Shown in pieces: positions 1-64,000 of a stretch of 64,000 nt of DNA (positions within the stretch are counted from its first letter, which is position 1; each line of letters opens with the position of its first letter). Source of the DNA: Acidobacteriota bacterium (GTDB lineage Bacteria; Acidobacteriota; Holophagae; Holophagales; Holophagaceae). The translations under genes and the position numbers were made by a program. The stretch is from positions 1-64,000 of the forward strand of contig SXYX01000008.1 in NCBI GenBank assembly GCA_005788175.1, in the 5' to 3' direction. The notes below the pieces were generated by a model that did not search any database, had not been told where the DNA came from, and saw only the letters and a program-made list of their open reading frames with translations.

Positions 1-25
1 CCATTAACCACTCGGCCATCTCGGC
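1..25 (-). tRNA. Partial class II tRNA (Ser-like), 5' portion only, truncated by window edge
   Basis: Reverse complement reads GCCGAGATGGCCGAGTGGTTAATGG: acceptor 5' strand, TG, then the D-arm GCCGAGTGGTTAATGG typical of tRNA-Ser/Leu. Anticodon lies outside the window. Confidence 0.75.
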
Positions 26-210
26 ATTGCGCCTTCTGGAAGGGCATGATCGAAAGATACGGGCAAAAATCCACTTTGGAACCTCCTCAAAGATTCCAAT
101 CAACATTCTGAAATAGGGCCAGAATTTCCCTTACTGGGAATAAAAAATATAGCACTTAGATCATTGTTCCTCAAGTGGAAAAGGCAATATCGTGGGTGCC
201 TAGCCCTTCT

Positions 211-942
211 CTAAAGGGCTTTTGTCCTAGCAGCTAGGACCCTAAAAAGGGCAACAGCAGTGGCTGCGGAGGCATTTAGGCTCTCGGTGGAACCAGGCAT
301 CGGAATATGGAGGAGACGATCGCATCTTTCGGCAATTTTTTGATGGAGACCATCCCCTTCAGATCCCATTATAAGAACCACAGAACGATCGAAAGATTCA
401 TTAAGATAGTTCTCCGTTTTATCCCCAGATGATAGTCCATAAATCCATGCTCCAGCACTTTTGAGTTCATCGATAGCTCGACCCAAATTGGTAACTCTAC
501 TAATAGGGACTCGACCCGCAGTTCCGGCACTAGCCCGAATGGCTGATTCGGTTATTCCAGCGGATCGTCGCTCAGGAAGAATGACACCGTCAACACCCGC
601 CGCCGAGCAAGTTCTCAAAATTGCACCAAGATTTTGAGGATCCATTATTCCATCAAGTGCGATTAGCAAAACCTGATCTTTTTTTGTGACCATCAAAGGG
701 AAAAAACTTGCAAGTTCAACAAATGCGATTTCGGAGCCCTCGCCAATCATTCCTTGATGTTTGAGGCCATTAGACCTTCGCTCAAGCGCCTCGAGAGGCT
801 CTTGATGAATTACGACACGAGATTTTCGAGCAAGTTTTCGAAAAGAGTCTACACGATTCCAAATAGTTGATGAGATCCAAAGGGTATGTAGCTCACCCCT
901 TTTGAGTGCCTCTTCGCATGCGTGAGGGCCAAAAAATTTCAT
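211..942 (-). CDS. rlmB: TrmH/SpoU family RNA 2'-O-methyltransferase (RlmB-like)
   Basis: Motifs LDGIMDPQNLGAILRTCSAAGVDGVILPERRS, VVLIMGSEGDGL, IPMPGSTESLNASAATAVALF. Confidence 0.85.
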   Translation of the reverse strand: MKFFGPHACEEALKRGELHTLWISSTIWNRVDSFRKLARKSRVVIHQEPLEALERRSNGLKHQGMIGEGSEIAFVELASFFPLMVTKKDQVLLIALDGIMDPQNLGAILRTCSAAGVDGVILPERRSAGITESAIRASAGTAGRVPISRVTNLGRAIDELKSAGAWIYGLSSGDKTENYLNESFDRSVVLIMGSEGDGLHQKIAERCDRLLHIPMPGSTESLNASAATAVALFRVLAARTKAL

Positions 943-945
943 AGG

Positions 946-2331
946 CTACTTGAAACGAACCTTATAGCCTATGGCAATGAGGTGTCCCATGCCTTCAACG
1001 CGAACAGGTGTGCCCGAAAAATTGAACCCTCCTGTATTCCAAGAACCATCGAGAGTTTTAGATTCTACATCTTTAGATTGACGCACTTGATAACCTAAAC
1101 TCCATTCTCCGCCCCAACCAATGTAACTAATCCCAGATGAAAAAGTAGCGCTAGAGGACCCTCCTAAAATAGGATTTACATAAGCATCAGATAGTATCGA
1201 TTCATCCTGAGAAAACCCCATCCGAATAGTCCAGGCTGGACTGAGGTTTATGTCGGCTCCAAAAGAAAATCCCATAGTGGGTCGGCCGCTTCGAAGACTG
1301 TTCGTTGCTGGGGCAAAAGACAAAACTGAAGGAGAGCTAATAGTTCTAGTTCCGTTAATCAATGAAGGCCAATCTGGAATAGAGAACCTCCCTGACATTC
1401 TTCGTATATCTAATTCCATCGTCAGGACAGTATTGGGACGATACCGAATACCCCAAGTCAAACGATTGGGCAACTCGATATCTCCTAGTCCGGGTCGAGT
1501 TATCGTATTCCTTAGAAGTGCTGCACCAGCAGTTTCTGCGCCAACAAGAGGATTCCCAAATCCATTATTTGAAAAGTAAGACGGGGCACCTGACATTTGG
1601 GAAGAAAGAGAGGGGCGTTTTTGGGTACCTGATTGATAAGCAAAGCCCATGCTCCATCTGGGATTCATTGCCCATCGACCACCAAGTTGAAAGGCAAGGC
1701 TTTTCATGGTTCCCTGCTGAATAAGGCCCTGCTCCAACATACCTAGAGATGGATTGGAAACCGAAACAGGAAGGTTTGGATTAGCAGGAATAGCACTGCG
1801 TAAAGCAAGGCCTCCAGAATAATCCGTATTTAAGATCCCGACGCCTATGCCTACTGAGAATTGTGGGTATGCCGATGGAGCAAAAGCGATTTGAGCCATC
1901 GTTTGTCGGGAAACTAAAGAAAGTCGATCTCCAAAAAAACGGCTAAAGGACCCGCCGCCAAAGTCCAAGTGTCTCGAAAGAATATATTCGGAGTGTGCCC
2001 CCAGGCTCCACGAGGGACTAATTTTCCATGCAAAACCAAAAGTTGGCATAGAGCGATTACGATCGAAAGAATATAGAGTAGTTTGGCTGGATTGAAGTGT
2101 TTGCTGTGTTGATTGCATTTCCAAGCCCAATGAGGTGAATAGCGATCCTTTATCCTCAAGAGTAGTTAGAAGAGCGGGATTGAAGCTTGATGCCTCAAGA
2201 TTTCTTCCGAAAGCAACCTGAGCTCCAGAACGAGAAATTCCAACAGGATCCGAGGTCAAAAGCCATGGAGATTGAGCGGATAAAGCCAAAGAAAAAAGAG
2301 AGAATTGAAAATACTTTTGGGAGCGTTGCAT
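946..2331 (-). CDS. Outer membrane protein, OmpP1/FadL/TodX-like
   Basis: N-terminal ...DPVGISRSGAQVAFGRNLEASSFNPALLTTLEDKGSLFTSLG, repetitive beta-strand pattern. Confidence 0.7.
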   Translation of the reverse strand: MQRSQKYFQFSLFSLALSAQSPWLLTSDPVGISRSGAQVAFGRNLEASSFNPALLTTLEDKGSLFTSLGLEMQSTQQTLQSSQTTLYSFDRNRSMPTFGFAWKISPSWSLGAHSEYILSRHLDFGGGSFSRFFGDRLSLVSRQTMAQIAFAPSAYPQFSVGIGVGILNTDYSGGLALRSAIPANPNLPVSVSNPSLGMLEQGLIQQGTMKSLAFQLGGRWAMNPRWSMGFAYQSGTQKRPSLSSQMSGAPSYFSNNGFGNPLVGAETAGAALLRNTITRPGLGDIELPNRLTWGIRYRPNTVLTMELDIRRMSGRFSIPDWPSLINGTRTISSPSVLSFAPATNSLRSGRPTMGFSFGADINLSPAWTIRMGFSQDESILSDAYVNPILGGSSSATFSSGISYIGWGGEWSLGYQVRQSKDVESKTLDGSWNTGGFNFSGTPVRVEGMGHLIAIGYKVRFK

Positions 2332-2426
2332 CTCTACCTCAATATGAGTTAAGACTACCTAAGTAATGATTGAAATAAAACTCCTGTTCAATAAAAATTT
2401 TGTCTTAGGAGTCAGCGAAGAAAGAC

Positions 2427-2729
2427 TTAATGACGAAAATTACGTGAGAGGCTAATAAGGACAAGACTTATGAGCTCCCAGAGTTCCATGAGCGCCGTAA
2501 TACTTAAAAGTATGCCTATTCCTAACAAGATCCCGTTTCCCCAAAGGGATATAAAAAGATAAAGAAGTGGGCTACCAACAACGAAAGATGCGACTTCTAT
2601 ATGTTGGCGACCAAAAAGAATGAGCATAACAAGTAAAGTTCCACCCCAAGCAAAATAAATAAATCTAAGAAATTTAATTACTAATTCTAAGACAAACCAG
2701 CCTTCAATCGATTCTCTAGATGGTGTCAT
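2427..2729 (-). CDS. Hypothetical small membrane protein
   Basis: 100-aa ORF with several hydrophobic segments, in a co-directional gene run. Confidence 0.5.
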   Translation of the reverse strand: MTPSRESIEGWFVLELVIKFLRFIYFAWGGTLLVMLILFGRQHIEVASFVVGSPLLYLFISLWGNGILLGIGILLSITALMELWELISLVLISLSRNFRH

Positions 2730-2750
2730 TGGAACTTATCCTTGTGCGCA

Positions 2751-3587
2751 TCAAAGCGATACATTTTGGAGGGTTGTCGAAAAAGTTTCCCATATCAATC
2801 TTGCAATAAGAACGGTAACCACCAGAATAAAAATTTTTCGCACCCAAGTACTTCCTTGTTTAATAGCAAATCGAGCTCCAATCCATCCTCCTGCTCCATT
2901 AGCAATCGCCATAGGTAAGGCCACTTGCCAAATCCAACTTCCCCGAGAGACAAAAATTGCTAGACTTGCAATATTGGAGGCCCAATTAACTGATTTAGCC
3001 ATAGCGCTAGAACGTAAAAAATCAAAACCCAAGATGGCTACAAATAGAAATATTAGGAGAGAACCCGTTCCGGGTCCAAAAAAACCATCGTAACAACCCA
3101 AAATAAAAGCGATGGTATTAGTAACGATTTTTTCCCATGTCGGAGTAAGTTTTTGTTCGTAAGTTTCTCCCATTGAGGGCTTAAAGATGGTGAACAAGAG
3201 CATGGAAACGAGCAGAATCAAAATAATAGGTCTCAGTAATTCTGAATCAAGTTTGTATGCTAACTGAACGCCTAGGGCGGCACCCAACATCGCAAATAGT
3301 ACAGGAACTACCATCGATTCCCATGGAATTATATTGCTACGGATAAATTTTAATGCGGCCATAGTTGTTCCAGTACTTGCAACAACTTTATTAGTTCCCA
3401 AAATTGTTGTAACTGATGTTGATACAGGAAGACCTGCCATCAAAGCTGGAATAGTTATTAATCCCCCGCCTCCCACGACAGCATCAAAAAAAGCAGCTAC
3501 AAAAGAGGCTAAACAAAGAAGACCGATGGTCCAAAAAGAAAATTCCACGACAATCCTATATGAAGGTTTAAATCTTAAGAATCTCAA
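2751..3587 (-). CDS. Sulfite exporter TauE/SafE (TSUP) family membrane protein
   Basis: FVAAFFDAVVGGGGLITIPALMAGLP...GTNK and second-half repeat GCYDGFFGPGTGSLL. Confidence 0.85.
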   Translation of the reverse strand: MRFLRFKPSYRIVVEFSFWTIGLLCLASFVAAFFDAVVGGGGLITIPALMAGLPVSTSVTTILGTNKVVASTGTTMAALKFIRSNIIPWESMVVPVLFAMLGAALGVQLAYKLDSELLRPIILILLVSMLLFTIFKPSMGETYEQKLTPTWEKIVTNTIAFILGCYDGFFGPGTGSLLIFLFVAILGFDFLRSSAMAKSVNWASNIASLAIFVSRGSWIWQVALPMAIANGAGGWIGARFAIKQGSTWVRKIFILVVTVLIARLIWETFSTTLQNVSL

Positions 3588-4143
3588 CTTCTTTATGTTT
3601 TAGAACGTCTTCTACTTCTTTGATGTGTGCATCTGTTATCCGCTGGATGTCCTCTAGGGCTTTTTTAGCCATATCCTCGCTCATGCCGTGGATTTTTTCT
3701 TTTTCAATGGTCTTAATATCGTCGTTTGCATCTCGGCGTATATTGCGAATGGCGGTCTTGATCTCTTCGCCCATCTTATGAAGAGTTTTTACTAATTCCT
3801 TTCGTCGTTCTTCAGTTAAAGCTGGAATGGGGACTCTTACTACGTTTCCATCACTGCCCGGATTGAGCCCCAACCCACTTTTTTGAATCGCAAGTTCAAT
3901 AGATTTGATAGCTGTTTTATCGAATGGCGTAATCACCAGAAGAGACCCCTCCGGAACACTAATGTTACCCATCTGATTTATAGGCAACATTGAACCATAA
4001 TATTCCACGAGCACGCTGTCAAGCAATGAGGCATTAGCTCTACCAGTTCGAACCGTTGACATCTCTTTCTTCAACATTTCAATCGAAGCACGCATTTTCT
4101 TTTTAGTTTCTTGTAACACATTGTCGAGAGTACTCACGCTCAC
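3568..4143 (-). CDS. frr: Ribosome recycling factor
   Basis: RTGRANASLLDSVLVEYYG...INQMGNISVPE...LTEERRKELVK...IRNIRRDAND. Confidence 0.96.
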   Translation of the reverse strand: MSVSTLDNVLQETKKKMRASIEMLKKEMSTVRTGRANASLLDSVLVEYYGSMLPINQMGNISVPEGSLLVITPFDKTAIKSIELAIQKSGLGLNPGSDGNVVRVPIPALTEERRKELVKTLHKMGEEIKTAIRNIRRDANDDIKTIEKEKIHGMSEDMAKKALEDIQRITDAHIKEVEDVLKHKEVEILKI

Positions 4144-4153
4144 TCCTAAATCT

Positions 4154-5206
4154 TTATGATTGAAATTTAACGCGGCCTGTTCCTGGCCTTAGAGAGCCTA
4201 AAACCCAGGCCTCGCTTTGGTGAGACCGTAAGTGATTCAGAACTAGATTCAATTGGGGTTCCCCCACGATTAGAACCATACCCACACCTAGGTTTAATGC
4301 TCGGGAGGCCTCTTCCATCGATAAGCGTCCCTCAGAAATCAGAAACTGAAAGAGAGTAGGAATTTCCCAAGACGAGCGATTAACTTCAGCATCTAGATTC
4401 GAAGGCAACACTCTAGGAATATTATCGGTCAAGCCCCCTCCGGTGATATGAGCCATGCCTTTAATTTTTTTCTGATGAATTAAATCCATCAGTGGAACTA
4501 AATAGCTCCTGTGGATAGCAAGCATTAAATCCCCAATCGTTTCATTCGTTCCTGGCAAAACTTGATCTATACGGAGGCCCTTTAACTCAAAGAGGATTTT
4601 TCGAGCCAATGAATAGCCATTAGTATGAAGTCCAGAGGAAGGTAGTCCGATTAAATGATCACCGGCTTTCATTTCTTCGAGTACAGGAAGCAATAGTGAT
4701 TCTTCAACGACTCCGACAATGGTTCCAGCCACATCTATTTCGCGAGAGGAGTAGACCCCTGGCATTTCGGCTAGTTCGCCACCAATTAAAGCACAGTCTG
4801 AATTGCGGCAAGCGAGGGCCATACCACCCACAATAGATTCAATAATTTCTGGCTCGAGGCGATCACTGGCAATATAGTCTAGAAAAAATAAAGGTCGAGC
4901 TCCTTGAACGAGAATGTCGTTAATACAATGGTTCACAAGATCTTGACCAACCGTGTCCCACTGATTAGCGAGCCTGGCAACCTTCATTTTTGTCCCAACT
5001 CCATCCATAGAACTAACAAGAATGGGCTTTATTTCAGGGAATTGAGCTGCAAACAACCCACCAAACAAACCCAGATCGCTTCGTACATTAGAAGTTTTAG
5101 TACTTTTGACTAGGGGTTTAATACGACTGAGTGCTTCATCTTGACGACTAATGTCAACACCACTATCTGCATAGTTCATAATTTTTTTATTCTTCATTCT
5201 AATCAC
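4154..5206 (-). CDS. purM: Phosphoribosylformylglycinamidine cyclo-ligase
   Basis: YADSGVDISRQDEAL, SSMDGVGTKMKVA, DLVNHCINDILVQGARPLFFLDYIA, GGELAEMPGVY, HITGGGLTDNIPRVLP. Confidence 0.96.
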   Translation of the reverse strand: MIRMKNKKIMNYADSGVDISRQDEALSRIKPLVKSTKTSNVRSDLGLFGGLFAAQFPEIKPILVSSMDGVGTKMKVARLANQWDTVGQDLVNHCINDILVQGARPLFFLDYIASDRLEPEIIESIVGGMALACRNSDCALIGGELAEMPGVYSSREIDVAGTIVGVVEESLLLPVLEEMKAGDHLIGLPSSGLHTNGYSLARKILFELKGLRIDQVLPGTNETIGDLMLAIHRSYLVPLMDLIHQKKIKGMAHITGGGLTDNIPRVLPSNLDAEVNRSSWEIPTLFQFLISEGRLSMEEASRALNLGVGMVLIVGEPQLNLVLNHLRSHQSEAWVLGSLRPGTGRVKFQS

Positions 5207-5225
5207 CTTATCTTATGATTTTCCC

Positions 5226-5768
5226 ATGACCTTTGATGATTCCCAAGTACTCCAATCTATCGAAAGCCTTCTAAAAGGTATGGGCTATGATTGTTTGAGC
5301 CCCGAAATGAAAGATACACCAATTCGTGTAAGGGAATATTGGAAAGAACGTCTCGCCGGAAGAGACATTGATCTTTCAGAAGAACTGATCCCCATGCAAG
5401 GCGAATTGACACCCTGCCCCATCATTATGGAACACGTGCCCTTCACGTCTACTTGCGAGCATCACTTGGCACCTTTTGAGGGTGAGGTTACGTTGGGCTA
5501 TCTTCCTGGTGCGGGTAGAATTGTTGGATTGTCCAAATTAGTCCGCGTTGTCCAAGCTTTTGCTTGGCGATTACAAGTGCAAGAACGCATGACTCACCAA
5601 ATTGCAAAAGCACTTGAAGACTATCTCGAGCCAGAAGCCTGGGCCGTCAAAGTGACAGGTACTCATACTTGCATGAGTCATCGTGGTGTAAAAACACCCC
5701 ACGTCCCTGTGACCACTTTGGTTCTAGGGGGTCGTTGGAAGGATAACCCTCCTTCTCAATTTATGTAA
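5226..5768 (+). CDS. folE: GTP cyclohydrolase I
   Basis: STCEHHLAPFEGEVTLGYLP..RIVGLSKLVRVVQAFAWRLQVQERMTHQIA, HTCMSHRGV. Confidence 0.94.
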   Translation: MTFDDSQVLQSIESLLKGMGYDCLSPEMKDTPIRVREYWKERLAGRDIDLSEELIPMQGELTPCPIIMEHVPFTSTCEHHLAPFEGEVTLGYLPGAGRIVGLSKLVRVVQAFAWRLQVQERMTHQIAKALEDYLEPEAWAVKVTGTHTCMSHRGVKTPHVPVTTLVLGGRWKDNPPSQFM

Positions 5769-5784
5769 TTGACGAATTGTGACT

Positions 5785-5800
5785 AAACTAATATTAGTTT
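5785..5800. promoter_or_regulatory. Perfect 16-bp palindrome AAACTAATATTAGTTT upstream of sod (possible operator or hairpin)
   Basis: Read directly; nested inside a wider inverted pair AATTGT...ACAATT. Confidence 0.45.
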
Positions 5801-5822
5801 TACAATTAATCAAGGAGTTGTT

Positions 5823-6401
5823 ATGGCGCATCAGGCAAAAAATTTTGACGGTCTTAAGGGCGGAGTGCTGCATGGTCTCTCCGATACTCAGTTGGACCAA
5901 CATTTGACTCTATATAAGGGTTACGTCACCAAATTGAATGAAATTGAAGAGAAGTTGAGTGCCATCGATAATACCAAATCCAACTATTCCTTCAATGAAT
6001 ATAGCGAATTGAAGCGTCGCGAAGCAGTAGCATTCAACGGGTCGTTTCTTCATGAATTTTATTTCGAAAATTTAGGCTCGGATGATCAGATTTCTCCTGA
6101 ACTTCAAAAAGCCATGGATGCTCAAGGTGGAAAAGACAGATTAATTGCAGATCTTAAGGCAGCTGCAATGTGTGGACCAGGCTGGGCTGTTTTATCTCGT
6201 AACCGCCGCGATGGGAAATTACATACTTACTTTTTTGGCGAACATCACTTGGGTCTTCCTATCGAACAAGATCTTTTAATTGTTTTAGACTCATGGGAAC
6301 ACGCCTATATGGTCGATTACGGCATTGCCCGGGCCAAGTATCTGGATGCTTTCGTTCCGAATATTAAATGGAGTGAAGTATCTCGAAGGTTTGCCGCTTA
6401 A
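5823..6401 (+). CDS. Superoxide dismutase, Fe/Mn family (divergent subtype)
   Basis: Ligand motifs LDQHLTLY, FNGSFLHEFYFENL, LDSWEHAYMVDYG; SD AAGGAG upstream. Confidence 0.85.
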   Translation: MAHQAKNFDGLKGGVLHGLSDTQLDQHLTLYKGYVTKLNEIEEKLSAIDNTKSNYSFNEYSELKRREAVAFNGSFLHEFYFENLGSDDQISPELQKAMDAQGGKDRLIADLKAAAMCGPGWAVLSRNRRDGKLHTYFFGEHHLGLPIEQDLLIVLDSWEHAYMVDYGIARAKYLDAFVPNIKWSEVSRRFAA

Positions 6402-6413
6402 ATAGAAACATAA

Positions 6414-7505
6414 TTAGAGCCCTAACTGTTCTCTGAGGTTTTTTGCAATAGACTCAAAAGCTCTAGACTGAGGGCTGTTCGGATGCGCTTGAACTATGGG
6501 AATGCCTGTATCTCCGCCAATTCGAATATCCAAATCTATAGGTATTTCGCCTAAAAATGGGAGACGCATGGCTTCGGCAGATTTTTTAACGCCGCCATGA
6601 CCGAAGATCTCTGATGCCACCCCGCAGCTAGGACACACATAAGAGCTCATGTTTTCGATGAGACCGAGAATCGGGACTCCAACTTGAGGACTCTTAAACA
6701 TCCCAATAGCTTTCTTTGCATCGAGAAAAGCGACATCCTGAGGAGTAGAGACGATAACGGCACCTCCAACACTAGGTAGATTGATTTTTTGTATCAAGCT
6801 GATTTGGATATCACCAGTTCCAGGAGGTAGGTCAATATAAAGAATATCTAAATCGCCCCAAAGAACATCACCTAAGAATTGATCGAGTGCCTTGTTTAAC
6901 ATCGGTCCGCGCCAAATAACAGGACGATCTGCATCGATTAAAAAACCAATCGACATCAACTTCACGCCGAATCTATCGATGGGTTTAATCTTTCCATCGT
7001 CGGTACCTTCGGGTTTTTCAGATATACCAAACATCATACCCATCGACGGGCCATAGAGATCCGCATCCAAGAGACCTACTTTCAAACCCTGACGTGCACT
7101 TGCAACTGCTAAATTAGAAGCTACGGTACTTTTACCCACGCCACCTTTACCACTTCCAATAACTACACATTTTTTTATAGAGGGAATTAAGTGTTTAAAT
7201 TCAATGTGAGGAGTGGGTTGCCAATGAAAGAGTACGTGAGCATGGTCAACACCGCTTAGTTTCAGAATGCTTTGTTCAAGATCATGCTTAATAGTTTTTT
7301 CTCTATCTTTATAGGCATCCATCAAGGTGAGTTTTAAGATTACTTTGCCGTCTTCAACTTCGATCGATTGTATGGCCTTAAGTTGAATAAGTGTGGCTTT
7401 GACACCTGGAACAGTATAATTGTTCACTACATCAAAAATAGCGGCTCGAGATATATTTGAACTCATAAGGGCCAAAGTCTCCAAAATATAGTTTCTCACG
7501 TCCAA
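6414..7505 (-). CDS. Mrp/NBP35-type Fe-S cluster carrier ATPase
   Basis: DUF59-like N-terminus; VIGSGKGGVGKSTVASNLA; PPGTGDIQISL; ENMSSYVCPSCG. Confidence 0.93.
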   Translation of the reverse strand: MDVRNYILETLALMSSNISRAAIFDVVNNYTVPGVKATLIQLKAIQSIEVEDGKVILKLTLMDAYKDREKTIKHDLEQSILKLSGVDHAHVLFHWQPTPHIEFKHLIPSIKKCVVIGSGKGGVGKSTVASNLAVASARQGLKVGLLDADLYGPSMGMMFGISEKPEGTDDGKIKPIDRFGVKLMSIGFLIDADRPVIWRGPMLNKALDQFLGDVLWGDLDILYIDLPPGTGDIQISLIQKINLPSVGGAVIVSTPQDVAFLDAKKAIGMFKSPQVGVPILGLIENMSSYVCPSCGVASEIFGHGGVKKSAEAMRLPFLGEIPIDLDIRIGGDTGIPIVQAHPNSPQSRAFESIAKNLREQLGL

Positions 7506-7645
7506 GTATAGGTTTTCGGGATAGTAAAGATGGGCAAGAGGCTCGCTAGATAAATCTGTATTGGTTTTTTATAGCTTTTAAGGCAAACTAAAAATTCGAT
7601 CTTTAACAACCTTTGGCCTGCCAAGGCCTTTTTCACCAACGAGAG

Positions 7646-7662
7646 GGCAACTTCAAGTTGCC
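7646..7662 (+). promoter_or_regulatory. Hairpin GGCAACT-TCA-AGTTGCC in the rplY leader, 4 nt before the Shine-Dalgarno
   Basis: Perfect 7-bp inverted repeat immediately upstream of AGGAGG (7667-7672). Confidence 0.5.
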
Positions 7663-7678
7663 AGGTAGGAGGAATCAA

Positions 7679-8377
7679 GTGTCTAAAAATATCTTAAGTG
7701 TTCCCGTTCGACCAAATGCGGGAAAAAGTGCCACAAAACAGATTCGAAAGCAGGGTTTGATACCCGCTGTCGAGTACGGCCTAGGAAAACTCCCCATAGC
7801 ACTATCTGTTAATCCAAAAGATGTGGCAAAAATTATTGCTTCTGACTCTGGTATCAATACTGTGATCACTCTTAAGCGCGAGGGGGACCAAGGATCTGAA
7901 TCAGTTCTCATCAAAGATATTCAACGACATCATCTGACTGGTCGATTACGCCATATTGATTTTCTGCGGGTAGATACCAAAAAATCTGTTCGAGTTCGGG
8001 TTCCTGTCAGACTTATCGGAACACCCTATGGAGTTAAGACGGAAGGTGGACTATTAGAGTTCGTCCATCGGGAAATTGAAATCGAATGTTTGCCAACGAA
8101 TATTCCCCCCCATATCGATGTGGATGTTAGTAACCTTAAATTAAATGAATCGATCCGATTCGATCAAATCACATTAAGTGGTGACTTTAAGTTGATCGGC
8201 GAAGCCCACGAGGTTATTGCAGCTGTTCATGAGCGTGCCGAAGAAGAAATCGTCACCCCAGTTGCAGCGGCTCCCGTGGAGGGTGCAGCTCCCGTGGAGG
8301 GTGCAGCCGCTGGAACACCAACTGAACCCGAAATTGTAGGCAAAAAAGGAAAAAAGCTGGAGGATGAAGAGAAATAG
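7679..8377 (+). CDS. rplY: Ribosomal protein L25 / general stress protein Ctc
   Basis: Start reassigned from ORF-track 7613 to GTG 7679 (AGGAGG 6 nt upstream); SVPVRPNAGKSATKQIRKQGLIPAVEYG, RHLTGRLRHIDFLRVDTKK. Confidence 0.92.
   Translation: MSKNILSVPVRPNAGKSATKQIRKQGLIPAVEYGLGKLPIALSVNPKDVAKIIASDSGINTVITLKREGDQGSESVLIKDIQRHHLTGRLRHIDFLRVDTKKSVRVRVPVRLIGTPYGVKTEGGLLEFVHREIEIECLPTNIPPHIDVDVSNLKLNESIRFDQITLSGDFKLIGEAHEVIAAVHERAEEEIVTPVAAAPVEGAAPVEGAAAGTPTEPEIVGKKGKKLEDEEK
8270..8305 (+). repeat. Two perfect 18-nt tandem units (GCTCCCGTGGAGGGTGCA) encoding PVEGAA twice
   Basis: Direct reading of the repeat in the rplY 3' coding region. Confidence 0.9.
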
Positions 8378-8396
8378 TTCATTTTTTTCTCCTGTT

Positions 8397-8426
8397 AAAA
8401 AAGGGTCTCTTGCGAGACCCTTTTTT
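8397..8426 (+). terminator. Intrinsic terminator downstream of rplY
   Basis: AAAAAAGGGTCTC-TTGC-GAGACCCTTTTTT: 7-bp GC stem, U tract. Confidence 0.9.
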
Positions 8427-8464
8427 AATCCAAGTAGTTTATCTTGAGATACGGAGACTAACAA

Positions 8465-9046
8465 ATGAAATGGGTCTTAGTGCCTCTTGGAAATCCGGGC
8501 AAGCAGTATGAGAAGACACGCCACAATTTAGGTCGCTACCTTCTTGATCACTGGATAGCACAACATGTAGATTCATTGATGCTAGTAAAAAAGTATTCAC
8601 TGGGTTCTCTTTGGAGCTTGAATACAAATATTAGAGTACTGATTCCTTCAACATATATGAATCTCTCAGGTCAATGTATCAAGGAGGCTGTTCGCTTCGG
8701 ACTATCCTCGGAAGAATTAATAGTTCTTCATGACGATAAAGATCTTGATCTAGGTGTGGGTCGCATGAGAAGTGACGGCTCAGACGGTGGTCACAATGGC
8801 GTGAAATCAATTATTGAAGAAATGGGTACTGATTGCTTTAATCGATTGAGGCTAGGAATTGCTCCCTTCTCTCGTCCGTTAGATGAATTTGTTTTAGGCT
8901 CATGGTCACCAGCAGAATTGATAATTCTCGATAAGACTCATATTTCATTCAATCACTGTATGAGTCTTTTAGAATCCCCCCTCGACCTAAGTATGATAAT
9001 CAACCAAGTGAACACCAAAGGATTCTGGAGCGACCCTAATATTTAA
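8465..9046 (+). CDS. pth: Peptidyl-tRNA hydrolase
   Basis: PLGNPGKQYEKTRHNLGRYLLD, PSTYMNLSGQCIKE, VLHDDKDLDLGVGRMR..DGGHNGVKSI. Confidence 0.95.
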   Translation: MKWVLVPLGNPGKQYEKTRHNLGRYLLDHWIAQHVDSLMLVKKYSLGSLWSLNTNIRVLIPSTYMNLSGQCIKEAVRFGLSSEELIVLHDDKDLDLGVGRMRSDGSDGGHNGVKSIIEEMGTDCFNRLRLGIAPFSRPLDEFVLGSWSPAELIILDKTHISFNHCMSLLESPLDLSMIINQVNTKGFWSDPNI

Positions 9047-9161
9047 TTAGAACTTGCAAGTTTCCTTTGTTTGAGAGAAACTCATCATTCACGCCTCTTT
9101 GATATTTCATCAATTAGGTCTTCCTTGCTCCAATTGCGGGGCTTAACATCCACAAGGAGGA

Positions 9162-9551
9162 ATGATGCGTCACTATGAGACCATCTTTATATCTTCACCA
9201 ACCCTCACTGAAGAACAAGCCGATGCGCTTGTCAAAGTCTATGAGAATGTCATCACGGAACAAGGTGGTGAATTGCTCAAAACCGAGAAATGGGGCCGGA
9301 AAAAACTGGCCTATGAAGTACAAAAATTTAGCGAAGGCTACTTTACTCTCTTTGATCTCCGTGCGGGTTCACAGTTGATTGCAGAGCTCGAGCGTCGCTT
9401 TCGTAATAACGATGCTGTCATCAAGTTCTTATCTGTTCGTATGGATGAGATTGAGAAATCAGCTGGACGCTCCAAACAACGCTTTGAGCGTGAATCGCTT
9501 CGTAAAGCTAAAGCTGGAATACAAGATACCCTTCCTGATGAGGTGATCTAA
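9162..9551 (+). CDS. rpsF: 30S ribosomal protein S6
   Basis: [19 protein letters not shown]..., [32 protein letters not shown]. Confidence 0.95.
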
Positions 9552-9820
9552 TGAAAAAACGAAATAGTCAAGACGCTAAGGCAAAAGCTAAAAAGAAAAA
9601 GTCTTTTGGGGCCAAACGCCCTAAGTTCTGTAAATTCTGTGTCGAACGACTCAATAATATAGATTATAAAGATGTCAAAACACTATCTTCCTTCACTCCC
9701 GAGAGAGGCAAGGTTATGCCTCGTCGAACTAGTGGGGTCTGTGCAGGACATCAACGCATGCTAGTGGTGGCTATTAAGCGTGCACGTAATATTGCACTCC
9801 TGCCATTCACTACCGACTAG
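9551..9820 (+). CDS. rpsR: 30S ribosomal protein S18 (Cys-containing type)
   Basis: [61 protein letters not shown]. Confidence 0.96.
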
Positions 9821-9869
9821 TTTTCATCTTTATCTGAGTCAAAGGGACCTAAGCGAGTAGCCTAGCCAT

Positions 9870-10346
9870 ATGACATCTGAATCTAAAGTACCCCTTCCCT
9901 TGCGTGGCCAAAAAGCCTTTCAAGCTAGTTGGCAAACGATCTTGAAGCAGTGGGTTTTACCTGGTTGGGGTTACTGGGTTTTGGGAGATAGAAAACGAGC
10001 AAAGATATTCTTCTTAGTTTGGATTTTCTTTTCCACAGTAGGTGTAATACAACTATGGATTGGCGCATCGGCTGCTGACGCCAGTGGAGGAATATTCATT
10101 TTCGAACTTAGTTCGTGGCTTAAATCCCTAGGTGCACTTGGAACACTCGGGCTAGGTCCCATATACTTTCCTTTGGCATATGTATTCGGAGGAAGTGCAT
10201 CGGAACCAATCCGTAATTTAATCCAAGAATATGGATCGAGCTACTTATTCATAATGGGGTTATTAAATTGGCTAGCATTCTTCGACTTATTTGATCGAAC
10301 AACCCAACGATGGCACTGGCGTCTTCCTAAAGATGAGTGTAATTAA
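9870..10346 (+). CDS. Putative inner-membrane protein of unknown function
   Basis: 158 aa, several TM segments, N-terminal motif WVLPGWGYWVLGDRKRAKIFF; follows rpsR. Confidence 0.65.
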   Translation: MTSESKVPLPLRGQKAFQASWQTILKQWVLPGWGYWVLGDRKRAKIFFLVWIFFSTVGVIQLWIGASAADASGGIFIFELSSWLKSLGALGTLGLGPIYFPLAYVFGGSASEPIRNLIQEYGSSYLFIMGLLNWLAFFDLFDRTTQRWHWRLPKDECN

Positions 10347-11059
10347 TCTTTTTTGATTATCGTTAAGGTGTCAGCAGAGAAATAGTCCGTTTTGTAGTGA
10401 GTAAGAAAAAGTTTACTGTAGAGCCATTGTGCGATCTTTCTATAAAACCAGTTCAGAGACTTGAATGCAGTCACAACAGGGTTACGATACCAAATAACCT
10501 TTTTTGTCCCACGAATACAAACTATTTTCATCTGAGATTGCTGGGTAAAGTAGATCCATTTGTGATACCCAATCGCGGTTCGGTGGGTGATATCTCCGTT
10601 TTGATGAGCGAGTCCAAGCGGCGAATCAGCGTTAGGAAATTTCGCAACAAAATATCCACCTGGAACCAATGCTGTTCGAACATGCTTCAAACAGATTTCA
10701 ATTTCATCATGAGTCAAATGTTCAAGAACATCCCAGGCAGCTATGAGATCAAATTTCTCCTTTCCGTAATCTTGATTTTCTGAAGATAGCGAAGCTAGAA
10801 AGCCTTTTTTTTGAGCCGATTCCACTAATAAGGGATTTTGTTCTATGCCCTCAATATCAAATCCTTGTAATCGAGCCCAGGTCAAAAAGCGTCCATTTCC
10901 AAAGCCGATCTCTAAAATTCGCATGGGAGGGTTTAGTTTCAATGATCTCAACTCTAGACTGAATTGTTTGCTTTCTTTGCGGGTGATCTGACCGAATGAA
11001 TTCGGTTCCCACTTTTTCCAATCAAGGTATTCTTTCTGTTTAAACATAATAAATATCAC
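10343..11059 (-). CDS. Class I SAM-dependent methyltransferase
   Basis: MRILEIGFGNGRFLTWARLQGFDIEGIEQNP, FDLIAAWDVLEHL. Confidence 0.85.
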   Translation of the reverse strand: MIFIMFKQKEYLDWKKWEPNSFGQITRKESKQFSLELRSLKLNPPMRILEIGFGNGRFLTWARLQGFDIEGIEQNPLLVESAQKKGFLASLSSENQDYGKEKFDLIAAWDVLEHLTHDEIEICLKHVRTALVPGGYFVAKFPNADSPLGLAHQNGDITHRTAIGYHKWIYFTQQSQMKIVCIRGTKKVIWYRNPVVTAFKSLNWFYRKIAQWLYSKLFLTHYKTDYFSADTLTIIKKD

Positions 11060-11095
11060 ACATCAGAAATTTAATTTGTCCAAATATTAAGATTA

Positions 11096-13543
11096 TCATT
11101 CAACTGTCTCCTCTAGGTTTGATCGATGACTATGCAAACTAAATGCTCTGCCGCTATTCAATACCACACTAATACTACTAAACATCATAGCTGCCGCTGC
11201 AAATATAGGATGAACTCGACCGGTAACGGCGAGTGGTATGAGAGCAATATTATAAATCATCGCCCAAGTCAGATTTTGTCGAACTCGACGCAAAGATTGC
11301 TTAGCGATAAGCAGAAATAGGGGGATCTGTTTTAGTTGGCGATTGACTAGAATAATTCCTGCGCTCTCTAAAGCAACGCCAGAGCCATTGCTCATCGCAA
11401 TTCCTACGTTAGCTTGTGAGATTGCGATCGCATCATTGATACCGTCACCCACCATAGCAACAAATCCTTCCTTTTGAATTTCAATGATTTTTTCTTGTTT
11501 CTGATGGGGTAGTAATTCTGCTAGTACATTTTGAGAAGGAATCCCAACAATTTTTGCTAGCCAGCGACATGCCTCATGGCGATCTCCACTCAAAAGCCAT
11601 ATCCTTACACCCTGTTCCTTCAGGGATTGGATCATTTCCTTGGCATCTTCACGAATACGATCTGTGAATTCCCAGTAAGCACAGGGTTTTCCATCGAGAG
11701 CGAGCATAACTTGAGACCCATAGGAATCTCGCGGTGACAATGAAGAATCAATCTGCATACCCATTGATTTCAACCATACCGGACTTCCAATGTGGATGAG
11801 TTGACCATCAATGACTCCCTCAAGACCTTGGCCTGCATAACTCTTCCATGACTCAATAGGATGAATAATTCCTCCTTGATCACGCTCCCGATAAGATCTT
11901 AAAAAAGTTTGGGCTAGAGGGTGTGTACTTAATTGTTCGAGCGATGCCGCTAATTGATAGGCCCTTAGGTCGTCAATTTTTTCAAATTTTGAATAACTAA
12001 TGTGCAGTTGACCTGTGGTTAAAGTACCCGTTTTGTCAAAAATAACGTGGCTTATGTGTGCCGCTGATTCTAATACTTCACTACTTCTTAATAAAAGACC
12101 TCTCTTGGCGCTTTCACCAACTGAATTGACTAATACCAACGGTGTGGCAAGACCCAAGGCACAAGGGCAAGCAACAACTAAAACAGAAACTCCCGCCATC
12201 AACGAGTTGATGAGTTGTTGCCCTTGAGCCCAAGCAAGAAAAAAAGTAACGAGTGACAATGAAACAATCAAAGGAAAAAACCAAGCAGCCATCCGATCTG
12301 CTAGCAATTGGATATCAGTTTTATCCGATAGAGCTCTTTTAACTCGGTCAAGGATGGTTGCAAGGACAGTTTCGTGACCCACTAATGAGGCTTGCATCAC
12401 AATGTATCCTTCCTGACAGAGATAACCGGCATAGATATCTTTATTTTTTTCAATGGCGCGAGGTAGAACTTCCCCAGTTAAAGTAGATGTATCAATCCAT
12501 CCCTGCCCATCGAGAATCGTGCCATCAACCGGCACTCGCTCCCCCATAATGATGCGAAGCTGATCTCCTTTTTGAATCTTAGTAGTTAAAATCGGAGCCC
12601 ACTGATTCCCATTCCATCTTTGTGTCATCTTTGTTTCGGCCATAAGTAAACCCTGAATAAATCTCTGTGCTTTCTGCTTCGAATTTTTTTCAATTGCGCG
12701 CCCAATGATGAGCAAACTAACCAACATTGATGCTGTATCGAAATATACATGATGAGTCTTGAGAATCAGGGCCGAATAAACACTAACAATGAATGCAACT
12801 AATGCCCCAAATCCAACTAGGGTATCCGTGTTGGGTTTTCCTAGTTTTAAACGGTGATAACCATTGAGAAAAATAGGCCACCCACAATAAACCAATAAAG
12901 GAAGTGCTGTCAGTCCGCTTACCAAAGTGAATGTACCTCGTACACCCTCTGGAATGGGGTTAGGGTCGTATATTTTTTCCATGAAGACAAGATTACTTAA
13001 CCAATTCTGTCCTGCATCAAATGCAAAAGCAGCATAGATCACCATGGAATTCATCATGGCGTTAGCTCCAAGAACAACTGCCAATACTAACCTCACTGCT
13101 TCATGAACTGAATTTTTTGGCTGAGAGTCCGAACTGACTTGTTCAGCGAAAAATCCAAAACGATCAAGGCGCGCTATTAGTAAGTCTTGTTGGGTCAATT
13201 TTGGGGAAAAAATAATATGGGCAACTTCTGTGATGGGCTCTACAACAGCCCTCACCACCCCTAGATCTTGTTGCAGGATACCTTCAACAAGAGGCGTACA
13301 TGCACTGCAGACCATCCCATCAATCTTGATCCACGTTTCATTATAAGGACCTGAAGGTAGTTCGGTTTTGGGAGATCCACCTTTTAAGGAGGGGCCTTGT
13401 CGCCGAGCTTCGTCGGGGCCTAAAATATTGAATACCTGGGCACAGGCAGGGCAACAAAAAACGTAGTGTTTACCTAGGTGGGCCCTCTCGGTAGTTCCCT
13501 CCGCTAGAGTCGAAAGACATAAATCGCAGTGAGTTTGGATCAT
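11096..13543 (-). CDS. Heavy-metal (copper) translocating P-type ATPase, CcoI/FixI-like
   Basis: N-terminal CDLC..CCPACAQVF; HMA MVCSACTPLV; VVACPCALGLATP; DKTGTLT; HPLA; MVGDGINDA. Confidence 0.93.
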   Translation of the reverse strand: MIQTHCDLCLSTLAEGTTERAHLGKHYVFCCPACAQVFNILGPDEARRQGPSLKGGSPKTELPSGPYNETWIKIDGMVCSACTPLVEGILQQDLGVVRAVVEPITEVAHIIFSPKLTQQDLLIARLDRFGFFAEQVSSDSQPKNSVHEAVRLVLAVVLGANAMMNSMVIYAAFAFDAGQNWLSNLVFMEKIYDPNPIPEGVRGTFTLVSGLTALPLLVYCGWPIFLNGYHRLKLGKPNTDTLVGFGALVAFIVSVYSALILKTHHVYFDTASMLVSLLIIGRAIEKNSKQKAQRFIQGLLMAETKMTQRWNGNQWAPILTTKIQKGDQLRIIMGERVPVDGTILDGQGWIDTSTLTGEVLPRAIEKNKDIYAGYLCQEGYIVMQASLVGHETVLATILDRVKRALSDKTDIQLLADRMAAWFFPLIVSLSLVTFFLAWAQGQQLINSLMAGVSVLVVACPCALGLATPLVLVNSVGESAKRGLLLRSSEVLESAAHISHVIFDKTGTLTTGQLHISYSKFEKIDDLRAYQLAASLEQLSTHPLAQTFLRSYRERDQGGIIHPIESWKSYAGQGLEGVIDGQLIHIGSPVWLKSMGMQIDSSLSPRDSYGSQVMLALDGKPCAYWEFTDRIREDAKEMIQSLKEQGVRIWLLSGDRHEACRWLAKIVGIPSQNVLAELLPHQKQEKIIEIQKEGFVAMVGDGINDAIAISQANVGIAMSNGSGVALESAGIILVNRQLKQIPLFLLIAKQSLRRVRQNLTWAMIYNIALIPLAVTGRVHPIFAAAAMMFSSISVVLNSGRAFSLHSHRSNLEETVE

Positions 13544-13576
13544 ATCAAATTAAAAAGATTTGAAAAATTCTTTGAT

Positions 13577-14686
13577 TCATTTAGGGATTTTTCTAGAGGC
13601 TTTAGCTAGAAGTTGAGTACGAATGAAGTGCTCAATATCTCCGTCTAAAACCTTCTGTGTTTGAGAAGACTCAACTCCGGTTCGGTGATCTTTAACAAGC
13701 TGATATGGGGCTAAGACATAACTTCGTATTTGGCTTCCCCACGCAATATCAGCTTTCTCACCACTTGCTTGGGCGATTTTCTCTGTGAGCTTTCGTTGTT
13801 CTAAATCATAAATTCGGCCTTTAAGAATTTTCAAAGCTGTCTCTCGATTTTGTATTTGCGATCGCTCATTTTGACAACTTACAACGATGCCAGTTGGCAA
13901 ATGAGTAAAACGAACCGCAGATTCCGTACGATTTACATGTTGACCACCAGCGCCACTCGCTCTGAATACATCAATCCTAAGATCTTTATCGGGAATTTCC
14001 ATATCGATGGTCTCGTCAAGCTCAGGACTGACATATACAGCGGCGAAACTCGTATGGCGACGCTTCGCAGAATCAAAAGGGGAAATTCTCACAAGGCGAT
14101 GAACCCCTGCTTCAGCACGTAAATACCCATAGGCATAGGGCGCTTTAATGGATAATGTTACGCCCTTCAGGCCTGCTTCATCTCCATCTTGAAGATCATG
14201 AATCTCAACAGTCCAGCCTTTTAATTCACAAAACCTAAGATACATGCGAAGCAACATGGCAACCCAATCACAACTCTCGGTTCCCCCTGCTCCCGGACTG
14301 ATTGATAAGATTGCATTATTAATATCTAATTCACCGCTTAACATCATACGTAATTCTGAATCTTGAACTAGTTGCCGAACAATATCTTCCAGTCGTACTG
14401 CTTCTGAAAAAAGAGTGAGGTCTTCCTTGGAGAGTTCAATGGCATCCTCTAAGTCTGATAAAGTGCCTTCAAGGCGCTTAGATAACTCAATATCTGATAA
14501 TAATGACGCGCGGCGCATCAAGAGAGGTTTAGATTTTTTAGGATCATCCCAAAAACCTGAAGCTAGAGTTTGAGTGTCAATAGAAGCAAGTTCTTTATTT
14601 TTTAGATCTTCCTTGAGGTAGGTCTTGAGCTGATCTACCCGCGGCTTCAATTCGTTTTTTGACCTAATAAGACTGTCTAAATCCAT
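13577..14686 (-). CDS. prfB: Peptide chain release factor 2
   Basis: GGQHVNRTESAVRFTHLPTGIVV, SPGAGGTESCDWVAML. Start reassigned from 15241 to ATG 14686 because the long ORF runs through bamD. Confidence 0.93.
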   Translation of the reverse strand: MDLDSLIRSKNELKPRVDQLKTYLKEDLKNKELASIDTQTLASGFWDDPKKSKPLLMRRASLLSDIELSKRLEGTLSDLEDAIELSKEDLTLFSEAVRLEDIVRQLVQDSELRMMLSGELDINNAILSISPGAGGTESCDWVAMLLRMYLRFCELKGWTVEIHDLQDGDEAGLKGVTLSIKAPYAYGYLRAEAGVHRLVRISPFDSAKRRHTSFAAVYVSPELDETIDMEIPDKDLRIDVFRASGAGGQHVNRTESAVRFTHLPTGIVVSCQNERSQIQNRETALKILKGRIYDLEQRKLTEKIAQASGEKADIAWGSQIRSYVLAPYQLVKDHRTGVESSQTQKVLDGDIEHFIRTQLLAKASRKIPK

Positions 14687-14812
14687 ACTAATCCACTCAC
14701 CGCTCTCTCTCTTTAACTTTAACGCTTCATGACACAAAAGAGGGCCTGTCTTAGTGCACCTTAAGCCATACTTATAGATCAGGCATCTTATTGATCTGCA
14801 TGGAGTCCATGA

Positions 14813-15748
14813 ATGCTTAAAGTGAATGTATCCCAAGTGTTTTTCAGTCTTGTAATAAGTTTTTTGATGGTGGGATGCGGCTTCACAGCCACTTTTGATC
14901 CCCAGAAAATTAATGCCGGCGAGCTCCTTCGAACTGCAGAAGATTCGGCACGCGCTGGTAAGTGGACCGCGGCTAGGGTATCCCTTAAGCAAATCGAGCA
15001 ATACTTCCCAGGTGCGAGGGAGTTTCCCAAAGCCAAGCTTCTTATGGCAGATTCCTATTTTTTCGACAATAGTCCTAGTTATCCTGAGGCAGAAATTGAG
15101 TATGAAAGCTTTCTTAATTATTTTCCAGGAAGTCAATCTAAAGATTACGTACTCTACCAGATTGCTCTTTGTCAATATGCTTCCATTACAAATGCCGAAC
15201 GAGATCAGGCAGCAACAAAAAAGGCAATAAGAAGTTTTCAAAGATTAATTACTGAGGCACCTGGTTCTATGTACGTTTCTGACGCGAAAGCCAAGATCAA
15301 CCAATGTAACCGTCGCTTAGCCGAACACGAACTCGCTGTCGGTTTGGTTTATATCAACACGTTTCATTATTCCGGAGCCGAGCGGCGACTCAAAATAATG
15401 TTAGAACAGTATGCCGACTATGTAGATTTAGAAAGAGCTTATTACTATTTAGGAGAAGCCTTAAGACAAAAGAGTACTCCGCCAGGTGAGATTGAAGCCT
15501 ATCAAAAAGGTCAACTTGATGCTTTAGGGGTACAAACTTGGAATGATGTCTCACAAGTCGATCAGGAGAAAGCTGTTAAAGCTCTTAACGAATGGTTGGG
15601 GCAACAAAGAGAAATATATATACAAGAAGCTAAGACCTACTATCAAAAATTAGCTGAAAGTTACCCCAACTCTGAGTGGGGACGAAAGGCCAAAAGCCGC
15701 CTAATTCAACTTGGAGTGACCCTCACTCAAGGAGAATTGGACAGTTAG
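14813..15748 (+). CDS. bamD: Outer membrane assembly lipoprotein BamD-like (TPR)
   Basis: Signal peptide with lipobox LMVGC; TPR-like YPEAEIEYESFLNYFPGSQSKDYVLYQIALC, YYQKLAESYPNSEWGRKAKSRL. Confidence 0.8.
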   Translation: MLKVNVSQVFFSLVISFLMVGCGFTATFDPQKINAGELLRTAEDSARAGKWTAARVSLKQIEQYFPGAREFPKAKLLMADSYFFDNSPSYPEAEIEYESFLNYFPGSQSKDYVLYQIALCQYASITNAERDQAATKKAIRSFQRLITEAPGSMYVSDAKAKINQCNRRLAEHELAVGLVYINTFHYSGAERRLKIMLEQYADYVDLERAYYYLGEALRQKSTPPGEIEAYQKGQLDALGVQTWNDVSQVDQEKAVKALNEWLGQQREIYIQEAKTYYQKLAESYPNSEWGRKAKSRLIQLGVTLTQGELDS

Positions 15749-15815
15749 ATCGTCTAGACTGCTCTAGATATCAATAGCCCATACGACCGCTCTATAATGT
15801 AATCACGGAGCTGCC

Positions 15816-16118
15816 ATGGAACTGCCTGAAAAAGTTAAATATCTTGTCGAAGAATTAGGTGATTCACTCATGGAAGCTCTTGCTGAAAATCAAAAATGTA
15901 AAGAATTGATTCAGGATATTCAAGCCCAAGAGTTCGATTTAGTCATGATGCTTGAAGCTACTTTGGCTCTACGAAAGAAACAATCGAAAGATACTCATGT
16001 CGAGGCCAAAGGAATTGGGCAAGAGAATATATCTTTTGAATCTACGGATAATTTTCAGGGTATTTGGTCTGAAGATGACAAGCAATTTTTAAAATCCTTT
16101 CGCATCCTACCCGATTAA
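15816..16118 (+). CDS. Hypothetical protein, acidic, 100 aa
   Basis: ORF between bamD and rlmN, GGAG upstream; no recognised family. Confidence 0.6.
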   Translation: MELPEKVKYLVEELGDSLMEALAENQKCKELIQDIQAQEFDLVMMLEATLALRKKQSKDTHVEAKGIGQENISFESTDNFQGIWSEDDKQFLKSFRILPD

Positions 16119-16124
16119 ATCCCT

Positions 16125-17219
16125 ATGCCTTCTGCTTGGGATCGGCCTGCCCCAGAGCTAATTGAAGAAATGACAAATTCTAACTTACTCGGTTGGAGTC
16201 TGCATGAGTGTATAGATTGGATGAAAAGTATAGATCAGCCTGGATATCGGGGAGAACAACTTTTCCAAGGTATCCAACAACAACGATGGACAGCAGCAGC
16301 AGAGTTTTCAACCTTACCGGAGTCTCTTCGTAAGACGCTCGAAAAAGAAACCAGTATTTATTACCCTTTAATTATCCACAGTCGATCTTCACAAGATGGC
16401 TCTACTAAGCATATTTTTAGGCTCCGCGATGATCTTGAGATTGAAGGTGTTTATATGCCTTATCGAAATCGAATCACCCTGTGTCTATCAAGCCAAATAG
16501 GTTGTGCGATGGGATGTACTTTCTGTGCAACAGGCGATATGGGTATTAAACGTAATTTAACTGCCAGTGAAATTGTCGGACAAGTTCTAAGTATGCTTAC
16601 TAAGCATGGTTATAAAGCTTCAGGAAAACCTACTGATATTCCTCTCAATCTAGTGTTTATGGGTATGGGCGAGCCCCTTCATAATTTAGACCATGTCATG
16701 AAAAGTGTTCAAATTTTAATAGATCCAAAAGGGCTCGCCATTCCGTCTAGGCGTATAACAATCTCAACATCAGGCTTGGTGCCCGGCATCGATCGACTGG
16801 GTTCCTTTTCGCCTCGACCAAAACTTGCTGTCTCTCTTAACGGTTCTCAGGATGACTATCGATCTAAAATTATGCCGGTGAATCGAGTTTGGAATCTCGC
16901 CTCATTGAAAGAGTGTATTTTGAGATTTCCTTTAGGTCCTCGTGAGTGGATCACGCTTGAGTACGTATTACTGAAGAATTTGACTGATCGTCCTTCGGAT
17001 ATGCAAAGTCTCCTTAGATTTGCTAAAGATATTCCATGTAAAATAAACTTGATCCCTTTTAATTCTCATGAAGGATCTGGATTTGATACACCTAGTGAGG
17101 CTCGTATTTCACAATGCTGTCAAATATTGGCGCAAACGGGCTTAATCGTTAGTGTGCGCCGATCTCGTGGTCAAGATATTGGCGGAGCATGTGGCCAACT
17201 TGTTCGAGATGAAGATTGA
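16125..17219 (+). CDS. rlmN: 23S rRNA (adenine-2503-C2) methyltransferase, radical SAM
   Basis: SSQIGCAMGCTFCATGDMGIKRNLTASEIVGQV; LVFMGMGEPLHN; RRSRGQDIGGACGQL. Confidence 0.95.
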   Translation: MPSAWDRPAPELIEEMTNSNLLGWSLHECIDWMKSIDQPGYRGEQLFQGIQQQRWTAAAEFSTLPESLRKTLEKETSIYYPLIIHSRSSQDGSTKHIFRLRDDLEIEGVYMPYRNRITLCLSSQIGCAMGCTFCATGDMGIKRNLTASEIVGQVLSMLTKHGYKASGKPTDIPLNLVFMGMGEPLHNLDHVMKSVQILIDPKGLAIPSRRITISTSGLVPGIDRLGSFSPRPKLAVSLNGSQDDYRSKIMPVNRVWNLASLKECILRFPLGPREWITLEYVLLKNLTDRPSDMQSLLRFAKDIPCKINLIPFNSHEGSGFDTPSEARISQCCQILAQTGLIVSVRRSRGQDIGGACGQLVRDED

Positions 17220-17260
17220 ATTAGACAGATTTCTATAGAGATGGTGAAATCAACCATAAG

Positions 17261-18052
17261 ATGAAATTTGATTGTTTAACCTTATTTCCGGAATTCTTTG
17301 AGCTAACCAAAATAGGTCTCACCGGAAAAGCTTTCAGAGAACTAGGGCATACTCTAGCAGTTCATTCTCTTCGAGAATTTTCTGATAAAACATTCGGCCA
17401 AGTCGACGATGCTCCTTTTGGTGGTGGTCCTGGAATGGTTTTACGAGGTGAGGTTCTCCTGAAAGCGCTTCGATCGATTCCCAAATCATCTACCTCAAAA
17501 GTGATTCATTTTTCACCGAGGGGAACACCTCTAACTCATGAAAAGATTCAGAACTTATTAACTAAAGACCATCTTATTTTAATCGCCTCACGTTATGAGG
17601 GTGTTGATGAGCGGGCCGTTCAGATAGCAGTCGACGAGGAGATCAGTATTGGTGATTTTGTGGTGAGCGGAGGTGAATTACCGGCTCTAATTTTGATTGA
17701 TGCCTTAGTACGATGGTTACCAGGAGTCTTGGGCAACCGATCTTCAGCATTTGAAGATAGCTTCGTACATGGGCTTTTAGATCATCCTCACTTCACTCGG
17801 CCAGAGATTCTTGAGGGTCATTCAGTGCCCGATATTCTCGTATCTGGTGATCATGAAAAGATTCGACGTTGGCGACTTGGAAAATCCATGAATGAAACAA
17901 AAATAAAACGGCCAGACTTGTGGAAATGTTACTTGAATGATCGGGTACGAACTCAAGATCTTGCGACTCAATGGATCGCTTGGTGTATCGAAAATCCCGA
18001 TGCAAATGAAGCATCAATGCCCAAAAGCTGGAAAGGCTGGCCTCCTATTTGA
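17261..18052 (+). CDS. trmD: tRNA (guanine-37-N1) methyltransferase
   Basis: FDCLTLFPEFF, DDAPFGGGPGMVL, RYEGVDERAVQ..DEEISIGDFVVSGGELPALILIDA. Confidence 0.96.
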   Translation: MKFDCLTLFPEFFELTKIGLTGKAFRELGHTLAVHSLREFSDKTFGQVDDAPFGGGPGMVLRGEVLLKALRSIPKSSTSKVIHFSPRGTPLTHEKIQNLLTKDHLILIASRYEGVDERAVQIAVDEEISIGDFVVSGGELPALILIDALVRWLPGVLGNRSSAFEDSFVHGLLDHPHFTRPEILEGHSVPDILVSGDHEKIRRWRLGKSMNETKIKRPDLWKCYLNDRVRTQDLATQWIAWCIENPDANEASMPKSWKGWPPI

Positions 18053-18178
18053 TAAGGGTATCCCCCCATTCATGGGCTTTTCTAATTGATAATTGGGGTT
18101 GTTTGGGTAAACTAAGAGTTCGGTCATTCTCATCTTTTTGAGTCATGTTCCTCCGAGAACCTCTGATCTGGAGCTTAA

Positions 18179-18544
18179 ATGAGCAACATTGTTAATCAAA
18201 TTGAAAATACACTCCTTAAAAAGGGGCTTCCCAAGATCACTCCGGGCGATACCGTTAAGGTTTTCGTCAAGGTTAAAGAGGGTGAGAAGGAGCGTGTTCA
18301 GTTATTTCAAGGTATCGTTATTAGCCTGAAGGGCGATGGCATGCGCACCATGTTCACCGTACGTAAGATTTCTAGTGGTGTGGGTGTGGAGCGTATTTTC
18401 CCCCTTCATTCACCTAGTATTGAGAAATTAGAAGTCCTCAGGAGTGGTAAAGTACGACGAGCTAAACTCTATTTCTTACGAGAAAAGCTAGGGAAGTCCG
18501 GTCGACTTAAAGAGCGACAAGAAGAAGGAAGTAGTTCTGAATAG
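18179..18544 (+). CDS. rplS: 50S ribosomal protein L19
   Basis: PGDTVKVFVKVKEGEKERVQLFQGIVIS...GVGVERIFPLHSPSIEKLEVLRSGKVRRAKLYFLR. Confidence 0.96.
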   Translation: MSNIVNQIENTLLKKGLPKITPGDTVKVFVKVKEGEKERVQLFQGIVISLKGDGMRTMFTVRKISSGVGVERIFPLHSPSIEKLEVLRSGKVRRAKLYFLREKLGKSGRLKERQEEGSSSE

Positions 18545-18549
18545 ATGGG

Positions 18550-20019
18550 TCAAAAGCCGTAATCAGACCATCGCTGTTTAACACGCATCTCGATCTCTTT
18601 GGGAAATGATAAGTCCTTGGGCCATTCTCTTTTAAAGTTGTCATGAACAGAATTCTTCCGAGTAGCATCAATCCCGACCTTACTTCCAAAGGCGAATCGA
18701 TCTGCAGAATGATCAAGTGCGTCCAAAGGGCCATCTGAAAAGAGAAGATCTCTCTTGGGATCAACGTTACTGGTCACGCGAAATAGGACTTCTCCTAAAT
18801 CACTAACATTAATATCTTCATCAACGACAACCACGCATTTAGAGAACATCAATTGGCCGGTTCCCCAAATAGCATTCATAACTTTCTGAGGATGCCCGGG
18901 AAATTCCTTTTTCAAACTAACGATTACTAGATTATGAAAAGCTCCGAAAGATGGGAGATGCATATCCTTGATTTCTGGATGAACCATTTGGAGCAAGGGT
19001 AGAAAAATGCGTTCAGTGGCTAGTCCTAAATAAGTATCTTCCATGGGTGGTCGACCCACAATAGTGGCAGGAAAAATTGGATTTCTTTTCATCGTGATAG
19101 CAGTGACATGGATCACGGGATATTGGTCAGCTAAGCTGTAGTAGCCTGTATGATCGCCAAACGGTCCTTCGATTTCTTTTTCTCCAGGGTTAACATAGCC
19201 CTCAATAACAATTTCTGAATCAGCCGGCACTTCAAGATCTTGAGTAATGCATTTCACTAAGCCAACACCTTCGCGACGCAGGAACCCCGCAAACATCATC
19301 TCGCTCAAAAAAGGAGGTAGCGGCGCAGAGGCTGAAAACAGCAAGCAGGGATCTCCGCCAAGTGAAATAGCGACTGGCATCTTTTCCTCGCGATCATAGC
19401 CGTGCCGATTTCGAGCTCCATCATGATGAAGTTGAGTATGGAAACCTAGCCGATGTGCGCTCTTTTTTTGGAGACGGTAAAGTCCAGTGTTGCGGTGGCC
19501 TGTCTGTTTATTTTTAGTGTGCGACATTCCGAAAGTTATGTATGGACCCCCATCTTCAGGCCACGTGGTGAGAATCGGCAGCAAATCTAGAGAAGCTTCT
19601 GTGCCTCTATAAATGATTTCTTGGCAGGCTCCTGTTGAGACAGTTCGGGGCATCCATCCGTTAACTTCAGCTAAGAGTGGTAGCTTTGCAATTTTATCCA
19701 ACAAAGAAGTGCCTTGTTTCGGCATTGCTTCTTGTATAAGTTGTTTGATACGGTCGGCAATTGCATTCAATCCCCTAGGCTCTTGATCAACGCCTAGAGC
19801 CAATTGGATTCGATGTGCACTTCCATACATATTCATTAATACAGGTATGGTGTGTCCTTTGGGTTTTTCGAATAAGATAGCAGATCCCCCTTTTGGAGAT
19901 TTCATTATTTTGTCTGCAATAGCGCCCATTTCCAGATAGGGATCCACCTCTACTGTGATTCTATGAAGCTCCTTTCGAGTTTCGAGGCGACTTATAAAAT
20001 CATTGAGATCTTTAAACAT
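18550..20019 (-). CDS. UbiD-family prenylated-FMN-dependent decarboxylase
   Basis: MFKDLNDFISRLETRKELHRITVEVDPYLEMGAIADKI; EGPFGDHTGYYS; VVDEDINV. Start reassigned from 20208 (would overlap rplU) to ATG 20019. Confidence 0.88.
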   Translation of the reverse strand: MFKDLNDFISRLETRKELHRITVEVDPYLEMGAIADKIMKSPKGGSAILFEKPKGHTIPVLMNMYGSAHRIQLALGVDQEPRGLNAIADRIKQLIQEAMPKQGTSLLDKIAKLPLLAEVNGWMPRTVSTGACQEIIYRGTEASLDLLPILTTWPEDGGPYITFGMSHTKNKQTGHRNTGLYRLQKKSAHRLGFHTQLHHDGARNRHGYDREEKMPVAISLGGDPCLLFSASAPLPPFLSEMMFAGFLRREGVGLVKCITQDLEVPADSEIVIEGYVNPGEKEIEGPFGDHTGYYSLADQYPVIHVTAITMKRNPIFPATIVGRPPMEDTYLGLATERIFLPLLQMVHPEIKDMHLPSFGAFHNLVIVSLKKEFPGHPQKVMNAIWGTGQLMFSKCVVVVDEDINVSDLGEVLFRVTSNVDPKRDLLFSDGPLDALDHSADRFAFGSKVGIDATRKNSVHDNFKREWPKDLSFPKEIEMRVKQRWSDYGF

Positions 20020-20175
20020 TTCTATATTTTCGCACTCTTGCCTGTATCTGTATGAAGAATTTTTACTTGCCATAAGTAGACATTTCTGAGATTCTAGTAG
20101 ATCTGCTTGGTACGAGGCCCTAAGCGCTTCCCTTGGAATGCCGCCTCCACACCGGTTTAATTTGTGAGGTTGTCT

Positions 20176-20481
20176 ATGTTTGCAGTTATTAAAACTGGTG
20201 GAAAACAATATCGGGTGTCCGAAGGCGATATTCTTCGATTAGAACTCCTTGATACTAAGGGATCTGTTGAATTCGACCAAGTTCTTATGATTGCCGATGG
20301 TGCCAATGTCAAAATCGGTACTCCTTTGCTTCAAGGAGCTAGCGTTATGGGCGAGATCATTCGCGATGGTAAAGCTAAAAAAGTGTTGGTCTATAAAAAG
20401 AAGAAAACTACTACATACCAACGCACTAAGGGTCATCGACAGAATTTTTCTGAAGTTAGAATTAAAAGTATCAAATCATAA
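20176..20481 (+). CDS. rplU: 50S ribosomal protein L21
   Basis: [18 protein letters not shown]...[16 protein letters not shown]-like; start set to MFAVIK. Confidence 0.95.
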
Positions 20482-20496
20482 TCCAAGGAGTAGGCC

Positions 20497-20757
20497 ATGG
20501 CTACCAAAAAAGGCGCCGGATCGACTAGAAACGGTCGTGATTCCCAATCAAAACGATTAGGTGTTAAAGAATTTGGAGGAGAATTTGTTCCTGCAGGTTC
20601 TATTATTGTTCGACAACGAGGTACCAAGTTTAAAGCTGGAATTAATGTCGGCATGGGAACCGACCATACTCTTTTTGCTAAGGTTAATGGCAAGGTTCGG
20701 TTTCAAGATAAAGGGCAGCATGGACGCTTTGTTCATGTCGATCCTCAGGAATCATAA
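20497..20757 (+). CDS. rpmA: 50S ribosomal protein L27
   Basis: [61 protein letters not shown]. Confidence 0.97.
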
Positions 20758-20774
20758 TTTTGCTGCATCCATCC

Positions 20775-20813
20775 AATGCGCAATCCCGCTGAGGGGATTG
20801 CGCATTTTTTTTG
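20775..20813 (+). terminator. Intrinsic terminator after rpmA
   Basis: AATGCGCAATCCC-gctgag-GGGATTGCGCATTTTTTTT. Confidence 0.92.
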
Positions 20814-20823
20814 ATTACTCTTT

Positions 20824-21843
20824 ATGTTTCTAGATCAAATACAAATCGAGGTTACCGCAGGCCACGGAGGGCCAGGGGCTACTAGTTTTCGTAGAGAGAA
20901 ATTTGCCCCACAAGGTGGTCCTGACGGCGGTGATGGCGGTGACGGTGGTTCTGTTTTTATTAGAGGTAATCGCAATTTAAACACCCTTAATCATTATCGA
21001 AATACACGTAAATTCTCTGCTGAATCTGGTCATAAAGGCGAGGGATCGATGCGCAGCGGTAAGGCAGGCGAAGATATTTATTTAGATATGCCTTTGGGTG
21101 TAGTTTTGATAGATAAAATGACGGGGAATAGAGTTGTCGAAATCTTAGGCCACAGTGAAACATTTTGTGTGGCTGTTGGCGGTCGAGGTGGCCAAGGAAA
21201 TGCGCGCTTTCGATCAAGTACTAATCGTGCGCCCCGCCATCATCAACCTGGCGAACCTGGACAGGAATTTACTCTAGACATAGAACTTAAAATGATTGCA
21301 GACGTAGGTTTAGTTGGATTTCCCAATGCTGGAAAAAGTACTCTGGTGAGTTTGGTTAGCGCGGCTAAACCCAAGATAGCTGATTACCCATTTACAACCT
21401 TGGAGCCCCAGTTGGGGGTTGTGGATATCAAACGTTTCGGCTCCGAGACCACTGACGGCTTTGTGATTGCTGATATTCCAGGACTCATCGAGGGCGCTGC
21501 ACAGGGAGCTGGATTAGGTACAAAATTCCTACGCCACATTGAACGAACCCGAATGCTTATTCATATCGTTGATTTAAGTGACACAACACGTAGACCGGAC
21601 TTGGCTATAGAAATTATTGAAAGAGAACTGGAGGCCTTCAGTCTGCCCTTATCTCAAAAAAAGATGTGGCTAGTAGGAAATAAAATTGATGCAGCTCAGG
21701 ATGATTCCAACATAAAATATTTTCAGCAAGCTTGCGAGGAAAGAGAACAACCACTTCGTTTAATTAGTTGTGCTACAGGAGAAGGTATTCGGGAGTTAAT
21801 GCTTTCAATTTTTAAAGATATGCGTAATACGGATTTGTCCTGA
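20824..21843 (+). CDS. obgE: GTPase ObgE/CgtA
   Basis: MFLDQIQIEVTAGHGGPGATSFRREKFAPQGGPDGGDGGDGGSV; VGFPNAGKSTL; ADIPGLIEGAAQGAGLG. Confidence 0.96.
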   Translation: MFLDQIQIEVTAGHGGPGATSFRREKFAPQGGPDGGDGGDGGSVFIRGNRNLNTLNHYRNTRKFSAESGHKGEGSMRSGKAGEDIYLDMPLGVVLIDKMTGNRVVEILGHSETFCVAVGGRGGQGNARFRSSTNRAPRHHQPGEPGQEFTLDIELKMIADVGLVGFPNAGKSTLVSLVSAAKPKIADYPFTTLEPQLGVVDIKRFGSETTDGFVIADIPGLIEGAAQGAGLGTKFLRHIERTRMLIHIVDLSDTTRRPDLAIEIIERELEAFSLPLSQKKMWLVGNKIDAAQDDSNIKYFQQACEEREQPLRLISCATGEGIRELMLSIFKDMRNTDLS

Positions 21844-22421
21844 TGGAATCAAGATGTATTGGCATATTAGGCGGTAGTTTCAATCCGCCACACCTAGGAC
21901 ACCGTCGCTTGGCTGAACTTGCTCTAGAGCATCTAGATTTGCATGAATTACGGATCATTCCTACATATACATCTCCGCATAAAAAATCGAATCTTGCTTC
22001 TGTGTCTCAGCGACTTAAAATGGTAGATCTAAATTTTCAAAATATAGATCCTAGGGTCAATATTTCAAGAATCGAGGTAGATTCTATTGAACCTAGTTAT
22101 ACCTTTAATACCCTTAGACGCCTGCGCAAGAATGAGCCCCATCACTCATGGATTCTCATTTTAGGTTCGGATGCATTTTCTGGCTTCAAACAGTGGCATT
22201 GCTGGGAATCCATCTTGGAGCTTTGTCGCCTAGCCGTTGCCTCTAGGCCGGAAAGTTCCGAAGGAGATATCCAATCTATTCCCTGTCAATCTTTACCGAG
22301 TACGAAATTGTCTTGGTCAAGCCAAGTCATACGAGATGAGTTACGACAAGGATACAAGCCTTTAGGATTGAAGTCTGAGGTTTTATCTTTCATTCAAGAG
22401 CAAGGACTTTATATCTTATGA
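21843..22421 (+). CDS. nadD: Nicotinate-nucleotide adenylyltransferase
   Basis: CIGILGGSFNPPHLGHRRLAELAL; ILGSDAFSGFKQWHCWESIL. Confidence 0.92.
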   Translation: MESRCIGILGGSFNPPHLGHRRLAELALEHLDLHELRIIPTYTSPHKKSNLASVSQRLKMVDLNFQNIDPRVNISRIEVDSIEPSYTFNTLRRLRKNEPHHSWILILGSDAFSGFKQWHCWESILELCRLAVASRPESSEGDIQSIPCQSLPSTKLSWSSQVIRDELRQGYKPLGLKSEVLSFIQEQGLYIL

Positions 22422-22780
22422 CCACCTTACAATTTGCCCTCCCAATTAGACTTCAAGGGGCTATTAAAGCAGCTCAATCAAAAAAATCTTTTCAGATTAG
22501 AGTATTGAATCTTGGACCCCTCCAAGGCTTTGCAGATTTTATGATTTTTCTTGGGGGTGGCAGCGATCGTCAAAATCGAGCCATTGCTGAGGCCATCACG
22601 GAACATTTTAAGAATTTGGGGGAGTATCCTCTAGCCATTGAAGGTATGGAAGAGGGAAATTGGGTTGCGTTAGATTTTGGAGATTTGGTTTTCCACGTTA
22701 TGAATGAAGATATACGTCGTTTTTATGCCTTAGAAAACCTTTGGAAAGATGCGCCTAAAATCGAAATTAGCGAAGAATGA
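22418..22780 (+). CDS. rsfS: Ribosomal silencing factor RsfS
   Basis: FADFMIFLGGGSDRQNRAIAEAITE..EGNWVALDFGDLVFHVMNEDIRRFYALENLW. Confidence 0.9.
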   Translation: MTTLQFALPIRLQGAIKAAQSKKSFQIRVLNLGPLQGFADFMIFLGGGSDRQNRAIAEAITEHFKNLGEYPLAIEGMEEGNWVALDFGDLVFHVMNEDIRRFYALENLWKDAPKIEISEE

Positions 22781-22832
22781 CATTAACCCATTAAACTAAT
22801 AGAACCCCAAAGGAAGCCTAAGAGGTCAACTA

Positions 22833-24086
22833 ATGACAGATATTACTAATCCCTTTGAAGCAATGCAAATTCGCCTTAAACAGGCTGCTGATATATACAA
22901 ACTTGAAGACAATCTTTTCAAAGTTTTTATGGCCCCTGCTCGAAGCCTAATCGTGAGCCTTCCTGTCCAAATGGATAGCGGAAAATGGGAAGTTTTTACA
23001 GGCTACCGCGTCCAACATAATACAGCTCGTGGACCTGCTAAGGGGGGTATTCGCTATGACCTAAATGTGAACTTAGATGAAGTAAAGGCTCTTGCGGCGT
23101 GGATGACCTGGAAATGCGCAGTCGTTGATGTGCCTTTCGGCGGCGGTAAAGGTGGCATCATTTGCGATCCCCGAGAATTAAGTAATGGCGAATTAGAACG
23201 ATTAACTCGACGATATGTGTCCGAGATTATGGATATTATCGGACCCGATCGTGATGTTCCAGCACCAGATATAGGTACAAACTCCCAGACCATGGCATGG
23301 ATCATGGATACCTATTCTATGCATGTTCGTCACGCAGAGAAAGGTGTAGTTACCGGAAAACCAATTAGCCTAGGGGGGTCCAGAGGCCGTCTTGAAGCTA
23401 CAGGAAGAGGAATCTTAATTGTAGCGAGAGAAGCTATGAGAAATATGGATCGCACGCTAGAGGGTTCAACAGTAGTCATTCAAGGATTTGGAAATGTGGG
23501 CTCCCAAACTGCCCGATTAATGTGTGAAGCGGGTATCAAAGTGATCGCCATCAGCGACATTAACGGTGCAATACAAAATAAAAAAGGAATCAACATACCT
23601 GCCTTACTAAAATATACCAAAAGTAATAATGGAAGCATTGTGGGATTTAAAGAAAGTGAGCCTATTGACGCCCAAGAAATGCTCACCCTAGAAACTGATA
23701 TTTTAGTTCCTGCTGCAATCGAAAATCAAATTACCGAAGATAATGCCTCTAAGATTAGGGCTAAGATTGTTGTCGAGGGTGCCAATGGACCTACCACTCC
23801 CATTGCTGATGTGATCTTACAAGATAAAAATATCCTAGTTGTACCAGATATTCTTGCTAACTCAGGTGGCGTGACAGTAAGTTACTTTGAGTGGGTACAG
23901 AATCGGCAGGGTTTTTATTGGCGGGAGCGGGAAGTCAATGAGCGTTTAACAGAGTATATGGTTCACGCATTTGAAAGCGTGACGGCGACACAAAATAAAT
24001 ATAAGACTAACCCACGTATTGCTGCCTATATTCTAGGCCTAGATCGTGTGACGGAAGCCATGCATGATCGAGGCTTCTACGCTTAA
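22833..24086 (+). CDS. Glu/Leu/Phe/Val-type glutamate dehydrogenase
   Basis: GYRVQHNTARGPAKGGIRY..MTWKCAVVDVPFGGGKGGI; VIQGFGNVGSQTA; DILANSGGVTVSYFEWVQN. Confidence 0.95.
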   Translation: MTDITNPFEAMQIRLKQAADIYKLEDNLFKVFMAPARSLIVSLPVQMDSGKWEVFTGYRVQHNTARGPAKGGIRYDLNVNLDEVKALAAWMTWKCAVVDVPFGGGKGGIICDPRELSNGELERLTRRYVSEIMDIIGPDRDVPAPDIGTNSQTMAWIMDTYSMHVRHAEKGVVTGKPISLGGSRGRLEATGRGILIVAREAMRNMDRTLEGSTVVIQGFGNVGSQTARLMCEAGIKVIAISDINGAIQNKKGINIPALLKYTKSNNGSIVGFKESEPIDAQEMLTLETDILVPAAIENQITEDNASKIRAKIVVEGANGPTTPIADVILQDKNILVVPDILANSGGVTVSYFEWVQNRQGFYWREREVNERLTEYMVHAFESVTATQNKYKTNPRIAAYILGLDRVTEAMHDRGFYA

Positions 24087-24115
24087 ATCTCAAAGTACTA
24101 TAGCTCGGTATCTCT

Positions 24116-25300
24116 ATGAAATTTAAGGTTAAGTACGCCACACGCACAGGAGAAATACTTCAAAGAGTAGTTGAAGCTCCTAGCTCAAAAGAAATCGATC
24201 CTCTTTTTAGATCAGAAGGTTTCTTTGTTCTTAGCATAGATAAGGCTAGTAACGAAAAAAAAGGAATCGAAATCAAGATTGAATCACTCATTCTCTTTAA
24301 TCAAGAATTACTAGCTTTATTGAGGGCAGGGATACCTCTTCTGCAATCTCTAGAGCTACTTAAAGACCATGGTCGAGATACAAACTTAAGAGATTCATTA
24401 AAAAAAATTATTCAGGATATCAAAGAGGGATCTTCCTTCTCAGAAGCGATTAGTCATCAAGGTATCTATCCACCTGTTTATCAAAGTAATGTCGTTGCCG
24501 GTGAAAAAAGTGGGTCACTTCCCAGGGTTCTCGCTCGATGGCTCCGGTTTCAAAAATTTGCTCAAAGCAGTAAACGTAAAATCCTTGAGGCTCTCTTTTA
24601 TCCCGCTTTTTTAGTCATAGTATTATTTTTGACCATAGGGGTTATTTTGAATGTAGTCCTTCCTCGGTTTGCCGATTTTTATTCGGGCGGTGATATTGAG
24701 CTTCCTTGGGTAACTAGGGGTCTACTTTCACTTGCAAGTTTTTTTCAATCTACTTTCATCCTCCAAATTTTCCTTCTGTTGGGTTTTGTCCTACTTGTTC
24801 GCTGGCTTGTGACAACTCACTCTGGACAAATCAGAGGAGAGAAATTGTTACTCAAAATACCTAGATTAGGGAGTTTATACCGCATGTATCACTCCTCCGT
24901 CTTCTGTCGTACACTTGGCGTTTTATTATCAGGTGGCTTGCCCGTAGTCCAATCGCTAGAGATCGTTACTCAGACCTGCCCAAGTCCCAAACTTCAACAG
25001 CGTCTTTCTGTCATAACCGAAGAGGTTCGATCAGGCGCTCCGTTACATGAAACTATTTCCTCTAGCAATGTAGTAGATCCTCTCGCATCTGAAATGATCC
25101 GCGTTGGGGAGACCAGTTCAGCATTACCCGAAATGCTTGATCACGTAGCAGATTTTTTTGACCAAGAAATTGAGAAGGCGACTGTCGCCGTAACAAATCT
25201 CATAGGTCCTGTACTAATTGTCTTTATGGGAATCGTTGTGTTAGGGTTGCTCTTAGCTGTGTATGTTCCTCTTTTTAATGCGAGTAATGTCATTCGTTAA
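24116..25300 (+). CDS. Type II secretion system F / PilC family inner-membrane protein
   Basis: LALLRAGIPLLQSLELL; FCRTLGVLLSGGLPVVQSLEIV; C-terminal PVLIVFMGIVVLGLLLAVYVPLFNASNVI. Confidence 0.9.
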   Translation: MKFKVKYATRTGEILQRVVEAPSSKEIDPLFRSEGFFVLSIDKASNEKKGIEIKIESLILFNQELLALLRAGIPLLQSLELLKDHGRDTNLRDSLKKIIQDIKEGSSFSEAISHQGIYPPVYQSNVVAGEKSGSLPRVLARWLRFQKFAQSSKRKILEALFYPAFLVIVLFLTIGVILNVVLPRFADFYSGGDIELPWVTRGLLSLASFFQSTFILQIFLLLGFVLLVRWLVTTHSGQIRGEKLLLKIPRLGSLYRMYHSSVFCRTLGVLLSGGLPVVQSLEIVTQTCPSPKLQQRLSVITEEVRSGAPLHETISSSNVVDPLASEMIRVGETSSALPEMLDHVADFFDQEIEKATVAVTNLIGPVLIVFMGIVVLGLLLAVYVPLFNASNVIR

Positions 25301-26022
25301 TTCTTAGTCAAGGGAATAAGCAATACTAAGAAAGCAAGAACAATTGGCACACCCAAAGCTATTAATGACGTTGTAGGATTAAAAATATCCATCGAAACAA
25401 ATAAAATTGGCAATGTTGGTAAGAGCAATGATAAGTAGTTTACGGTATCGGCTGCGAAACCCATTTGTTCCCCAAAATCAACGAGAAACCCTCCTCGTGA
25501 GGATAGTTCAGCTAGCAAAAGTACTAGAAAGATCGATAATCCAGAATGTTTGACTAGCCTGATCAGAATGGTGTACCAGATCAAGTATTGAATGCCAATA
25601 AGAATGCAAACCCCGTTTGTAATTAGTAATTCATTTAGATCATTAGTTGAAAAAAACCGAATAGCAAAAACAAAAAATGGAAGTAGAAAAAGTTGTGTAT
25701 AGAATAGACATTCTTTGATGCTTAACCATATCCCATTAAGAAAACCTGCGAAGCGCAGTGAGATGTTATTAGCTTGGATATGTTCGTCCATAATGCTCAT
25801 GCCAACACAAAGGAATAAAATTGGATTTATCCATTTTGTAAGTCCCATGAAAAATGTAAAAGCTAATGCATTTACGCCTTCTGAACCTAACGGTAAAATA
25901 CTAGTGAGGATCGAAAGAGTTGAGCCATCTTTTGAAACGGAGATACCAGCTCCAACAAATATAGATAGTAAAACAAAAATGCTGGACCAAATAATTTTGA
26001 TGTATTTAGAAGTCATCTCCAC
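25297..26022 (-). CDS. Polytopic membrane protein of unknown function downstream of argR
   Basis: 241 aa, multiple hydrophobic segments; same strand and 21 nt after argR. Confidence 0.6.
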   Translation of the reverse strand: MEMTSKYIKIIWSSIFVLLSIFVGAGISVSKDGSTLSILTSILPLGSEGVNALAFTFFMGLTKWINPILFLCVGMSIMDEHIQANNISLRFAGFLNGIWLSIKECLFYTQLFLLPFFVFAIRFFSTNDLNELLITNGVCILIGIQYLIWYTILIRLVKHSGLSIFLVLLLAELSSRGGFLVDFGEQMGFAADTVNYLSLLLPTLPILFVSMDIFNPTTSLIALGVPIVLAFLVLLIPLTKN

Positions 26023-26043
26023 CTCGAGTTCAACTATTTATTT

Positions 26044-26451
26044 TTATATTTTGAGGATAGTTTTAATATCTTTAATTGCAGTTTGATAGAGTTTAGGACT
26101 TTTGATGGCTATAAGCACAGTATCTTCGCCCGCTACAGAACCCGCAATAAGTTCTTTGGACATACGCTGATCAATCACATAGGCAAGAGCGGCAGCAAAT
26201 CCTGCTGTAGTTCGAAGTATGACTAGATTCGGTGGTGCATTAACAATCGTAGCAGGGGGGATACTCTCCCCCACCTGATTTAGAACACGATAAGCACCTT
26301 GGTGTTTTTCAATGGATAAAGTTTTGAGACGTCTTGATAGGGTTGATTGAGTTAAATGAACACCTCGTCCCGCCAGGAGCCTTTCAAGTTGACTTTGGCT
26401 GGTCACGTCTTGGCTTGAAATTAGACTTAGGATCTTTTGATCAGTAGTCAT
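26044..26451 (-). CDS. argR: Arginine repressor ArgR
   Basis: wHTH LLAGRGVHLTQSTLSRRLKTLSIEK; C-terminal domain LRTTAGFAAALAYVIDQ..LIAGSVAGEDTVLIA. Confidence 0.9.
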   Translation of the reverse strand: MTTDQKILSLISSQDVTSQSQLERLLAGRGVHLTQSTLSRRLKTLSIEKHQGAYRVLNQVGESIPPATIVNAPPNLVILRTTAGFAAALAYVIDQRMSKELIAGSVAGEDTVLIAIKSPKLYQTAIKDIKTILKI

Positions 26452-26490
26452 AACGCACCTAAAAAAAGAACTTGGATGAAAATGGCAATT

Positions 26491-26543
26491 TGCGTATACT
26501 CATACACTACCCTTAATTATGCATTATTATGCATTATTATGCA
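26491..26543. promoter_or_regulatory. ARG-box-like operator cluster in the argR/argD divergent region
   Basis: Two overlapping TGCAT-TATT-ATGCA palindromes (26520-26533, 26530-26543) plus weaker GTAT-ACTC-ATAC (26494-26505); match the TGNAT-N4-ATNCA shape of ARG boxes. Confidence 0.65.
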
Positions 26544-26550
26544 AGGTTTT

Positions 26551-27681
26551 ATGATCCCATCCTTACTGCCAACTTATTCGCCCTACCCCCTCGCTATGGT
26601 TCGAGGTGAAGGCGATTTAATCATCGATGATCAGGGGCAATCATGGATTGACCTTTACGGTGGCCACTGTGTTTGCTCGACAGGACATAGCCATCCTAAA
26701 GTAGTTGAGGCAATTCACAAACAGTCAAAACAATTAATCTTCTATTCAACTGCAGGCGAACTGAAAATACGCCGGGAGGCTGCAGATAATCTTATTGCAT
26801 TCTCAGGGATGGATACCTTATTCTTTTGCAACTCTGGCGCTGAAGCCAATGAAAATGCTTTAAAACTTTCTTTTGAGATAACGGGGCGAAAGGCATTCGG
26901 AAGTTTTCAGGGAGGTTGGCATGGCCGGACTTTGCTAGCCCTCACCGTTACGGATGATATAAAGATCACTAAAGCTTTTGAGGGTATTTTTCCTGAGCAT
27001 TATCGATTTCCATTCGGAGATATTTCGGCATTAGAATCCATTAATTTTTCAAATTTAGCGTGTGTCATTGTTGAACCTATTCAGAGTATGTCTGGAATTC
27101 GCACAGCCCCTCTAACCTGGTTTTCAGCGTTACGTAAAAAATGTACCGATGCTGGATGTCTTCTTGTCTTTGATGAAATTCAAACGGGCGTGGGGCGCCT
27201 TGGTGTGCCTTACGCTAGTGATTATTTTAAGGTGAAGCCTGATTTCATAACCAGCGCAAAGGGCCTTGCCTCAGGTATTCCCATTGGTGCCCTCCTGATG
27301 ACTGAGGGTATGGCTAAGGATGTCAAATCTCATATGCTCGGGAGTACCTTTGGGGGAGGCCCTATTGCTTGTGCAGCACTGATCGCAACTTTAGATATTA
27401 TTCGTGATGAACGCCTTATGGAGCACGCGAAATCTATGCAATCTTATTTAGTAGATGCACTAAAAAATACTGTTATTGATGAAGTCAAGGGTATCGGACT
27501 TTTGTTAGGTCTCAAAACTTCAAATGCTTCTGATCTAAAAACGTATCTTTTATCTCAGCGGATTCTTATCGGAAGTTCATCCGATCCTAACGTGCTTCGC
27601 CTAATGCCCCCCTTAAATGTTCGAAAAAGTTCATTGGAATATCTCGTCGAACATATCCGAGCTTACGGAAGTATGTCATGA
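26551..27681 (+). CDS. argD: Acylornithine aminotransferase (class III PLP)
   Basis: FFCNSGAEANENALKLS; VIVEPIQSMSGI; LVFDEIQTGVGRLG; SAKGLASGIPIGA. Start moved from 26437 to ATG 26551 (downstream of operator). Confidence 0.92.
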   Translation: MIPSLLPTYSPYPLAMVRGEGDLIIDDQGQSWIDLYGGHCVCSTGHSHPKVVEAIHKQSKQLIFYSTAGELKIRREAADNLIAFSGMDTLFFCNSGAEANENALKLSFEITGRKAFGSFQGGWHGRTLLALTVTDDIKITKAFEGIFPEHYRFPFGDISALESINFSNLACVIVEPIQSMSGIRTAPLTWFSALRKKCTDAGCLLVFDEIQTGVGRLGVPYASDYFKVKPDFITSAKGLASGIPIGALLMTEGMAKDVKSHMLGSTFGGGPIACAALIATLDIIRDERLMEHAKSMQSYLVDALKNTVIDEVKGIGLLLGLKTSNASDLKTYLLSQRILIGSSSDPNVLRLMPPLNVRKSSLEYLVEHIRAYGSMS

Positions 27682-28661
27682 GACATTTCACCCATCTTCG
27701 AGACCTGACATTTCATGAGATAGGGTCTATTATGCATCAGGTTGAGGCTTGGAAAGCCCATCCGCCTGATGACATTTTTTCGAATAAAATTTTAGCTATG
27801 GTCTTTTTTAACCCTTCTTTACGAACACGACTCAGTTTTGAAACAGCGATGTTGCGTCACGGGGGACATGCCATTGCCCTTGAGGTCGGCACAGGTTCAT
27901 GGAACTTAGAAACTGAGCCTGGAGTAACTATGAACGGCAACAAACCTGAACATGTTCGCGAAGCCGTACCTGTCATTAGTCGCCTAGCGGACTTAATCGG
28001 AGTTCGATCTTTTTCTTCAGGATTATCTGAAATAGACGATGAACGAGACTCTGTCATTCAGGCTTTCAAATCATTCAGCAGCGTGCCTGTTATTAGCATG
28101 GAAAGTGCTCGTGAACATCCCTGTCAGGGATTAGCAGACATGCTGACCATTCGAGAACATATAAATTCACCGAGACCTAAAGTTTCTTTAGTTTGGGCTC
28201 CACATATCAAACCACTCCCAAGAGCAGTCCCAAATTCTTTTCTTCTTTCTTGTGCAGCTATGGGCTATAACATAACTATTGCAAATCCAATGGGCTACGA
28301 TCTATCTCATTCGGTAATTCAAGAGGCCCAAAACTTAGCCAAACAAACAGGAAGCGATATTCAATTCAGTCATGATCTTGACTCAGCAGTCAAAGATACA
28401 CAGGTTATATATACCAAGGCTTGGGGGCCCTCATCTTCATCAGCTCCCTCCATGAATTCACTTATGTCTTGGGTGACTCATGAAAGACACCTTGAATTGG
28501 CTGACCCCAGAGTGATCTTCATGCATTGTCTACCTGTGAGAAGAAACCTTGAAGTCGATGACTCCGTACTAGATAGTCCTCAGTGTAAGGTCATTGATGA
28601 AGCAGAGAATCGATTTCATATTCAACGTGCACTAATACATTTTCTTTTATCTCATTCTTAA
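27678..28661 (+). CDS. argF': N-acylornithine carbamoyltransferase, N-succinylornithine type predicted
   Basis: FFNPSLRTRLSFE; NKPEH with Pro90; WAPHIKPLPRAVPNSF; HCLPVRRNLEVDDSVLDSPQCKVIDEAENR. Confidence 0.9.
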   Translation: MRHFTHLRDLTFHEIGSIMHQVEAWKAHPPDDIFSNKILAMVFFNPSLRTRLSFETAMLRHGGHAIALEVGTGSWNLETEPGVTMNGNKPEHVREAVPVISRLADLIGVRSFSSGLSEIDDERDSVIQAFKSFSSVPVISMESAREHPCQGLADMLTIREHINSPRPKVSLVWAPHIKPLPRAVPNSFLLSCAAMGYNITIANPMGYDLSHSVIQEAQNLAKQTGSDIQFSHDLDSAVKDTQVIYTKAWGPSSSSAPSMNSLMSWVTHERHLELADPRVIFMHCLPVRRNLEVDDSVLDSPQCKVIDEAENRFHIQRALIHFLLSHS

Positions 28662-28669
28662 AGGTTCTT

Positions 28670-29584
28670 ATGTTTGAAAAAAACCCATATCAATTACTCA
28701 AATTATCTGCAGCATACGGGCGGCAGTTTCGGCATAAAATATTTGTCATTAAATTAAGTGGAGAGACTTTAACTGACCCCAAAACCCGTCGAGCGCTATG
28801 TGAACAAATTGCATTACTATGGAGTTTTTCTATCCGGATCATCCTAGTACATGGGGGTGGAATTGAGCTAGATCAAGAATGCCAACGCCTTAATATTCCA
28901 ATATACAAAGTGGCAGGCCGTCGAATTACGAGTCCCGAAGTTCTGCAGACAGCTTTTAGAGTTTTTACCGAAGATGTCCAACCCCTCTTGCTAAAGGAAC
29001 TTGAATTATTAGGGATCTCAGCCGTGGGTTTGACGGGACTGGATGGACAGATGATAGAGGCGCATATACGACCCCCCCTTGCGATTAAAGCTGATGGTGA
29101 TAATGAGGAAAAGATGGTTAATTTTGGATGGGTAGGAGATATTGATCGTGTAAATCCAGAGATTCTTTTTCACCTATTGAGCCAAGATAAAATTCCCGTT
29201 GTCGCCCCTATAACGGGTAACCGTGATGGTGATATGTTCAATACAAATGCAGATACGATCGCATCTGAGATAGCATGTACTGTCCAAGCAGAAAAACTAT
29301 TTTTTCTTCTGTCGGTTCCTGGACTACTTCGAGATGTAAATAATCACTCTTCTTTAATATCTCAAATTGCATTTCACGAATTGGATGCACTGGATAGAGA
29401 GAATATGATCTCCGGGGGTATGCGTCCCAAGATCGAGGCCGTGAAACGAGCATTACAAGGCGGCGTAAAGGCAGCGCACTTGGTTTCAGGAATACTACCG
29501 GATGCTTTATTAATAGAGGTTTTTACTAATGAAGGGAGTGGAACAATGATGCTTGCTCCAGCCAAAGAAAGAGTGTCGTCATGA
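28670..29584 (+). CDS. argB: N-acylglutamate kinase (ArgB-like amino acid kinase)
   Basis: FVIKLSGETL; ILVHGGGIELDQEC; NTNADTIASEIA; ISGGMRPKIEAVKRAL. Confidence 0.9.
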   Translation: MFEKNPYQLLKLSAAYGRQFRHKIFVIKLSGETLTDPKTRRALCEQIALLWSFSIRIILVHGGGIELDQECQRLNIPIYKVAGRRITSPEVLQTAFRVFTEDVQPLLLKELELLGISAVGLTGLDGQMIEAHIRPPLAIKADGDNEEKMVNFGWVGDIDRVNPEILFHLLSQDKIPVVAPITGNRDGDMFNTNADTIASEIACTVQAEKLFFLLSVPGLLRDVNNHSSLISQIAFHELDALDRENMISGGMRPKIEAVKRALQGGVKAAHLVSGILPDALLIEVFTNEGSGTMMLAPAKERVSS

Positions 29585-30657
29585 AGCTGTATTCGCAAAT
29601 TTCTCCTGCTGAATTCCTTAAAGCTATTGTTGAAACAAGCAGTATTTCAGGCGATGAGAAATCCTTAGCCAATACTTTAGAGTCCTTCCTGCATGAACAA
29701 GGATTCAATCCAAACCGTATAGGAAATAATATTTGGTTCACTTTGGGATCCATGTCTGGACCTACCCTTTTACTCAACTCGCATATTGATACGGTTCCAC
29801 CGAACGCAAGTTGGATCTCGGATCCTTTTAAGCCCGAATGGAAGGATTCACGATTGATAGGACTAGGAGCCAACGATGCGAAAGGCGCAGTAACGTCGAT
29901 AATTTTTGCTGCTCTGCATCTTAAAAGGGAAAATTTTCAAGCAGGTCGTATTTTAGTCGCTCTATCTTGCGAAGAAGAAACCGGGGGGCAAGGACTTGGA
30001 ACCATAGTATCTCAACTTGGTCGTTTGGATGCAGCGATCGTAGGAGAACCTACTGGCCTTCGTGTTGTCTCATCACAGCGTGGGCTCTTAATTCTTAAAT
30101 GTACCGCACGAGGTATCAGCGGGCATGTCGCTAATGCACAAATGCTAGGTACTGAAAATGCAATCGCCAAGGCATCGAGAGACATTATAAAACTTGAAAA
30201 CTTATCCTTACCATCTCACCCCACCCTAGGTCCTATGAAAGCGCATGTTACCCAAATTCAAGGTGGTCTAAAACGTAATCAAATTCCTGATCAATGTGAA
30301 TTTTATATTGATATTCGTACAAATCCGGAGTCAGATCATAAGGCTCTAACACAACTCATTCAAAATAATCTTGAAAGTGAAGTTTCCGTTCATTCTGATA
30401 GGTATTTACCCAAATGGACCGATTCAAAGCATCCCATAGTAAGAGCTGCTTTAAGAGCAGCAAAAAAAGAAGCGCCTACTAGCTCAGCTACGACATCAGA
30501 CTGGGCTTTTTTACAAAATATACCTGCAGTTAAAGTGGGTCCTGGCGATACCTTTAGAAGCCATCGACCCGATGAGTATCTTTTACTGAGTGAACTCGAG
30601 GAAGGAATCGCTTTTTATAGAGATAGCGTCATACATTTTTTTGAACAGGTATCTTAA
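29581..30657 (+). CDS. argE: M20-family deacylase (ArgE/DapE/LysK-like)
   Basis: LLNSHIDTVPP; GLGANDAKGAVTS; LSCEEETGGQGL; AIVGEPTGL. Confidence 0.85.
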   Translation: MKLYSQISPAEFLKAIVETSSISGDEKSLANTLESFLHEQGFNPNRIGNNIWFTLGSMSGPTLLLNSHIDTVPPNASWISDPFKPEWKDSRLIGLGANDAKGAVTSIIFAALHLKRENFQAGRILVALSCEEETGGQGLGTIVSQLGRLDAAIVGEPTGLRVVSSQRGLLILKCTARGISGHVANAQMLGTENAIAKASRDIIKLENLSLPSHPTLGPMKAHVTQIQGGLKRNQIPDQCEFYIDIRTNPESDHKALTQLIQNNLESEVSVHSDRYLPKWTDSKHPIVRAALRAAKKEAPTSSATTSDWAFLQNIPAVKVGPGDTFRSHRPDEYLLLSELEEGIAFYRDSVIHFFEQVS

Positions 30658-32012
30658 TGATTCTCAAATCACTGTGGTCTAAAAAAGATCTCCCAACGGA
30701 TGTCGAAATTTCCAATTTCACTATTGGAGATGATCGACAAATCGATCCCATTTTTTTACCTTTTGATTGCTTGGGGACCTCTGCCCATGTTCGACAGCTT
30801 CACCAACTCGGACATTTAACCCGTGGAGAATTAGATACTGTTCTAACATCTTTGAAGGGAATTTTCGATCTATCAACCACAAACGTCATTAATCTCGAGG
30901 GCTATGAGGATGGACATTCTTATCTTGAGTTCCAACTAACAGAAAAATTAGGAGATGTAGGAAAAAAGATCCACTTAGGTCGGTCTCGTAATGATCAAGT
31001 TTTAGTGACCGAAAGATTATGGATGCGTCACGAGATTCTTGAACTGCATCATGATCTTCTCAAACTATGTCAGCAACTGTGTTCTATGTCAGATCGCTAT
31101 AAGTCAATTCTTATGCCGGGTTATACACATCAAAGGAAAGCAATGCCAACTACATTTGGTTTTTGGATAGCCTCATACGCAGAAGCTTTCACAGAAATTT
31201 TATCAGCAGGTAAAGATCTTTATCATCAGCTTAATTTTTCACCCCTGGGTGCAGCAGCAGGCTTTGGAAGTCCGGTTCCATTGGATCGTATTTTGGTATC
31301 TAGATTATTGGGTTTTGATGGAATACAACGTAACGCTTTGAATATTATATCTAGCCGTGGGCGTTACCAACTAGATTGCTTACATTGGATCAATCAGATT
31401 ACAAATATTTTTGAGAAATTTTTTATTGATTTATCTATTTTCTCTCAGGAAGAGTATCAATTTATTTCTCTTCCAAATTCTTTCACAACGGGCAGTAGTA
31501 TCATGCCCCAAAAAAGAAATCCGGATGTTTTAGAATTAGCTAGGGGTCGATGCAGTGAAATTAGAGGCCTTAGAACAACCCTAGAAAATATTTCTGCTAG
31601 TCTCCCATCAAGTTATCATCGTGATAGTCAGTTGCAGAAATTCTACTTAGTTCGTTCATTTCTCTTGATTCAAGCTATTGTGAATATTACTCCTACACTA
31701 ACGGATAATCTTCAAGTTCATGAAGATAAAATGAAAAGTGCTTGTACCCCAGATCTTTTTTCAACCCACGAAGTCTACCAATTAGTCCTCAAAGGACTCC
31801 CATTCAGAGAAGCCTATAAAATTATCGGGGAGCAAATTCTTGCTGGTAGTTTTAAGGCTCAATTAGTCGAGTCCTACTTGCCTAGTCTTCATAGTGACTT
31901 TGAAGAGGAGGGTCGTTTACGTAATAACCAGATTGATGTTCTCGATGTCTGGGGTAAGGAAACCAAAGGAAATCTTAAAAAACTTTTTGCAAAGCTAATG
32001 GAGAGTGCATGA
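30657..32012 (+). CDS. argH: Argininosuccinate lyase
   Basis: IHLGRSRNDQVLVTERLWMR; MPGYTHQRKAMPTTFGFW; GSSIMPQKRNPDVLEL. Confidence 0.93.
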   Translation: MILKSLWSKKDLPTDVEISNFTIGDDRQIDPIFLPFDCLGTSAHVRQLHQLGHLTRGELDTVLTSLKGIFDLSTTNVINLEGYEDGHSYLEFQLTEKLGDVGKKIHLGRSRNDQVLVTERLWMRHEILELHHDLLKLCQQLCSMSDRYKSILMPGYTHQRKAMPTTFGFWIASYAEAFTEILSAGKDLYHQLNFSPLGAAAGFGSPVPLDRILVSRLLGFDGIQRNALNIISSRGRYQLDCLHWINQITNIFEKFFIDLSIFSQEEYQFISLPNSFTTGSSIMPQKRNPDVLELARGRCSEIRGLRTTLENISASLPSSYHRDSQLQKFYLVRSFLLIQAIVNITPTLTDNLQVHEDKMKSACTPDLFSTHEVYQLVLKGLPFREAYKIIGEQILAGSFKAQLVESYLPSLHSDFEEEGRLRNNQIDVLDVWGKETKGNLKKLFAKLMESA

Positions 32013-33220
32013 GTTCATCAAAAGTATTATTGGCATTCTCAGGTGGTTTAGATACTACTTTTTGTTTAGCGTATCTCCTCGAACAGAATTATGAGGTTCA
32101 TACTGCAACTGTTGATACGGGAGGATTCTCCGCTGATGAAATTAATCGTATTGATGAGTTATCACGATCTCTGGGCGCTAGCTCACATACACTTATCAAC
32201 GGAAAACAACAACTCTTTGAAGATTACTTGAAATTTCTCATCTACGGTAATGTATTGCGTGGCCAAGTTTATCCACTTTCTGTTTCTGCTGAACGCGTAT
32301 GTCAAGCACGCTGTCTAATCGATCTTGCAAAGAAACTTAAAGTAGAGACCCTCGCTCACGGATCAACAGGTTCGGGCAATGATCAGGTTAGATTTGATGT
32401 AGCTTTCCGAACTTTGTATCCACAAGTGAAAATCCTTACACCTATAAGAGATCTTTCTTTAATGCGACATCAGGAAGTTGATTATTTAATTGAGCGAAAT
32501 ATCCATCTACCGACTAGTGCAGGAATTTATTCGATTAATGAAGGGATGTGGGGAACCAGCATTGGCGGTAAGGAGACGTTAACTTCCTGGGATTTTCTTC
32601 CAGATAGTGCATTTCCTAAAGGCGTTATTTCTAGAGAGCAGGCATCCCAAGAGCTTCGTCTTACTTTCCACGAAGGAATACCCACTCGTATTAATCATGA
32701 AGCGATGGATCCTGTCAGATTGATAGAAACTTTAAACACTTTGGGTTCTTCTTTTGGATTGGGTCGAGGGACCCATCTAGGAGAAACCATTTTAGGCATT
32801 AAGGGGCGTATCGGCTTCGAAGCACCTGCAGCTTATCTATTGATTACAGCACATCGTGAGCTTGAAAAACTTGTGTTGAGCGGAAAGCAGCTTTTTTGGA
32901 AGGAGACCTTAGGTAATCTCTATGGTTCCCTCCTTCACGAGGGACACTTCTTAGATCCTTTGGGCCGGGATCTTGAAGCATTTTTAAGTCGCAGCCAAGA
33001 ACGCGTCACAGGAGAGGTTCGCATCAAGATTGAGCCTCTGACTTTCTCTATTCTAGGTTGTCATTCGCCCTATTCCTTAATGGATTCTAAACTCGCTATG
33101 TATGGTGAAAGTAACGCTCTTTGGTCAAGCTCGGATGCTCTAGGATTCACTAAAATATTTGGAGTATCGCAGCGACTATACCATCATGCAGATATAAAAA
33201 ATAATGAGGAATCTTCATGA
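32009..33220 (+). CDS. argG: Argininosuccinate synthase
   Basis: VLLAFSGGLDTTFCLAYL; HGSTGSGNDQVRFDVAF; YSINEGMWGTSIGGKETLTS. Confidence 0.95.
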   Translation: MSSSKVLLAFSGGLDTTFCLAYLLEQNYEVHTATVDTGGFSADEINRIDELSRSLGASSHTLINGKQQLFEDYLKFLIYGNVLRGQVYPLSVSAERVCQARCLIDLAKKLKVETLAHGSTGSGNDQVRFDVAFRTLYPQVKILTPIRDLSLMRHQEVDYLIERNIHLPTSAGIYSINEGMWGTSIGGKETLTSWDFLPDSAFPKGVISREQASQELRLTFHEGIPTRINHEAMDPVRLIETLNTLGSSFGLGRGTHLGETILGIKGRIGFEAPAAYLLITAHRELEKLVLSGKQLFWKETLGNLYGSLLHEGHFLDPLGRDLEAFLSRSQERVTGEVRIKIEPLTFSILGCHSPYSLMDSKLAMYGESNALWSSSDALGFTKIFGVSQRLYHHADIKNNEESS

Positions 33221-34269
33221 GAATGCACGTGGATAAGATTGGCTCAGTAACTCGTAATTTAAAACTAGGTCGCACCCTGACACTTTCTGACCAGATATTG
33301 ATACAACCAGGCTCTGTTGTAGCCTGCAGAGTTCATGGAGAAAAATCAACATATAATCAACTCGAAGATCCCCATGGTCGACTTGTCACTCTTCATCAAG
33401 GAGATCTTGTCATTGGTGCTTTAGGGCATCGTAATGCACTTCATGGATATGAAGGTGTAATGCCAACTCATCTTAACGTAGGAGACACAATTAATATGTT
33501 GAATATGGGTGGTGTGATGGGACTTTGTCAATCTCACAATCCCGACGTAGGGGCTCCCTTTCAACTAGAAGTTCTAGGTCAGGTGATGCTATTCCCTGAA
33601 TTTCAATCCCGTGTGGGTCAACCTGCGCATATTGCCATGGGGGCTCTTCAACCTCGAGATTTAACCGTAAATTGTCCCATCATCTATATAGCAGGAACCT
33701 GTATGAATGCTGGGAAAACTGCCGCATGTTGCGCTATTATTCGTAATTTTTCTCAACGCGGTCTCAGAATAGGTGGCGTGAAACTCACTGGGGTTTCACT
33801 TCAGCGCGATATTTTAAGCATGCGGGACTATGGAGCATCCGAAATTCTAGATTTCACAGACGCTGGGATTGTCTGTACGTCTAAAGAAACTGCGGCCTCG
33901 ACCGCCAAGACATTATTGACAGCTATGTCTGAGATGGAGGTAGATCTCATCGTTGCTGAAACAGGTGACGGAATTCTAGGTGAGTATGGCGTCCAATCTA
34001 TTCTCAGTGATCCTGCTTTGAAAGAATTAACTTCGGCTTTTATTCTTTGCGCAAATGATCCCGTAGGTGCCCTAGGAGGCTCGGAGACTGTACGAAAAGA
34101 ATTTGGAATTAATGTAGATATCATAGCGGGTCCTGTGACAGATAATCGAGTTGGAGAACGTTTCATAGAATCTTTAGGGCTCCCCGCTCGTAATGCCCGC
34201 AGCAATCCGAAAGCACTTGGCGATCTTGCATTTGATATTTGTTACCCCACAACAACGGTTGGCGTATGA
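33217..34269 (+). CDS. BioD/DUF1611-like P-loop protein of unknown function in arginine operon
   Basis: Deviant Walker A GTCMNAGKT (33694-33720); DLIVAETGDGILGEYGV; separate beta-rich N-terminal region; 4-nt overlaps with argG and argC. Confidence 0.7.
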   Translation: MRMHVDKIGSVTRNLKLGRTLTLSDQILIQPGSVVACRVHGEKSTYNQLEDPHGRLVTLHQGDLVIGALGHRNALHGYEGVMPTHLNVGDTINMLNMGGVMGLCQSHNPDVGAPFQLEVLGQVMLFPEFQSRVGQPAHIAMGALQPRDLTVNCPIIYIAGTCMNAGKTAACCAIIRNFSQRGLRIGGVKLTGVSLQRDILSMRDYGASEILDFTDAGIVCTSKETAASTAKTLLTAMSEMEVDLIVAETGDGILGEYGVQSILSDPALKELTSAFILCANDPVGALGGSETVRKEFGINVDIIAGPVTDNRVGERFIESLGLPARNARSNPKALGDLAFDICYPTTTVGV

Positions 34270-35255
34270 AAGCAATCATTCTAGGGGCTTCGGGGTACGG
34301 CGGTGGCGAATTATTTAGATGGCTACTTCAACACCCCAAAATTGAATCTATTGAAGGTACTTCAAGATCAAATGCAGGAAAAACAATCTCTTCTGTACAC
34401 CCAAATCTTTTAGGAATTGCAGAAGGAGATTTTCTAGAAAGTATTGATTGGACTAAGTATGTACATGAAGAAAAATTGATAGTCTTCGCATGTATGCCTC
34501 ATGGCGAATTCAAGGATCAATACTATCTTCTTGAAAACGAGTGGGGAAAGCTGGGTTTATCAGAACGTATTCTTTTAATTGATTTATCAGATGACTTTAG
34601 AGTAGATTCGCATTTCGTTTATGGCCTCTCTGAAATTAATAAAGATCAAATCAAAGGATCGCGTCGTATTTCTAACCCAGGTTGTTTTGCCACGGCTCTC
34701 CAACTAGGAATTCTGCCACTAGCTCCTTATCGACCTGAACATATTTTTATAAGTGCTATTACAGGATCGAGTGGTTCGGGGTACTCTGCTAGCTCAACTA
34801 CGCACCATCCAACTAGATCAAATGATTTTAGAGCTTACAAAATGCTATCGCACCAACATGAGGCAGAAATTCTTAATAGTTGTAGTCAGAAAGACTGGAA
34901 CCCAATTTTATCATTTGTACCTCAATCCTCGTCATTAGTTCGTGGCATATTTGCCACAATACAACTAACCCAAAATGAATCTATGAAGGCATCTGATATT
35001 CCTATGGTTTTTAAGGATTTTTATAGAAATACATTTTTTGTCCGATGGGTGAATGGAACGCCCCGTGTACTAAGCACAGTCGGGTCTAATTTTGCTGATG
35101 TCCATGTCATGGTACAAAATGATAAGGTACTAGTCATGGTAGCTCTTGATAATCTAGGTAAAGGCATGGCCTCCCAAGCGATTCAAAACATGAATCTCGC
35201 CTTGGGATTCCCAGAATGGACAGGTCTTCGTCAAGCCGGGCCCTACCCTCTTTAA
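34266..35255 (+). CDS. argC: N-acyl-gamma-glutamyl-phosphate reductase
   Basis: MKAIILGASGYGGGELFRWLLQHP; RRISNPGCFATALQLGILPL; start set to ATG 34266 within ATGA overlap. Confidence 0.93.
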   Translation: MKAIILGASGYGGGELFRWLLQHPKIESIEGTSRSNAGKTISSVHPNLLGIAEGDFLESIDWTKYVHEEKLIVFACMPHGEFKDQYYLLENEWGKLGLSERILLIDLSDDFRVDSHFVYGLSEINKDQIKGSRRISNPGCFATALQLGILPLAPYRPEHIFISAITGSSGSGYSASSTTHHPTRSNDFRAYKMLSHQHEAEILNSCSQKDWNPILSFVPQSSSLVRGIFATIQLTQNESMKASDIPMVFKDFYRNTFFVRWVNGTPRVLSTVGSNFADVHVMVQNDKVLVMVALDNLGKGMASQAIQNMNLALGFPEWTGLRQAGPYPL

Positions 35256-35275
35256 TATTTTAATTTGGAGATGTT

Positions 35276-36643
35276 ATGAATACACAATTATTAACGAAAG
35301 AAGGACTTAGATCTTTTTCTGAATCTCAAAGAATATCTTTTGAAAAAGAATTAAAAACTTTAGTTGAAATTCCGAGTATCAGCAGTGATCCAACGAAAAC
35401 TAAAGATATTCAGCGGTGTGCTCAAGCAGCCAAAAGCCTCTTTGAGCGTTACGGAGGTCATGCCGAAATACTCGATACCAATGGAAGCCCTATCATTCAC
35501 GGATGGTTTACTGAAGAATACGAAAAAACTATCACCGTTTACAATCACATGGATGTCCAGCCTGCAAACGAACCAGAATGGACTGCTGAACCTTTTGAAT
35601 TTATGGTCAAGGGGGACACTTATCTGGGACGAGGTACGACTGATGATAAAGGCCCAGCCCTAAGTGCGTTTTTTGGAGCTTTGGCAGTTCGTGAGGCAGG
35701 TGTACCAATTAATGTGCATTTTCTCTGGGAGTTCGAAGAAGAAATCGGTTCTCCTAATTTTGAACAAGGATTAAAAAAACATAAGGATAAATTAAAAACT
35801 GATGCCATTGTTGTCAGTGACACAGTTTGGATTACTCGAGGTAAACCGAGTACTCCCGCAGGTTTAAGAGGTTTAAAGGGCTTTAGATTAACCCTTGAGA
35901 CAGCTGATCATGATCTGCATAGTGGTGTTGTTGGGGGGGCGGCTCGAAATCCGCTAACCGAATTAATTACTCTTGTAGGACAAATGGTTGATGGAAATAC
36001 GGGTCATGTTCTAATACCAGATTTTTATACTGAGGTTATTCCTCCATCATCCGAAGAGCTTGAAGGATGGCGTGTGAGCGGTTTTACAACCCAAACATTT
36101 ATGAAAGACCATCAACTTAAAAGTATACGTAGTCAAGATCCGATTGACATTCTTACACGCGTCTGGGGGATGCCTACGATGGAAGTACATGGTGTTGTTG
36201 GTGGTTACACGGGACCAGGAATCAAAAGTTCTGTTGCGCCAAGAGCTGAGATCAAACTGTCTTGCCGACTAGTACCTGCCATGAATGAAGCTACTACAAT
36301 GACTAGAATAAAAGCCTTCGTCCAATCCAAAAACCCTGATGTTGTCGTACATGAAGAACACGGATTAGCTCCTTTCAAAGGACATGTCACGGGACCTTAC
36401 GCAGAAGCAATCCGCGAAGCGTATCAATTTGCCTTTGGAGAAACTTGCGTCTTTACTCGTGAGGGTGGAAGTATCGGTGCGGTTAAAACGATGGAAGATA
36501 TCCTAGGCTCTGAGGTTTACTTCCTTGGCCTCTCTCTGCCAAGTCATGGCTACCACGCCCCTAATGAAAATTATGATTGGGAGCAAGCAAGTGGAGGTAT
36601 GGCTGCCTTTGCGCATTATTTCAAGACTGTCTCTAAAATGTAA
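35276..36643 (+). CDS. M20-family dipeptidase/carboxypeptidase-like metallohydrolase
   Basis: TITVYNHMDVQPANEPEWTAEPF; GRGTTDDKGPALSAFFG; EFEEEIGSPNFE; HDLHSGVVGGAARNP. Confidence 0.9.
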   Translation: MNTQLLTKEGLRSFSESQRISFEKELKTLVEIPSISSDPTKTKDIQRCAQAAKSLFERYGGHAEILDTNGSPIIHGWFTEEYEKTITVYNHMDVQPANEPEWTAEPFEFMVKGDTYLGRGTTDDKGPALSAFFGALAVREAGVPINVHFLWEFEEEIGSPNFEQGLKKHKDKLKTDAIVVSDTVWITRGKPSTPAGLRGLKGFRLTLETADHDLHSGVVGGAARNPLTELITLVGQMVDGNTGHVLIPDFYTEVIPPSSEELEGWRVSGFTTQTFMKDHQLKSIRSQDPIDILTRVWGMPTMEVHGVVGGYTGPGIKSSVAPRAEIKLSCRLVPAMNEATTMTRIKAFVQSKNPDVVVHEEHGLAPFKGHVTGPYAEAIREAYQFAFGETCVFTREGGSIGAVKTMEDILGSEVYFLGLSLPSHGYHAPNENYDWEQASGGMAAFAHYFKTVSKM

Positions 36644-36662
36644 AATCTCATAGGGGTCAAGC

Positions 36663-38603
36663 GTGTCTGATATCGAAAGTCTATCGTCAGAATCACGTCA
36701 TTTTCATCCTTCTCAAGCATTTAAAAAAATCTCAAATCTGCAAAGTGAATCCTATGCCCTACTTATTAAACAATTTAAAGAGGATCGATTAGGGACCTGG
36801 GGGCGACTTGCCCAAGAAGAACTTATTTGGGATTCATCTTTTCAAACAGTTTATAGTGGGTCTTTTGAAAATCCTCAATGGTTTGAAGAAGGTCGGCTTA
36901 ATGCATCAGTCCAATGTTTGGATCGTTGGATCAATACTAACAAATTTCATAAGATAGCTCTTGTCTTTGAGGGAGAACCTGGAGATGAGAGGAGTCTGAC
37001 GTACGAAGAGCTTCTTGATCAAGTTATCCGAATGACCGCTGCTCTTCGTAACTTAGGTATTCAGAAAGGGGATCGAGTCGCTATTTACTTACCGCTGATT
37101 CCCGAAATGATTATTGCTGTATTGGCCTGTGCGCGTCTAGGTGCTACTCATTCTGTTGTCTTCGCAGGATTTTCTGCTGAATCTTTATCAAACCGAATCA
37201 ATGACGCAGGAGCGCGCTTGCTTATTACGGCCGATGGTAGCTGGCGCAAGGGAGAGCAACTTCCCTTAAAAAAAATCTCAGATCAGGCCGTATCTCAATC
37301 TCCAACAATCGAAAAAGTATTGGTTGTCCAACGAACAAAACAAGACGTTTTTATGGATCCCCAAAGAGATCTTTGGTTATCAGATATTTTAAATAATGCA
37401 GATATTTCTAGGGGATACCCTGAAAGCGTGGCAGCAGAACATCCTTTATTCTTACTGTATACGTCGGGATCAACTGGAAAACCCAAAGGAATACAACATG
37501 GGACGGCAGGTTATCTTTTGTGGTCTAAGTTAACTACTCGGTGGGTTCTTGATTTAAAGCCTACAGACGTATATTGGTGTACAGCAGATGTAGGTTGGAT
37601 TACAGGGCATAGCTATGTCATTTATGGTCCACTTCAGGAAGGAGGTACTGTTTTCATCTATGAGGGCAGCCCTGTTCACCCTGAACCAGATCGTTTTTGG
37701 CGCATGATCGAAAAATATCGTATCTCTATTTTTTATACTGCCCCAACGGCCATTAGAACCTTCATCAGACTTGGTACTGAATATCTAAAGAAGCATGACC
37801 TTTCTTCTTTGAGGCTCTTGGGCTCCGTAGGAGAACCCATTAATCCTGAGGCCTGGCTTTGGTATTTCCAAGAAGTAGGTGGTGGGAGATGCCCAATCGT
37901 CGATACCTGGTGGCAAACCGAGACTGGGGGGATAATGATCGCTCCGATTCCCGGAGTTCATACCACTATTCCCGGAAGTGCTATTCAGCCCTTACCTGGA
38001 ATTGAAATTGATATTCAAGATCGAGAAGGTCGATCACAGAATTCTGGATTTTTAGTCATCACTTCTAGTTGGCCCTCTCAACTTAGAGGTATCTGGGGTG
38101 ATTTCGAGCGATATCACAAAACATATCACAACGAAATTAAGAATGTTTATTTTTCAGGCGATGGAGCCCGTCGAGATCACGAAGGAAATATATGGTTGAT
38201 GGGTCGAGTGGACGATGTTCTCAACGTATCTGGGCATCGCTTGGGAACAGCAGAAATCGAAAGCGCTTTGGTTTCCCATCCCTGCGTAGCCGAGGCAGCA
38301 GTCGTAGGACGACCCGATGAAATCAAGGGAGAAGGTATTGTTGCATTTGTGACTCTCAAATCAGGAGCAATCATCACCCCAGAAGCCCTAAAAGTTCATG
38401 TCACACGAGAAATTGGGGCTCTGGCCCGTCCTGATGATATTCGCTTTGCCGAAGGACTACCCAAAACTCGTAGTGGGAAAATTATGAGGCGCTTGTTAAG
38501 AGATTTAGCTCGAGGACAAAACTCAAATCAGGATACGAGTACTCTCGAAGACCTTAAAGTCATTGAGAAACTTCGTAGCGATAATTCAGACGATGAATCT
38601 TAA
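36663..38603 (+). CDS. acs: Acetyl-CoA synthetase (AMP-forming)
   Basis: LLYTSGSTGKPKGIQHGTAGYL; DTWWQTETGGIM; GRVDDVLNVSGHRLGTAEIE; PKTRSGKIMRRLLR. Confidence 0.95.
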   Translation: MSDIESLSSESRHFHPSQAFKKISNLQSESYALLIKQFKEDRLGTWGRLAQEELIWDSSFQTVYSGSFENPQWFEEGRLNASVQCLDRWINTNKFHKIALVFEGEPGDERSLTYEELLDQVIRMTAALRNLGIQKGDRVAIYLPLIPEMIIAVLACARLGATHSVVFAGFSAESLSNRINDAGARLLITADGSWRKGEQLPLKKISDQAVSQSPTIEKVLVVQRTKQDVFMDPQRDLWLSDILNNADISRGYPESVAAEHPLFLLYTSGSTGKPKGIQHGTAGYLLWSKLTTRWVLDLKPTDVYWCTADVGWITGHSYVIYGPLQEGGTVFIYEGSPVHPEPDRFWRMIEKYRISIFYTAPTAIRTFIRLGTEYLKKHDLSSLRLLGSVGEPINPEAWLWYFQEVGGGRCPIVDTWWQTETGGIMIAPIPGVHTTIPGSAIQPLPGIEIDIQDREGRSQNSGFLVITSSWPSQLRGIWGDFERYHKTYHNEIKNVYFSGDGARRDHEGNIWLMGRVDDVLNVSGHRLGTAEIESALVSHPCVAEAAVVGRPDEIKGEGIVAFVTLKSGAIITPEALKVHVTREIGALARPDDIRFAEGLPKTRSGKIMRRLLRDLARGQNSNQDTSTLEDLKVIEKLRSDNSDDES

Positions 38604-39421
38604 ACAACAAGATCGCGTATAAATTGGCGAACTACTCTCTCGAAATCCTTGGCGGCTTTTTGCCCTGCAGCTAAAACTTCATGGTGATTCAGGGGTATAG
38701 GTAACATCCCTGCACCCATATTACATAAGCAACTAATACCTGCCACCTTCAGGCCGGCGTGAGCTGCCGCAATGACCTCTGGTACAGTACTCATGCCAAC
38801 AGCATCGGCGCCCATATTCCTAAATGCATTTATTTCTGCTGGGGTTTCGTAAGAAGGACCCAACACACCGATATACACGCCTTCCTGCATCTTCATACCC
38901 ACCGATGATGCTGCGGCTGAGATCTGTTTTCTCAAGGTCGGGTCGTAGACATTCGACATGTCTGGAAATCTTGGACCGATGGGATTATTTGGTCCTAATA
39001 AGGGGTTTATTCCTGTGAAGTTGATGTGATCTTTGATTATCATCAATTCACCAACTTTGTAATTTGGATTAATCGCACCTGCAGCATTTGTGTGAAGGAC
39101 CATTTTGACGCCAAGTGCAGCGTAAAGATGCATAGGAGCTGTCACAATAGACATCGGGTGGCCCTCGTAATAGTGAAATCGGCCCGATTGAAGAACAACT
39201 TGCTTGCCCTCAAATTCGCAGAATATCATTTCGCCAGTGTGGCCCTCAACAGTCTGTTCTGGAAATCCTGTTAGGTCGCTAAACCTGACTAAAATACCCT
39301 TTAGGGCTTCGGTACTCTTGATGAGAGAACCCAATCCTGAGCCCAAAATAACGGCAGCATTAGGAATGAATGGTATACGCTTCAACAATATCTCAGAAGC
39401 TTTTTGTATCATGGGGATCAA
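38600..39421 (-). CDS. punA: Purine nucleoside phosphorylase (trimeric type)
   Basis: VILGSGLGSL; QSGRFHYYEGHPM; HTNAAGAINPNYKVGELMIIKDHINFTGINPL; GADAVGMSTVPEVI. Confidence 0.94.
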   Translation of the reverse strand: MIPMIQKASEILLKRIPFIPNAAVILGSGLGSLIKSTEALKGILVRFSDLTGFPEQTVEGHTGEMIFCEFEGKQVVLQSGRFHYYEGHPMSIVTAPMHLYAALGVKMVLHTNAAGAINPNYKVGELMIIKDHINFTGINPLLGPNNPIGPRFPDMSNVYDPTLRKQISAAASSVGMKMQEGVYIGVLGPSYETPAEINAFRNMGADAVGMSTVPEVIAAAHAGLKVAGISCLCNMGAGMLPIPLNHHEVLAAGQKAAKDFERVVRQFIRDLVV

Positions 39422-41373
39422 TTGGTTGGGGTTAATGTTACGGTCACAGTATGCGCCGGGAGAGCCGTAAGAGGACTATTGATACGAAATATGAAAGAAT
39501 GAAGTATGGGATTGCTTGCATTACCCAAAAGGACAATACGGATAGGATTTGTAGTTCCAGGATAAATATATTTATAACCAGCTGTTGGAATATCTAAAGA
39601 AATAGATCCTGGGGGGAGCGAGATAGAGGGCGTAATGGTCAAATAATACGCAGTATCGACCGGTAGCGCCATGCGACCTAAGGTCATTTCACTTTCTGAA
39701 GCATTGGGATAGACACCACTTAGAGTTTTTGCGTTTACCATCGTGAAAGAAATAATAGGTAAGACTGTAGGAGACCCGAAGACATAATTCAAGGAGCTGA
39801 AATCTAGAACAAAGTTTGTCACTGGGATCGAATTAACTAGGGGGCGAGGCCAGACGATATTGAAAGGGCTGAGAAGATTCGTCAGTACGCTATCGGTAAA
39901 AATAGCGGCTAGGTCGATTGAATCATTGAGTAATTTTGCTTCCTTTAAACGAGATAGTTGGGTGTAAATATTAGGGCAGTCTTTGAGAAGAACATCGTAT
40001 ACAGTAGTAAAATATTTCTGCGTTTTCAAAATATCTAATTTGGTCCAATCGGCTACATTACCTGGAGAGGTAATTGAGTTGGCTTTCAAAAGAATTTCCC
40101 ATCCAAGGGCAGTAATAACGGGAGCTGAATATGGACTTTTATCAGCAGAAGACAAACCGCCAATATTGCGAATATCACGGACCGTTATACCCCCAGAGGA
40201 ACTATCCGAGAAGTAAGGAGACGCAAGCGCTTGGGCCACCATCAACTCCGACTGACCCTGAAGATAAGCCAACATAGGATGTAAATGGGTTAATGTAGGG
40301 GCTTCGGTTAACGTAGGCATTACTGGGTAGATACCTTTCATTAAGCGAGTACCAGCTGTCATATTACTCCACATCATATTGCGAGTAACTATACCCATGA
40401 TGACGGATTCATCCCACGCATCATCATTACTCTCAGATCCACCGATTGAACCAAAAACATGAAGGCGTCCAGTCTTTACATCGTAAGCGGAGTTATTACC
40501 AGTAGAGGAGACTGGGTATTGACTCTGGTTATAGTCTACAAAAGTCCCTCTGAGTTCTCTTCGTCCACGAAAGTAATGTAAGTCCAATGTTTCTGAGGAC
40601 GTACCAACACCAAAAAGATATTCAACTTTATAAATAGAATCTAAAATAGCTAAGATGCGACTACCCGAACCTGTCATCTCCATACTGGAAGCTGCAAGTC
40701 CCGAAGCAATACCAGTAGATGCATCCGCAGAAATATCTGACAAGATCCATTTATCCGACAAGCCAACCGAAAAGTCTACAGTTGCCGTCGTGGCTTTAGT
40801 GGTAGCCGAAGGTAAAGGTAGTGTTGAAGTAGCTAGAGTGCCGTCAACAGCTTTATTAATGGTATATCTCAACCTTTTGGGTGCGGGGACCGTACTTTGA
40901 ATACCGTTGGGATCTGCAATGATATTGATAGGATCCACAGAGCCTAGAATAAACTCTGATGCAAGTTGAATCATGAGAGGCTTATCTTGAGGAAGGGAAA
41001 AGGCGTACTTCCCCGTAGAGTCGGTATAAGTATTAGAAATTAGTTTCCAGTAACTCGATGGAGATCCCACAGTAGGGGTTTCAGTCATGTATTGATAAGC
41101 CCGAACATTGACGTTTCTCGCTAGCTGGGCAGTCAGATATTTTGTTGAGTCTATTTCGAGACCTGTTGGCACGCCTGCAGCATTTTTTAAGAGCTGGATT
41201 CGTGTGAATGTAACAGTTCCGCTGACAACTGTCGTCGCCTGTGGGGTTGCTGGAGTTGAATCTGCCTGCTTAGAGCAACCTAAAAGACTGAACATGAGGA
41301 TGAATAAAAAAGATAGCCAGTATTTATAAAATTGAGATTGCTTCGAGAACATAAACACCTTGGATGTATTCAT
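39418..41373 (-). CDS. Hypothetical lipoprotein, 651 aa
   Basis: Signal peptide and lipobox FSLLGC; Ser/Thr/Pro-rich N-terminus; no family recognised. Confidence 0.7.
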   Translation of the reverse strand: MNTSKVFMFSKQSQFYKYWLSFLFILMFSLLGCSKQADSTPATPQATTVVSGTVTFTRIQLLKNAAGVPTGLEIDSTKYLTAQLARNVNVRAYQYMTETPTVGSPSSYWKLISNTYTDSTGKYAFSLPQDKPLMIQLASEFILGSVDPINIIADPNGIQSTVPAPKRLRYTINKAVDGTLATSTLPLPSATTKATTATVDFSVGLSDKWILSDISADASTGIASGLAASSMEMTGSGSRILAILDSIYKVEYLFGVGTSSETLDLHYFRGRRELRGTFVDYNQSQYPVSSTGNNSAYDVKTGRLHVFGSIGGSESNDDAWDESVIMGIVTRNMMWSNMTAGTRLMKGIYPVMPTLTEAPTLTHLHPMLAYLQGQSELMVAQALASPYFSDSSSGGITVRDIRNIGGLSSADKSPYSAPVITALGWEILLKANSITSPGNVADWTKLDILKTQKYFTTVYDVLLKDCPNIYTQLSRLKEAKLLNDSIDLAAIFTDSVLTNLLSPFNIVWPRPLVNSIPVTNFVLDFSSLNYVFGSPTVLPIISFTMVNAKTLSGVYPNASESEMTLGRMALPVDTAYYLTITPSISLPPGSISLDIPTAGYKYIYPGTTNPIRIVLLGNASNPILHSFIFRINSPLTALPAHTVTVTLTPTN

Positions 41374-41419
41374 TTTAATACTGTTTATATAATTCTATAA
41401 ATAAGATACGGATCATGAA

Positions 41420-42364
41420 TTAGAAGTTTCTTTTTTTATTAGACGAACCAATTTGAGCGTTATTTGCTTGAAGCTCGATTGGAATTTCTTCTTGATCGTT
41501 TAGATAAGGTAGAGGATTTAGAGCCATTCCTCTAGCACGAAGCTCGAAATGAAGATGATTACCTGAGGCATTTCCTGATTTGCCTACTTCAGCAATTTTT
41601 TGACCACGAATAACTTCGGCACCTTTTACTACATAATTTCTTTTATTGTGTCCATAAACCGTTTCAAACCCATTTCCATGATTAATGACAATATAATTAC
41701 CTATTTTTGACCCGAAACCTAGACGATCTACTGTGCCATCCATGGCGGCATATACATTGGTTCCAGAGGGTGCCGTGAGATCTACTCCTTCATGACTACT
41801 TTGATATTTGATTCTTTTTTTTTGTCCGTTGGATAACTTCACAATTGCAGATCTAATTCTTGGACCCCACGCTGAACTTATCGAACGAGTTTCAACAGGC
41901 CACAAGAGATCTATTGTTTCTATGCTTAGTTTTTTCCTTCCTGAAGCCAAACGACTCGTGAATATAGACGCACGATTCAAATCAGAAGGATTAAGGGGAG
42001 CTCCTATAAGATTGATTGAGAGCAATCTGAGGGGAACTTCACTGCTAGGAAGCGAAGCTAGTGATTGCCGAGAGACAGGAATAGAAATTTTGTTTTTGCC
42101 TTTTTTTATGGATTTACTAGAACTTGATGGAACTATAATTTTTTGACCCACTCGTATGCGATTGGCATCTAGGTCATCGTTAAGATCTAAGATCGATTGC
42201 TGGCTTATGTTCAACTTTTGAGCAATACCCGCGAGGGTGTCACCTGGACGAACAGTAACCCATGAAGGGGGACTGTTTTTGGGGGCTTGTGGGTTTGAAC
42301 CCATTAAGCCCAAAGAGATTAAACAAAGGGCCACGCTCATGATCTGCTTAAAGGAAAAAGGCAA
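41420..42364 (-). CDS. LysM + M23 peptidase domain protein (NlpD/EnvC-like)
   Basis: LysM WVTVRPGDTLAGIAQKLNISQQSILDLNDL-like; M23 HEGVDLTAPSGTNVYAAMDGTV, HNKRNYVVKGAEVIRGQKIAEVGKSGNASGNHLHFELR. Confidence 0.9.
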   Translation of the reverse strand: MPFSFKQIMSVALCLISLGLMGSNPQAPKNSPPSWVTVRPGDTLAGIAQKLNISQQSILDLNDDLDANRIRVGQKIIVPSSSSKSIKKGKNKISIPVSRQSLASLPSSEVPLRLLSINLIGAPLNPSDLNRASIFTSRLASGRKKLSIETIDLLWPVETRSISSAWGPRIRSAIVKLSNGQKKRIKYQSSHEGVDLTAPSGTNVYAAMDGTVDRLGFGSKIGNYIVINHGNGFETVYGHNKRNYVVKGAEVIRGQKIAEVGKSGNASGNHLHFELRARGMALNPLPYLNDQEEIPIELQANNAQIGSSNKKRNF

Positions 42365-42414
42365 AATATCTCCGGAAAAAACAAGCGAAGCGCGACTAAG
42401 GCCTAGCCTTGATT

Positions 42415-42957
42415 TTACTTGGGAATAGGGTATTTAACTACGTCAAATTTAGGGGGGGGTTTCCACGGGCAAATATCCCAAGAATTAGCGATAATTCCTG
42501 ATTTTCCTCCGGATTTAAACAACAATTGAATGGGTCCTAGAGTCATGGAATGGCTGACAGCTTTCAACATGTCGTATAGATTTAATAGACCTATAGTAAC
42601 TCCGCTGAGTGCCTCCATTTCAACGCCCGTCTTACCTTCGGCTTTCACGGTGACACAAAGCCATGCACGGCTATTTTTCTGGTCTAAATAGTGATCAACC
42701 TCAATACTATCGATTGATAATGAGTGACACAGTTTAATGTTCATGGATGTGGCCTTAACTCCAGCGATAGCTCCTAAGCGAGCTACTTCCCAAGGGCTCC
42801 CCTTGACGGTTGTACCTTGTGTAAGTACTTCTAAAATATCTGAAGTCAATTGTAAGTAACCTGCAGCAATAGATAGACGCAGGGTTGAATCTTTGTTGCT
42901 TACATCCACCATTTGCGGTCTGCCATCTTGATTAAAATGCGAGAGTTTAGGGGACAT
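42415..42957 (-). CDS. moaC: Cyclic pyranopterin monophosphate synthase
   Basis: LSHFNQDGRPQMVDVSNK; VARLGAIAGVKATSMNIKLCHSL; GKTGVEMEALSGVTIGLLNLYDMLKAV; KSGGKSG. Confidence 0.9.
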   Translation of the reverse strand: MSPKLSHFNQDGRPQMVDVSNKDSTLRLSIAAGYLQLTSDILEVLTQGTTVKGSPWEVARLGAIAGVKATSMNIKLCHSLSIDSIEVDHYLDQKNSRAWLCVTVKAEGKTGVEMEALSGVTIGLLNLYDMLKAVSHSMTLGPIQLLFKSGGKSGIIANSWDICPWKPPPKFDVVKYPIPK

Positions 42958-43603
42958 AAGCCCCCAGAATATCAGAAAGATCTTTAACAGAATTGACCAT
43001 AGCGATGGGTTGGGTGGTGTGCATTAATTGGTCTCGAGTGTGAAAGCCATAAGTCACAGCGATGGATGGGACCCCCGCATTTTGAGCCATCAAGAGATCG
43101 TAAGTTGTATCACCGATCATCATGATTTGCTCGGGAGTACATTTGAAATGATTAATGATGTTTATCAAACTTTCCGGATTCGGTTTAGGCGATTGAATAT
43201 CATCGGGTGTTACATATATATCAAAGAAAGATTCCCAATGAAAGCGTTTCAATTCTCGCTCTAGTGGAGCACGCCGCTTTGAAGTTGCAAGACTCATTTT
43301 GATTCCACGATTCTGTAATTCTCTTAATAAGATTTCTATACCATCGAAGGGACGAATAAGATCTAGGTGTTCTGAATAGGGGTAGCTTCTGTAGGCTTTT
43401 ATAACATCCTCAATTCTCAATCCGAGAGGCGTGAAGGTTTCAATAATACCTTCCTCTACAGGGAGGCCTACGCACGAAAGCCATTTTGTTGCCACAGAAT
43501 CGGGCAGTCCCAAAACTCCTAGGGCATGTGACATTCCGGCTCGAATAAGGGGACGACTATCCGCTAGCGTCCCATCGAAATCCCATGCAATATATTTGAT
43601 CAT
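42947..43603 (-). CDS. HAD-superfamily phosphatase (phosphoglycolate phosphatase-like)
   Basis: AWDFDGTLADSRPLI; LATSKRRAPLE; KPNPESL; MIGDTTYDLLMAQNAG. Start reassigned from 43669 to ATG 43603. Confidence 0.88.
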   Translation of the reverse strand: MIKYIAWDFDGTLADSRPLIRAGMSHALGVLGLPDSVATKWLSCVGLPVEEGIIETFTPLGLRIEDVIKAYRSYPYSEHLDLIRPFDGIEILLRELQNRGIKMSLATSKRRAPLERELKRFHWESFFDIYVTPDDIQSPKPNPESLINIINHFKCTPEQIMMIGDTTYDLLMAQNAGVPSIAVTYGFHTRDQLMHTTQPIAMVNSVKDLSDILGAYVP

Positions 43604-43610
43604 CAATGAT

Positions 43611-44942
43611 TCAGGTTTTCTCGGATACTTCAGGCTGACCCAAGACTCCTTCCCACTTTGCAATGACAACAGTTGCTAATCCATTGCCCATAACATTGAT
43701 ACCCGTTCGAGCCATATCCATAATTTCATCAACGGCTAGTAACATTGCAATGCCGGCTTCGCCTGGAAGATTAAAACTAGCGATTGTCGCCGCAATAATA
43801 ACCAATGTTGCTCTGGGAACTCCTGCAACTCCTTTTGAAGTTAACATAAAAGCGAAAACCATCATTAGTTGGGATTGCCAAGACATAACAGGAAAAGAAA
43901 TTGGATCTGCTGTGTGTGCCGCTTGTGCAATCGTCAAACTCGCCAAGACAAGATAAAGAGTTGAACCATCAAGATTAAAACTATAGCCAGTTGGAATAAC
44001 AAATGATGCTACGCGCCTAGGTACCCCAAATCGGATCATGGATTCTAGTAATTTCGGTAGGGCTGATTCTGAACTTGCTGTTGAAAAGGCCGTAATGACA
44101 GGATCACTAATAGCTTTTAGAAATGAAAAGATCTTGATCTTACACATCCACATGATAGGTACAAATACAAATAAAAATAAAATCAGAAGAGCAAAATAAA
44201 GACTTCCAACCAGGACGCTGAACTGCTTAAGCAAGAATGCTACTGCAGGCCAACCTTGAATGAAAACACCACCAATATTTTGCCCAGCTGCCATATGACT
44301 GACGTTATAGGCCATGGCCCCAAAAACACCTAACGGAGTAAGAGCCATAACCATGTCCGTGTACTTGAACATGACTTGAGCCACGGAATCGAAGAAGGCT
44401 AGTACCGGTTTCCCTCTTTCTCCTATTCGAGTAAGCGCTAAGCCAAATAAAACAGCGAAAATAACAACGGGTAAAATATCACCTTCTACGGCATGTTTGT
44501 AAAAGTTGGATGGGAAAGCGTGCAGTAAAATATCCCAACCACTTTTTGCTTGGCTAAGCTTAACAGCTGATTGACCAGACAGATCGATCGGAAGATTTTT
44601 ACCGGGTTGGATCCAATTAGCTACCCCCAAACCAATAAACAGAGCTATTGTTGTCACAATCTCAAAATATAAAAGAGCCTTGCCTCCCATTCGACCTACG
44701 GCTTTGAAATCACCCGTCTGTGCAATTCCAATAATAATCGTGCTCACTAGTAAAGGAACAATGAGGCTTTTAATTAAACTAATGAAAGCTTTCGAGAGAA
44801 ATTTGAAAAATTGATAGGCCCAGGGATATTGATCGGAGGGGAAGAAGCCCCCAAGAACAATTCCCAAAATAAGCCCTATGAAAATTAAGGGAGTACTCCT
44901 GAAATACCATGGGCGCTTTGCCTTAATGAGTGAATTGTCCAT
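43611..44942 (-). CDS. Dicarboxylate/amino acid:cation symporter (DAACS)
   Basis: LIKSLIVPLLVSTIIIGIA; TAFSTASSESALPKLLESM; FVIPTGYSFNLDGSTLYL; NVMGNGLATVVIAKWEG. Confidence 0.94.
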   Translation of the reverse strand: MDNSLIKAKRPWYFRSTPLIFIGLILGIVLGGFFPSDQYPWAYQFFKFLSKAFISLIKSLIVPLLVSTIIIGIAQTGDFKAVGRMGGKALLYFEIVTTIALFIGLGVANWIQPGKNLPIDLSGQSAVKLSQAKSGWDILLHAFPSNFYKHAVEGDILPVVIFAVLFGLALTRIGERGKPVLAFFDSVAQVMFKYTDMVMALTPLGVFGAMAYNVSHMAAGQNIGGVFIQGWPAVAFLLKQFSVLVGSLYFALLILFLFVFVPIMWMCKIKIFSFLKAISDPVITAFSTASSESALPKLLESMIRFGVPRRVASFVIPTGYSFNLDGSTLYLVLASLTIAQAAHTADPISFPVMSWQSQLMMVFAFMLTSKGVAGVPRATLVIIAATIASFNLPGEAGIAMLLAVDEIMDMARTGINVMGNGLATVVIAKWEGVLGQPEVSEKT

Positions 44943-44985
44943 ATCCCTAGTTTCGCATAAAGCTTTTTTCCGTCAGAATAGAATA

Positions 44986-45372
44986 ATGAAAAAAATCCCT
45001 GATATTGATGATCCAGGAGGCTGGAGATGGGTTCTCGTGGCTCTGCTCTTACTGGAGAGACTCTCCGCAAAATATGGATTTCCCTTAGATGACACTTGGC
45101 GAAACGTCGCTGCATGGGAATTCACCTTCTCAAACTTATGGACTTGGTCTGGCCTTATTCCTCTCCCCTTTTTACTGCTTAAAAAAAGAAGTGGTGGCTG
45201 GTTATGCGCACTTTCAACGACCTTGCTGTTAATACGAACCTGTATTCCTCTAGCCGGTGAGTACCCTGCCACAGGGGCTGTTTGGACTTTATTCCCTATT
45301 GCTTTATCGATGACATTTATTTTTTTATATGACCAATCTTTTTGGCCAATTGATAAAAGGAATACGCGTTAA
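44986..45372 (+). CDS. Hypothetical membrane protein
   Basis: Start set to MKKIPDIDDPGG (44986) rather than 44878; several TM segments. Confidence 0.55.
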   Translation: MKKIPDIDDPGGWRWVLVALLLLERLSAKYGFPLDDTWRNVAAWEFTFSNLWTWSGLIPLPFLLLKKRSGGWLCALSTTLLLIRTCIPLAGEYPATGAVWTLFPIALSMTFIFLYDQSFWPIDKRNTR

Positions 45373-45405
45373 TATTGAGCCTCAACCTTATTTTATAGAG
45401 AGTAT

Positions 45406-46536
45406 ATGAATAGTCGTTGGAATCTACTTAATACTTATTTCCTTTTGGGGACCTTAATTGCTTCTATTGTTTTGGTTCCTCTTCATCTGTATCTAAACGG
45501 ATGGGTGTGGTCTGAATGGGTAGCCTGCCTTATCATGGTCTTTCTCATTGGCACATCTATCAGCGCAGGCTATCATCGCCTCTTTGCTCATCGATCTTAT
45601 AGAGCATCGGCTCCTATTCGTCTAGCATGGCTCATCATGGGCGCGGCAAGTTTTCAAAATTCAGCTTTGAAATGGGCAAGCGATCACCGTATCCACCACC
45701 AATTCTCCGAAGACACAGAAAAGGATCCTTACCCAATTTCTAAAGGGTTTTGGCATGCGCATTGGGTGTGGGTCATGCAGGGCGAGGAAAGATCTATTAC
45801 TGGTGTCGGCGATCTTGAAAAAGATCCTCTCGTAATGTGGCAACATCGAAATCACTTTCTAGTTGGGGGTGCCTTTGCGATTCTTCCCCTTGTATATGGA
45901 GTAGCAACGGGTAATTTTTGGGGCCATCTCATTGTTGCAGTCTTGTTTCGTATTGTTCTCAGCCACCACACTACCTTTCTTATCAACTCTATGGCTCATT
46001 GGTATGGATCAAATACTTATTCGAATCGAGAAACTGCCAAAGATAATTTTCTACTAGCTCCCATCACTTTTGGAGAGGGTTTCCATAATTTCCACCATAC
46101 GTGGCAATGGGATTATCGTAATGGCGCACGATGGTACCAGTGGGACTCGACTAAATGGATTTTAAAATGCTTGAGCTGGACGAAACTTATCGGTGATTTA
46201 AGAACCGTCTCTTTTGTTGAAATGGAAAAGGCTAAGGTGATAGCACTTCAGGAGCGTCTATTGGTCAAACTATCCAACACTAAACCTGATTTAAAACAGT
46301 CTCTTGAGAATAAACTCATCAATGCAAAAGAGCGTCTCTTAAATGGCTTGGTGGTGGTGGATCAATATCGAAAACAATATAAGGACTTAAAGGCCCAGTC
46401 CAAAAAAGATCCTCTTACATTTGCTCAAAGCAAAGTTGATTGGAGTCTCAGGTTATCTAAAGAAAAACAAGCTTTACGATCCGCATGGCAGCAGTGGCAT
46501 GAGGTTAAAAGGGAAATACAGGTCAACCTTGGATAG
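45406..46536 (+). CDS. Acyl-CoA/acyl-lipid desaturase with C-terminal coiled-coil-like extension
   Basis: His boxes HRLFAHRSY, HRIHHQFSEDTEKDPYP, EGFHNFHHTWQWDYRNG. Confidence 0.92.
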   Translation: MNSRWNLLNTYFLLGTLIASIVLVPLHLYLNGWVWSEWVACLIMVFLIGTSISAGYHRLFAHRSYRASAPIRLAWLIMGAASFQNSALKWASDHRIHHQFSEDTEKDPYPISKGFWHAHWVWVMQGEERSITGVGDLEKDPLVMWQHRNHFLVGGAFAILPLVYGVATGNFWGHLIVAVLFRIVLSHHTTFLINSMAHWYGSNTYSNRETAKDNFLLAPITFGEGFHNFHHTWQWDYRNGARWYQWDSTKWILKCLSWTKLIGDLRTVSFVEMEKAKVIALQERLLVKLSNTKPDLKQSLENKLINAKERLLNGLVVVDQYRKQYKDLKAQSKKDPLTFAQSKVDWSLRLSKEKQALRSAWQQWHEVKREIQVNLG

Positions 46537-46599
46537 CCGGTAGTTTAGATCCTAGGTACATTGTGGGATTATTAAGTGTGAGAAGCCAAGGAGGTGTCT

Positions 46600-48012
46600 A
46601 TGGCCCAATTTGATTTGATCGTTATTGGTTCAGGTCCAGGAGGTTATGTAGCGGCCATACGTGCAGCCCAGTTAGGTCTCTATACAGCATTAGTTGAAAA
46701 AGATTCTGGGCTCGGGGGCACTTGCTTATGGAGGGGCTGTATCCCCGCCAAGACCTGGCTAGAAAGTGCCCATCGATATGAGCAAATGGCTACATTGAGT
46801 GAGTTTGGGATCGCAGATGTCGATACCTCTAAGATGAAAGCTGACTTGAATGCAATCATTGCGCGCAAGAGCAAAATTGTGAACAAGAATGCCAAAGGTA
46901 TTGAATTTCTAATGAAGAAAAACAAAATTACCCTACTTAAAGGTTTCGGAAAGTTAATGGGCTCAGGAAGAGTTGAAGTCAAAGGCGAGACAACTGAAAT
47001 ATATACGGCCAAAAAAATAATCCTTGCAACAGGATCGGTACCACGTGAACTTCCTGGACTTGAAGCCGACGGCCAATCTATCTTGAATAGCGATCACATC
47101 CTCGATCTCAATATTTTACCTTCTCACTTAGTAATCCTTGGTGGAGGAGCTATTGGTGTTGAATTCGCTTCAACATTTGCTCGTCTAGGTGCAAAGGTTA
47201 CCCTTGTTGAAATAGCAGATCGTCTGTTACCCATCGAAGACGAATCAATTGGAGTTGAGCTATCTAAAATATTCACACGATCTTATAAAATTGACTGCAA
47301 AGTAAAAACAAAAATTACGTCTGTAGAAAAGAAAGATGGGTCGGTTTTGTGTAAACTTTCAGGAGAAACTAAAGAACAAATTAAGGCGAGCCATGTTCTA
47401 ATTGCTGCAGGTCGGACGCCTGTGACATCTAAAATCGGTCTTGAATCAACTCGTGCTAGAACCGAAAAGGGTTATGTCGAAGTTAATGAGTTCATGCTAA
47501 CCGCAGAGGAAGGCCTTTATGCCATAGGAGATATTGTGAATACACCTTGGCTCGCGCACGTTGCCTCTGATGAGGGAATTCTGGCGGCAGAGCATGCAGC
47601 TAAATCTTTAGGTAAAGCCATTGAGCCGCATCCAATCAACTATGTCCGAGTCCCAAGTTGTGTATACTCCGACCCCGAAATAGGCTGTATTGGACTTTCG
47701 GAGCAAAAAGCAAAGGACCTGGGTTATCCGGTAACCGTGGGTCAATTCCCTTTTATGCCCATGGCAAAAGCGAATATCGTAGGTGAACCACATGGTTTCA
47801 TCAAAATCGTTTCAGAATCTAAGTATGGAGAAATCCTGGGTATTCATATTATTGGTCCAAAAGCTACCGAGTTAATTGCATCTTCTGTTGCCCTTATGGC
47901 GGGTGATGTGACAGTTCAGGCTTTAATCCACACCATGTATCCTCATCCGACACTCAACGAAGCGTTCCCTGAAGCGGCTCGAGCTGTGCATAAACAATCA
48001 ATTAACATATAG
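46600..48012 (+). CDS. lpdA: Dihydrolipoyl dehydrogenase
   Basis: FDLIVIGSGPGGYVAAIRAAQLG; GGTCLWRGCIPAKTWLE; C-terminal HTMYPHPTLNEAFPEA; AAGGAGG 5 nt upstream of ATG 46600. Confidence 0.95.
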   Translation: MAQFDLIVIGSGPGGYVAAIRAAQLGLYTALVEKDSGLGGTCLWRGCIPAKTWLESAHRYEQMATLSEFGIADVDTSKMKADLNAIIARKSKIVNKNAKGIEFLMKKNKITLLKGFGKLMGSGRVEVKGETTEIYTAKKIILATGSVPRELPGLEADGQSILNSDHILDLNILPSHLVILGGGAIGVEFASTFARLGAKVTLVEIADRLLPIEDESIGVELSKIFTRSYKIDCKVKTKITSVEKKDGSVLCKLSGETKEQIKASHVLIAAGRTPVTSKIGLESTRARTEKGYVEVNEFMLTAEEGLYAIGDIVNTPWLAHVASDEGILAAEHAAKSLGKAIEPHPINYVRVPSCVYSDPEIGCIGLSEQKAKDLGYPVTVGQFPFMPMAKANIVGEPHGFIKIVSESKYGEILGIHIIGPKATELIASSVALMAGDVTVQALIHTMYPHPTLNEAFPEAARAVHKQSINI

Positions 48013-48024
48013 TAGACTAGATCT

Positions 48025-48474
48025 ATGTTGCATTGGTCTCAGCCTTCGATCACTTGCCAGCAATGGCTTCACAATTATGCGAGCGACCATCGTCATCCCA
48101 CGAACCATGTGATTCATTGCTTTGGGATCCCCTTAATCTATATGTCTTTGGTGGGTCTTCTTAACACAGTAGACCTCAATGGCTACAGGCTTGGTAATTT
48201 AGGCTTAATTGGAGTCGTAATTTTCTATCTCATACACGATGCCAAGGCCTCTATAGGCTTGGGCTTCTTTATGCTTGTGTCAAGTTGGATCTCCGGTTTA
48301 ATCGGATGGATTTCATGGGGATTGATCTTTATTTTGTCATGGGCGATTCAGATCATTGGGCATCGCGTATACGACAAAAATAATCCTTCAACTTATAAAA
48401 GCCTTATCTATCTCTTGGTAGCTCCTCTTTACCTGATCAGCCCTTGGATTCATAAGCGTCGAACAGAGTCTTAG
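48025..48474 (+). CDS. DUF962 / Mpo1-like membrane protein
   Basis: WLHNYASDHRHPTNHVIHCFGIPLIY; AIQIIGHRVYDKNNPS. Confidence 0.85.
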   Translation: MLHWSQPSITCQQWLHNYASDHRHPTNHVIHCFGIPLIYMSLVGLLNTVDLNGYRLGNLGLIGVVIFYLIHDAKASIGLGFFMLVSSWISGLIGWISWGLIFILSWAIQIIGHRVYDKNNPSTYKSLIYLLVAPLYLISPWIHKRRTES

Positions 48475-48583
48475 TCCGAAATAAAATGAATAAACGAAGC
48501 TTACATCACTCGAACCTAAATATGGTACTAGGAATTTATTTAGAATATGAAGCTTTCGCTAATGAAGTAAATTGGAGTTTATT

Positions 48584-49111
48584 TTGAAATTTAGGCCTAT
48601 TGTAGAGACCGAAATTAAGTTTAGGGTACCAAGTGTCCAAGAGGCTAGAAAGCAACTACGCACTTTAGATTTCCAAATTCTTGTCAAGATGCAGAATGAA
48701 AAAACGGTCATTTGGGATAAGCAAGGATCGCTTAAGGAAACAGATTGTGTATTGCGACTGAGAGACTATAACAAAAAAACAACTTTGACCTTTAAGCAAG
48801 CTAAAGTAAAACACCCTTATTTAAAAATCCGTCCCGAGGCGCAGACGATTGTCGATGATCGACAGAATACAGAGCAAATTCTGATTTGGCTTGGCTTTGA
48901 GCCTGTTATGACGATGGTTAAGAATCGTGAAATTTGGCAGCGTTCGGAGCTTATTGCTTGTTTGGATGAAACACCTTTTGGTTCATTTATGGAACTTGAG
49001 GGAGAGCCTCATGCAATTAAACTTGCTATGGAAACTCTTTGCACTGATAACTCGCGTATAGAGTCCAGGGGCTATCCTAGTTTATTCAAAGCACACGCCG
49101 TCAGAGATTAA
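48584..49111 (+). CDS. CYTH-domain protein (class IV adenylate cyclase / thiamine triphosphatase superfamily)
   Basis: VETEIKFRV; DCVLRLRDYNKKTTLTFKQ; FMELEGEPHAI. Probable TTG start at 48584 after GGAG (ORF track start 48572). Confidence 0.8.
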   Translation: MKFRPIVETEIKFRVPSVQEARKQLRTLDFQILVKMQNEKTVIWDKQGSLKETDCVLRLRDYNKKTTLTFKQAKVKHPYLKIRPEAQTIVDDRQNTEQILIWLGFEPVMTMVKNREIWQRSELIACLDETPFGSFMELEGEPHAIKLAMETLCTDNSRIESRGYPSLFKAHAVRD

Positions 49112-49212
49112 TTTTATAGGTATCCAACATAATCTGTAAGCATTTCTCCCAAGACCCTTTCAATCTTGATTCCTTTTGAATTTGATTACTGATAAAAAAC
49201 ATTTTTAGGAAC

Positions 49213-49238
49213 ACAAAAGGCCCGATTGGGCCTTTTGT
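49213..49238. terminator. Bidirectional terminator-like hairpin ACAAAAGGCCC-GATT-GGGCCTTTTGT
   Basis: 11-bp perfect stem with A- and T-rich flanks, between CYTH gene and the minus-strand small ORF. Confidence 0.8.
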
Positions 49239-49280
49239 TGTCTTGATGTATGTCGTTTTGTGTCTTTAAAATCGCAAAGA

Positions 49281-49442
49281 CTACTTCTTACCTAAGGTGT
49301 CTTGCCAACGGGCAGCGGCTAGACCTAATATGGCTAGAAACATCCCTTTTTCTGGCGGAAGACCAAAACCTGCAAAACTAGCGAGCGCTATTGCGTAGGC
49401 GGCGTGCTCTAAGACACTAAGTAGTTTTAAAACATTTTCCAT
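49281..49442 (-). CDS. Small 53-aa putative membrane protein (not in ORF track)
   Basis: ATG..TAG translates MENVLKLLSVLEHAAYAIALASFAGFGLPPEKGMFLAILGLAAARWQDTLGKK; AAGGAG 8 nt upstream. Confidence 0.65.
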   Translation of the reverse strand: MENVLKLLSVLEHAAYAIALASFAGFGLPPEKGMFLAILGLAAARWQDTLGKK

Positions 49443-49481
49443 AAAATATCTCCTTGGGATGGATCCCTAAAAAAAGATAAC

Positions 49482-49523
49482 ACACATAATCTCTCAAGCG
49501 TATGTTGAGAGAAAATTATGTGT
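49482..49523. other. Long inverted repeat (16 bp stem, one 3-nt bulge)
   Basis: ACACATAAT-CTCTCAA-(gcgtatg)-TTGAGAG-aaa-ATTATGTGT. Confidence 0.75.
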
Positions 49524-49552
49524 AAATTACTTGTTGAATCTTTACTCCTATA

Positions 49553-49592
49553 ACGCTACAAAGGCCCAAATAAATATGGGCCTTTGTAGCGT
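49553..49592. terminator. Hairpin downstream of rplQ, probable array terminator or processing site
   Basis: ACGCTACAAAGGCCCA-aataaata-TGGGCCTTTGTAGCGT, perfect 16-bp stem; no good U tract on minus strand. Confidence 0.6.
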
Positions 49593-49606
49593 TTCTACAC
49601 CTATAC

Positions 49607-50005
49607 TTAATCGGCTTTTTCTTCCTTAACAACCTCAGCCGGCAAAGCGTAATCTACTAGTTCAACCAAAGCTACATCTGCTGCATCACCGAGCCGATGT
49701 GATCCTTTAATAATACGGGTATACCCCCCAGGACGATTTTGGAATCGACTTATGAAATCTGAACCAAATATTTTTTTTACGACTTCTTTATTTCCTAAAC
49801 GAGAGAGAGCTAGCCGACGATTGGCTACGGTGTCTTCTTTCGCTAAGGTAATGAAGGGTTCAATAAAAATACGTAATTCTTTAGCTTTAGGTAGGGTAGT
49901 TTCAATACGCTCATATTTTATAAGCGCAATTGCTAAATCTTTCATCAAAGCCTTGCGCAGATTACTTCCTCGACCCAGACGACGACCTGCCATATTGTGA
50001 CGCAT
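49607..50005 (-). CDS. rplQ: 50S ribosomal protein L17
   Basis: MRHNMAGRRLGRGSNLRKALMKDLAIALIKYERIETTLPKAKELR. Confidence 0.96.
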   Translation of the reverse strand: MRHNMAGRRLGRGSNLRKALMKDLAIALIKYERIETTLPKAKELRIFIEPFITLAKEDTVANRRLALSRLGNKEVVKKIFGSDFISRFQNRPGGYTRIIKGSHRLGDAADVALVELVDYALPAEVVKEEKAD

Positions 50006-50029
50006 AACAACTCCAGAATATTAAAACTT

Positions 50030-51004
50030 TTAAACTTCTGTTTCTAAACGCATACCAAGAGAAAGACCAATTCGACTAAGTTCATCCTTGATTTCTTGCA
50101 AAGATTTCTTGCCAAAATTCTTTGTTTTCATCAACTCGGATTCTGTTCGAACAACGAGATCTCCAATGGTAGAAATCATGGCGTTTCGTAAACAATTATT
50201 GGCTCGTACAGATAGTTCAAGTTCTTCAACAGGTTTACTAAGCCAAGAATTACTTTCGGCTGCTAACGTAGCAGGGGCCGATTCAATTTCTTGGAAATCT
50301 TCGTCCTGTCGAACAAAAACCAAGTAGTGTTCGCGGAGAATCATTGAAGCATCCGATAGGGCTTCACGAGGTGACACAGTTCCGTTGGTCCAAATCTGAA
50401 GGACTAATTTTTCATAATCAGTACTCTGACCTACACGGGCAGGTTCGATCATGTAATTAACTCTCGTAATCGGGCTATGATTGGTATCCATCGGAATATA
50501 TCCCAGTCCGAAACTATCGTTGTGATTGCGATCCGCCGAAATAAACCCTCGACCTGAGCTCACGATCATTTCAACTTCGAGTTCTCCATCTATACCAAGA
50601 GTAGCGATATAAATATCGTTATCGAGTATCTCAACGTTCTGGTTTGTCTGGATAGCAGAAGATTTAATCACACCTTCACCTTTGGCAGATAGCGTGATTT
50701 TTTGTGATTCAGATCCATGAAGTCGAAGAGGAATAGTTCGAAGATTTAAAAGAATATTAGTGACATCTTCGTGGATGCCTTGAAGTGTTGAGAATTCGTG
50801 CTGAACACCTTTGATCTTGACGTTTGTAATGCCTGCGCCTTGAATAGAGCTCAAAAGCACGCGTCGTAAACTATGTCCGACCGTAGTAGCAAAACCCCGT
50901 TCAAAAGGAAAAGCAACGAATTCGCCATACGAATCGTTCTCACCAGTCAGTGTGGTCTCAGAAAAACGAGGACGTTGAAAATCAATAAGACTTAGCATGG
51001 GCAC
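50030..51004 (-). CDS. rpoA: RNA polymerase subunit alpha
   Basis: [76 protein letters not shown]. Confidence 0.97.
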
Positions 51005-51011
51005 CCCTTAG

Positions 51012-51644
51012 TTATTTGCTGTAGAGCTCAACGATGAGCTGTTCGTTAATTTCGAGCGTGATGTCTTCACGCGTAGGATTTGCGAGTACTTGACCCTTGA
51101 AGGCCGAAGGATCGAGAGACAACCATTTGGGAATACCCCGACCTGCAGCTACTTCTAAGTTAGCTTTAACCGTTTCGTTATTTTTAGCTTTGTTTCCAAG
51201 TTCTACGGCTACGCCAGGTTTAACTTGAAATGAAGGGACGTCGACGCGTTTACCGTTAACCATGACATGGCCGTGCATCACCATTTGACGAGCAGCAGTA
51301 CGACTCGGTGCAAAGCCCAGGCGATAGATTACATTATCCAATCGACTTTCTAAGAAAGACAAAAGATTGTGACCCGTCACGCCCTTACGAGCGTCGGCTT
51401 TAGCAAAATAAAGTCGAAATTGTTTTTCGAGCACGCCGTAAATACGTTTCACTTTTTGTTTTTCTCTCAGCTGAAGCGAGTAACCCGTTGGCTTCTTGGT
51501 TTTAGCTGCACCATGTTGTCCAGGTACAGTACCCTTACGCGTTTCAAAAGAGCAGCGTTCTTTAAAGCAACGATCACCCTTAAGATAGAGCTTCATGCCC
51601 TCTCTTCGGCAAAGTCGACAAACTGCATCAATGTATCGAGCCAT
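51012..51644 (-). CDS. rpsD: 30S ribosomal protein S4
   Basis: ARYIDAVCRLCRREGMKLYLKG; QKVKRIYGVLEKQFRLYF; FAPSRTAARQMVMHGHVMVNGKRVDVPSF. Confidence 0.97.
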   Translation of the reverse strand: MARYIDAVCRLCRREGMKLYLKGDRCFKERCSFETRKGTVPGQHGAAKTKKPTGYSLQLREKQKVKRIYGVLEKQFRLYFAKADARKGVTGHNLLSFLESRLDNVIYRLGFAPSRTAARQMVMHGHVMVNGKRVDVPSFQVKPGVAVELGNKAKNNETVKANLEVAAGRGIPKWLSLDPSAFKGQVLANPTREDITLEINEQLIVELYSK

Positions 51645-51653
51645 AATTTTCTC

Positions 51654-52064
51654 CTATACTCGTCGGCGCTTAGGTGGACGACAACCGTTGTGGGGGATAG
51701 GCGTAACGTCACGAATACTAGTCACAGCGATTCCAGCTGCATTGATAGCCCGAATAGCGCTTTCACGACCAGCTCCAGGACCGCTTACACGAACGTCCAC
51801 AGATCGGACACCGTGCTCCTTAGAGGCTTCAGCGGCGATTCCTGAAGCAACCTGAGCAGCGAAGGGAGTTCCTTTACGGGTGCCACGGAATTGTTGATTT
51901 CCGCTTGAGGCCCAACAAAGGATATTACCCATGGGGTCTGAAAAAGAAATAATTGTATTGTTAAAAGAAGCTTGAATATGAGCAATGCCATGAGGAACGT
52001 TTTTCTTTTCTTTCTTTTTAACGTTCTTAGTGCCTGAGACCTTATTCATTGGTGTTTTAGCCAT
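51654..52064 (-). CDS. rpsK: 30S ribosomal protein S11
   Basis: [22 protein letters not shown]...[42 protein letters not shown]. Confidence 0.97.
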
Positions 52065-52067
52065 AGA

Positions 52068-52445
52068 TTAAACCGTCGCTTTCTTGGCGCCTGCCACAGT
52101 CTTGCGCTTACCTTTACGAGTGCGGGCGTTGGTATGGGTACGTTGACCACGAACAGGAAGTTTTTTACGATGCCTGACGCCTCGATAAGCTCCAATATCC
52201 GTGAGACGTTTTATATCTAAATTAATGTCCTTACGTAAATCTCCCTCAACCGTTTCGGAATCAGTAATCACTTTTCGGATGGAGCCAATTTGAGCCTCTG
52301 AAAGATCTCGAACTTTAATACCATAGTCCACGCGCGCACGATCCAAAATACGATGTGCTTTAACGCGACCAATACCAAAAATGGAGGTCAGTGCAATTTC
52401 AATTCGTTTTTCAACGGGTAAATCGACGCCTGCAATACGAGCCAT
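52068..52445 (-). CDS. rpsM: 30S ribosomal protein S13
   Basis: [59 protein letters not shown]. Confidence 0.97.
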
Positions 52446-52454
52446 AGTTTCTCC

Positions 52455-52571
52455 TTAACCCTGACGTTGCTTATGTTTGGGATTTTTCTTACAGATAATT
52501 CGAATCACGCCTTCGCGCCGAACGACCTTGCAGTACTCACATATTTTCTTAATGGAAGGTCTAACTTTCAT
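52455..52571 (-). CDS. rpmJ: 50S ribosomal protein L36 (below ORF-track length cutoff)
   Basis: [38 protein letters not shown]. Confidence 0.96.
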
Positions 52572-52655
52572 AATGCATACTCTTTAAAGACTGGTTTCGC
52601 CGGGGAAGACCCCCAAACACTGTTGCCCAGAAACCGCGGGTCAACAGCTGTTGTA

Positions 52656-52874
52656 CTATTTAAATCGAAAAGTGATACGACCGCGAGTGAGGTCGTAAGG
52701 TGTGACTTCCACGAGGACTTTGTCTCCTGGAAGGATGCGAATAAAGTTTTTCCGCATTTTCCCGCTGATGTGTGCAAGAACCTGGTGTTTGTTCTCCAAT
52801 TCGACACGAAAAACAGCATTGGGGAGAGCTTCTACCACTCGAGCTTCGAGCTCTATGGCTTCTTCTTTACTCAA
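52656..52874 (-). CDS. infA: Translation initiation factor IF-1
   Basis: [72 protein letters not shown]. Confidence 0.97.
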
Positions 52875-53524
52875 TGGGTCTCCGTGAAAAGGGTTAGAAG
52901 GGACTGAAAGACATCTTCGGATTTTCTATTTCCATTGAAGGGAATGAAATCCGGAGAAGTTTTATAAAAATTGAGAAGGGGGGAAAACATAGTATTAAAT
53001 TCGCCCATGCGCTGTTTAAATGATTCCGCAGTATCATCTGATCGGTGCGTCAAGGTACTGCCGCAAAGATCACAAACGCAAGAGACTTTAGAGGGTTTAG
53101 TATCTAGATGAAAGATGGCTCCGCAAGCTGAATTACTACAGACGCGACGACCAACGACTCTTGACTCTAGGACCTCTTGGGGGACCTCGACATTTACCAC
53201 CCGTCCCAACTGGTGACCCTCTTGGACAATAAAGGCCTGAAGGGCTTCAGCTTGTTGTAAAGTACGGGGGTATCCGTCAAACAAAACATCCTGGGTTTCG
53301 CTTTTAAGTCGATCAAAAACGAGTCCATTGATGGTGTTGTCGTCCACCAACTTACCCTCGGCCATAATGGTTTTAACCTTCTGGCCAAGGACTGTCCCTT
53401 TCGAGACAGCGTCTCTCAGAATATCACCCGTAGACAGATGTAACAAAGGGAAATTACCTATGAGGCGCTTGGCCTGGGTACCCTTTCCTGACCCTGGGGG
53501 GCCTAGAAGGATATGGATTTTCAT
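52871..53524 (-). CDS. adk: Adenylate kinase (zinc-lid type)
   Basis: [41 protein letters not shown]; lid [23 protein letters not shown]. Confidence 0.96.
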
Positions 53525-54858
53525 GGATTTAAGCCTGAAGAACGGCCAGGGACCCGACCTCGGGTGACAAAGCCGTCATACTGGCGCATCACGGTATATG
53601 ACTCAAGTTGCGAAACTGTATCCATGGCTACCCCCACAATGATCAAGAGAGAGGTGCCTCCATAGTAAAAGTTGAGCCCGCTGATGTTATTTAAAATCAG
53701 AAGCGGAACGAGAGAGATAAGGCCTAAATAGATGGCTCCAGCGAAAGTCAGTTTAGAGAGTACGGAATCCATATAAATACTTGTTTCCTGTCCCGGGCGT
53801 ATTCCAGGTATATATCCACCCGAACGCTTCATGTTTTCCGCAGTTTCATCAGGATTGAAAACGATAGATGTATAAAAGAAAGCGAAGAAAATCACTATTG
53901 CAATAAAAACAGGAGTATAAATCCAGAAATGAATGGAGGGATTAATATAAGCGGAGACTTTAGCTAACCATTCCCATTTTGTGAAAGAGGCGATAGTGGC
54001 AGGGAAGAAAATAACGGACTGAGCAAAAATAACGGGCATAACGCCTGAAGTATTCAACTTAAGAGGCAGATAAGAGCTTTTCTGGCTAGCCATAGAAGCA
54101 GAATCGGAACGACGTGCATAATGAATTGGAATACGCCGATAAGCATTTTCTACCATTACCACAACCAATAAGACAGCAATCATGGATGCCAAAAGAAGCA
54201 AAAAGACACCGGTGGGAGGGACATCAGGTGCATTGCTAAGAGACTTAGTAAACATCGTAAAAAGAGTATTAGCGCCTTCGGGGAGGCCAGCGACAATACC
54301 AGCAAAAATGAGCAGGGAGATCCCATTCCCAATGCCGCGCTCGGTAATTTGTTCTCCGATCCACATGATAAAGATGGTACCTGTGGCAAGAGTAAAGGCC
54401 GTTAATAGACGAAAAGACATTCCGGGATTAGCAACCACATCAGGACCCTGACTCTGAGCAAGTGCAGCAATTCCAAATCCTTGGATAAAAGCTAAGAGAA
54501 CCGTAGCGTACCGTGTCCATTGATTAATTTTTTCTCGACCTGCTTCTCCTTCTTTCTTTTGAAGTTGTTCGAGACTAGGAACCACAGCTGTCATAAGTTG
54601 AAAAATAATACTTGCAGTGATGTAAGGAGTGATACCAAGGGCAAAGACGGAAAATTTCTTAAGGGCACCACCGGAGAATAAATCGATAACGTCAAAAAGC
54701 CCTCCTCCTTGTTGCTGAAGACTTTCCGTCAAGGCTTGGGCATTGACACCTGGAACGCTGACATGAATTCCCAAGCGGAAAATCACCAATAGAGACAGAG
54801 TGAATAAAAACCGCTTTCGTAGTTCAGGGTTGGTGAATAAGCTTTTAAAAAGATTCAT
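53521..54858 (-). CDS. secY: Preprotein translocase subunit SecY
   Basis: LFTLSLLVIFRLGIHVSVPGVN; FALGITPYITASIIFQLM; GYIPGIRPGQETS; GTSLLIIVGVAMDTVSQLESYTVMRQYDGF. Confidence 0.97.
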   Translation of the reverse strand: MNLFKSLFTNPELRKRFLFTLSLLVIFRLGIHVSVPGVNAQALTESLQQQGGGLFDVIDLFSGGALKKFSVFALGITPYITASIIFQLMTAVVPSLEQLQKKEGEAGREKINQWTRYATVLLAFIQGFGIAALAQSQGPDVVANPGMSFRLLTAFTLATGTIFIMWIGEQITERGIGNGISLLIFAGIVAGLPEGANTLFTMFTKSLSNAPDVPPTGVFLLLLASMIAVLLVVVMVENAYRRIPIHYARRSDSASMASQKSSYLPLKLNTSGVMPVIFAQSVIFFPATIASFTKWEWLAKVSAYINPSIHFWIYTPVFIAIVIFFAFFYTSIVFNPDETAENMKRSGGYIPGIRPGQETSIYMDSVLSKLTFAGAIYLGLISLVPLLILNNISGLNFYYGGTSLLIIVGVAMDTVSQLESYTVMRQYDGFVTRGRVPGRSSGLNP

Positions 54859-54881
54859 TCATAGGACCTATGAAGGTAGTC

Positions 54882-55343
54882 TTACTTTGCTTTAGTTTCA
54901 CGAATATCGTTGACCTTACCGCCCAAAGCCAAAATAGCTTTTCGGGCACCTTCGGTCACACGATGGGCTTCGACCGTAACTTTAACTTTAAGTTCGCCAC
55001 TCGCCAAGACCACAATACGCTCTACGTGGGAGGAAAGTATTTTCTTCTTAGTGAGAGAGGCCATGCTTACAGTTTCACCGTCTGTGAAATTTGAACTGAT
55101 CGTTGAAAGGGTAATTTCTTGTGTTTTTTCTTTGAGGGCGTTAGTAAATCCACGTTTAGGAAGTCGGCGTACAAGAGGCATCTGGCCTCCTTCGAATCCT
55201 CGGCGACTACGATAGCCAGATCGGGACTTTTGCCCTTTTTCTCCACGACCTGATGTTTTACCTAGACCGCTACCTTTACCGCGACCGAGTCGTTTGCGAC
55301 TTTGTGTGCTGCCTGCAGCGGGACGTAATTCATTGAGTTTCAT
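54882..55343 (-). CDS. rplO: 50S ribosomal protein L15
   Basis: MKLNELRPAAGSTQSRKRLGRGKGSGLGKTSGRGEKGQKSRSGYRSRRGFEGGQMPLVRRLPKRGF. Confidence 0.97.
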   Translation of the reverse strand: MKLNELRPAAGSTQSRKRLGRGKGSGLGKTSGRGEKGQKSRSGYRSRRGFEGGQMPLVRRLPKRGFTNALKEKTQEITLSTISSNFTDGETVSMASLTKKKILSSHVERIVVLASGELKVKVTVEAHRVTEGARKAILALGGKVNDIRETKAK

Positions 55344-55346
55344 AAT

Positions 55347-55544
55347 TTATCCCTTTACGACGACATCAACAAGATAGGTAATTTGTTTAACCATCCCGTG
55401 GACATTGGAAGTATATTTGCATTCACGTTTATCGCCAGGGCGACGGAGACCTAGCGTACGAACAAATTCGCGATGCTTAGGTACCGTAGCAATGGTTGAT
55501 TTTCGAAGAGTAATAATAACGTTTTTACCAAGTAGGTTTTCCAT
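55347..55544 (-). CDS. rpmD: 50S ribosomal protein L30
   Basis: VIITLRKSTIATVPKHREFVRTLGLRRPGDKRECKYTSNVHGMVKQITYLVDV; start set to MENLLG (55544). Confidence 0.93.
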   Translation of the reverse strand: MENLLGKNVIITLRKSTIATVPKHREFVRTLGLRRPGDKRECKYTSNVHGMVKQITYLVDVVVKG

Positions 55545-55545
55545 C

Positions 55546-56082
55546 TTAGAGCTCCGCCTGTTCAAGTCCACGATCCATAGCTACGGTGTAGGGATCCATT
55601 AAAGAAGATAGGCCATCAAAGGTAGCTCGAACCACATTGTGCGGATTCGAGGAGCCTAAGCTTTTAGTTAAGACGTTTTGAACTCCAGCTGCTTCCATAA
55701 CAGCTCGAACGGCTGCGCCGGCAATAATACCAGTACCCTCGGGAGCGGGCTTAAGCAAAACAGAGCCTGCACCAAAAGTTCCCGTGATGGTATGTGCAAT
55801 TGAGCCCGTAGAAGTAATTTTGATATCGATCATGTTGCGCTTTGCGGATTGGATACCTTTCTTAATGGCGGAAGGAACTTCGAGTGCCTTACCTAGGCCA
55901 AAACCTACCTTACCTTTTCCGTCACCTACAACAACCAGAGCTGAAAAAGAGAAGTTTTTTCCTCCCTTAACAACTTTGGTTACACGGCCAATATAGACCA
56001 CTTGATCTTTGTAGCCATCGCTCTGAATATCGGCGGTGAACTGTGCGTTGGGATCGTTTTTTTCTTTGAAATCTTTTGGCAT
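55546..56082 (-). CDS. rpsE: 30S ribosomal protein S5
   Basis: [50 protein letters not shown]. Confidence 0.97.
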
Positions 56083-56091
56083 ATATTTCCC

Positions 56092-56454
56092 CTAGAACTT
56101 TAGACCGGCTTCGCGAGCCGAATCAGCCAGAGCTTTAACTCGGCCATGATAAAGATATCCATTGCGATCGAACACCACGGAGGTGATGCCTTTTTCTTTC
56201 AATCGAGCGGCGATTTGTTTGCCGACCATTTTTGCTGCTTCAATATTGGAACCACTTTTAACTTTAGTGCGCAGATCCTTCTCTAAAGTACTGGCAGTTG
56301 CTACAGTGACACCTTGTGCATCATCGATAGCTTGCACATAGATACGCTGTAGAGACTTATACACCGTCAGACGTGGCTTATCGGCAGTACCGGAAATGCG
56401 ACCACGGATACGCTTTCGAATTTGTAATCTTTGTTCGTTCATGCTTTTGGCCAT
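56092..56454 (-). CDS. rplR: 50S ribosomal protein L18
   Basis: [58 protein letters not shown]. Confidence 0.96.
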
Positions 56455-56465
56455 TGGCTAACTCC

Positions 56466-57002
56466 CTACTTTCCGGTCTTACCGGCTTTACGACGAATAA
56501 CTTCCCCGGTATACATAACGCCCTTCCCTTTGTAGGGCTCAGGCTTTCGATATTTACGAATATCTGCGGCAACCTGACCGACGAGTTGTCTGTCAGAACC
56601 AGAAACAGTGATATGAGTTAGTTTTTCAATAGCAACCTGGATACCCTGAGGGATCTCATAAAAAATAGGGTGACTGTAGCCTAAATCTAAGCGGAGTTTT
56701 TTTCCATCCATAGCTGCTTTGTAACCAACACCAACAATATCGAGATCCTTCTTAAAGCCTTTGGTAACGCCCATGATGGCATTTTGAACAAGAGCTCGAG
56801 TCAGGCCATGATAAGCCTTTGTTTGGGCATCCTCATTGGCACGATTGATTTGAATGGTTTCGGCTTGAATATCGAGGGATATGAGGGCAGGAACAGGACA
56901 ATCGATCTTGCCTTTAGGTCCTTCAACGGAAGCAATTGATCCTTGGACAGCTACTTTGACCCCCTTGGGGAGCTGAATGATTTTTTTACCGATACGTGAC
57001 AT
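56466..57002 (-). CDS. rplF: 50S ribosomal protein L6
   Basis: MSRIGKKIIQLPKGVKVAVQGSIASVEGPKG; PEPYKGKGVMYTGEVIRRKAGKTGK. Confidence 0.97.
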   Translation of the reverse strand: MSRIGKKIIQLPKGVKVAVQGSIASVEGPKGKIDCPVPALISLDIQAETIQINRANEDAQTKAYHGLTRALVQNAIMGVTKGFKKDLDIVGVGYKAAMDGKKLRLDLGYSHPIFYEIPQGIQVAIEKLTHITVSGSDRQLVGQVAADIRKYRKPEPYKGKGVMYTGEVIRRKAGKTGK

Positions 57003-57046
57003 TTTTTTCCTTAGATTAGAGGCTTAAAGCCTGTTTCAGGAGGAGA

Positions 57047-57442
57047 TTACCAAACCGAGGCGAGGATTTCGCCACCTACATTTAACTTACGGGCTTCGCG
57101 ATCTGATAAAACACCTTTAGGAGTAGAGAGAATAGAAATGCCGAGACCACCATTAACTTGAGGTATGCTCTCGCAATTTTTGTAAACCCGGAGACCTGGT
57201 CTCGAAACTCGGCGCACACCGTGAATAACGCTCTTACGATCTTTGGCGTACTTTAAATTAACCACGACGTAATTACGGCCCTCGTGATCAATCTGTTTGA
57301 ACGAATGAATATAGCCTTCCTTTTTCAGGATTTCAGAAATTGCCATTTTCATTTTACTTGCAGGTATAACAACAGCATCATGGCCAGCCATTAAACCATT
57401 GCGCAATCGAGTGAGGTAATCAGCAATAGGATCTGTATACAT
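57047..57442 (-). CDS. rpsH: 30S ribosomal protein S8
   Basis: DPIADYLTRLRNGLMAGHDAVVIPASKMKMAISEILKKEGYI; GLGISILSTPKGVLSDREARKLNVGGEILASVW. Confidence 0.97.
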   Translation of the reverse strand: MYTDPIADYLTRLRNGLMAGHDAVVIPASKMKMAISEILKKEGYIHSFKQIDHEGRNYVVVNLKYAKDRKSVIHGVRRVSRPGLRVYKNCESIPQVNGGLGISILSTPKGVLSDREARKLNVGGEILASVW

Positions 57443-57451
57443 AGTCGTTCC

Positions 57452-57637
57452 TTACCAGCTAGATTTTTGGACGCCGGGCAACATGCCAGCGAGGGCTAAT
57501 TTACGGAAACACAAACGGCACAATGCAAATTTGCGCATGAAACCTCGTGCGCGACCACAACTCTTACATCGGTTGCGATGGCGAACTTTAAACTTGGGTT
57601 TGTTTTCATCTTTAACGATTTTACAAATACGAGCCAT
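57452..57637 (-). CDS. rpsN: 30S ribosomal protein S14 (zinc-binding type)
   Basis: [47 protein letters not shown]. Confidence 0.97.
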
Positions 57638-57645
57638 GGGGTCTC

Positions 57646-58200
57646 CTATTTACGGAAAGGCATGCCGAGATAGCTTAATAAAGATTGAGCCTCAGCATCA
57701 GATTGAGCGGTGGTGACAAAAGTGATATTCATGCCCTTGATCTTGTCGACCTTGGCATAATCAATCTCTTGAAAAATAAGTTGTTCTTTTAAACCCAACG
57801 TAAAATTACCTCTGCCATCAAAAGACTTAGAAGGAACTCCTCTAAAATCACGAACCCGAGGAAGGCTAAGGTTAAAGAGTCGATCCATAAATTCCCACAT
57901 ACGAGCACCTCTGAGGGTTACCATACAGGCAATAGGCATGCCTTCACGAAGTTTGAAGGTCGCAATACTTTTTTTAGATTTTCGTACAATGGCTTTCTGA
58001 CCAGCAATGGCGGTCAATTCTTCAACGGCTACATCCAAAATTTTGATATTTTGAGTCGCATCACCAACGCCCATATTGATAACAACTTTTTGGACGCGGG
58101 GAACGCGCATAGTACTTTTGAACCCAAATTCTTTCTTGAGTTCATTTATGACTTTTGTGTGATATAGCGTCTGCAGACGCGGATTAGTCGCTGGTGACAT
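57646..58200 (-). CDS. rplE: 50S ribosomal protein L5
   Basis: [70 protein letters not shown]; start reassigned from TTG 58290 to ATG 58200 (GGAGC SD). Confidence 0.95.
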
Positions 58201-58362
58201 GGGGGCTCCATTTCCGCGAGCTAACTGCTCGGGGGTTCGGGAGTACAAAGGGGCTTGGAACTTGGTAGAACCGTTTCCCTTTGATCTCAATTGTGAAAGT
58301 CTTAACCGAGGTCAAGACCGAACTACTATCCTCCCATAAAATGGGGGGATAGCCTAGTGAAA
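58201..58362 (-). promoter_or_regulatory. Structured 162-nt rplX-rplE spacer (candidate mRNA regulatory element)
   Basis: Three inverted repeats: 58326-58352, 58299-58318, 58217-58231. Confidence 0.5.
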
Positions 58363-58629
58363 TTAAGCAGAAGGACGCTTGCGCGTAGGTTTTCCGCTCT
58401 TATCAAAGAACATGACATTGGAAATATGGATAGGGGCTTCTTGCTCAACAATTTTGCCAGGCTCATCTGTTTGAGGATTACGCTTGACAGTTTTTTTAAT
58501 GATATTAATTCCCGAGACGACAACACGATTTTTGTCGGCATAGATTTTAGAAATAATGCCTGTCTTACCTTTATCTTTACCAGTCGTAATTAGAACTTGA
58601 TCACCCTTTTTGAGTCGTTGATTTGCCAT
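58363..58629 (-). CDS. rplX: 50S ribosomal protein L24
   Basis: [44 protein letters not shown]. Confidence 0.96.
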
Positions 58630-58997
58630 TAGATAACCTCGGGAGCTAGAGAAATAATTTTCATGTACTTCTTTTCGCGAAGTTCACGAGCGATAGGACC
58701 AAAGACGCGTGTTCCGATCGGTTCGCCATCTTTTTTAATCAGGACGGCTGCATTCTCATCAAAACGAATGTAAGAACCATCTTTACGACGAAAAGCCTTA
58801 CGCTGTCGGACGATTACAGCTTGAACAACGTCTTTCTTTTTAACTGTTCCACCAGGAATAGCTTCTTTAACCGATGCAGTAATGACATCGCCAATTTCTG
58901 CCGTAACGCCAACGCCTCCGCCCAGAGGCAGAATGCAACAAATTTTCTTCGCGCCAGAATTATCGGCAACGGTGAGCATAGACCCCATCTGAATCAT
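58629..58997 (-). CDS. rplN: 50S ribosomal protein L14
   Basis: [72 protein letters not shown]. Confidence 0.97.
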
Positions 58998-59000
58998 GGC

Positions 59001-59258
59001 TTATTCTCCTGCTTTCTCGAGGACTTCAATAACTGTCCAGCGTTTTCGTTTGGAGAGAGGGCGAGATTCGACAATCTTGACCTTGTCACCAATTTTTAGC
59101 GCATTAGATTCGTCATGAGCCATCAGTTTTTTTGATTGCTTGACGGTTCGATCATACAGCGCGTGTTGGAACACACGTTCGACACGTACCACGACAGTTT
59201 TCTCGGTTTTATTCGAGACTACAACCCCCGATCGTGTCATTTTATTTTTTAAACTCAT
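59001..59258 (-). CDS. rpsQ: 30S ribosomal protein S17
   Basis: RSGVVVSNKTEKTVVVRVERVFQHALYDRTVKQSKKLMAHDESNALKIGDKVKIVESRPLSKRKRW. Confidence 0.96.
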   Translation of the reverse strand: MSLKNKMTRSGVVVSNKTEKTVVVRVERVFQHALYDRTVKQSKKLMAHDESNALKIGDKVKIVESRPLSKRKRWTVIEVLEKAGE

Positions 59259-59270
59259 TGATGACTCCTC

Positions 59271-59471
59271 TTATTTCAACTTGGTATGCATCGCAGTTTT
59301 AACACGAGCCACTTGACGACGAGCTTTGCGAATCTCTGCGTTATTTTCAACTTGACCCAAACTATTTTGGAATCGGAGGGTAAAACCCTTGGCAGTATTT
59401 TCTACTTCTAGCTGAGCTAATTCTTCGAGACTCTTAGCAGTCAGATCTGAAAATGGATGCTTTTTACTCAT
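59271..59471 (-). CDS. rpmC: 50S ribosomal protein L29
   Basis: LTAKSLEELAQLEVENTAKGFTLRFQNSLGQVENNAEIRKARRQVARVKTAMHTK. Confidence 0.93.
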   Translation of the reverse strand: MSKKHPFSDLTAKSLEELAQLEVENTAKGFTLRFQNSLGQVENNAEIRKARRQVARVKTAMHTKLK

Positions 59472-59479
59472 TTGATCTC

Positions 59480-59899
59480 CTATTCCTCGGGGGGTGTTCG
59501 TGAGACAAAAAGAGTCGAAACAGATAGTTTTTGCTGAGCGAGAGCAAGTGCTTCGCGGGCAATTTGTTCAGTGACCCCTTCCATTTCGAAAAGAATACGT
59601 CCCGGACGAACGACGGCAACCCAACCATCTGGTGCACCTTTACCTGAGCCCATTCGGGTCTCGGCTGGCTTAGCGGTAGTAGGTCGATCTGGAAAAATAC
59701 GAACCCAGATTTTTCCACCACGCTTAATGTGGCGCGTCATAGCAATACGAGCAGCTTCAATTTGACGATTTGTAATATGGCTGTGCGCCATAGCCTTTAA
59801 TCCAAAATCACCAAAAGATAGTTCGGTTCCGCGAGTGGCAGGCCCTTTAGTTCGACCCTTTTGGGATTTACGATGTTTAACTTTTTTGGGCATCAACAT
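59480..59899 (-). CDS. rplP: 50S ribosomal protein L16
   Basis: [71 protein letters not shown]. Confidence 0.97.
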
Positions 59900-59902
59900 G
59901 GC

Positions 59903-60550
59903 TTACCTCTTAACCGTTTCTACGGGAGCTTCACCCATATTGATCCAAACTTTAATGCCGATAATACCGTAGGTAGTTTTCGCCTCAGCAAAACCATAAT
60001 CGATATTAGCTTTAATGGTCTGAAGAGGCATTTGACCTGAAAGGAAATCTTCCGTACGAGCTATTTCTGCTCCATTAAGACGACCCGAGACTTTAATTTT
60101 GAAACCTCGTGCACCAAACCGCATTGCTGACTCTTCCGCTTTACGCATGGCCCGACGGAAAGCGATTCGACGTTCTAGCTGTTGAGCAACACCTTCAGCA
60201 ATCAGCTGAGCATCAACTTCAGGCTTCTTAATTTCTTGAATCTCTACCGCTACAGCACGATTTAAACGTTTTTGTAAATCGTCTCGTAGTTTATCAATTT
60301 CAGTACCCTTACGGCCAATGACGATACCAGGGCGGGCAGTAAAAATACGAACCGTGATCTTATCCGCAGCCCGATCAATATCAATTTTCGAAATCATGGC
60401 ATTTAATCCATCAAGTTGGCCTTTGAGTTCTTTTCGGAGTTTAAGATCTTCATGAAGAAGGGTTGCATAATCTCGTTTTGAAAACCATTTACTGTGCCAA
60501 TTACGTTTGGCAATAAGCCGGAATCCGTAAGGATGTACCTTTTGACCCAT
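59903..60550 (-). CDS. rpsC: 30S ribosomal protein S3
   Basis: [46 protein letters not shown]. Confidence 0.97.
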
Positions 60551-60553
60551 AAA

Positions 60554-60922
60554 CTACTCCTTACCTGCAATGACTGGGCTTGTCGCCAGTTGAATGGTGA
60601 TGTGGCACATACGTTTTTGAACTCGATAAGCTTGACCCATTGGTGCAGGTCGGACTCGCTTCATGCGAAAACCTTCATTGACGAAAATAGTTTGAATCAT
60701 AAGTTCGTCTGGATTGATGGAAGGATTTTTATTGACTGCATTACTGATAGCTGAATCTAACAATTTTTTTACTGGCTCACTTGCATATTTCTTACTTGAA
60801 ACCAATAAACCTTGGGCATCGCCAACTTTGCGACCTCTAATGAGATCGGCAACAAGACGAGCCTTTTGGGCAGAGCCACGCAGGCTATTTACAGAGGCTG
60901 TAGAAACGATATCAATCATCAT
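60554..60922 (-). CDS. rplV: 50S ribosomal protein L22
   Basis: [64 protein letters not shown]. Confidence 0.95.
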
Positions 60923-61212
60923 TGGGCTCCTCCAACCGCTTTCACTTCGGCTTTTTTCTCAGGGTGTCCCTTGAAGGTACGCGTCGGAGCAAATTCGCCT
61001 AATTTATGGCCGATCATATTGTCGGTTATGTAGACAGGGATAAATTTATTACCGTTATGAACATTGAATGTCAGGCCAATCATCGATGGAACAATCGTTG
61101 ATCGACGGGACCATGTTTTGATAACTCGCTTATCGTTTTCTGCTTGTGCCGTTTCCGCTTTTTTCAAGAGATGGGCATCAACAAAAGGGCCTTTTTTTAG
61201 TGAACGAGGCAT
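60919..61212 (-). CDS. rpsS: 30S ribosomal protein S19
   Basis: [69 protein letters not shown]. Confidence 0.97.
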
Positions 61213-61222
61213 GGTCTAACTC

Positions 61223-62044
61223 CTAATTGATACGTTTAACAATATATTTGGTTGTGCGGTGATTTTTACGTGTTTTATATCCGCGCGTAGGTTGTCCCCA
61301 AGGCGTTACAGGATGACGTCCTCCAGAAGTTTTACCTTCACCACCTCCGTGCGGATGATCCACGGGATTCATTGCAACTCCACGTACGGTAGGTCTTATT
61401 CCCATCCAACGACGGCGCCCTGCTTTTCCCAAATGTACATTTTCATGTTGCAGATTGCCTACTTTTCCTATGGTAGCCATACAATCGAGATGGATTTTAC
61501 GAACCTCACCCGACATAAGACGAACTTGTGCGTAGGTTTCTTCTTTGCCTAGAACTTGAGCAAAAGAACCTGCTGCGCGACAGATTTGTCCACCCTTGCC
61601 AGGTTTTAATTCGATATTATGAATTTCTGTACCTTCAGGAATGAATCGAATCGCTAGTGCATTACCGATCAAAATATCTGATTTGGTTCCAGAATGAACG
61701 GTTCGTCCTACTTCCAAACCATCCGGAGCTAAAATATATCGTTTTTCACCATCAGCATAAACCAATAAAGCAATACGAGCAGTACGATTGGGATCGTACT
61801 GAATGGAATGGACCTTGGCAGGAATATCGAACTTGTTGCGCTTGAAATCAATGATGCGATATTGACGTTTATGACCGCCACCCATATGGCGAGTTGTAAT
61901 ACGACCTGTATTCGATCGACCACCCGTTCGATTTATTTTGCTCAACAGGGATCGTTCAGGTTTTTGAGTTGTAATTTCTTCAAAGCCCTGCTTGGACATG
62001 CCGCGCTGTCCAGGAGTCATGGGTCTTAGTTGTTTAATGCTCAT
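61223..62044 (-). CDS. rplB: 50S ribosomal protein L2
   Basis: [74 protein letters not shown]. Confidence 0.97.
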
Positions 62045-62099
62045 ATGTATGTCCTTGTGCCGGTGGTTCTGGGCGATGCTGGCAAGTTATCCGCCCTGT

Positions 62100-62378
62100 T
62101 TAATTGCTTTCAGCTTTAATAGCCTCGGCAAGTTCAACGTAGGCTTTTTTACGTTTGCCAGAAGTACCGACAAAACGGCCTAGTCGTTTAGTTTGCAAGG
62201 GAAGGTTAACCGTACGAATCTTTTTAACCTTAGCTTGCAGAAGTAGTTCAACTGCTTCTTGGATTTGGTATTTAGTAGCCCAAGCCGCTACTTCGAATAC
62301 TTGTATATTCTTATCGCGGAGCGCTTGATTCTTCTCCGTGAGTAGGGGTTTACGAATAACATCAAAAACGGAAGTCAT
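62100..62378 (-). CDS. rplW: 50S ribosomal protein L23
   Basis: VIRKPLLTEKNQ..; FEVAAWATKYQIQEAVELLLQAKVKKIRTVNLP. Confidence 0.95.
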   Translation of the reverse strand: MTSVFDVIRKPLLTEKNQALRDKNIQVFEVAAWATKYQIQEAVELLLQAKVKKIRTVNLPLQTKRLGRFVGTSGKRKKAYVELAEAIKAESN

Positions 62379-63004
62379 GGTTTCACCTTTTCTTGCAAGG
62401 CCAATACCGCATCTTTTGAAAATACGATTTGGTCGAATTTAATCAATTCATAGACATTTATGCCCAAGGAGTCAACCGTCTGAAATTTTGGATGGTTACC
62501 GGCGGCTCGAATTAATTTTTCTTCGGAGCCGACAAGCAATGCTTTGCCTTTAACGCCGAGGACTTCTAGGGTATTTTGAAGCTGTTGTGTCTTATGGCTC
62601 TCTAAATTCCACCCATCGACTACAAGAATTTTCCCTTCTGATAGTTTTTGAGATAGCGCACTCCGTAAGGCAGCTCGACGAGCTGTCTTAGGAAATGCAT
62701 AGTCAAATGATCGCGGATGAGGACCATGAACCGTGGCTCCACCCTTCCACAGAGGAGAACGAATCGATCCCACACGAGCACGACCGGTACCTTTTTGTTT
62801 CCAAAGTTTTCGTCCGGATCCGGAAACTTCCCATTTGTCTTTGGTCTTAGCCGTACCAGCGCGGCGTTTGGCTAGAAAATGACGGACTGCTTCCCAAATT
62901 AGATGTGAATTAATTTCTTTAACTTGGAATACATCGGAAAGAAGATCAACAGAACCCGAAGGCTTGCCATTTAGAGAGAGAACTGGATGTTGGAAGGAAG
63001 TCAT
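62375..63004 (-). CDS. rplD: 50S ribosomal protein L4
   Basis: RRAGTAKTKDKWEVSGSGRKLWKQKGTGRARVGSIRSPLWKGGATVHGPHPRSFDYAFPKTARRAALRSALS. Confidence 0.97.
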   Translation of the reverse strand: MTSFQHPVLSLNGKPSGSVDLLSDVFQVKEINSHLIWEAVRHFLAKRRAGTAKTKDKWEVSGSGRKLWKQKGTGRARVGSIRSPLWKGGATVHGPHPRSFDYAFPKTARRAALRSALSQKLSEGKILVVDGWNLESHKTQQLQNTLEVLGVKGKALLVGSEEKLIRAAGNHPKFQTVDSLGINVYELIKFDQIVFSKDAVLALQEKVKP

Positions 63005-63006
63005 GA

Positions 63007-63651
63007 TTAAGCCTCCTGCCTAATAACCACATAGCCACCTTTGGGCCCTGGAATAGCACCCTTGATGAGCAGTAGGTTGTTCTCAGAATCAATTTTAGCA
63101 ATTTCAAGATTACGAACAGTAACTTGTTCATGACCCATATGACCGGCCATGCGCATGCCTGGGAATACACGACTTGGATTAGAAGATCCACCGATCGATC
63201 CAGGTGCACGATGATGCATGGATCCGTGCGTTGCACGGCCTCCAGCGAAATGATGACGTTTCACCACGCCGCCAAAACCTTTTCCCTTACTCACTCCAGT
63301 GACATGCACTAAAGCTTTTTCCTGAAAAGAAGTGACCAATACCTGATCACCCGGTTTGGCCTCATCTGTTTTTTCGACTTTAAGTTCTCGCAGTACACGA
63401 ACCGCTTGAACTCCTTTGGATTCAGCATGCATCCGCTCGGCGCGTGAAATGCGGGAAGATTTACCCTCGCCCTTTACACCTGCGGGATCAACATAGCCAA
63501 TCTGAATGGCTTCATAGCCATCTTTATCGGAGGTTTTACGTTGAACGACGATACATGGTCCAGCTTGGATTACTGTGACTGGAACAATCTGTCCCGTCTC
63601 ATTGAATATTTGAGTCATGCCTAGTTTTTTGCCGATAATACCGGGTTTCAT
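63007..63651 (-). CDS. rplC: 50S ribosomal protein L3
   Basis: GIIGKKLGMTQIFNETGQIVPVTVIQAGPCIVVQRKT; VSKGKGFGGVVKRHHFAGGRATHGS. Confidence 0.97.
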   Translation of the reverse strand: MKPGIIGKKLGMTQIFNETGQIVPVTVIQAGPCIVVQRKTSDKDGYEAIQIGYVDPAGVKGEGKSSRISRAERMHAESKGVQAVRVLRELKVEKTDEAKPGDQVLVTSFQEKALVHVTGVSKGKGFGGVVKRHHFAGGRATHGSMHHRAPGSIGGSSNPSRVFPGMRMAGHMGHEQVTVRNLEIAKIDSENNLLLIKGAIPGPKGGYVVIRQEA

Positions 63652-63663
63652 TGTTCTCGCTCC

Positions 63664-63990
63664 TTACCGATTACCTTCACGACTGAAGACCTTGATTTCA
63701 ACTTCGACGCCAGCAGGCAAGTCGAGTCTCATGAGGGTGTCCACCGTGTTTTGATTGGGTTGGAGAATGTCGAGTAAGCGTTTATGAGTACGAATTTCAA
63801 ATTGATCACGTGACTTTTTATCTACGTGAGGAGACCTGAGAACAGTGTATTTGTTGATGCGCGTTGGCAAAGGAATAGGGCCTGCTACAAGCGCACCAGT
63901 GCGCTTAGCGGTTTCTACAATTTCTCTAGCGCTTTGATCAAGTAAACGATGATCAAAAGCGCGCAAACGGATGCGGATGTTATCCTTCAT
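63664..63990 (-). CDS. rpsJ: 30S ribosomal protein S10
   Basis: [67 protein letters not shown]. Confidence 0.97.
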
Positions 63991-64000
63991 GTTCTCTCCA

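Follow-up and report, generated by a model that had tools for sequence, protein, structure and literature searches.

A P-loop protein encoded in the arginine operon of Acidobacteriota as a candidate N-acyl-L-glutamate synthase

We analyzed a 64-kb stretch of DNA (the window) from an Acidobacteriota bacterium of the Holophagaceae and found an arginine operon in the order argD-argF'-argB-M20-argH-argG-X-argC, with intergenic distances of -4 to +8 nt throughout (Table 1). HMM scores against family cut-offs backed the identities that a preliminary description of this DNA had given to argD, argF', argB, the M20 gene, argH, argG and argC. The open reading frame designated X starts with ATG, encodes 350 aa and overlaps both the end of argG and the start of argC by 4 nt (ATGA); the frame and both junctions agreed with those described earlier. 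An ARG box lies between the divergent argR gene and the operon and is the sole exact match in the 64 kb, where 0.08 would be expected. The coordinates of argD are those of a mechanically derived reading frame, and its real start is probably further downstream. The tight spacing, the ATGA overlaps and the ARG box together indicate that X is probably co-transcribed with the arg genes and under arginine control. The M20 deacylase likely acts at a late pathway step, where it would take off the N-acyl group. Downstream of the operon lie an M20-peptidase-like frame and then one that reads as acetyl-CoA-synthetase-like, for which a link to acyl-CoA supply is possible.

Table 1. Coordinates of the features discussed. 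Positions are those of the window unless another locus or accession is given.
Feature	Position	Strand	Remark
argR, arginine repressor	26044-26451	-	divergent from operon; HMM
ARG box (ArgR operator) TATGCATTATTATGCATT	26518-26535	+	perfect match, upstream of operon
argD, aminotransferase	26437-27681	+	TIGR00707, 331 bits, under cut-off 410
argF', N-acyl-ornithine carbamoyltransferase	27678-28661	+	PRK04523, 369 bits, cut-off 288
argB, N-acylglutamate kinase	28670-29584	+	TIGR00761, 196 bits; no fused GNAT/NAGS domain
M20 deacylase, ArgE/DapE type	29581-30657	+	TIGR01910, 158 bits, under cut-off 217.6
argH, argininosuccinate lyase	30657-32012	+	TIGR00838, 281 bits; 451 aa, no fused acyltransferase/NAGS
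argG, argininosuccinate synthase	32009-33220	+	TIGR00032, 298 bits
X, proposed N-acyl-L-glutamate synthase, new family	33217-34269	+	P-loop segment matches, under cut-offs
argC, N-acyl-gamma-glutamyl-phosphate reductase	34266-35255	+	TIGR01850, 276 bits
M20-peptidase-like frame	35276-36643		downstream of operon
Acetyl-CoA-synthetase-like frame	36663-38603		by reading
ABC-transporter-paired X relatives	L036:9980-12600, L073:7752-10508, L074:9238-12239, L075:7532-10175, L077:3965-6735, L078:3893-6531		
Plasmid cluster with distant X relative	L155 (NZ_CP116206.1) 5739-14062		
Plasmid cluster with distant X relative	L156 (NZ_CP085446.1) 8730-17418		
X relative H10	MT835675.1 34930-35793		25% identical, unannotated
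Gene between argF' and argB	L081:6390-6935		small secreted-looking protein
Gene between argF' and argB	L086:6691-7227		small secreted-looking protein

The X protein is laid out as an N-terminal region (residues ~1-150) followed by a P-loop domain (~154-345). The deviant Walker A motif GTCMNAGKT, recognized in the preliminary description, was located at residues 160-168, with K189, D198 and ETGDG (248-252) downstream. Eleven residues (G160, M163, G166, K167, T168, K189, D198, E248, G250, D251 and G252) were invariant in 32/32 X proteins and, by analogy with BioD and MobB, would fit a site that binds metal and a nucleotide-type phosphate. The BioD/MobB pattern of a GxxxxxGKT Walker A with downstream K, D and ExG was likewise present in all 32, a likeness at the level of the class only. 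X matched MobB, DUF1611 and BioD-like models in their P-loop segments only, and every match fell under the curated cut-offs: 25.2 bits against 26.6 for MobB (PF03205, covering residues 156-248) and 24.5 against 76.2 for BioD (TIGR00176). A PDB search with a profile of the 32 proteins matched only BioD/MobB/FtsY-type P-loops, and HMM searches of X found neither a GNAT/NAT domain nor PF01960 (ArgJ). Over its full length X was homologous to a wider, uncurated protein set (334 columns, E 2e-68), and the arg-linked X proteins formed a single clade relative to those outside arg clusters (support 95/96). X is a member of a separate, uncurated two-domain P-loop family. An AlphaFold model built with four sequences reached a pLDDT of 48.5, and Foldseek with this poor model gave generic P-loop matches; the N-terminal region is predicted with low confidence to be beta-rich.

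We then compared the genomic context of X across the phylum in 297 Acidobacteriota genomes from 80 families. The linkage of X to its arg neighbors proposed earlier held for argC, which X directly adjoined on the same strand in 32/32 other distinct loci with an arg-clade X (L035 and L037 lie on one contig), while the remaining gene order varied. This linkage is far beyond chance. Arg-clade X was distributed over 17 families, the adjacency in f60 being read from coordinates alone, and no X relative from outside the clade was found in an arg cluster. Several X loci had no M20 deacylase gene in the arg cluster. At L059-L064 (families f64, f61, f21, f53 and f72) the cluster was reduced to X-argC-argD-argB, flanked, where examined, by unrelated genes, with rsmI upstream and gatA beyond argB. 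Such a minimal cassette indicates that X fills the slot of the first step, the classical place of argJ or argA.

Arg-clade X was present in 71/297 genomes and ArgJ in 111/297, and no genome had both (Fisher 8e-18 at the genome level, without a correction for relatedness). At the family level, X occurred in 17/80 and ArgJ in 27/80, and the chance of zero shared families was 3e-4. The short GNAT-type N-acetylglutamate synthase (GNAT-NAGS, NF005840) was found in ~80/297 genomes, mostly alongside ArgJ and in a few without it (G084, G110, G023), while in the 71 X genomes nothing scored above the generic GNAT level (best scores 51 and 55 bits). The preliminary description had listed no ArgA, ArgJ or GNAT-NAGS in the cluster, and a search of the window's own genome (893,751 bases, ~85% complete) extended this: ArgJ was not found, and the three PF00583 GNATs read as polyamine-acetyltransferase-like, as RimI beside TsaB and as a generic GNAT. 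Since this genome is only ~85% complete, the argument from absence rests on complete relatives. Exclusion of ArgJ is also partly expected with succinyl/ArgF' pathways, so that there only the absence of NAGS is informative. Defined by function, as the occupant of the slot beside argB, argC and argD in genomes where the other known synthases (here ArgJ and GNAT-NAGS) are absent, X qualifies as a candidate synthase.

The carbamoyltransferase gave an indication of the acyl group. In the Xanthomonas numbering, Glu92, Asn185 and Lys302 mark the acetyl-ornithine type, while A/S/P/V/Q at 92, P at 185 and V/I/E at 302 mark the succinyl-ornithine type (PMC4581275). ArgF' of the window has P90, P181 and E292 at these three sites and so follows the succinyl-type rule. 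Among 27 ArgF' proteins encoded at X loci, every one had Pro185 and none had the acetyl-type Glu92 or Asn185; site 302 was V/I/E in 25/27 and K in 2/27, and site 92 was T or I in 7/27, which is outside the published list and is not the acetyl-type Glu. From these residues, the acyl group in the window organism is probably succinyl and the product of X probably N-succinyl-L-glutamate. An arginine route through succinylated intermediates is known from Bacteroides (PMC7311316). X occurred alongside ArgF' in most genomes, but in 14 X genomes no ArgF' passed the cut-off, and a true ornithine carbamoyltransferase (OTC) was present in 12 of the 14. Thus X follows steps 1-4 and not the carbamoylation route, and a role as partner of ArgF' only was rejected. 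The succinyl prediction concerns X genomes of the ArgF' type and not these 14.

The operon slot, the exclusion with ArgJ and GNAT-NAGS and the minimal cassette make the earlier suggestion of an unrelated replacement for ArgA or ArgJ that makes N-acyl-glutamate the best-supported reading. We consider it probable, although well short of certain, that X is a non-orthologous N-acyl-L-glutamate synthase, for which we infer the activity, the acyl group and the donor. X would stand in for ArgA/NAGS or ArgJ and supply ArgB, ArgC and ArgD with N-acyl-glutamate; its BioD/MobB-like P-loop domain (K167, T168, K189, D198, E248, G250-G252) would hold the phosphates of the acyl donor and its N-terminal domain would help to bind glutamate. 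In one version the P-loop would grip the phosphates of CoA for a succinyl-CoA-dependent transfer; in the other, ATP would activate the carboxylate as an acyl-phosphate (succinate + ATP + Glu). DgcN is a precedent for a P-loop transferase that holds CoA phosphates, and BioD and formyl-tetrahydrofolate synthetase are P-loop enzymes that make acyl- or carbamoyl-phosphates; the succinyl-CoA-dependent version is slightly favored. The more specific proposal, that X founds a new P-loop N-succinyl-L-glutamate synthase family, possibly ATP-dependent, within a broader P-loop family that N-acylates amino acids, is put forward tentatively.

In the main rival reading, X binds NTP in an accessory or regulatory capacity, for instance as a sensor of arginine or energy or as an assembly partner of ArgC and ArgB, while an unrecognized GNAT carries out step 1. 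The P-loop of X has the full NTP/Mg signature, a feature with no evident use in a pure acyl-CoA transferase, and MobB, a weak sequence neighbor, is an adaptor protein. Complete Holophagaceae genomes have 10-20 GNATs, among which one common to all X genomes may exist. Moreover, six f22 genomes (G141, G149, G173, G181, G204 and G227; loci L081-L086) keep the arg operon (argR-argC-argD-argF'-argB) with no X, and profile searches of these six found no ArgJ, NF005840 NAGS or distant X, so that either a further synthase acts there or X is dispensable. When the GNAT sets of G204 and G141 were compared, none was unique to X-less f22; the proteins either had counterparts in X-bearing genomes or were unshared among the X-less ones. 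The detailed synteny comparison covered L081, L082 and L085. At L081 and L086 a gene with no NCBIfam match lies between argF' and argB, and it was rejected as a NAGS since its product is a small secreted-looking protein. Five other genomes (G064, G082, G131, G287 and G198), several of them incomplete, had a strong argC and no identified step 1. Against a regulatory role stand the strict exclusion with ArgJ and GNAT-NAGS, which includes the OTC-type genomes, the four-gene cassette with X at the step-1 slot, and the count of 0/71 X genomes with a GNAT-NAGS, and we regard it as unlikely. A different action on an N-acyl intermediate, as a second deacylase or in acyl exchange, would suit the tie of X to argC in every cluster and the M20 gene missing from several, but step 1 would still be without an enzyme in all 71 genomes and we know of no P-loop protein that acts as a deacylase, which makes this quite improbable. 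A supply of carbamoyl phosphate or a later step, with X as a BioD-style carbamate or carboxylate kinase, has in its favor the BioD-like P-loop and the carbamoyltransferase gene near X in many loci. However, carB was found in 15/15 genomes checked, indicating that carbamoyl phosphate is not the gap, and the X-argC-argD-argB cassette has no carbamoyltransferase; X was rejected as the carbamoyl-phosphate supplier, and we give such a role very little chance.

The preliminary description had also tentatively assigned X to DUF1611, the family of DgcN, which is reported to be an N-acetyltransferase of D-glutamate. X and DUF1611/DgcN proteins (PF07755; 7xrj, 2obn, 2g0t) share a similar P-loop domain behind an N-terminal domain of similar length, and the BLAST neighbors of X on plasmids are annotated as DUF1611, yet these neighbors fall under the Pfam cut-off. 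X itself scored 14.5 bits against PF07755 (gathering score 25), with weak matches in 16/32 members of the X family (best E 5.9e-5), and it has K189 and ExGDG where DUF1611 has TGQT and EGQG. In hhalign, true DUF1611/DgcN proteins of the Acidobacteriota aligned with X over 33 P-loop columns (Prob 32%) and not over the full length. These proteins matched 7xrj, 2obn and 2g0t at E values of 1e-72 to 1e-92, whereas the X profile matched none of the three. By reading, a DgcA-like enolase-family epimerase adjoins five DUF1611 proteins, while X loci hold arg genes and no such neighbor. The assignment did not survive these comparisons, and a DUF1611 member acting on D-glutamate like DgcN is largely refuted as an explanation of X.

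Relatives outside the arg clade occur in other settings. A distant X relative sits in each of two plasmid clusters, together with genes for PEP mutase, TPP-dependent enzymes, ATP-grasp and MFS and for an extra carbamoyltransferase of the aspartate or ornithine type. Both look like phosphonate antimetabolite clusters of the N-phosphonoacetyl-aspartate/-ornithine type with self-resistance. This context is a hint that the wider X family N-acylates amino acids, but the ATP-grasp enzymes could equally form the amide. Another branch, in Alphaproteobacteria and Acidobacteriota, has an ABC transporter gene of the ATP-binding half-transporter type as a recurrent partner, and a further relative (H10) lies on a contig whose record describes it as a bacteriophage of human faecal origin.

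Three genomes of two contigs and 3.7 Mb each (G096, G123 and G165), which we take, short of proof, to be Chloracidobacterium, have X, ArgF' and argC, and ArgJ and NAGS are absent from them. Chloracidobacterium thermophilum, examined with all 20 amino acids, requires only Ile, Leu, Val and Lys (PMC4376005) and thus makes arginine. If the three genomes are indeed of this genus, X or some other step-1 enzyme serves a bacterium that is prototrophic for arginine. A synthase role for X would fill the first arginine step in many Acidobacteriota families in which neither ArgA nor ArgJ can be found, would provide a second route into succinylated arginine intermediates after that of Bacteroidetes, and would assign a function to a P-loop family that lacks curation; otherwise, pathway-prediction tools would label X-bearing bacteria as arginine auxotrophs.

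The reaction proposed for X, N-acylation of L-glutamate, is that of ArgA and the short GNAT S-NAGS (NF005840-like; PMC4490483), but X is a P-loop protein with no GNAT domain. With ArgJ (PF01960) it shares the operon slot beside argC, argB and argD, although the sequences are unrelated and the two never occur in one genome. The N-acylglutamate synthase of the BT3761/Cabys_1732 type also feeds a pathway with a succinyl-ornithine-type carbamoyltransferase; it was reported in 2017 as restricted to Bacteroidetes and Caldithrix (PMC7311316, PMC5317091), and this reported distribution sets X apart from it. The C-NAGS of Corynebacterium, whose sequence is unrelated to other NAGS (PMC4490483), is a precedent for an unrelated protein taking over step 1. 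The BioD/MobB/CobQ class resembles X in its Walker A spacing and in the positions of K, D and E, whereas X falls under the cut-offs of these families and has a different N-terminal region and a different genomic context.
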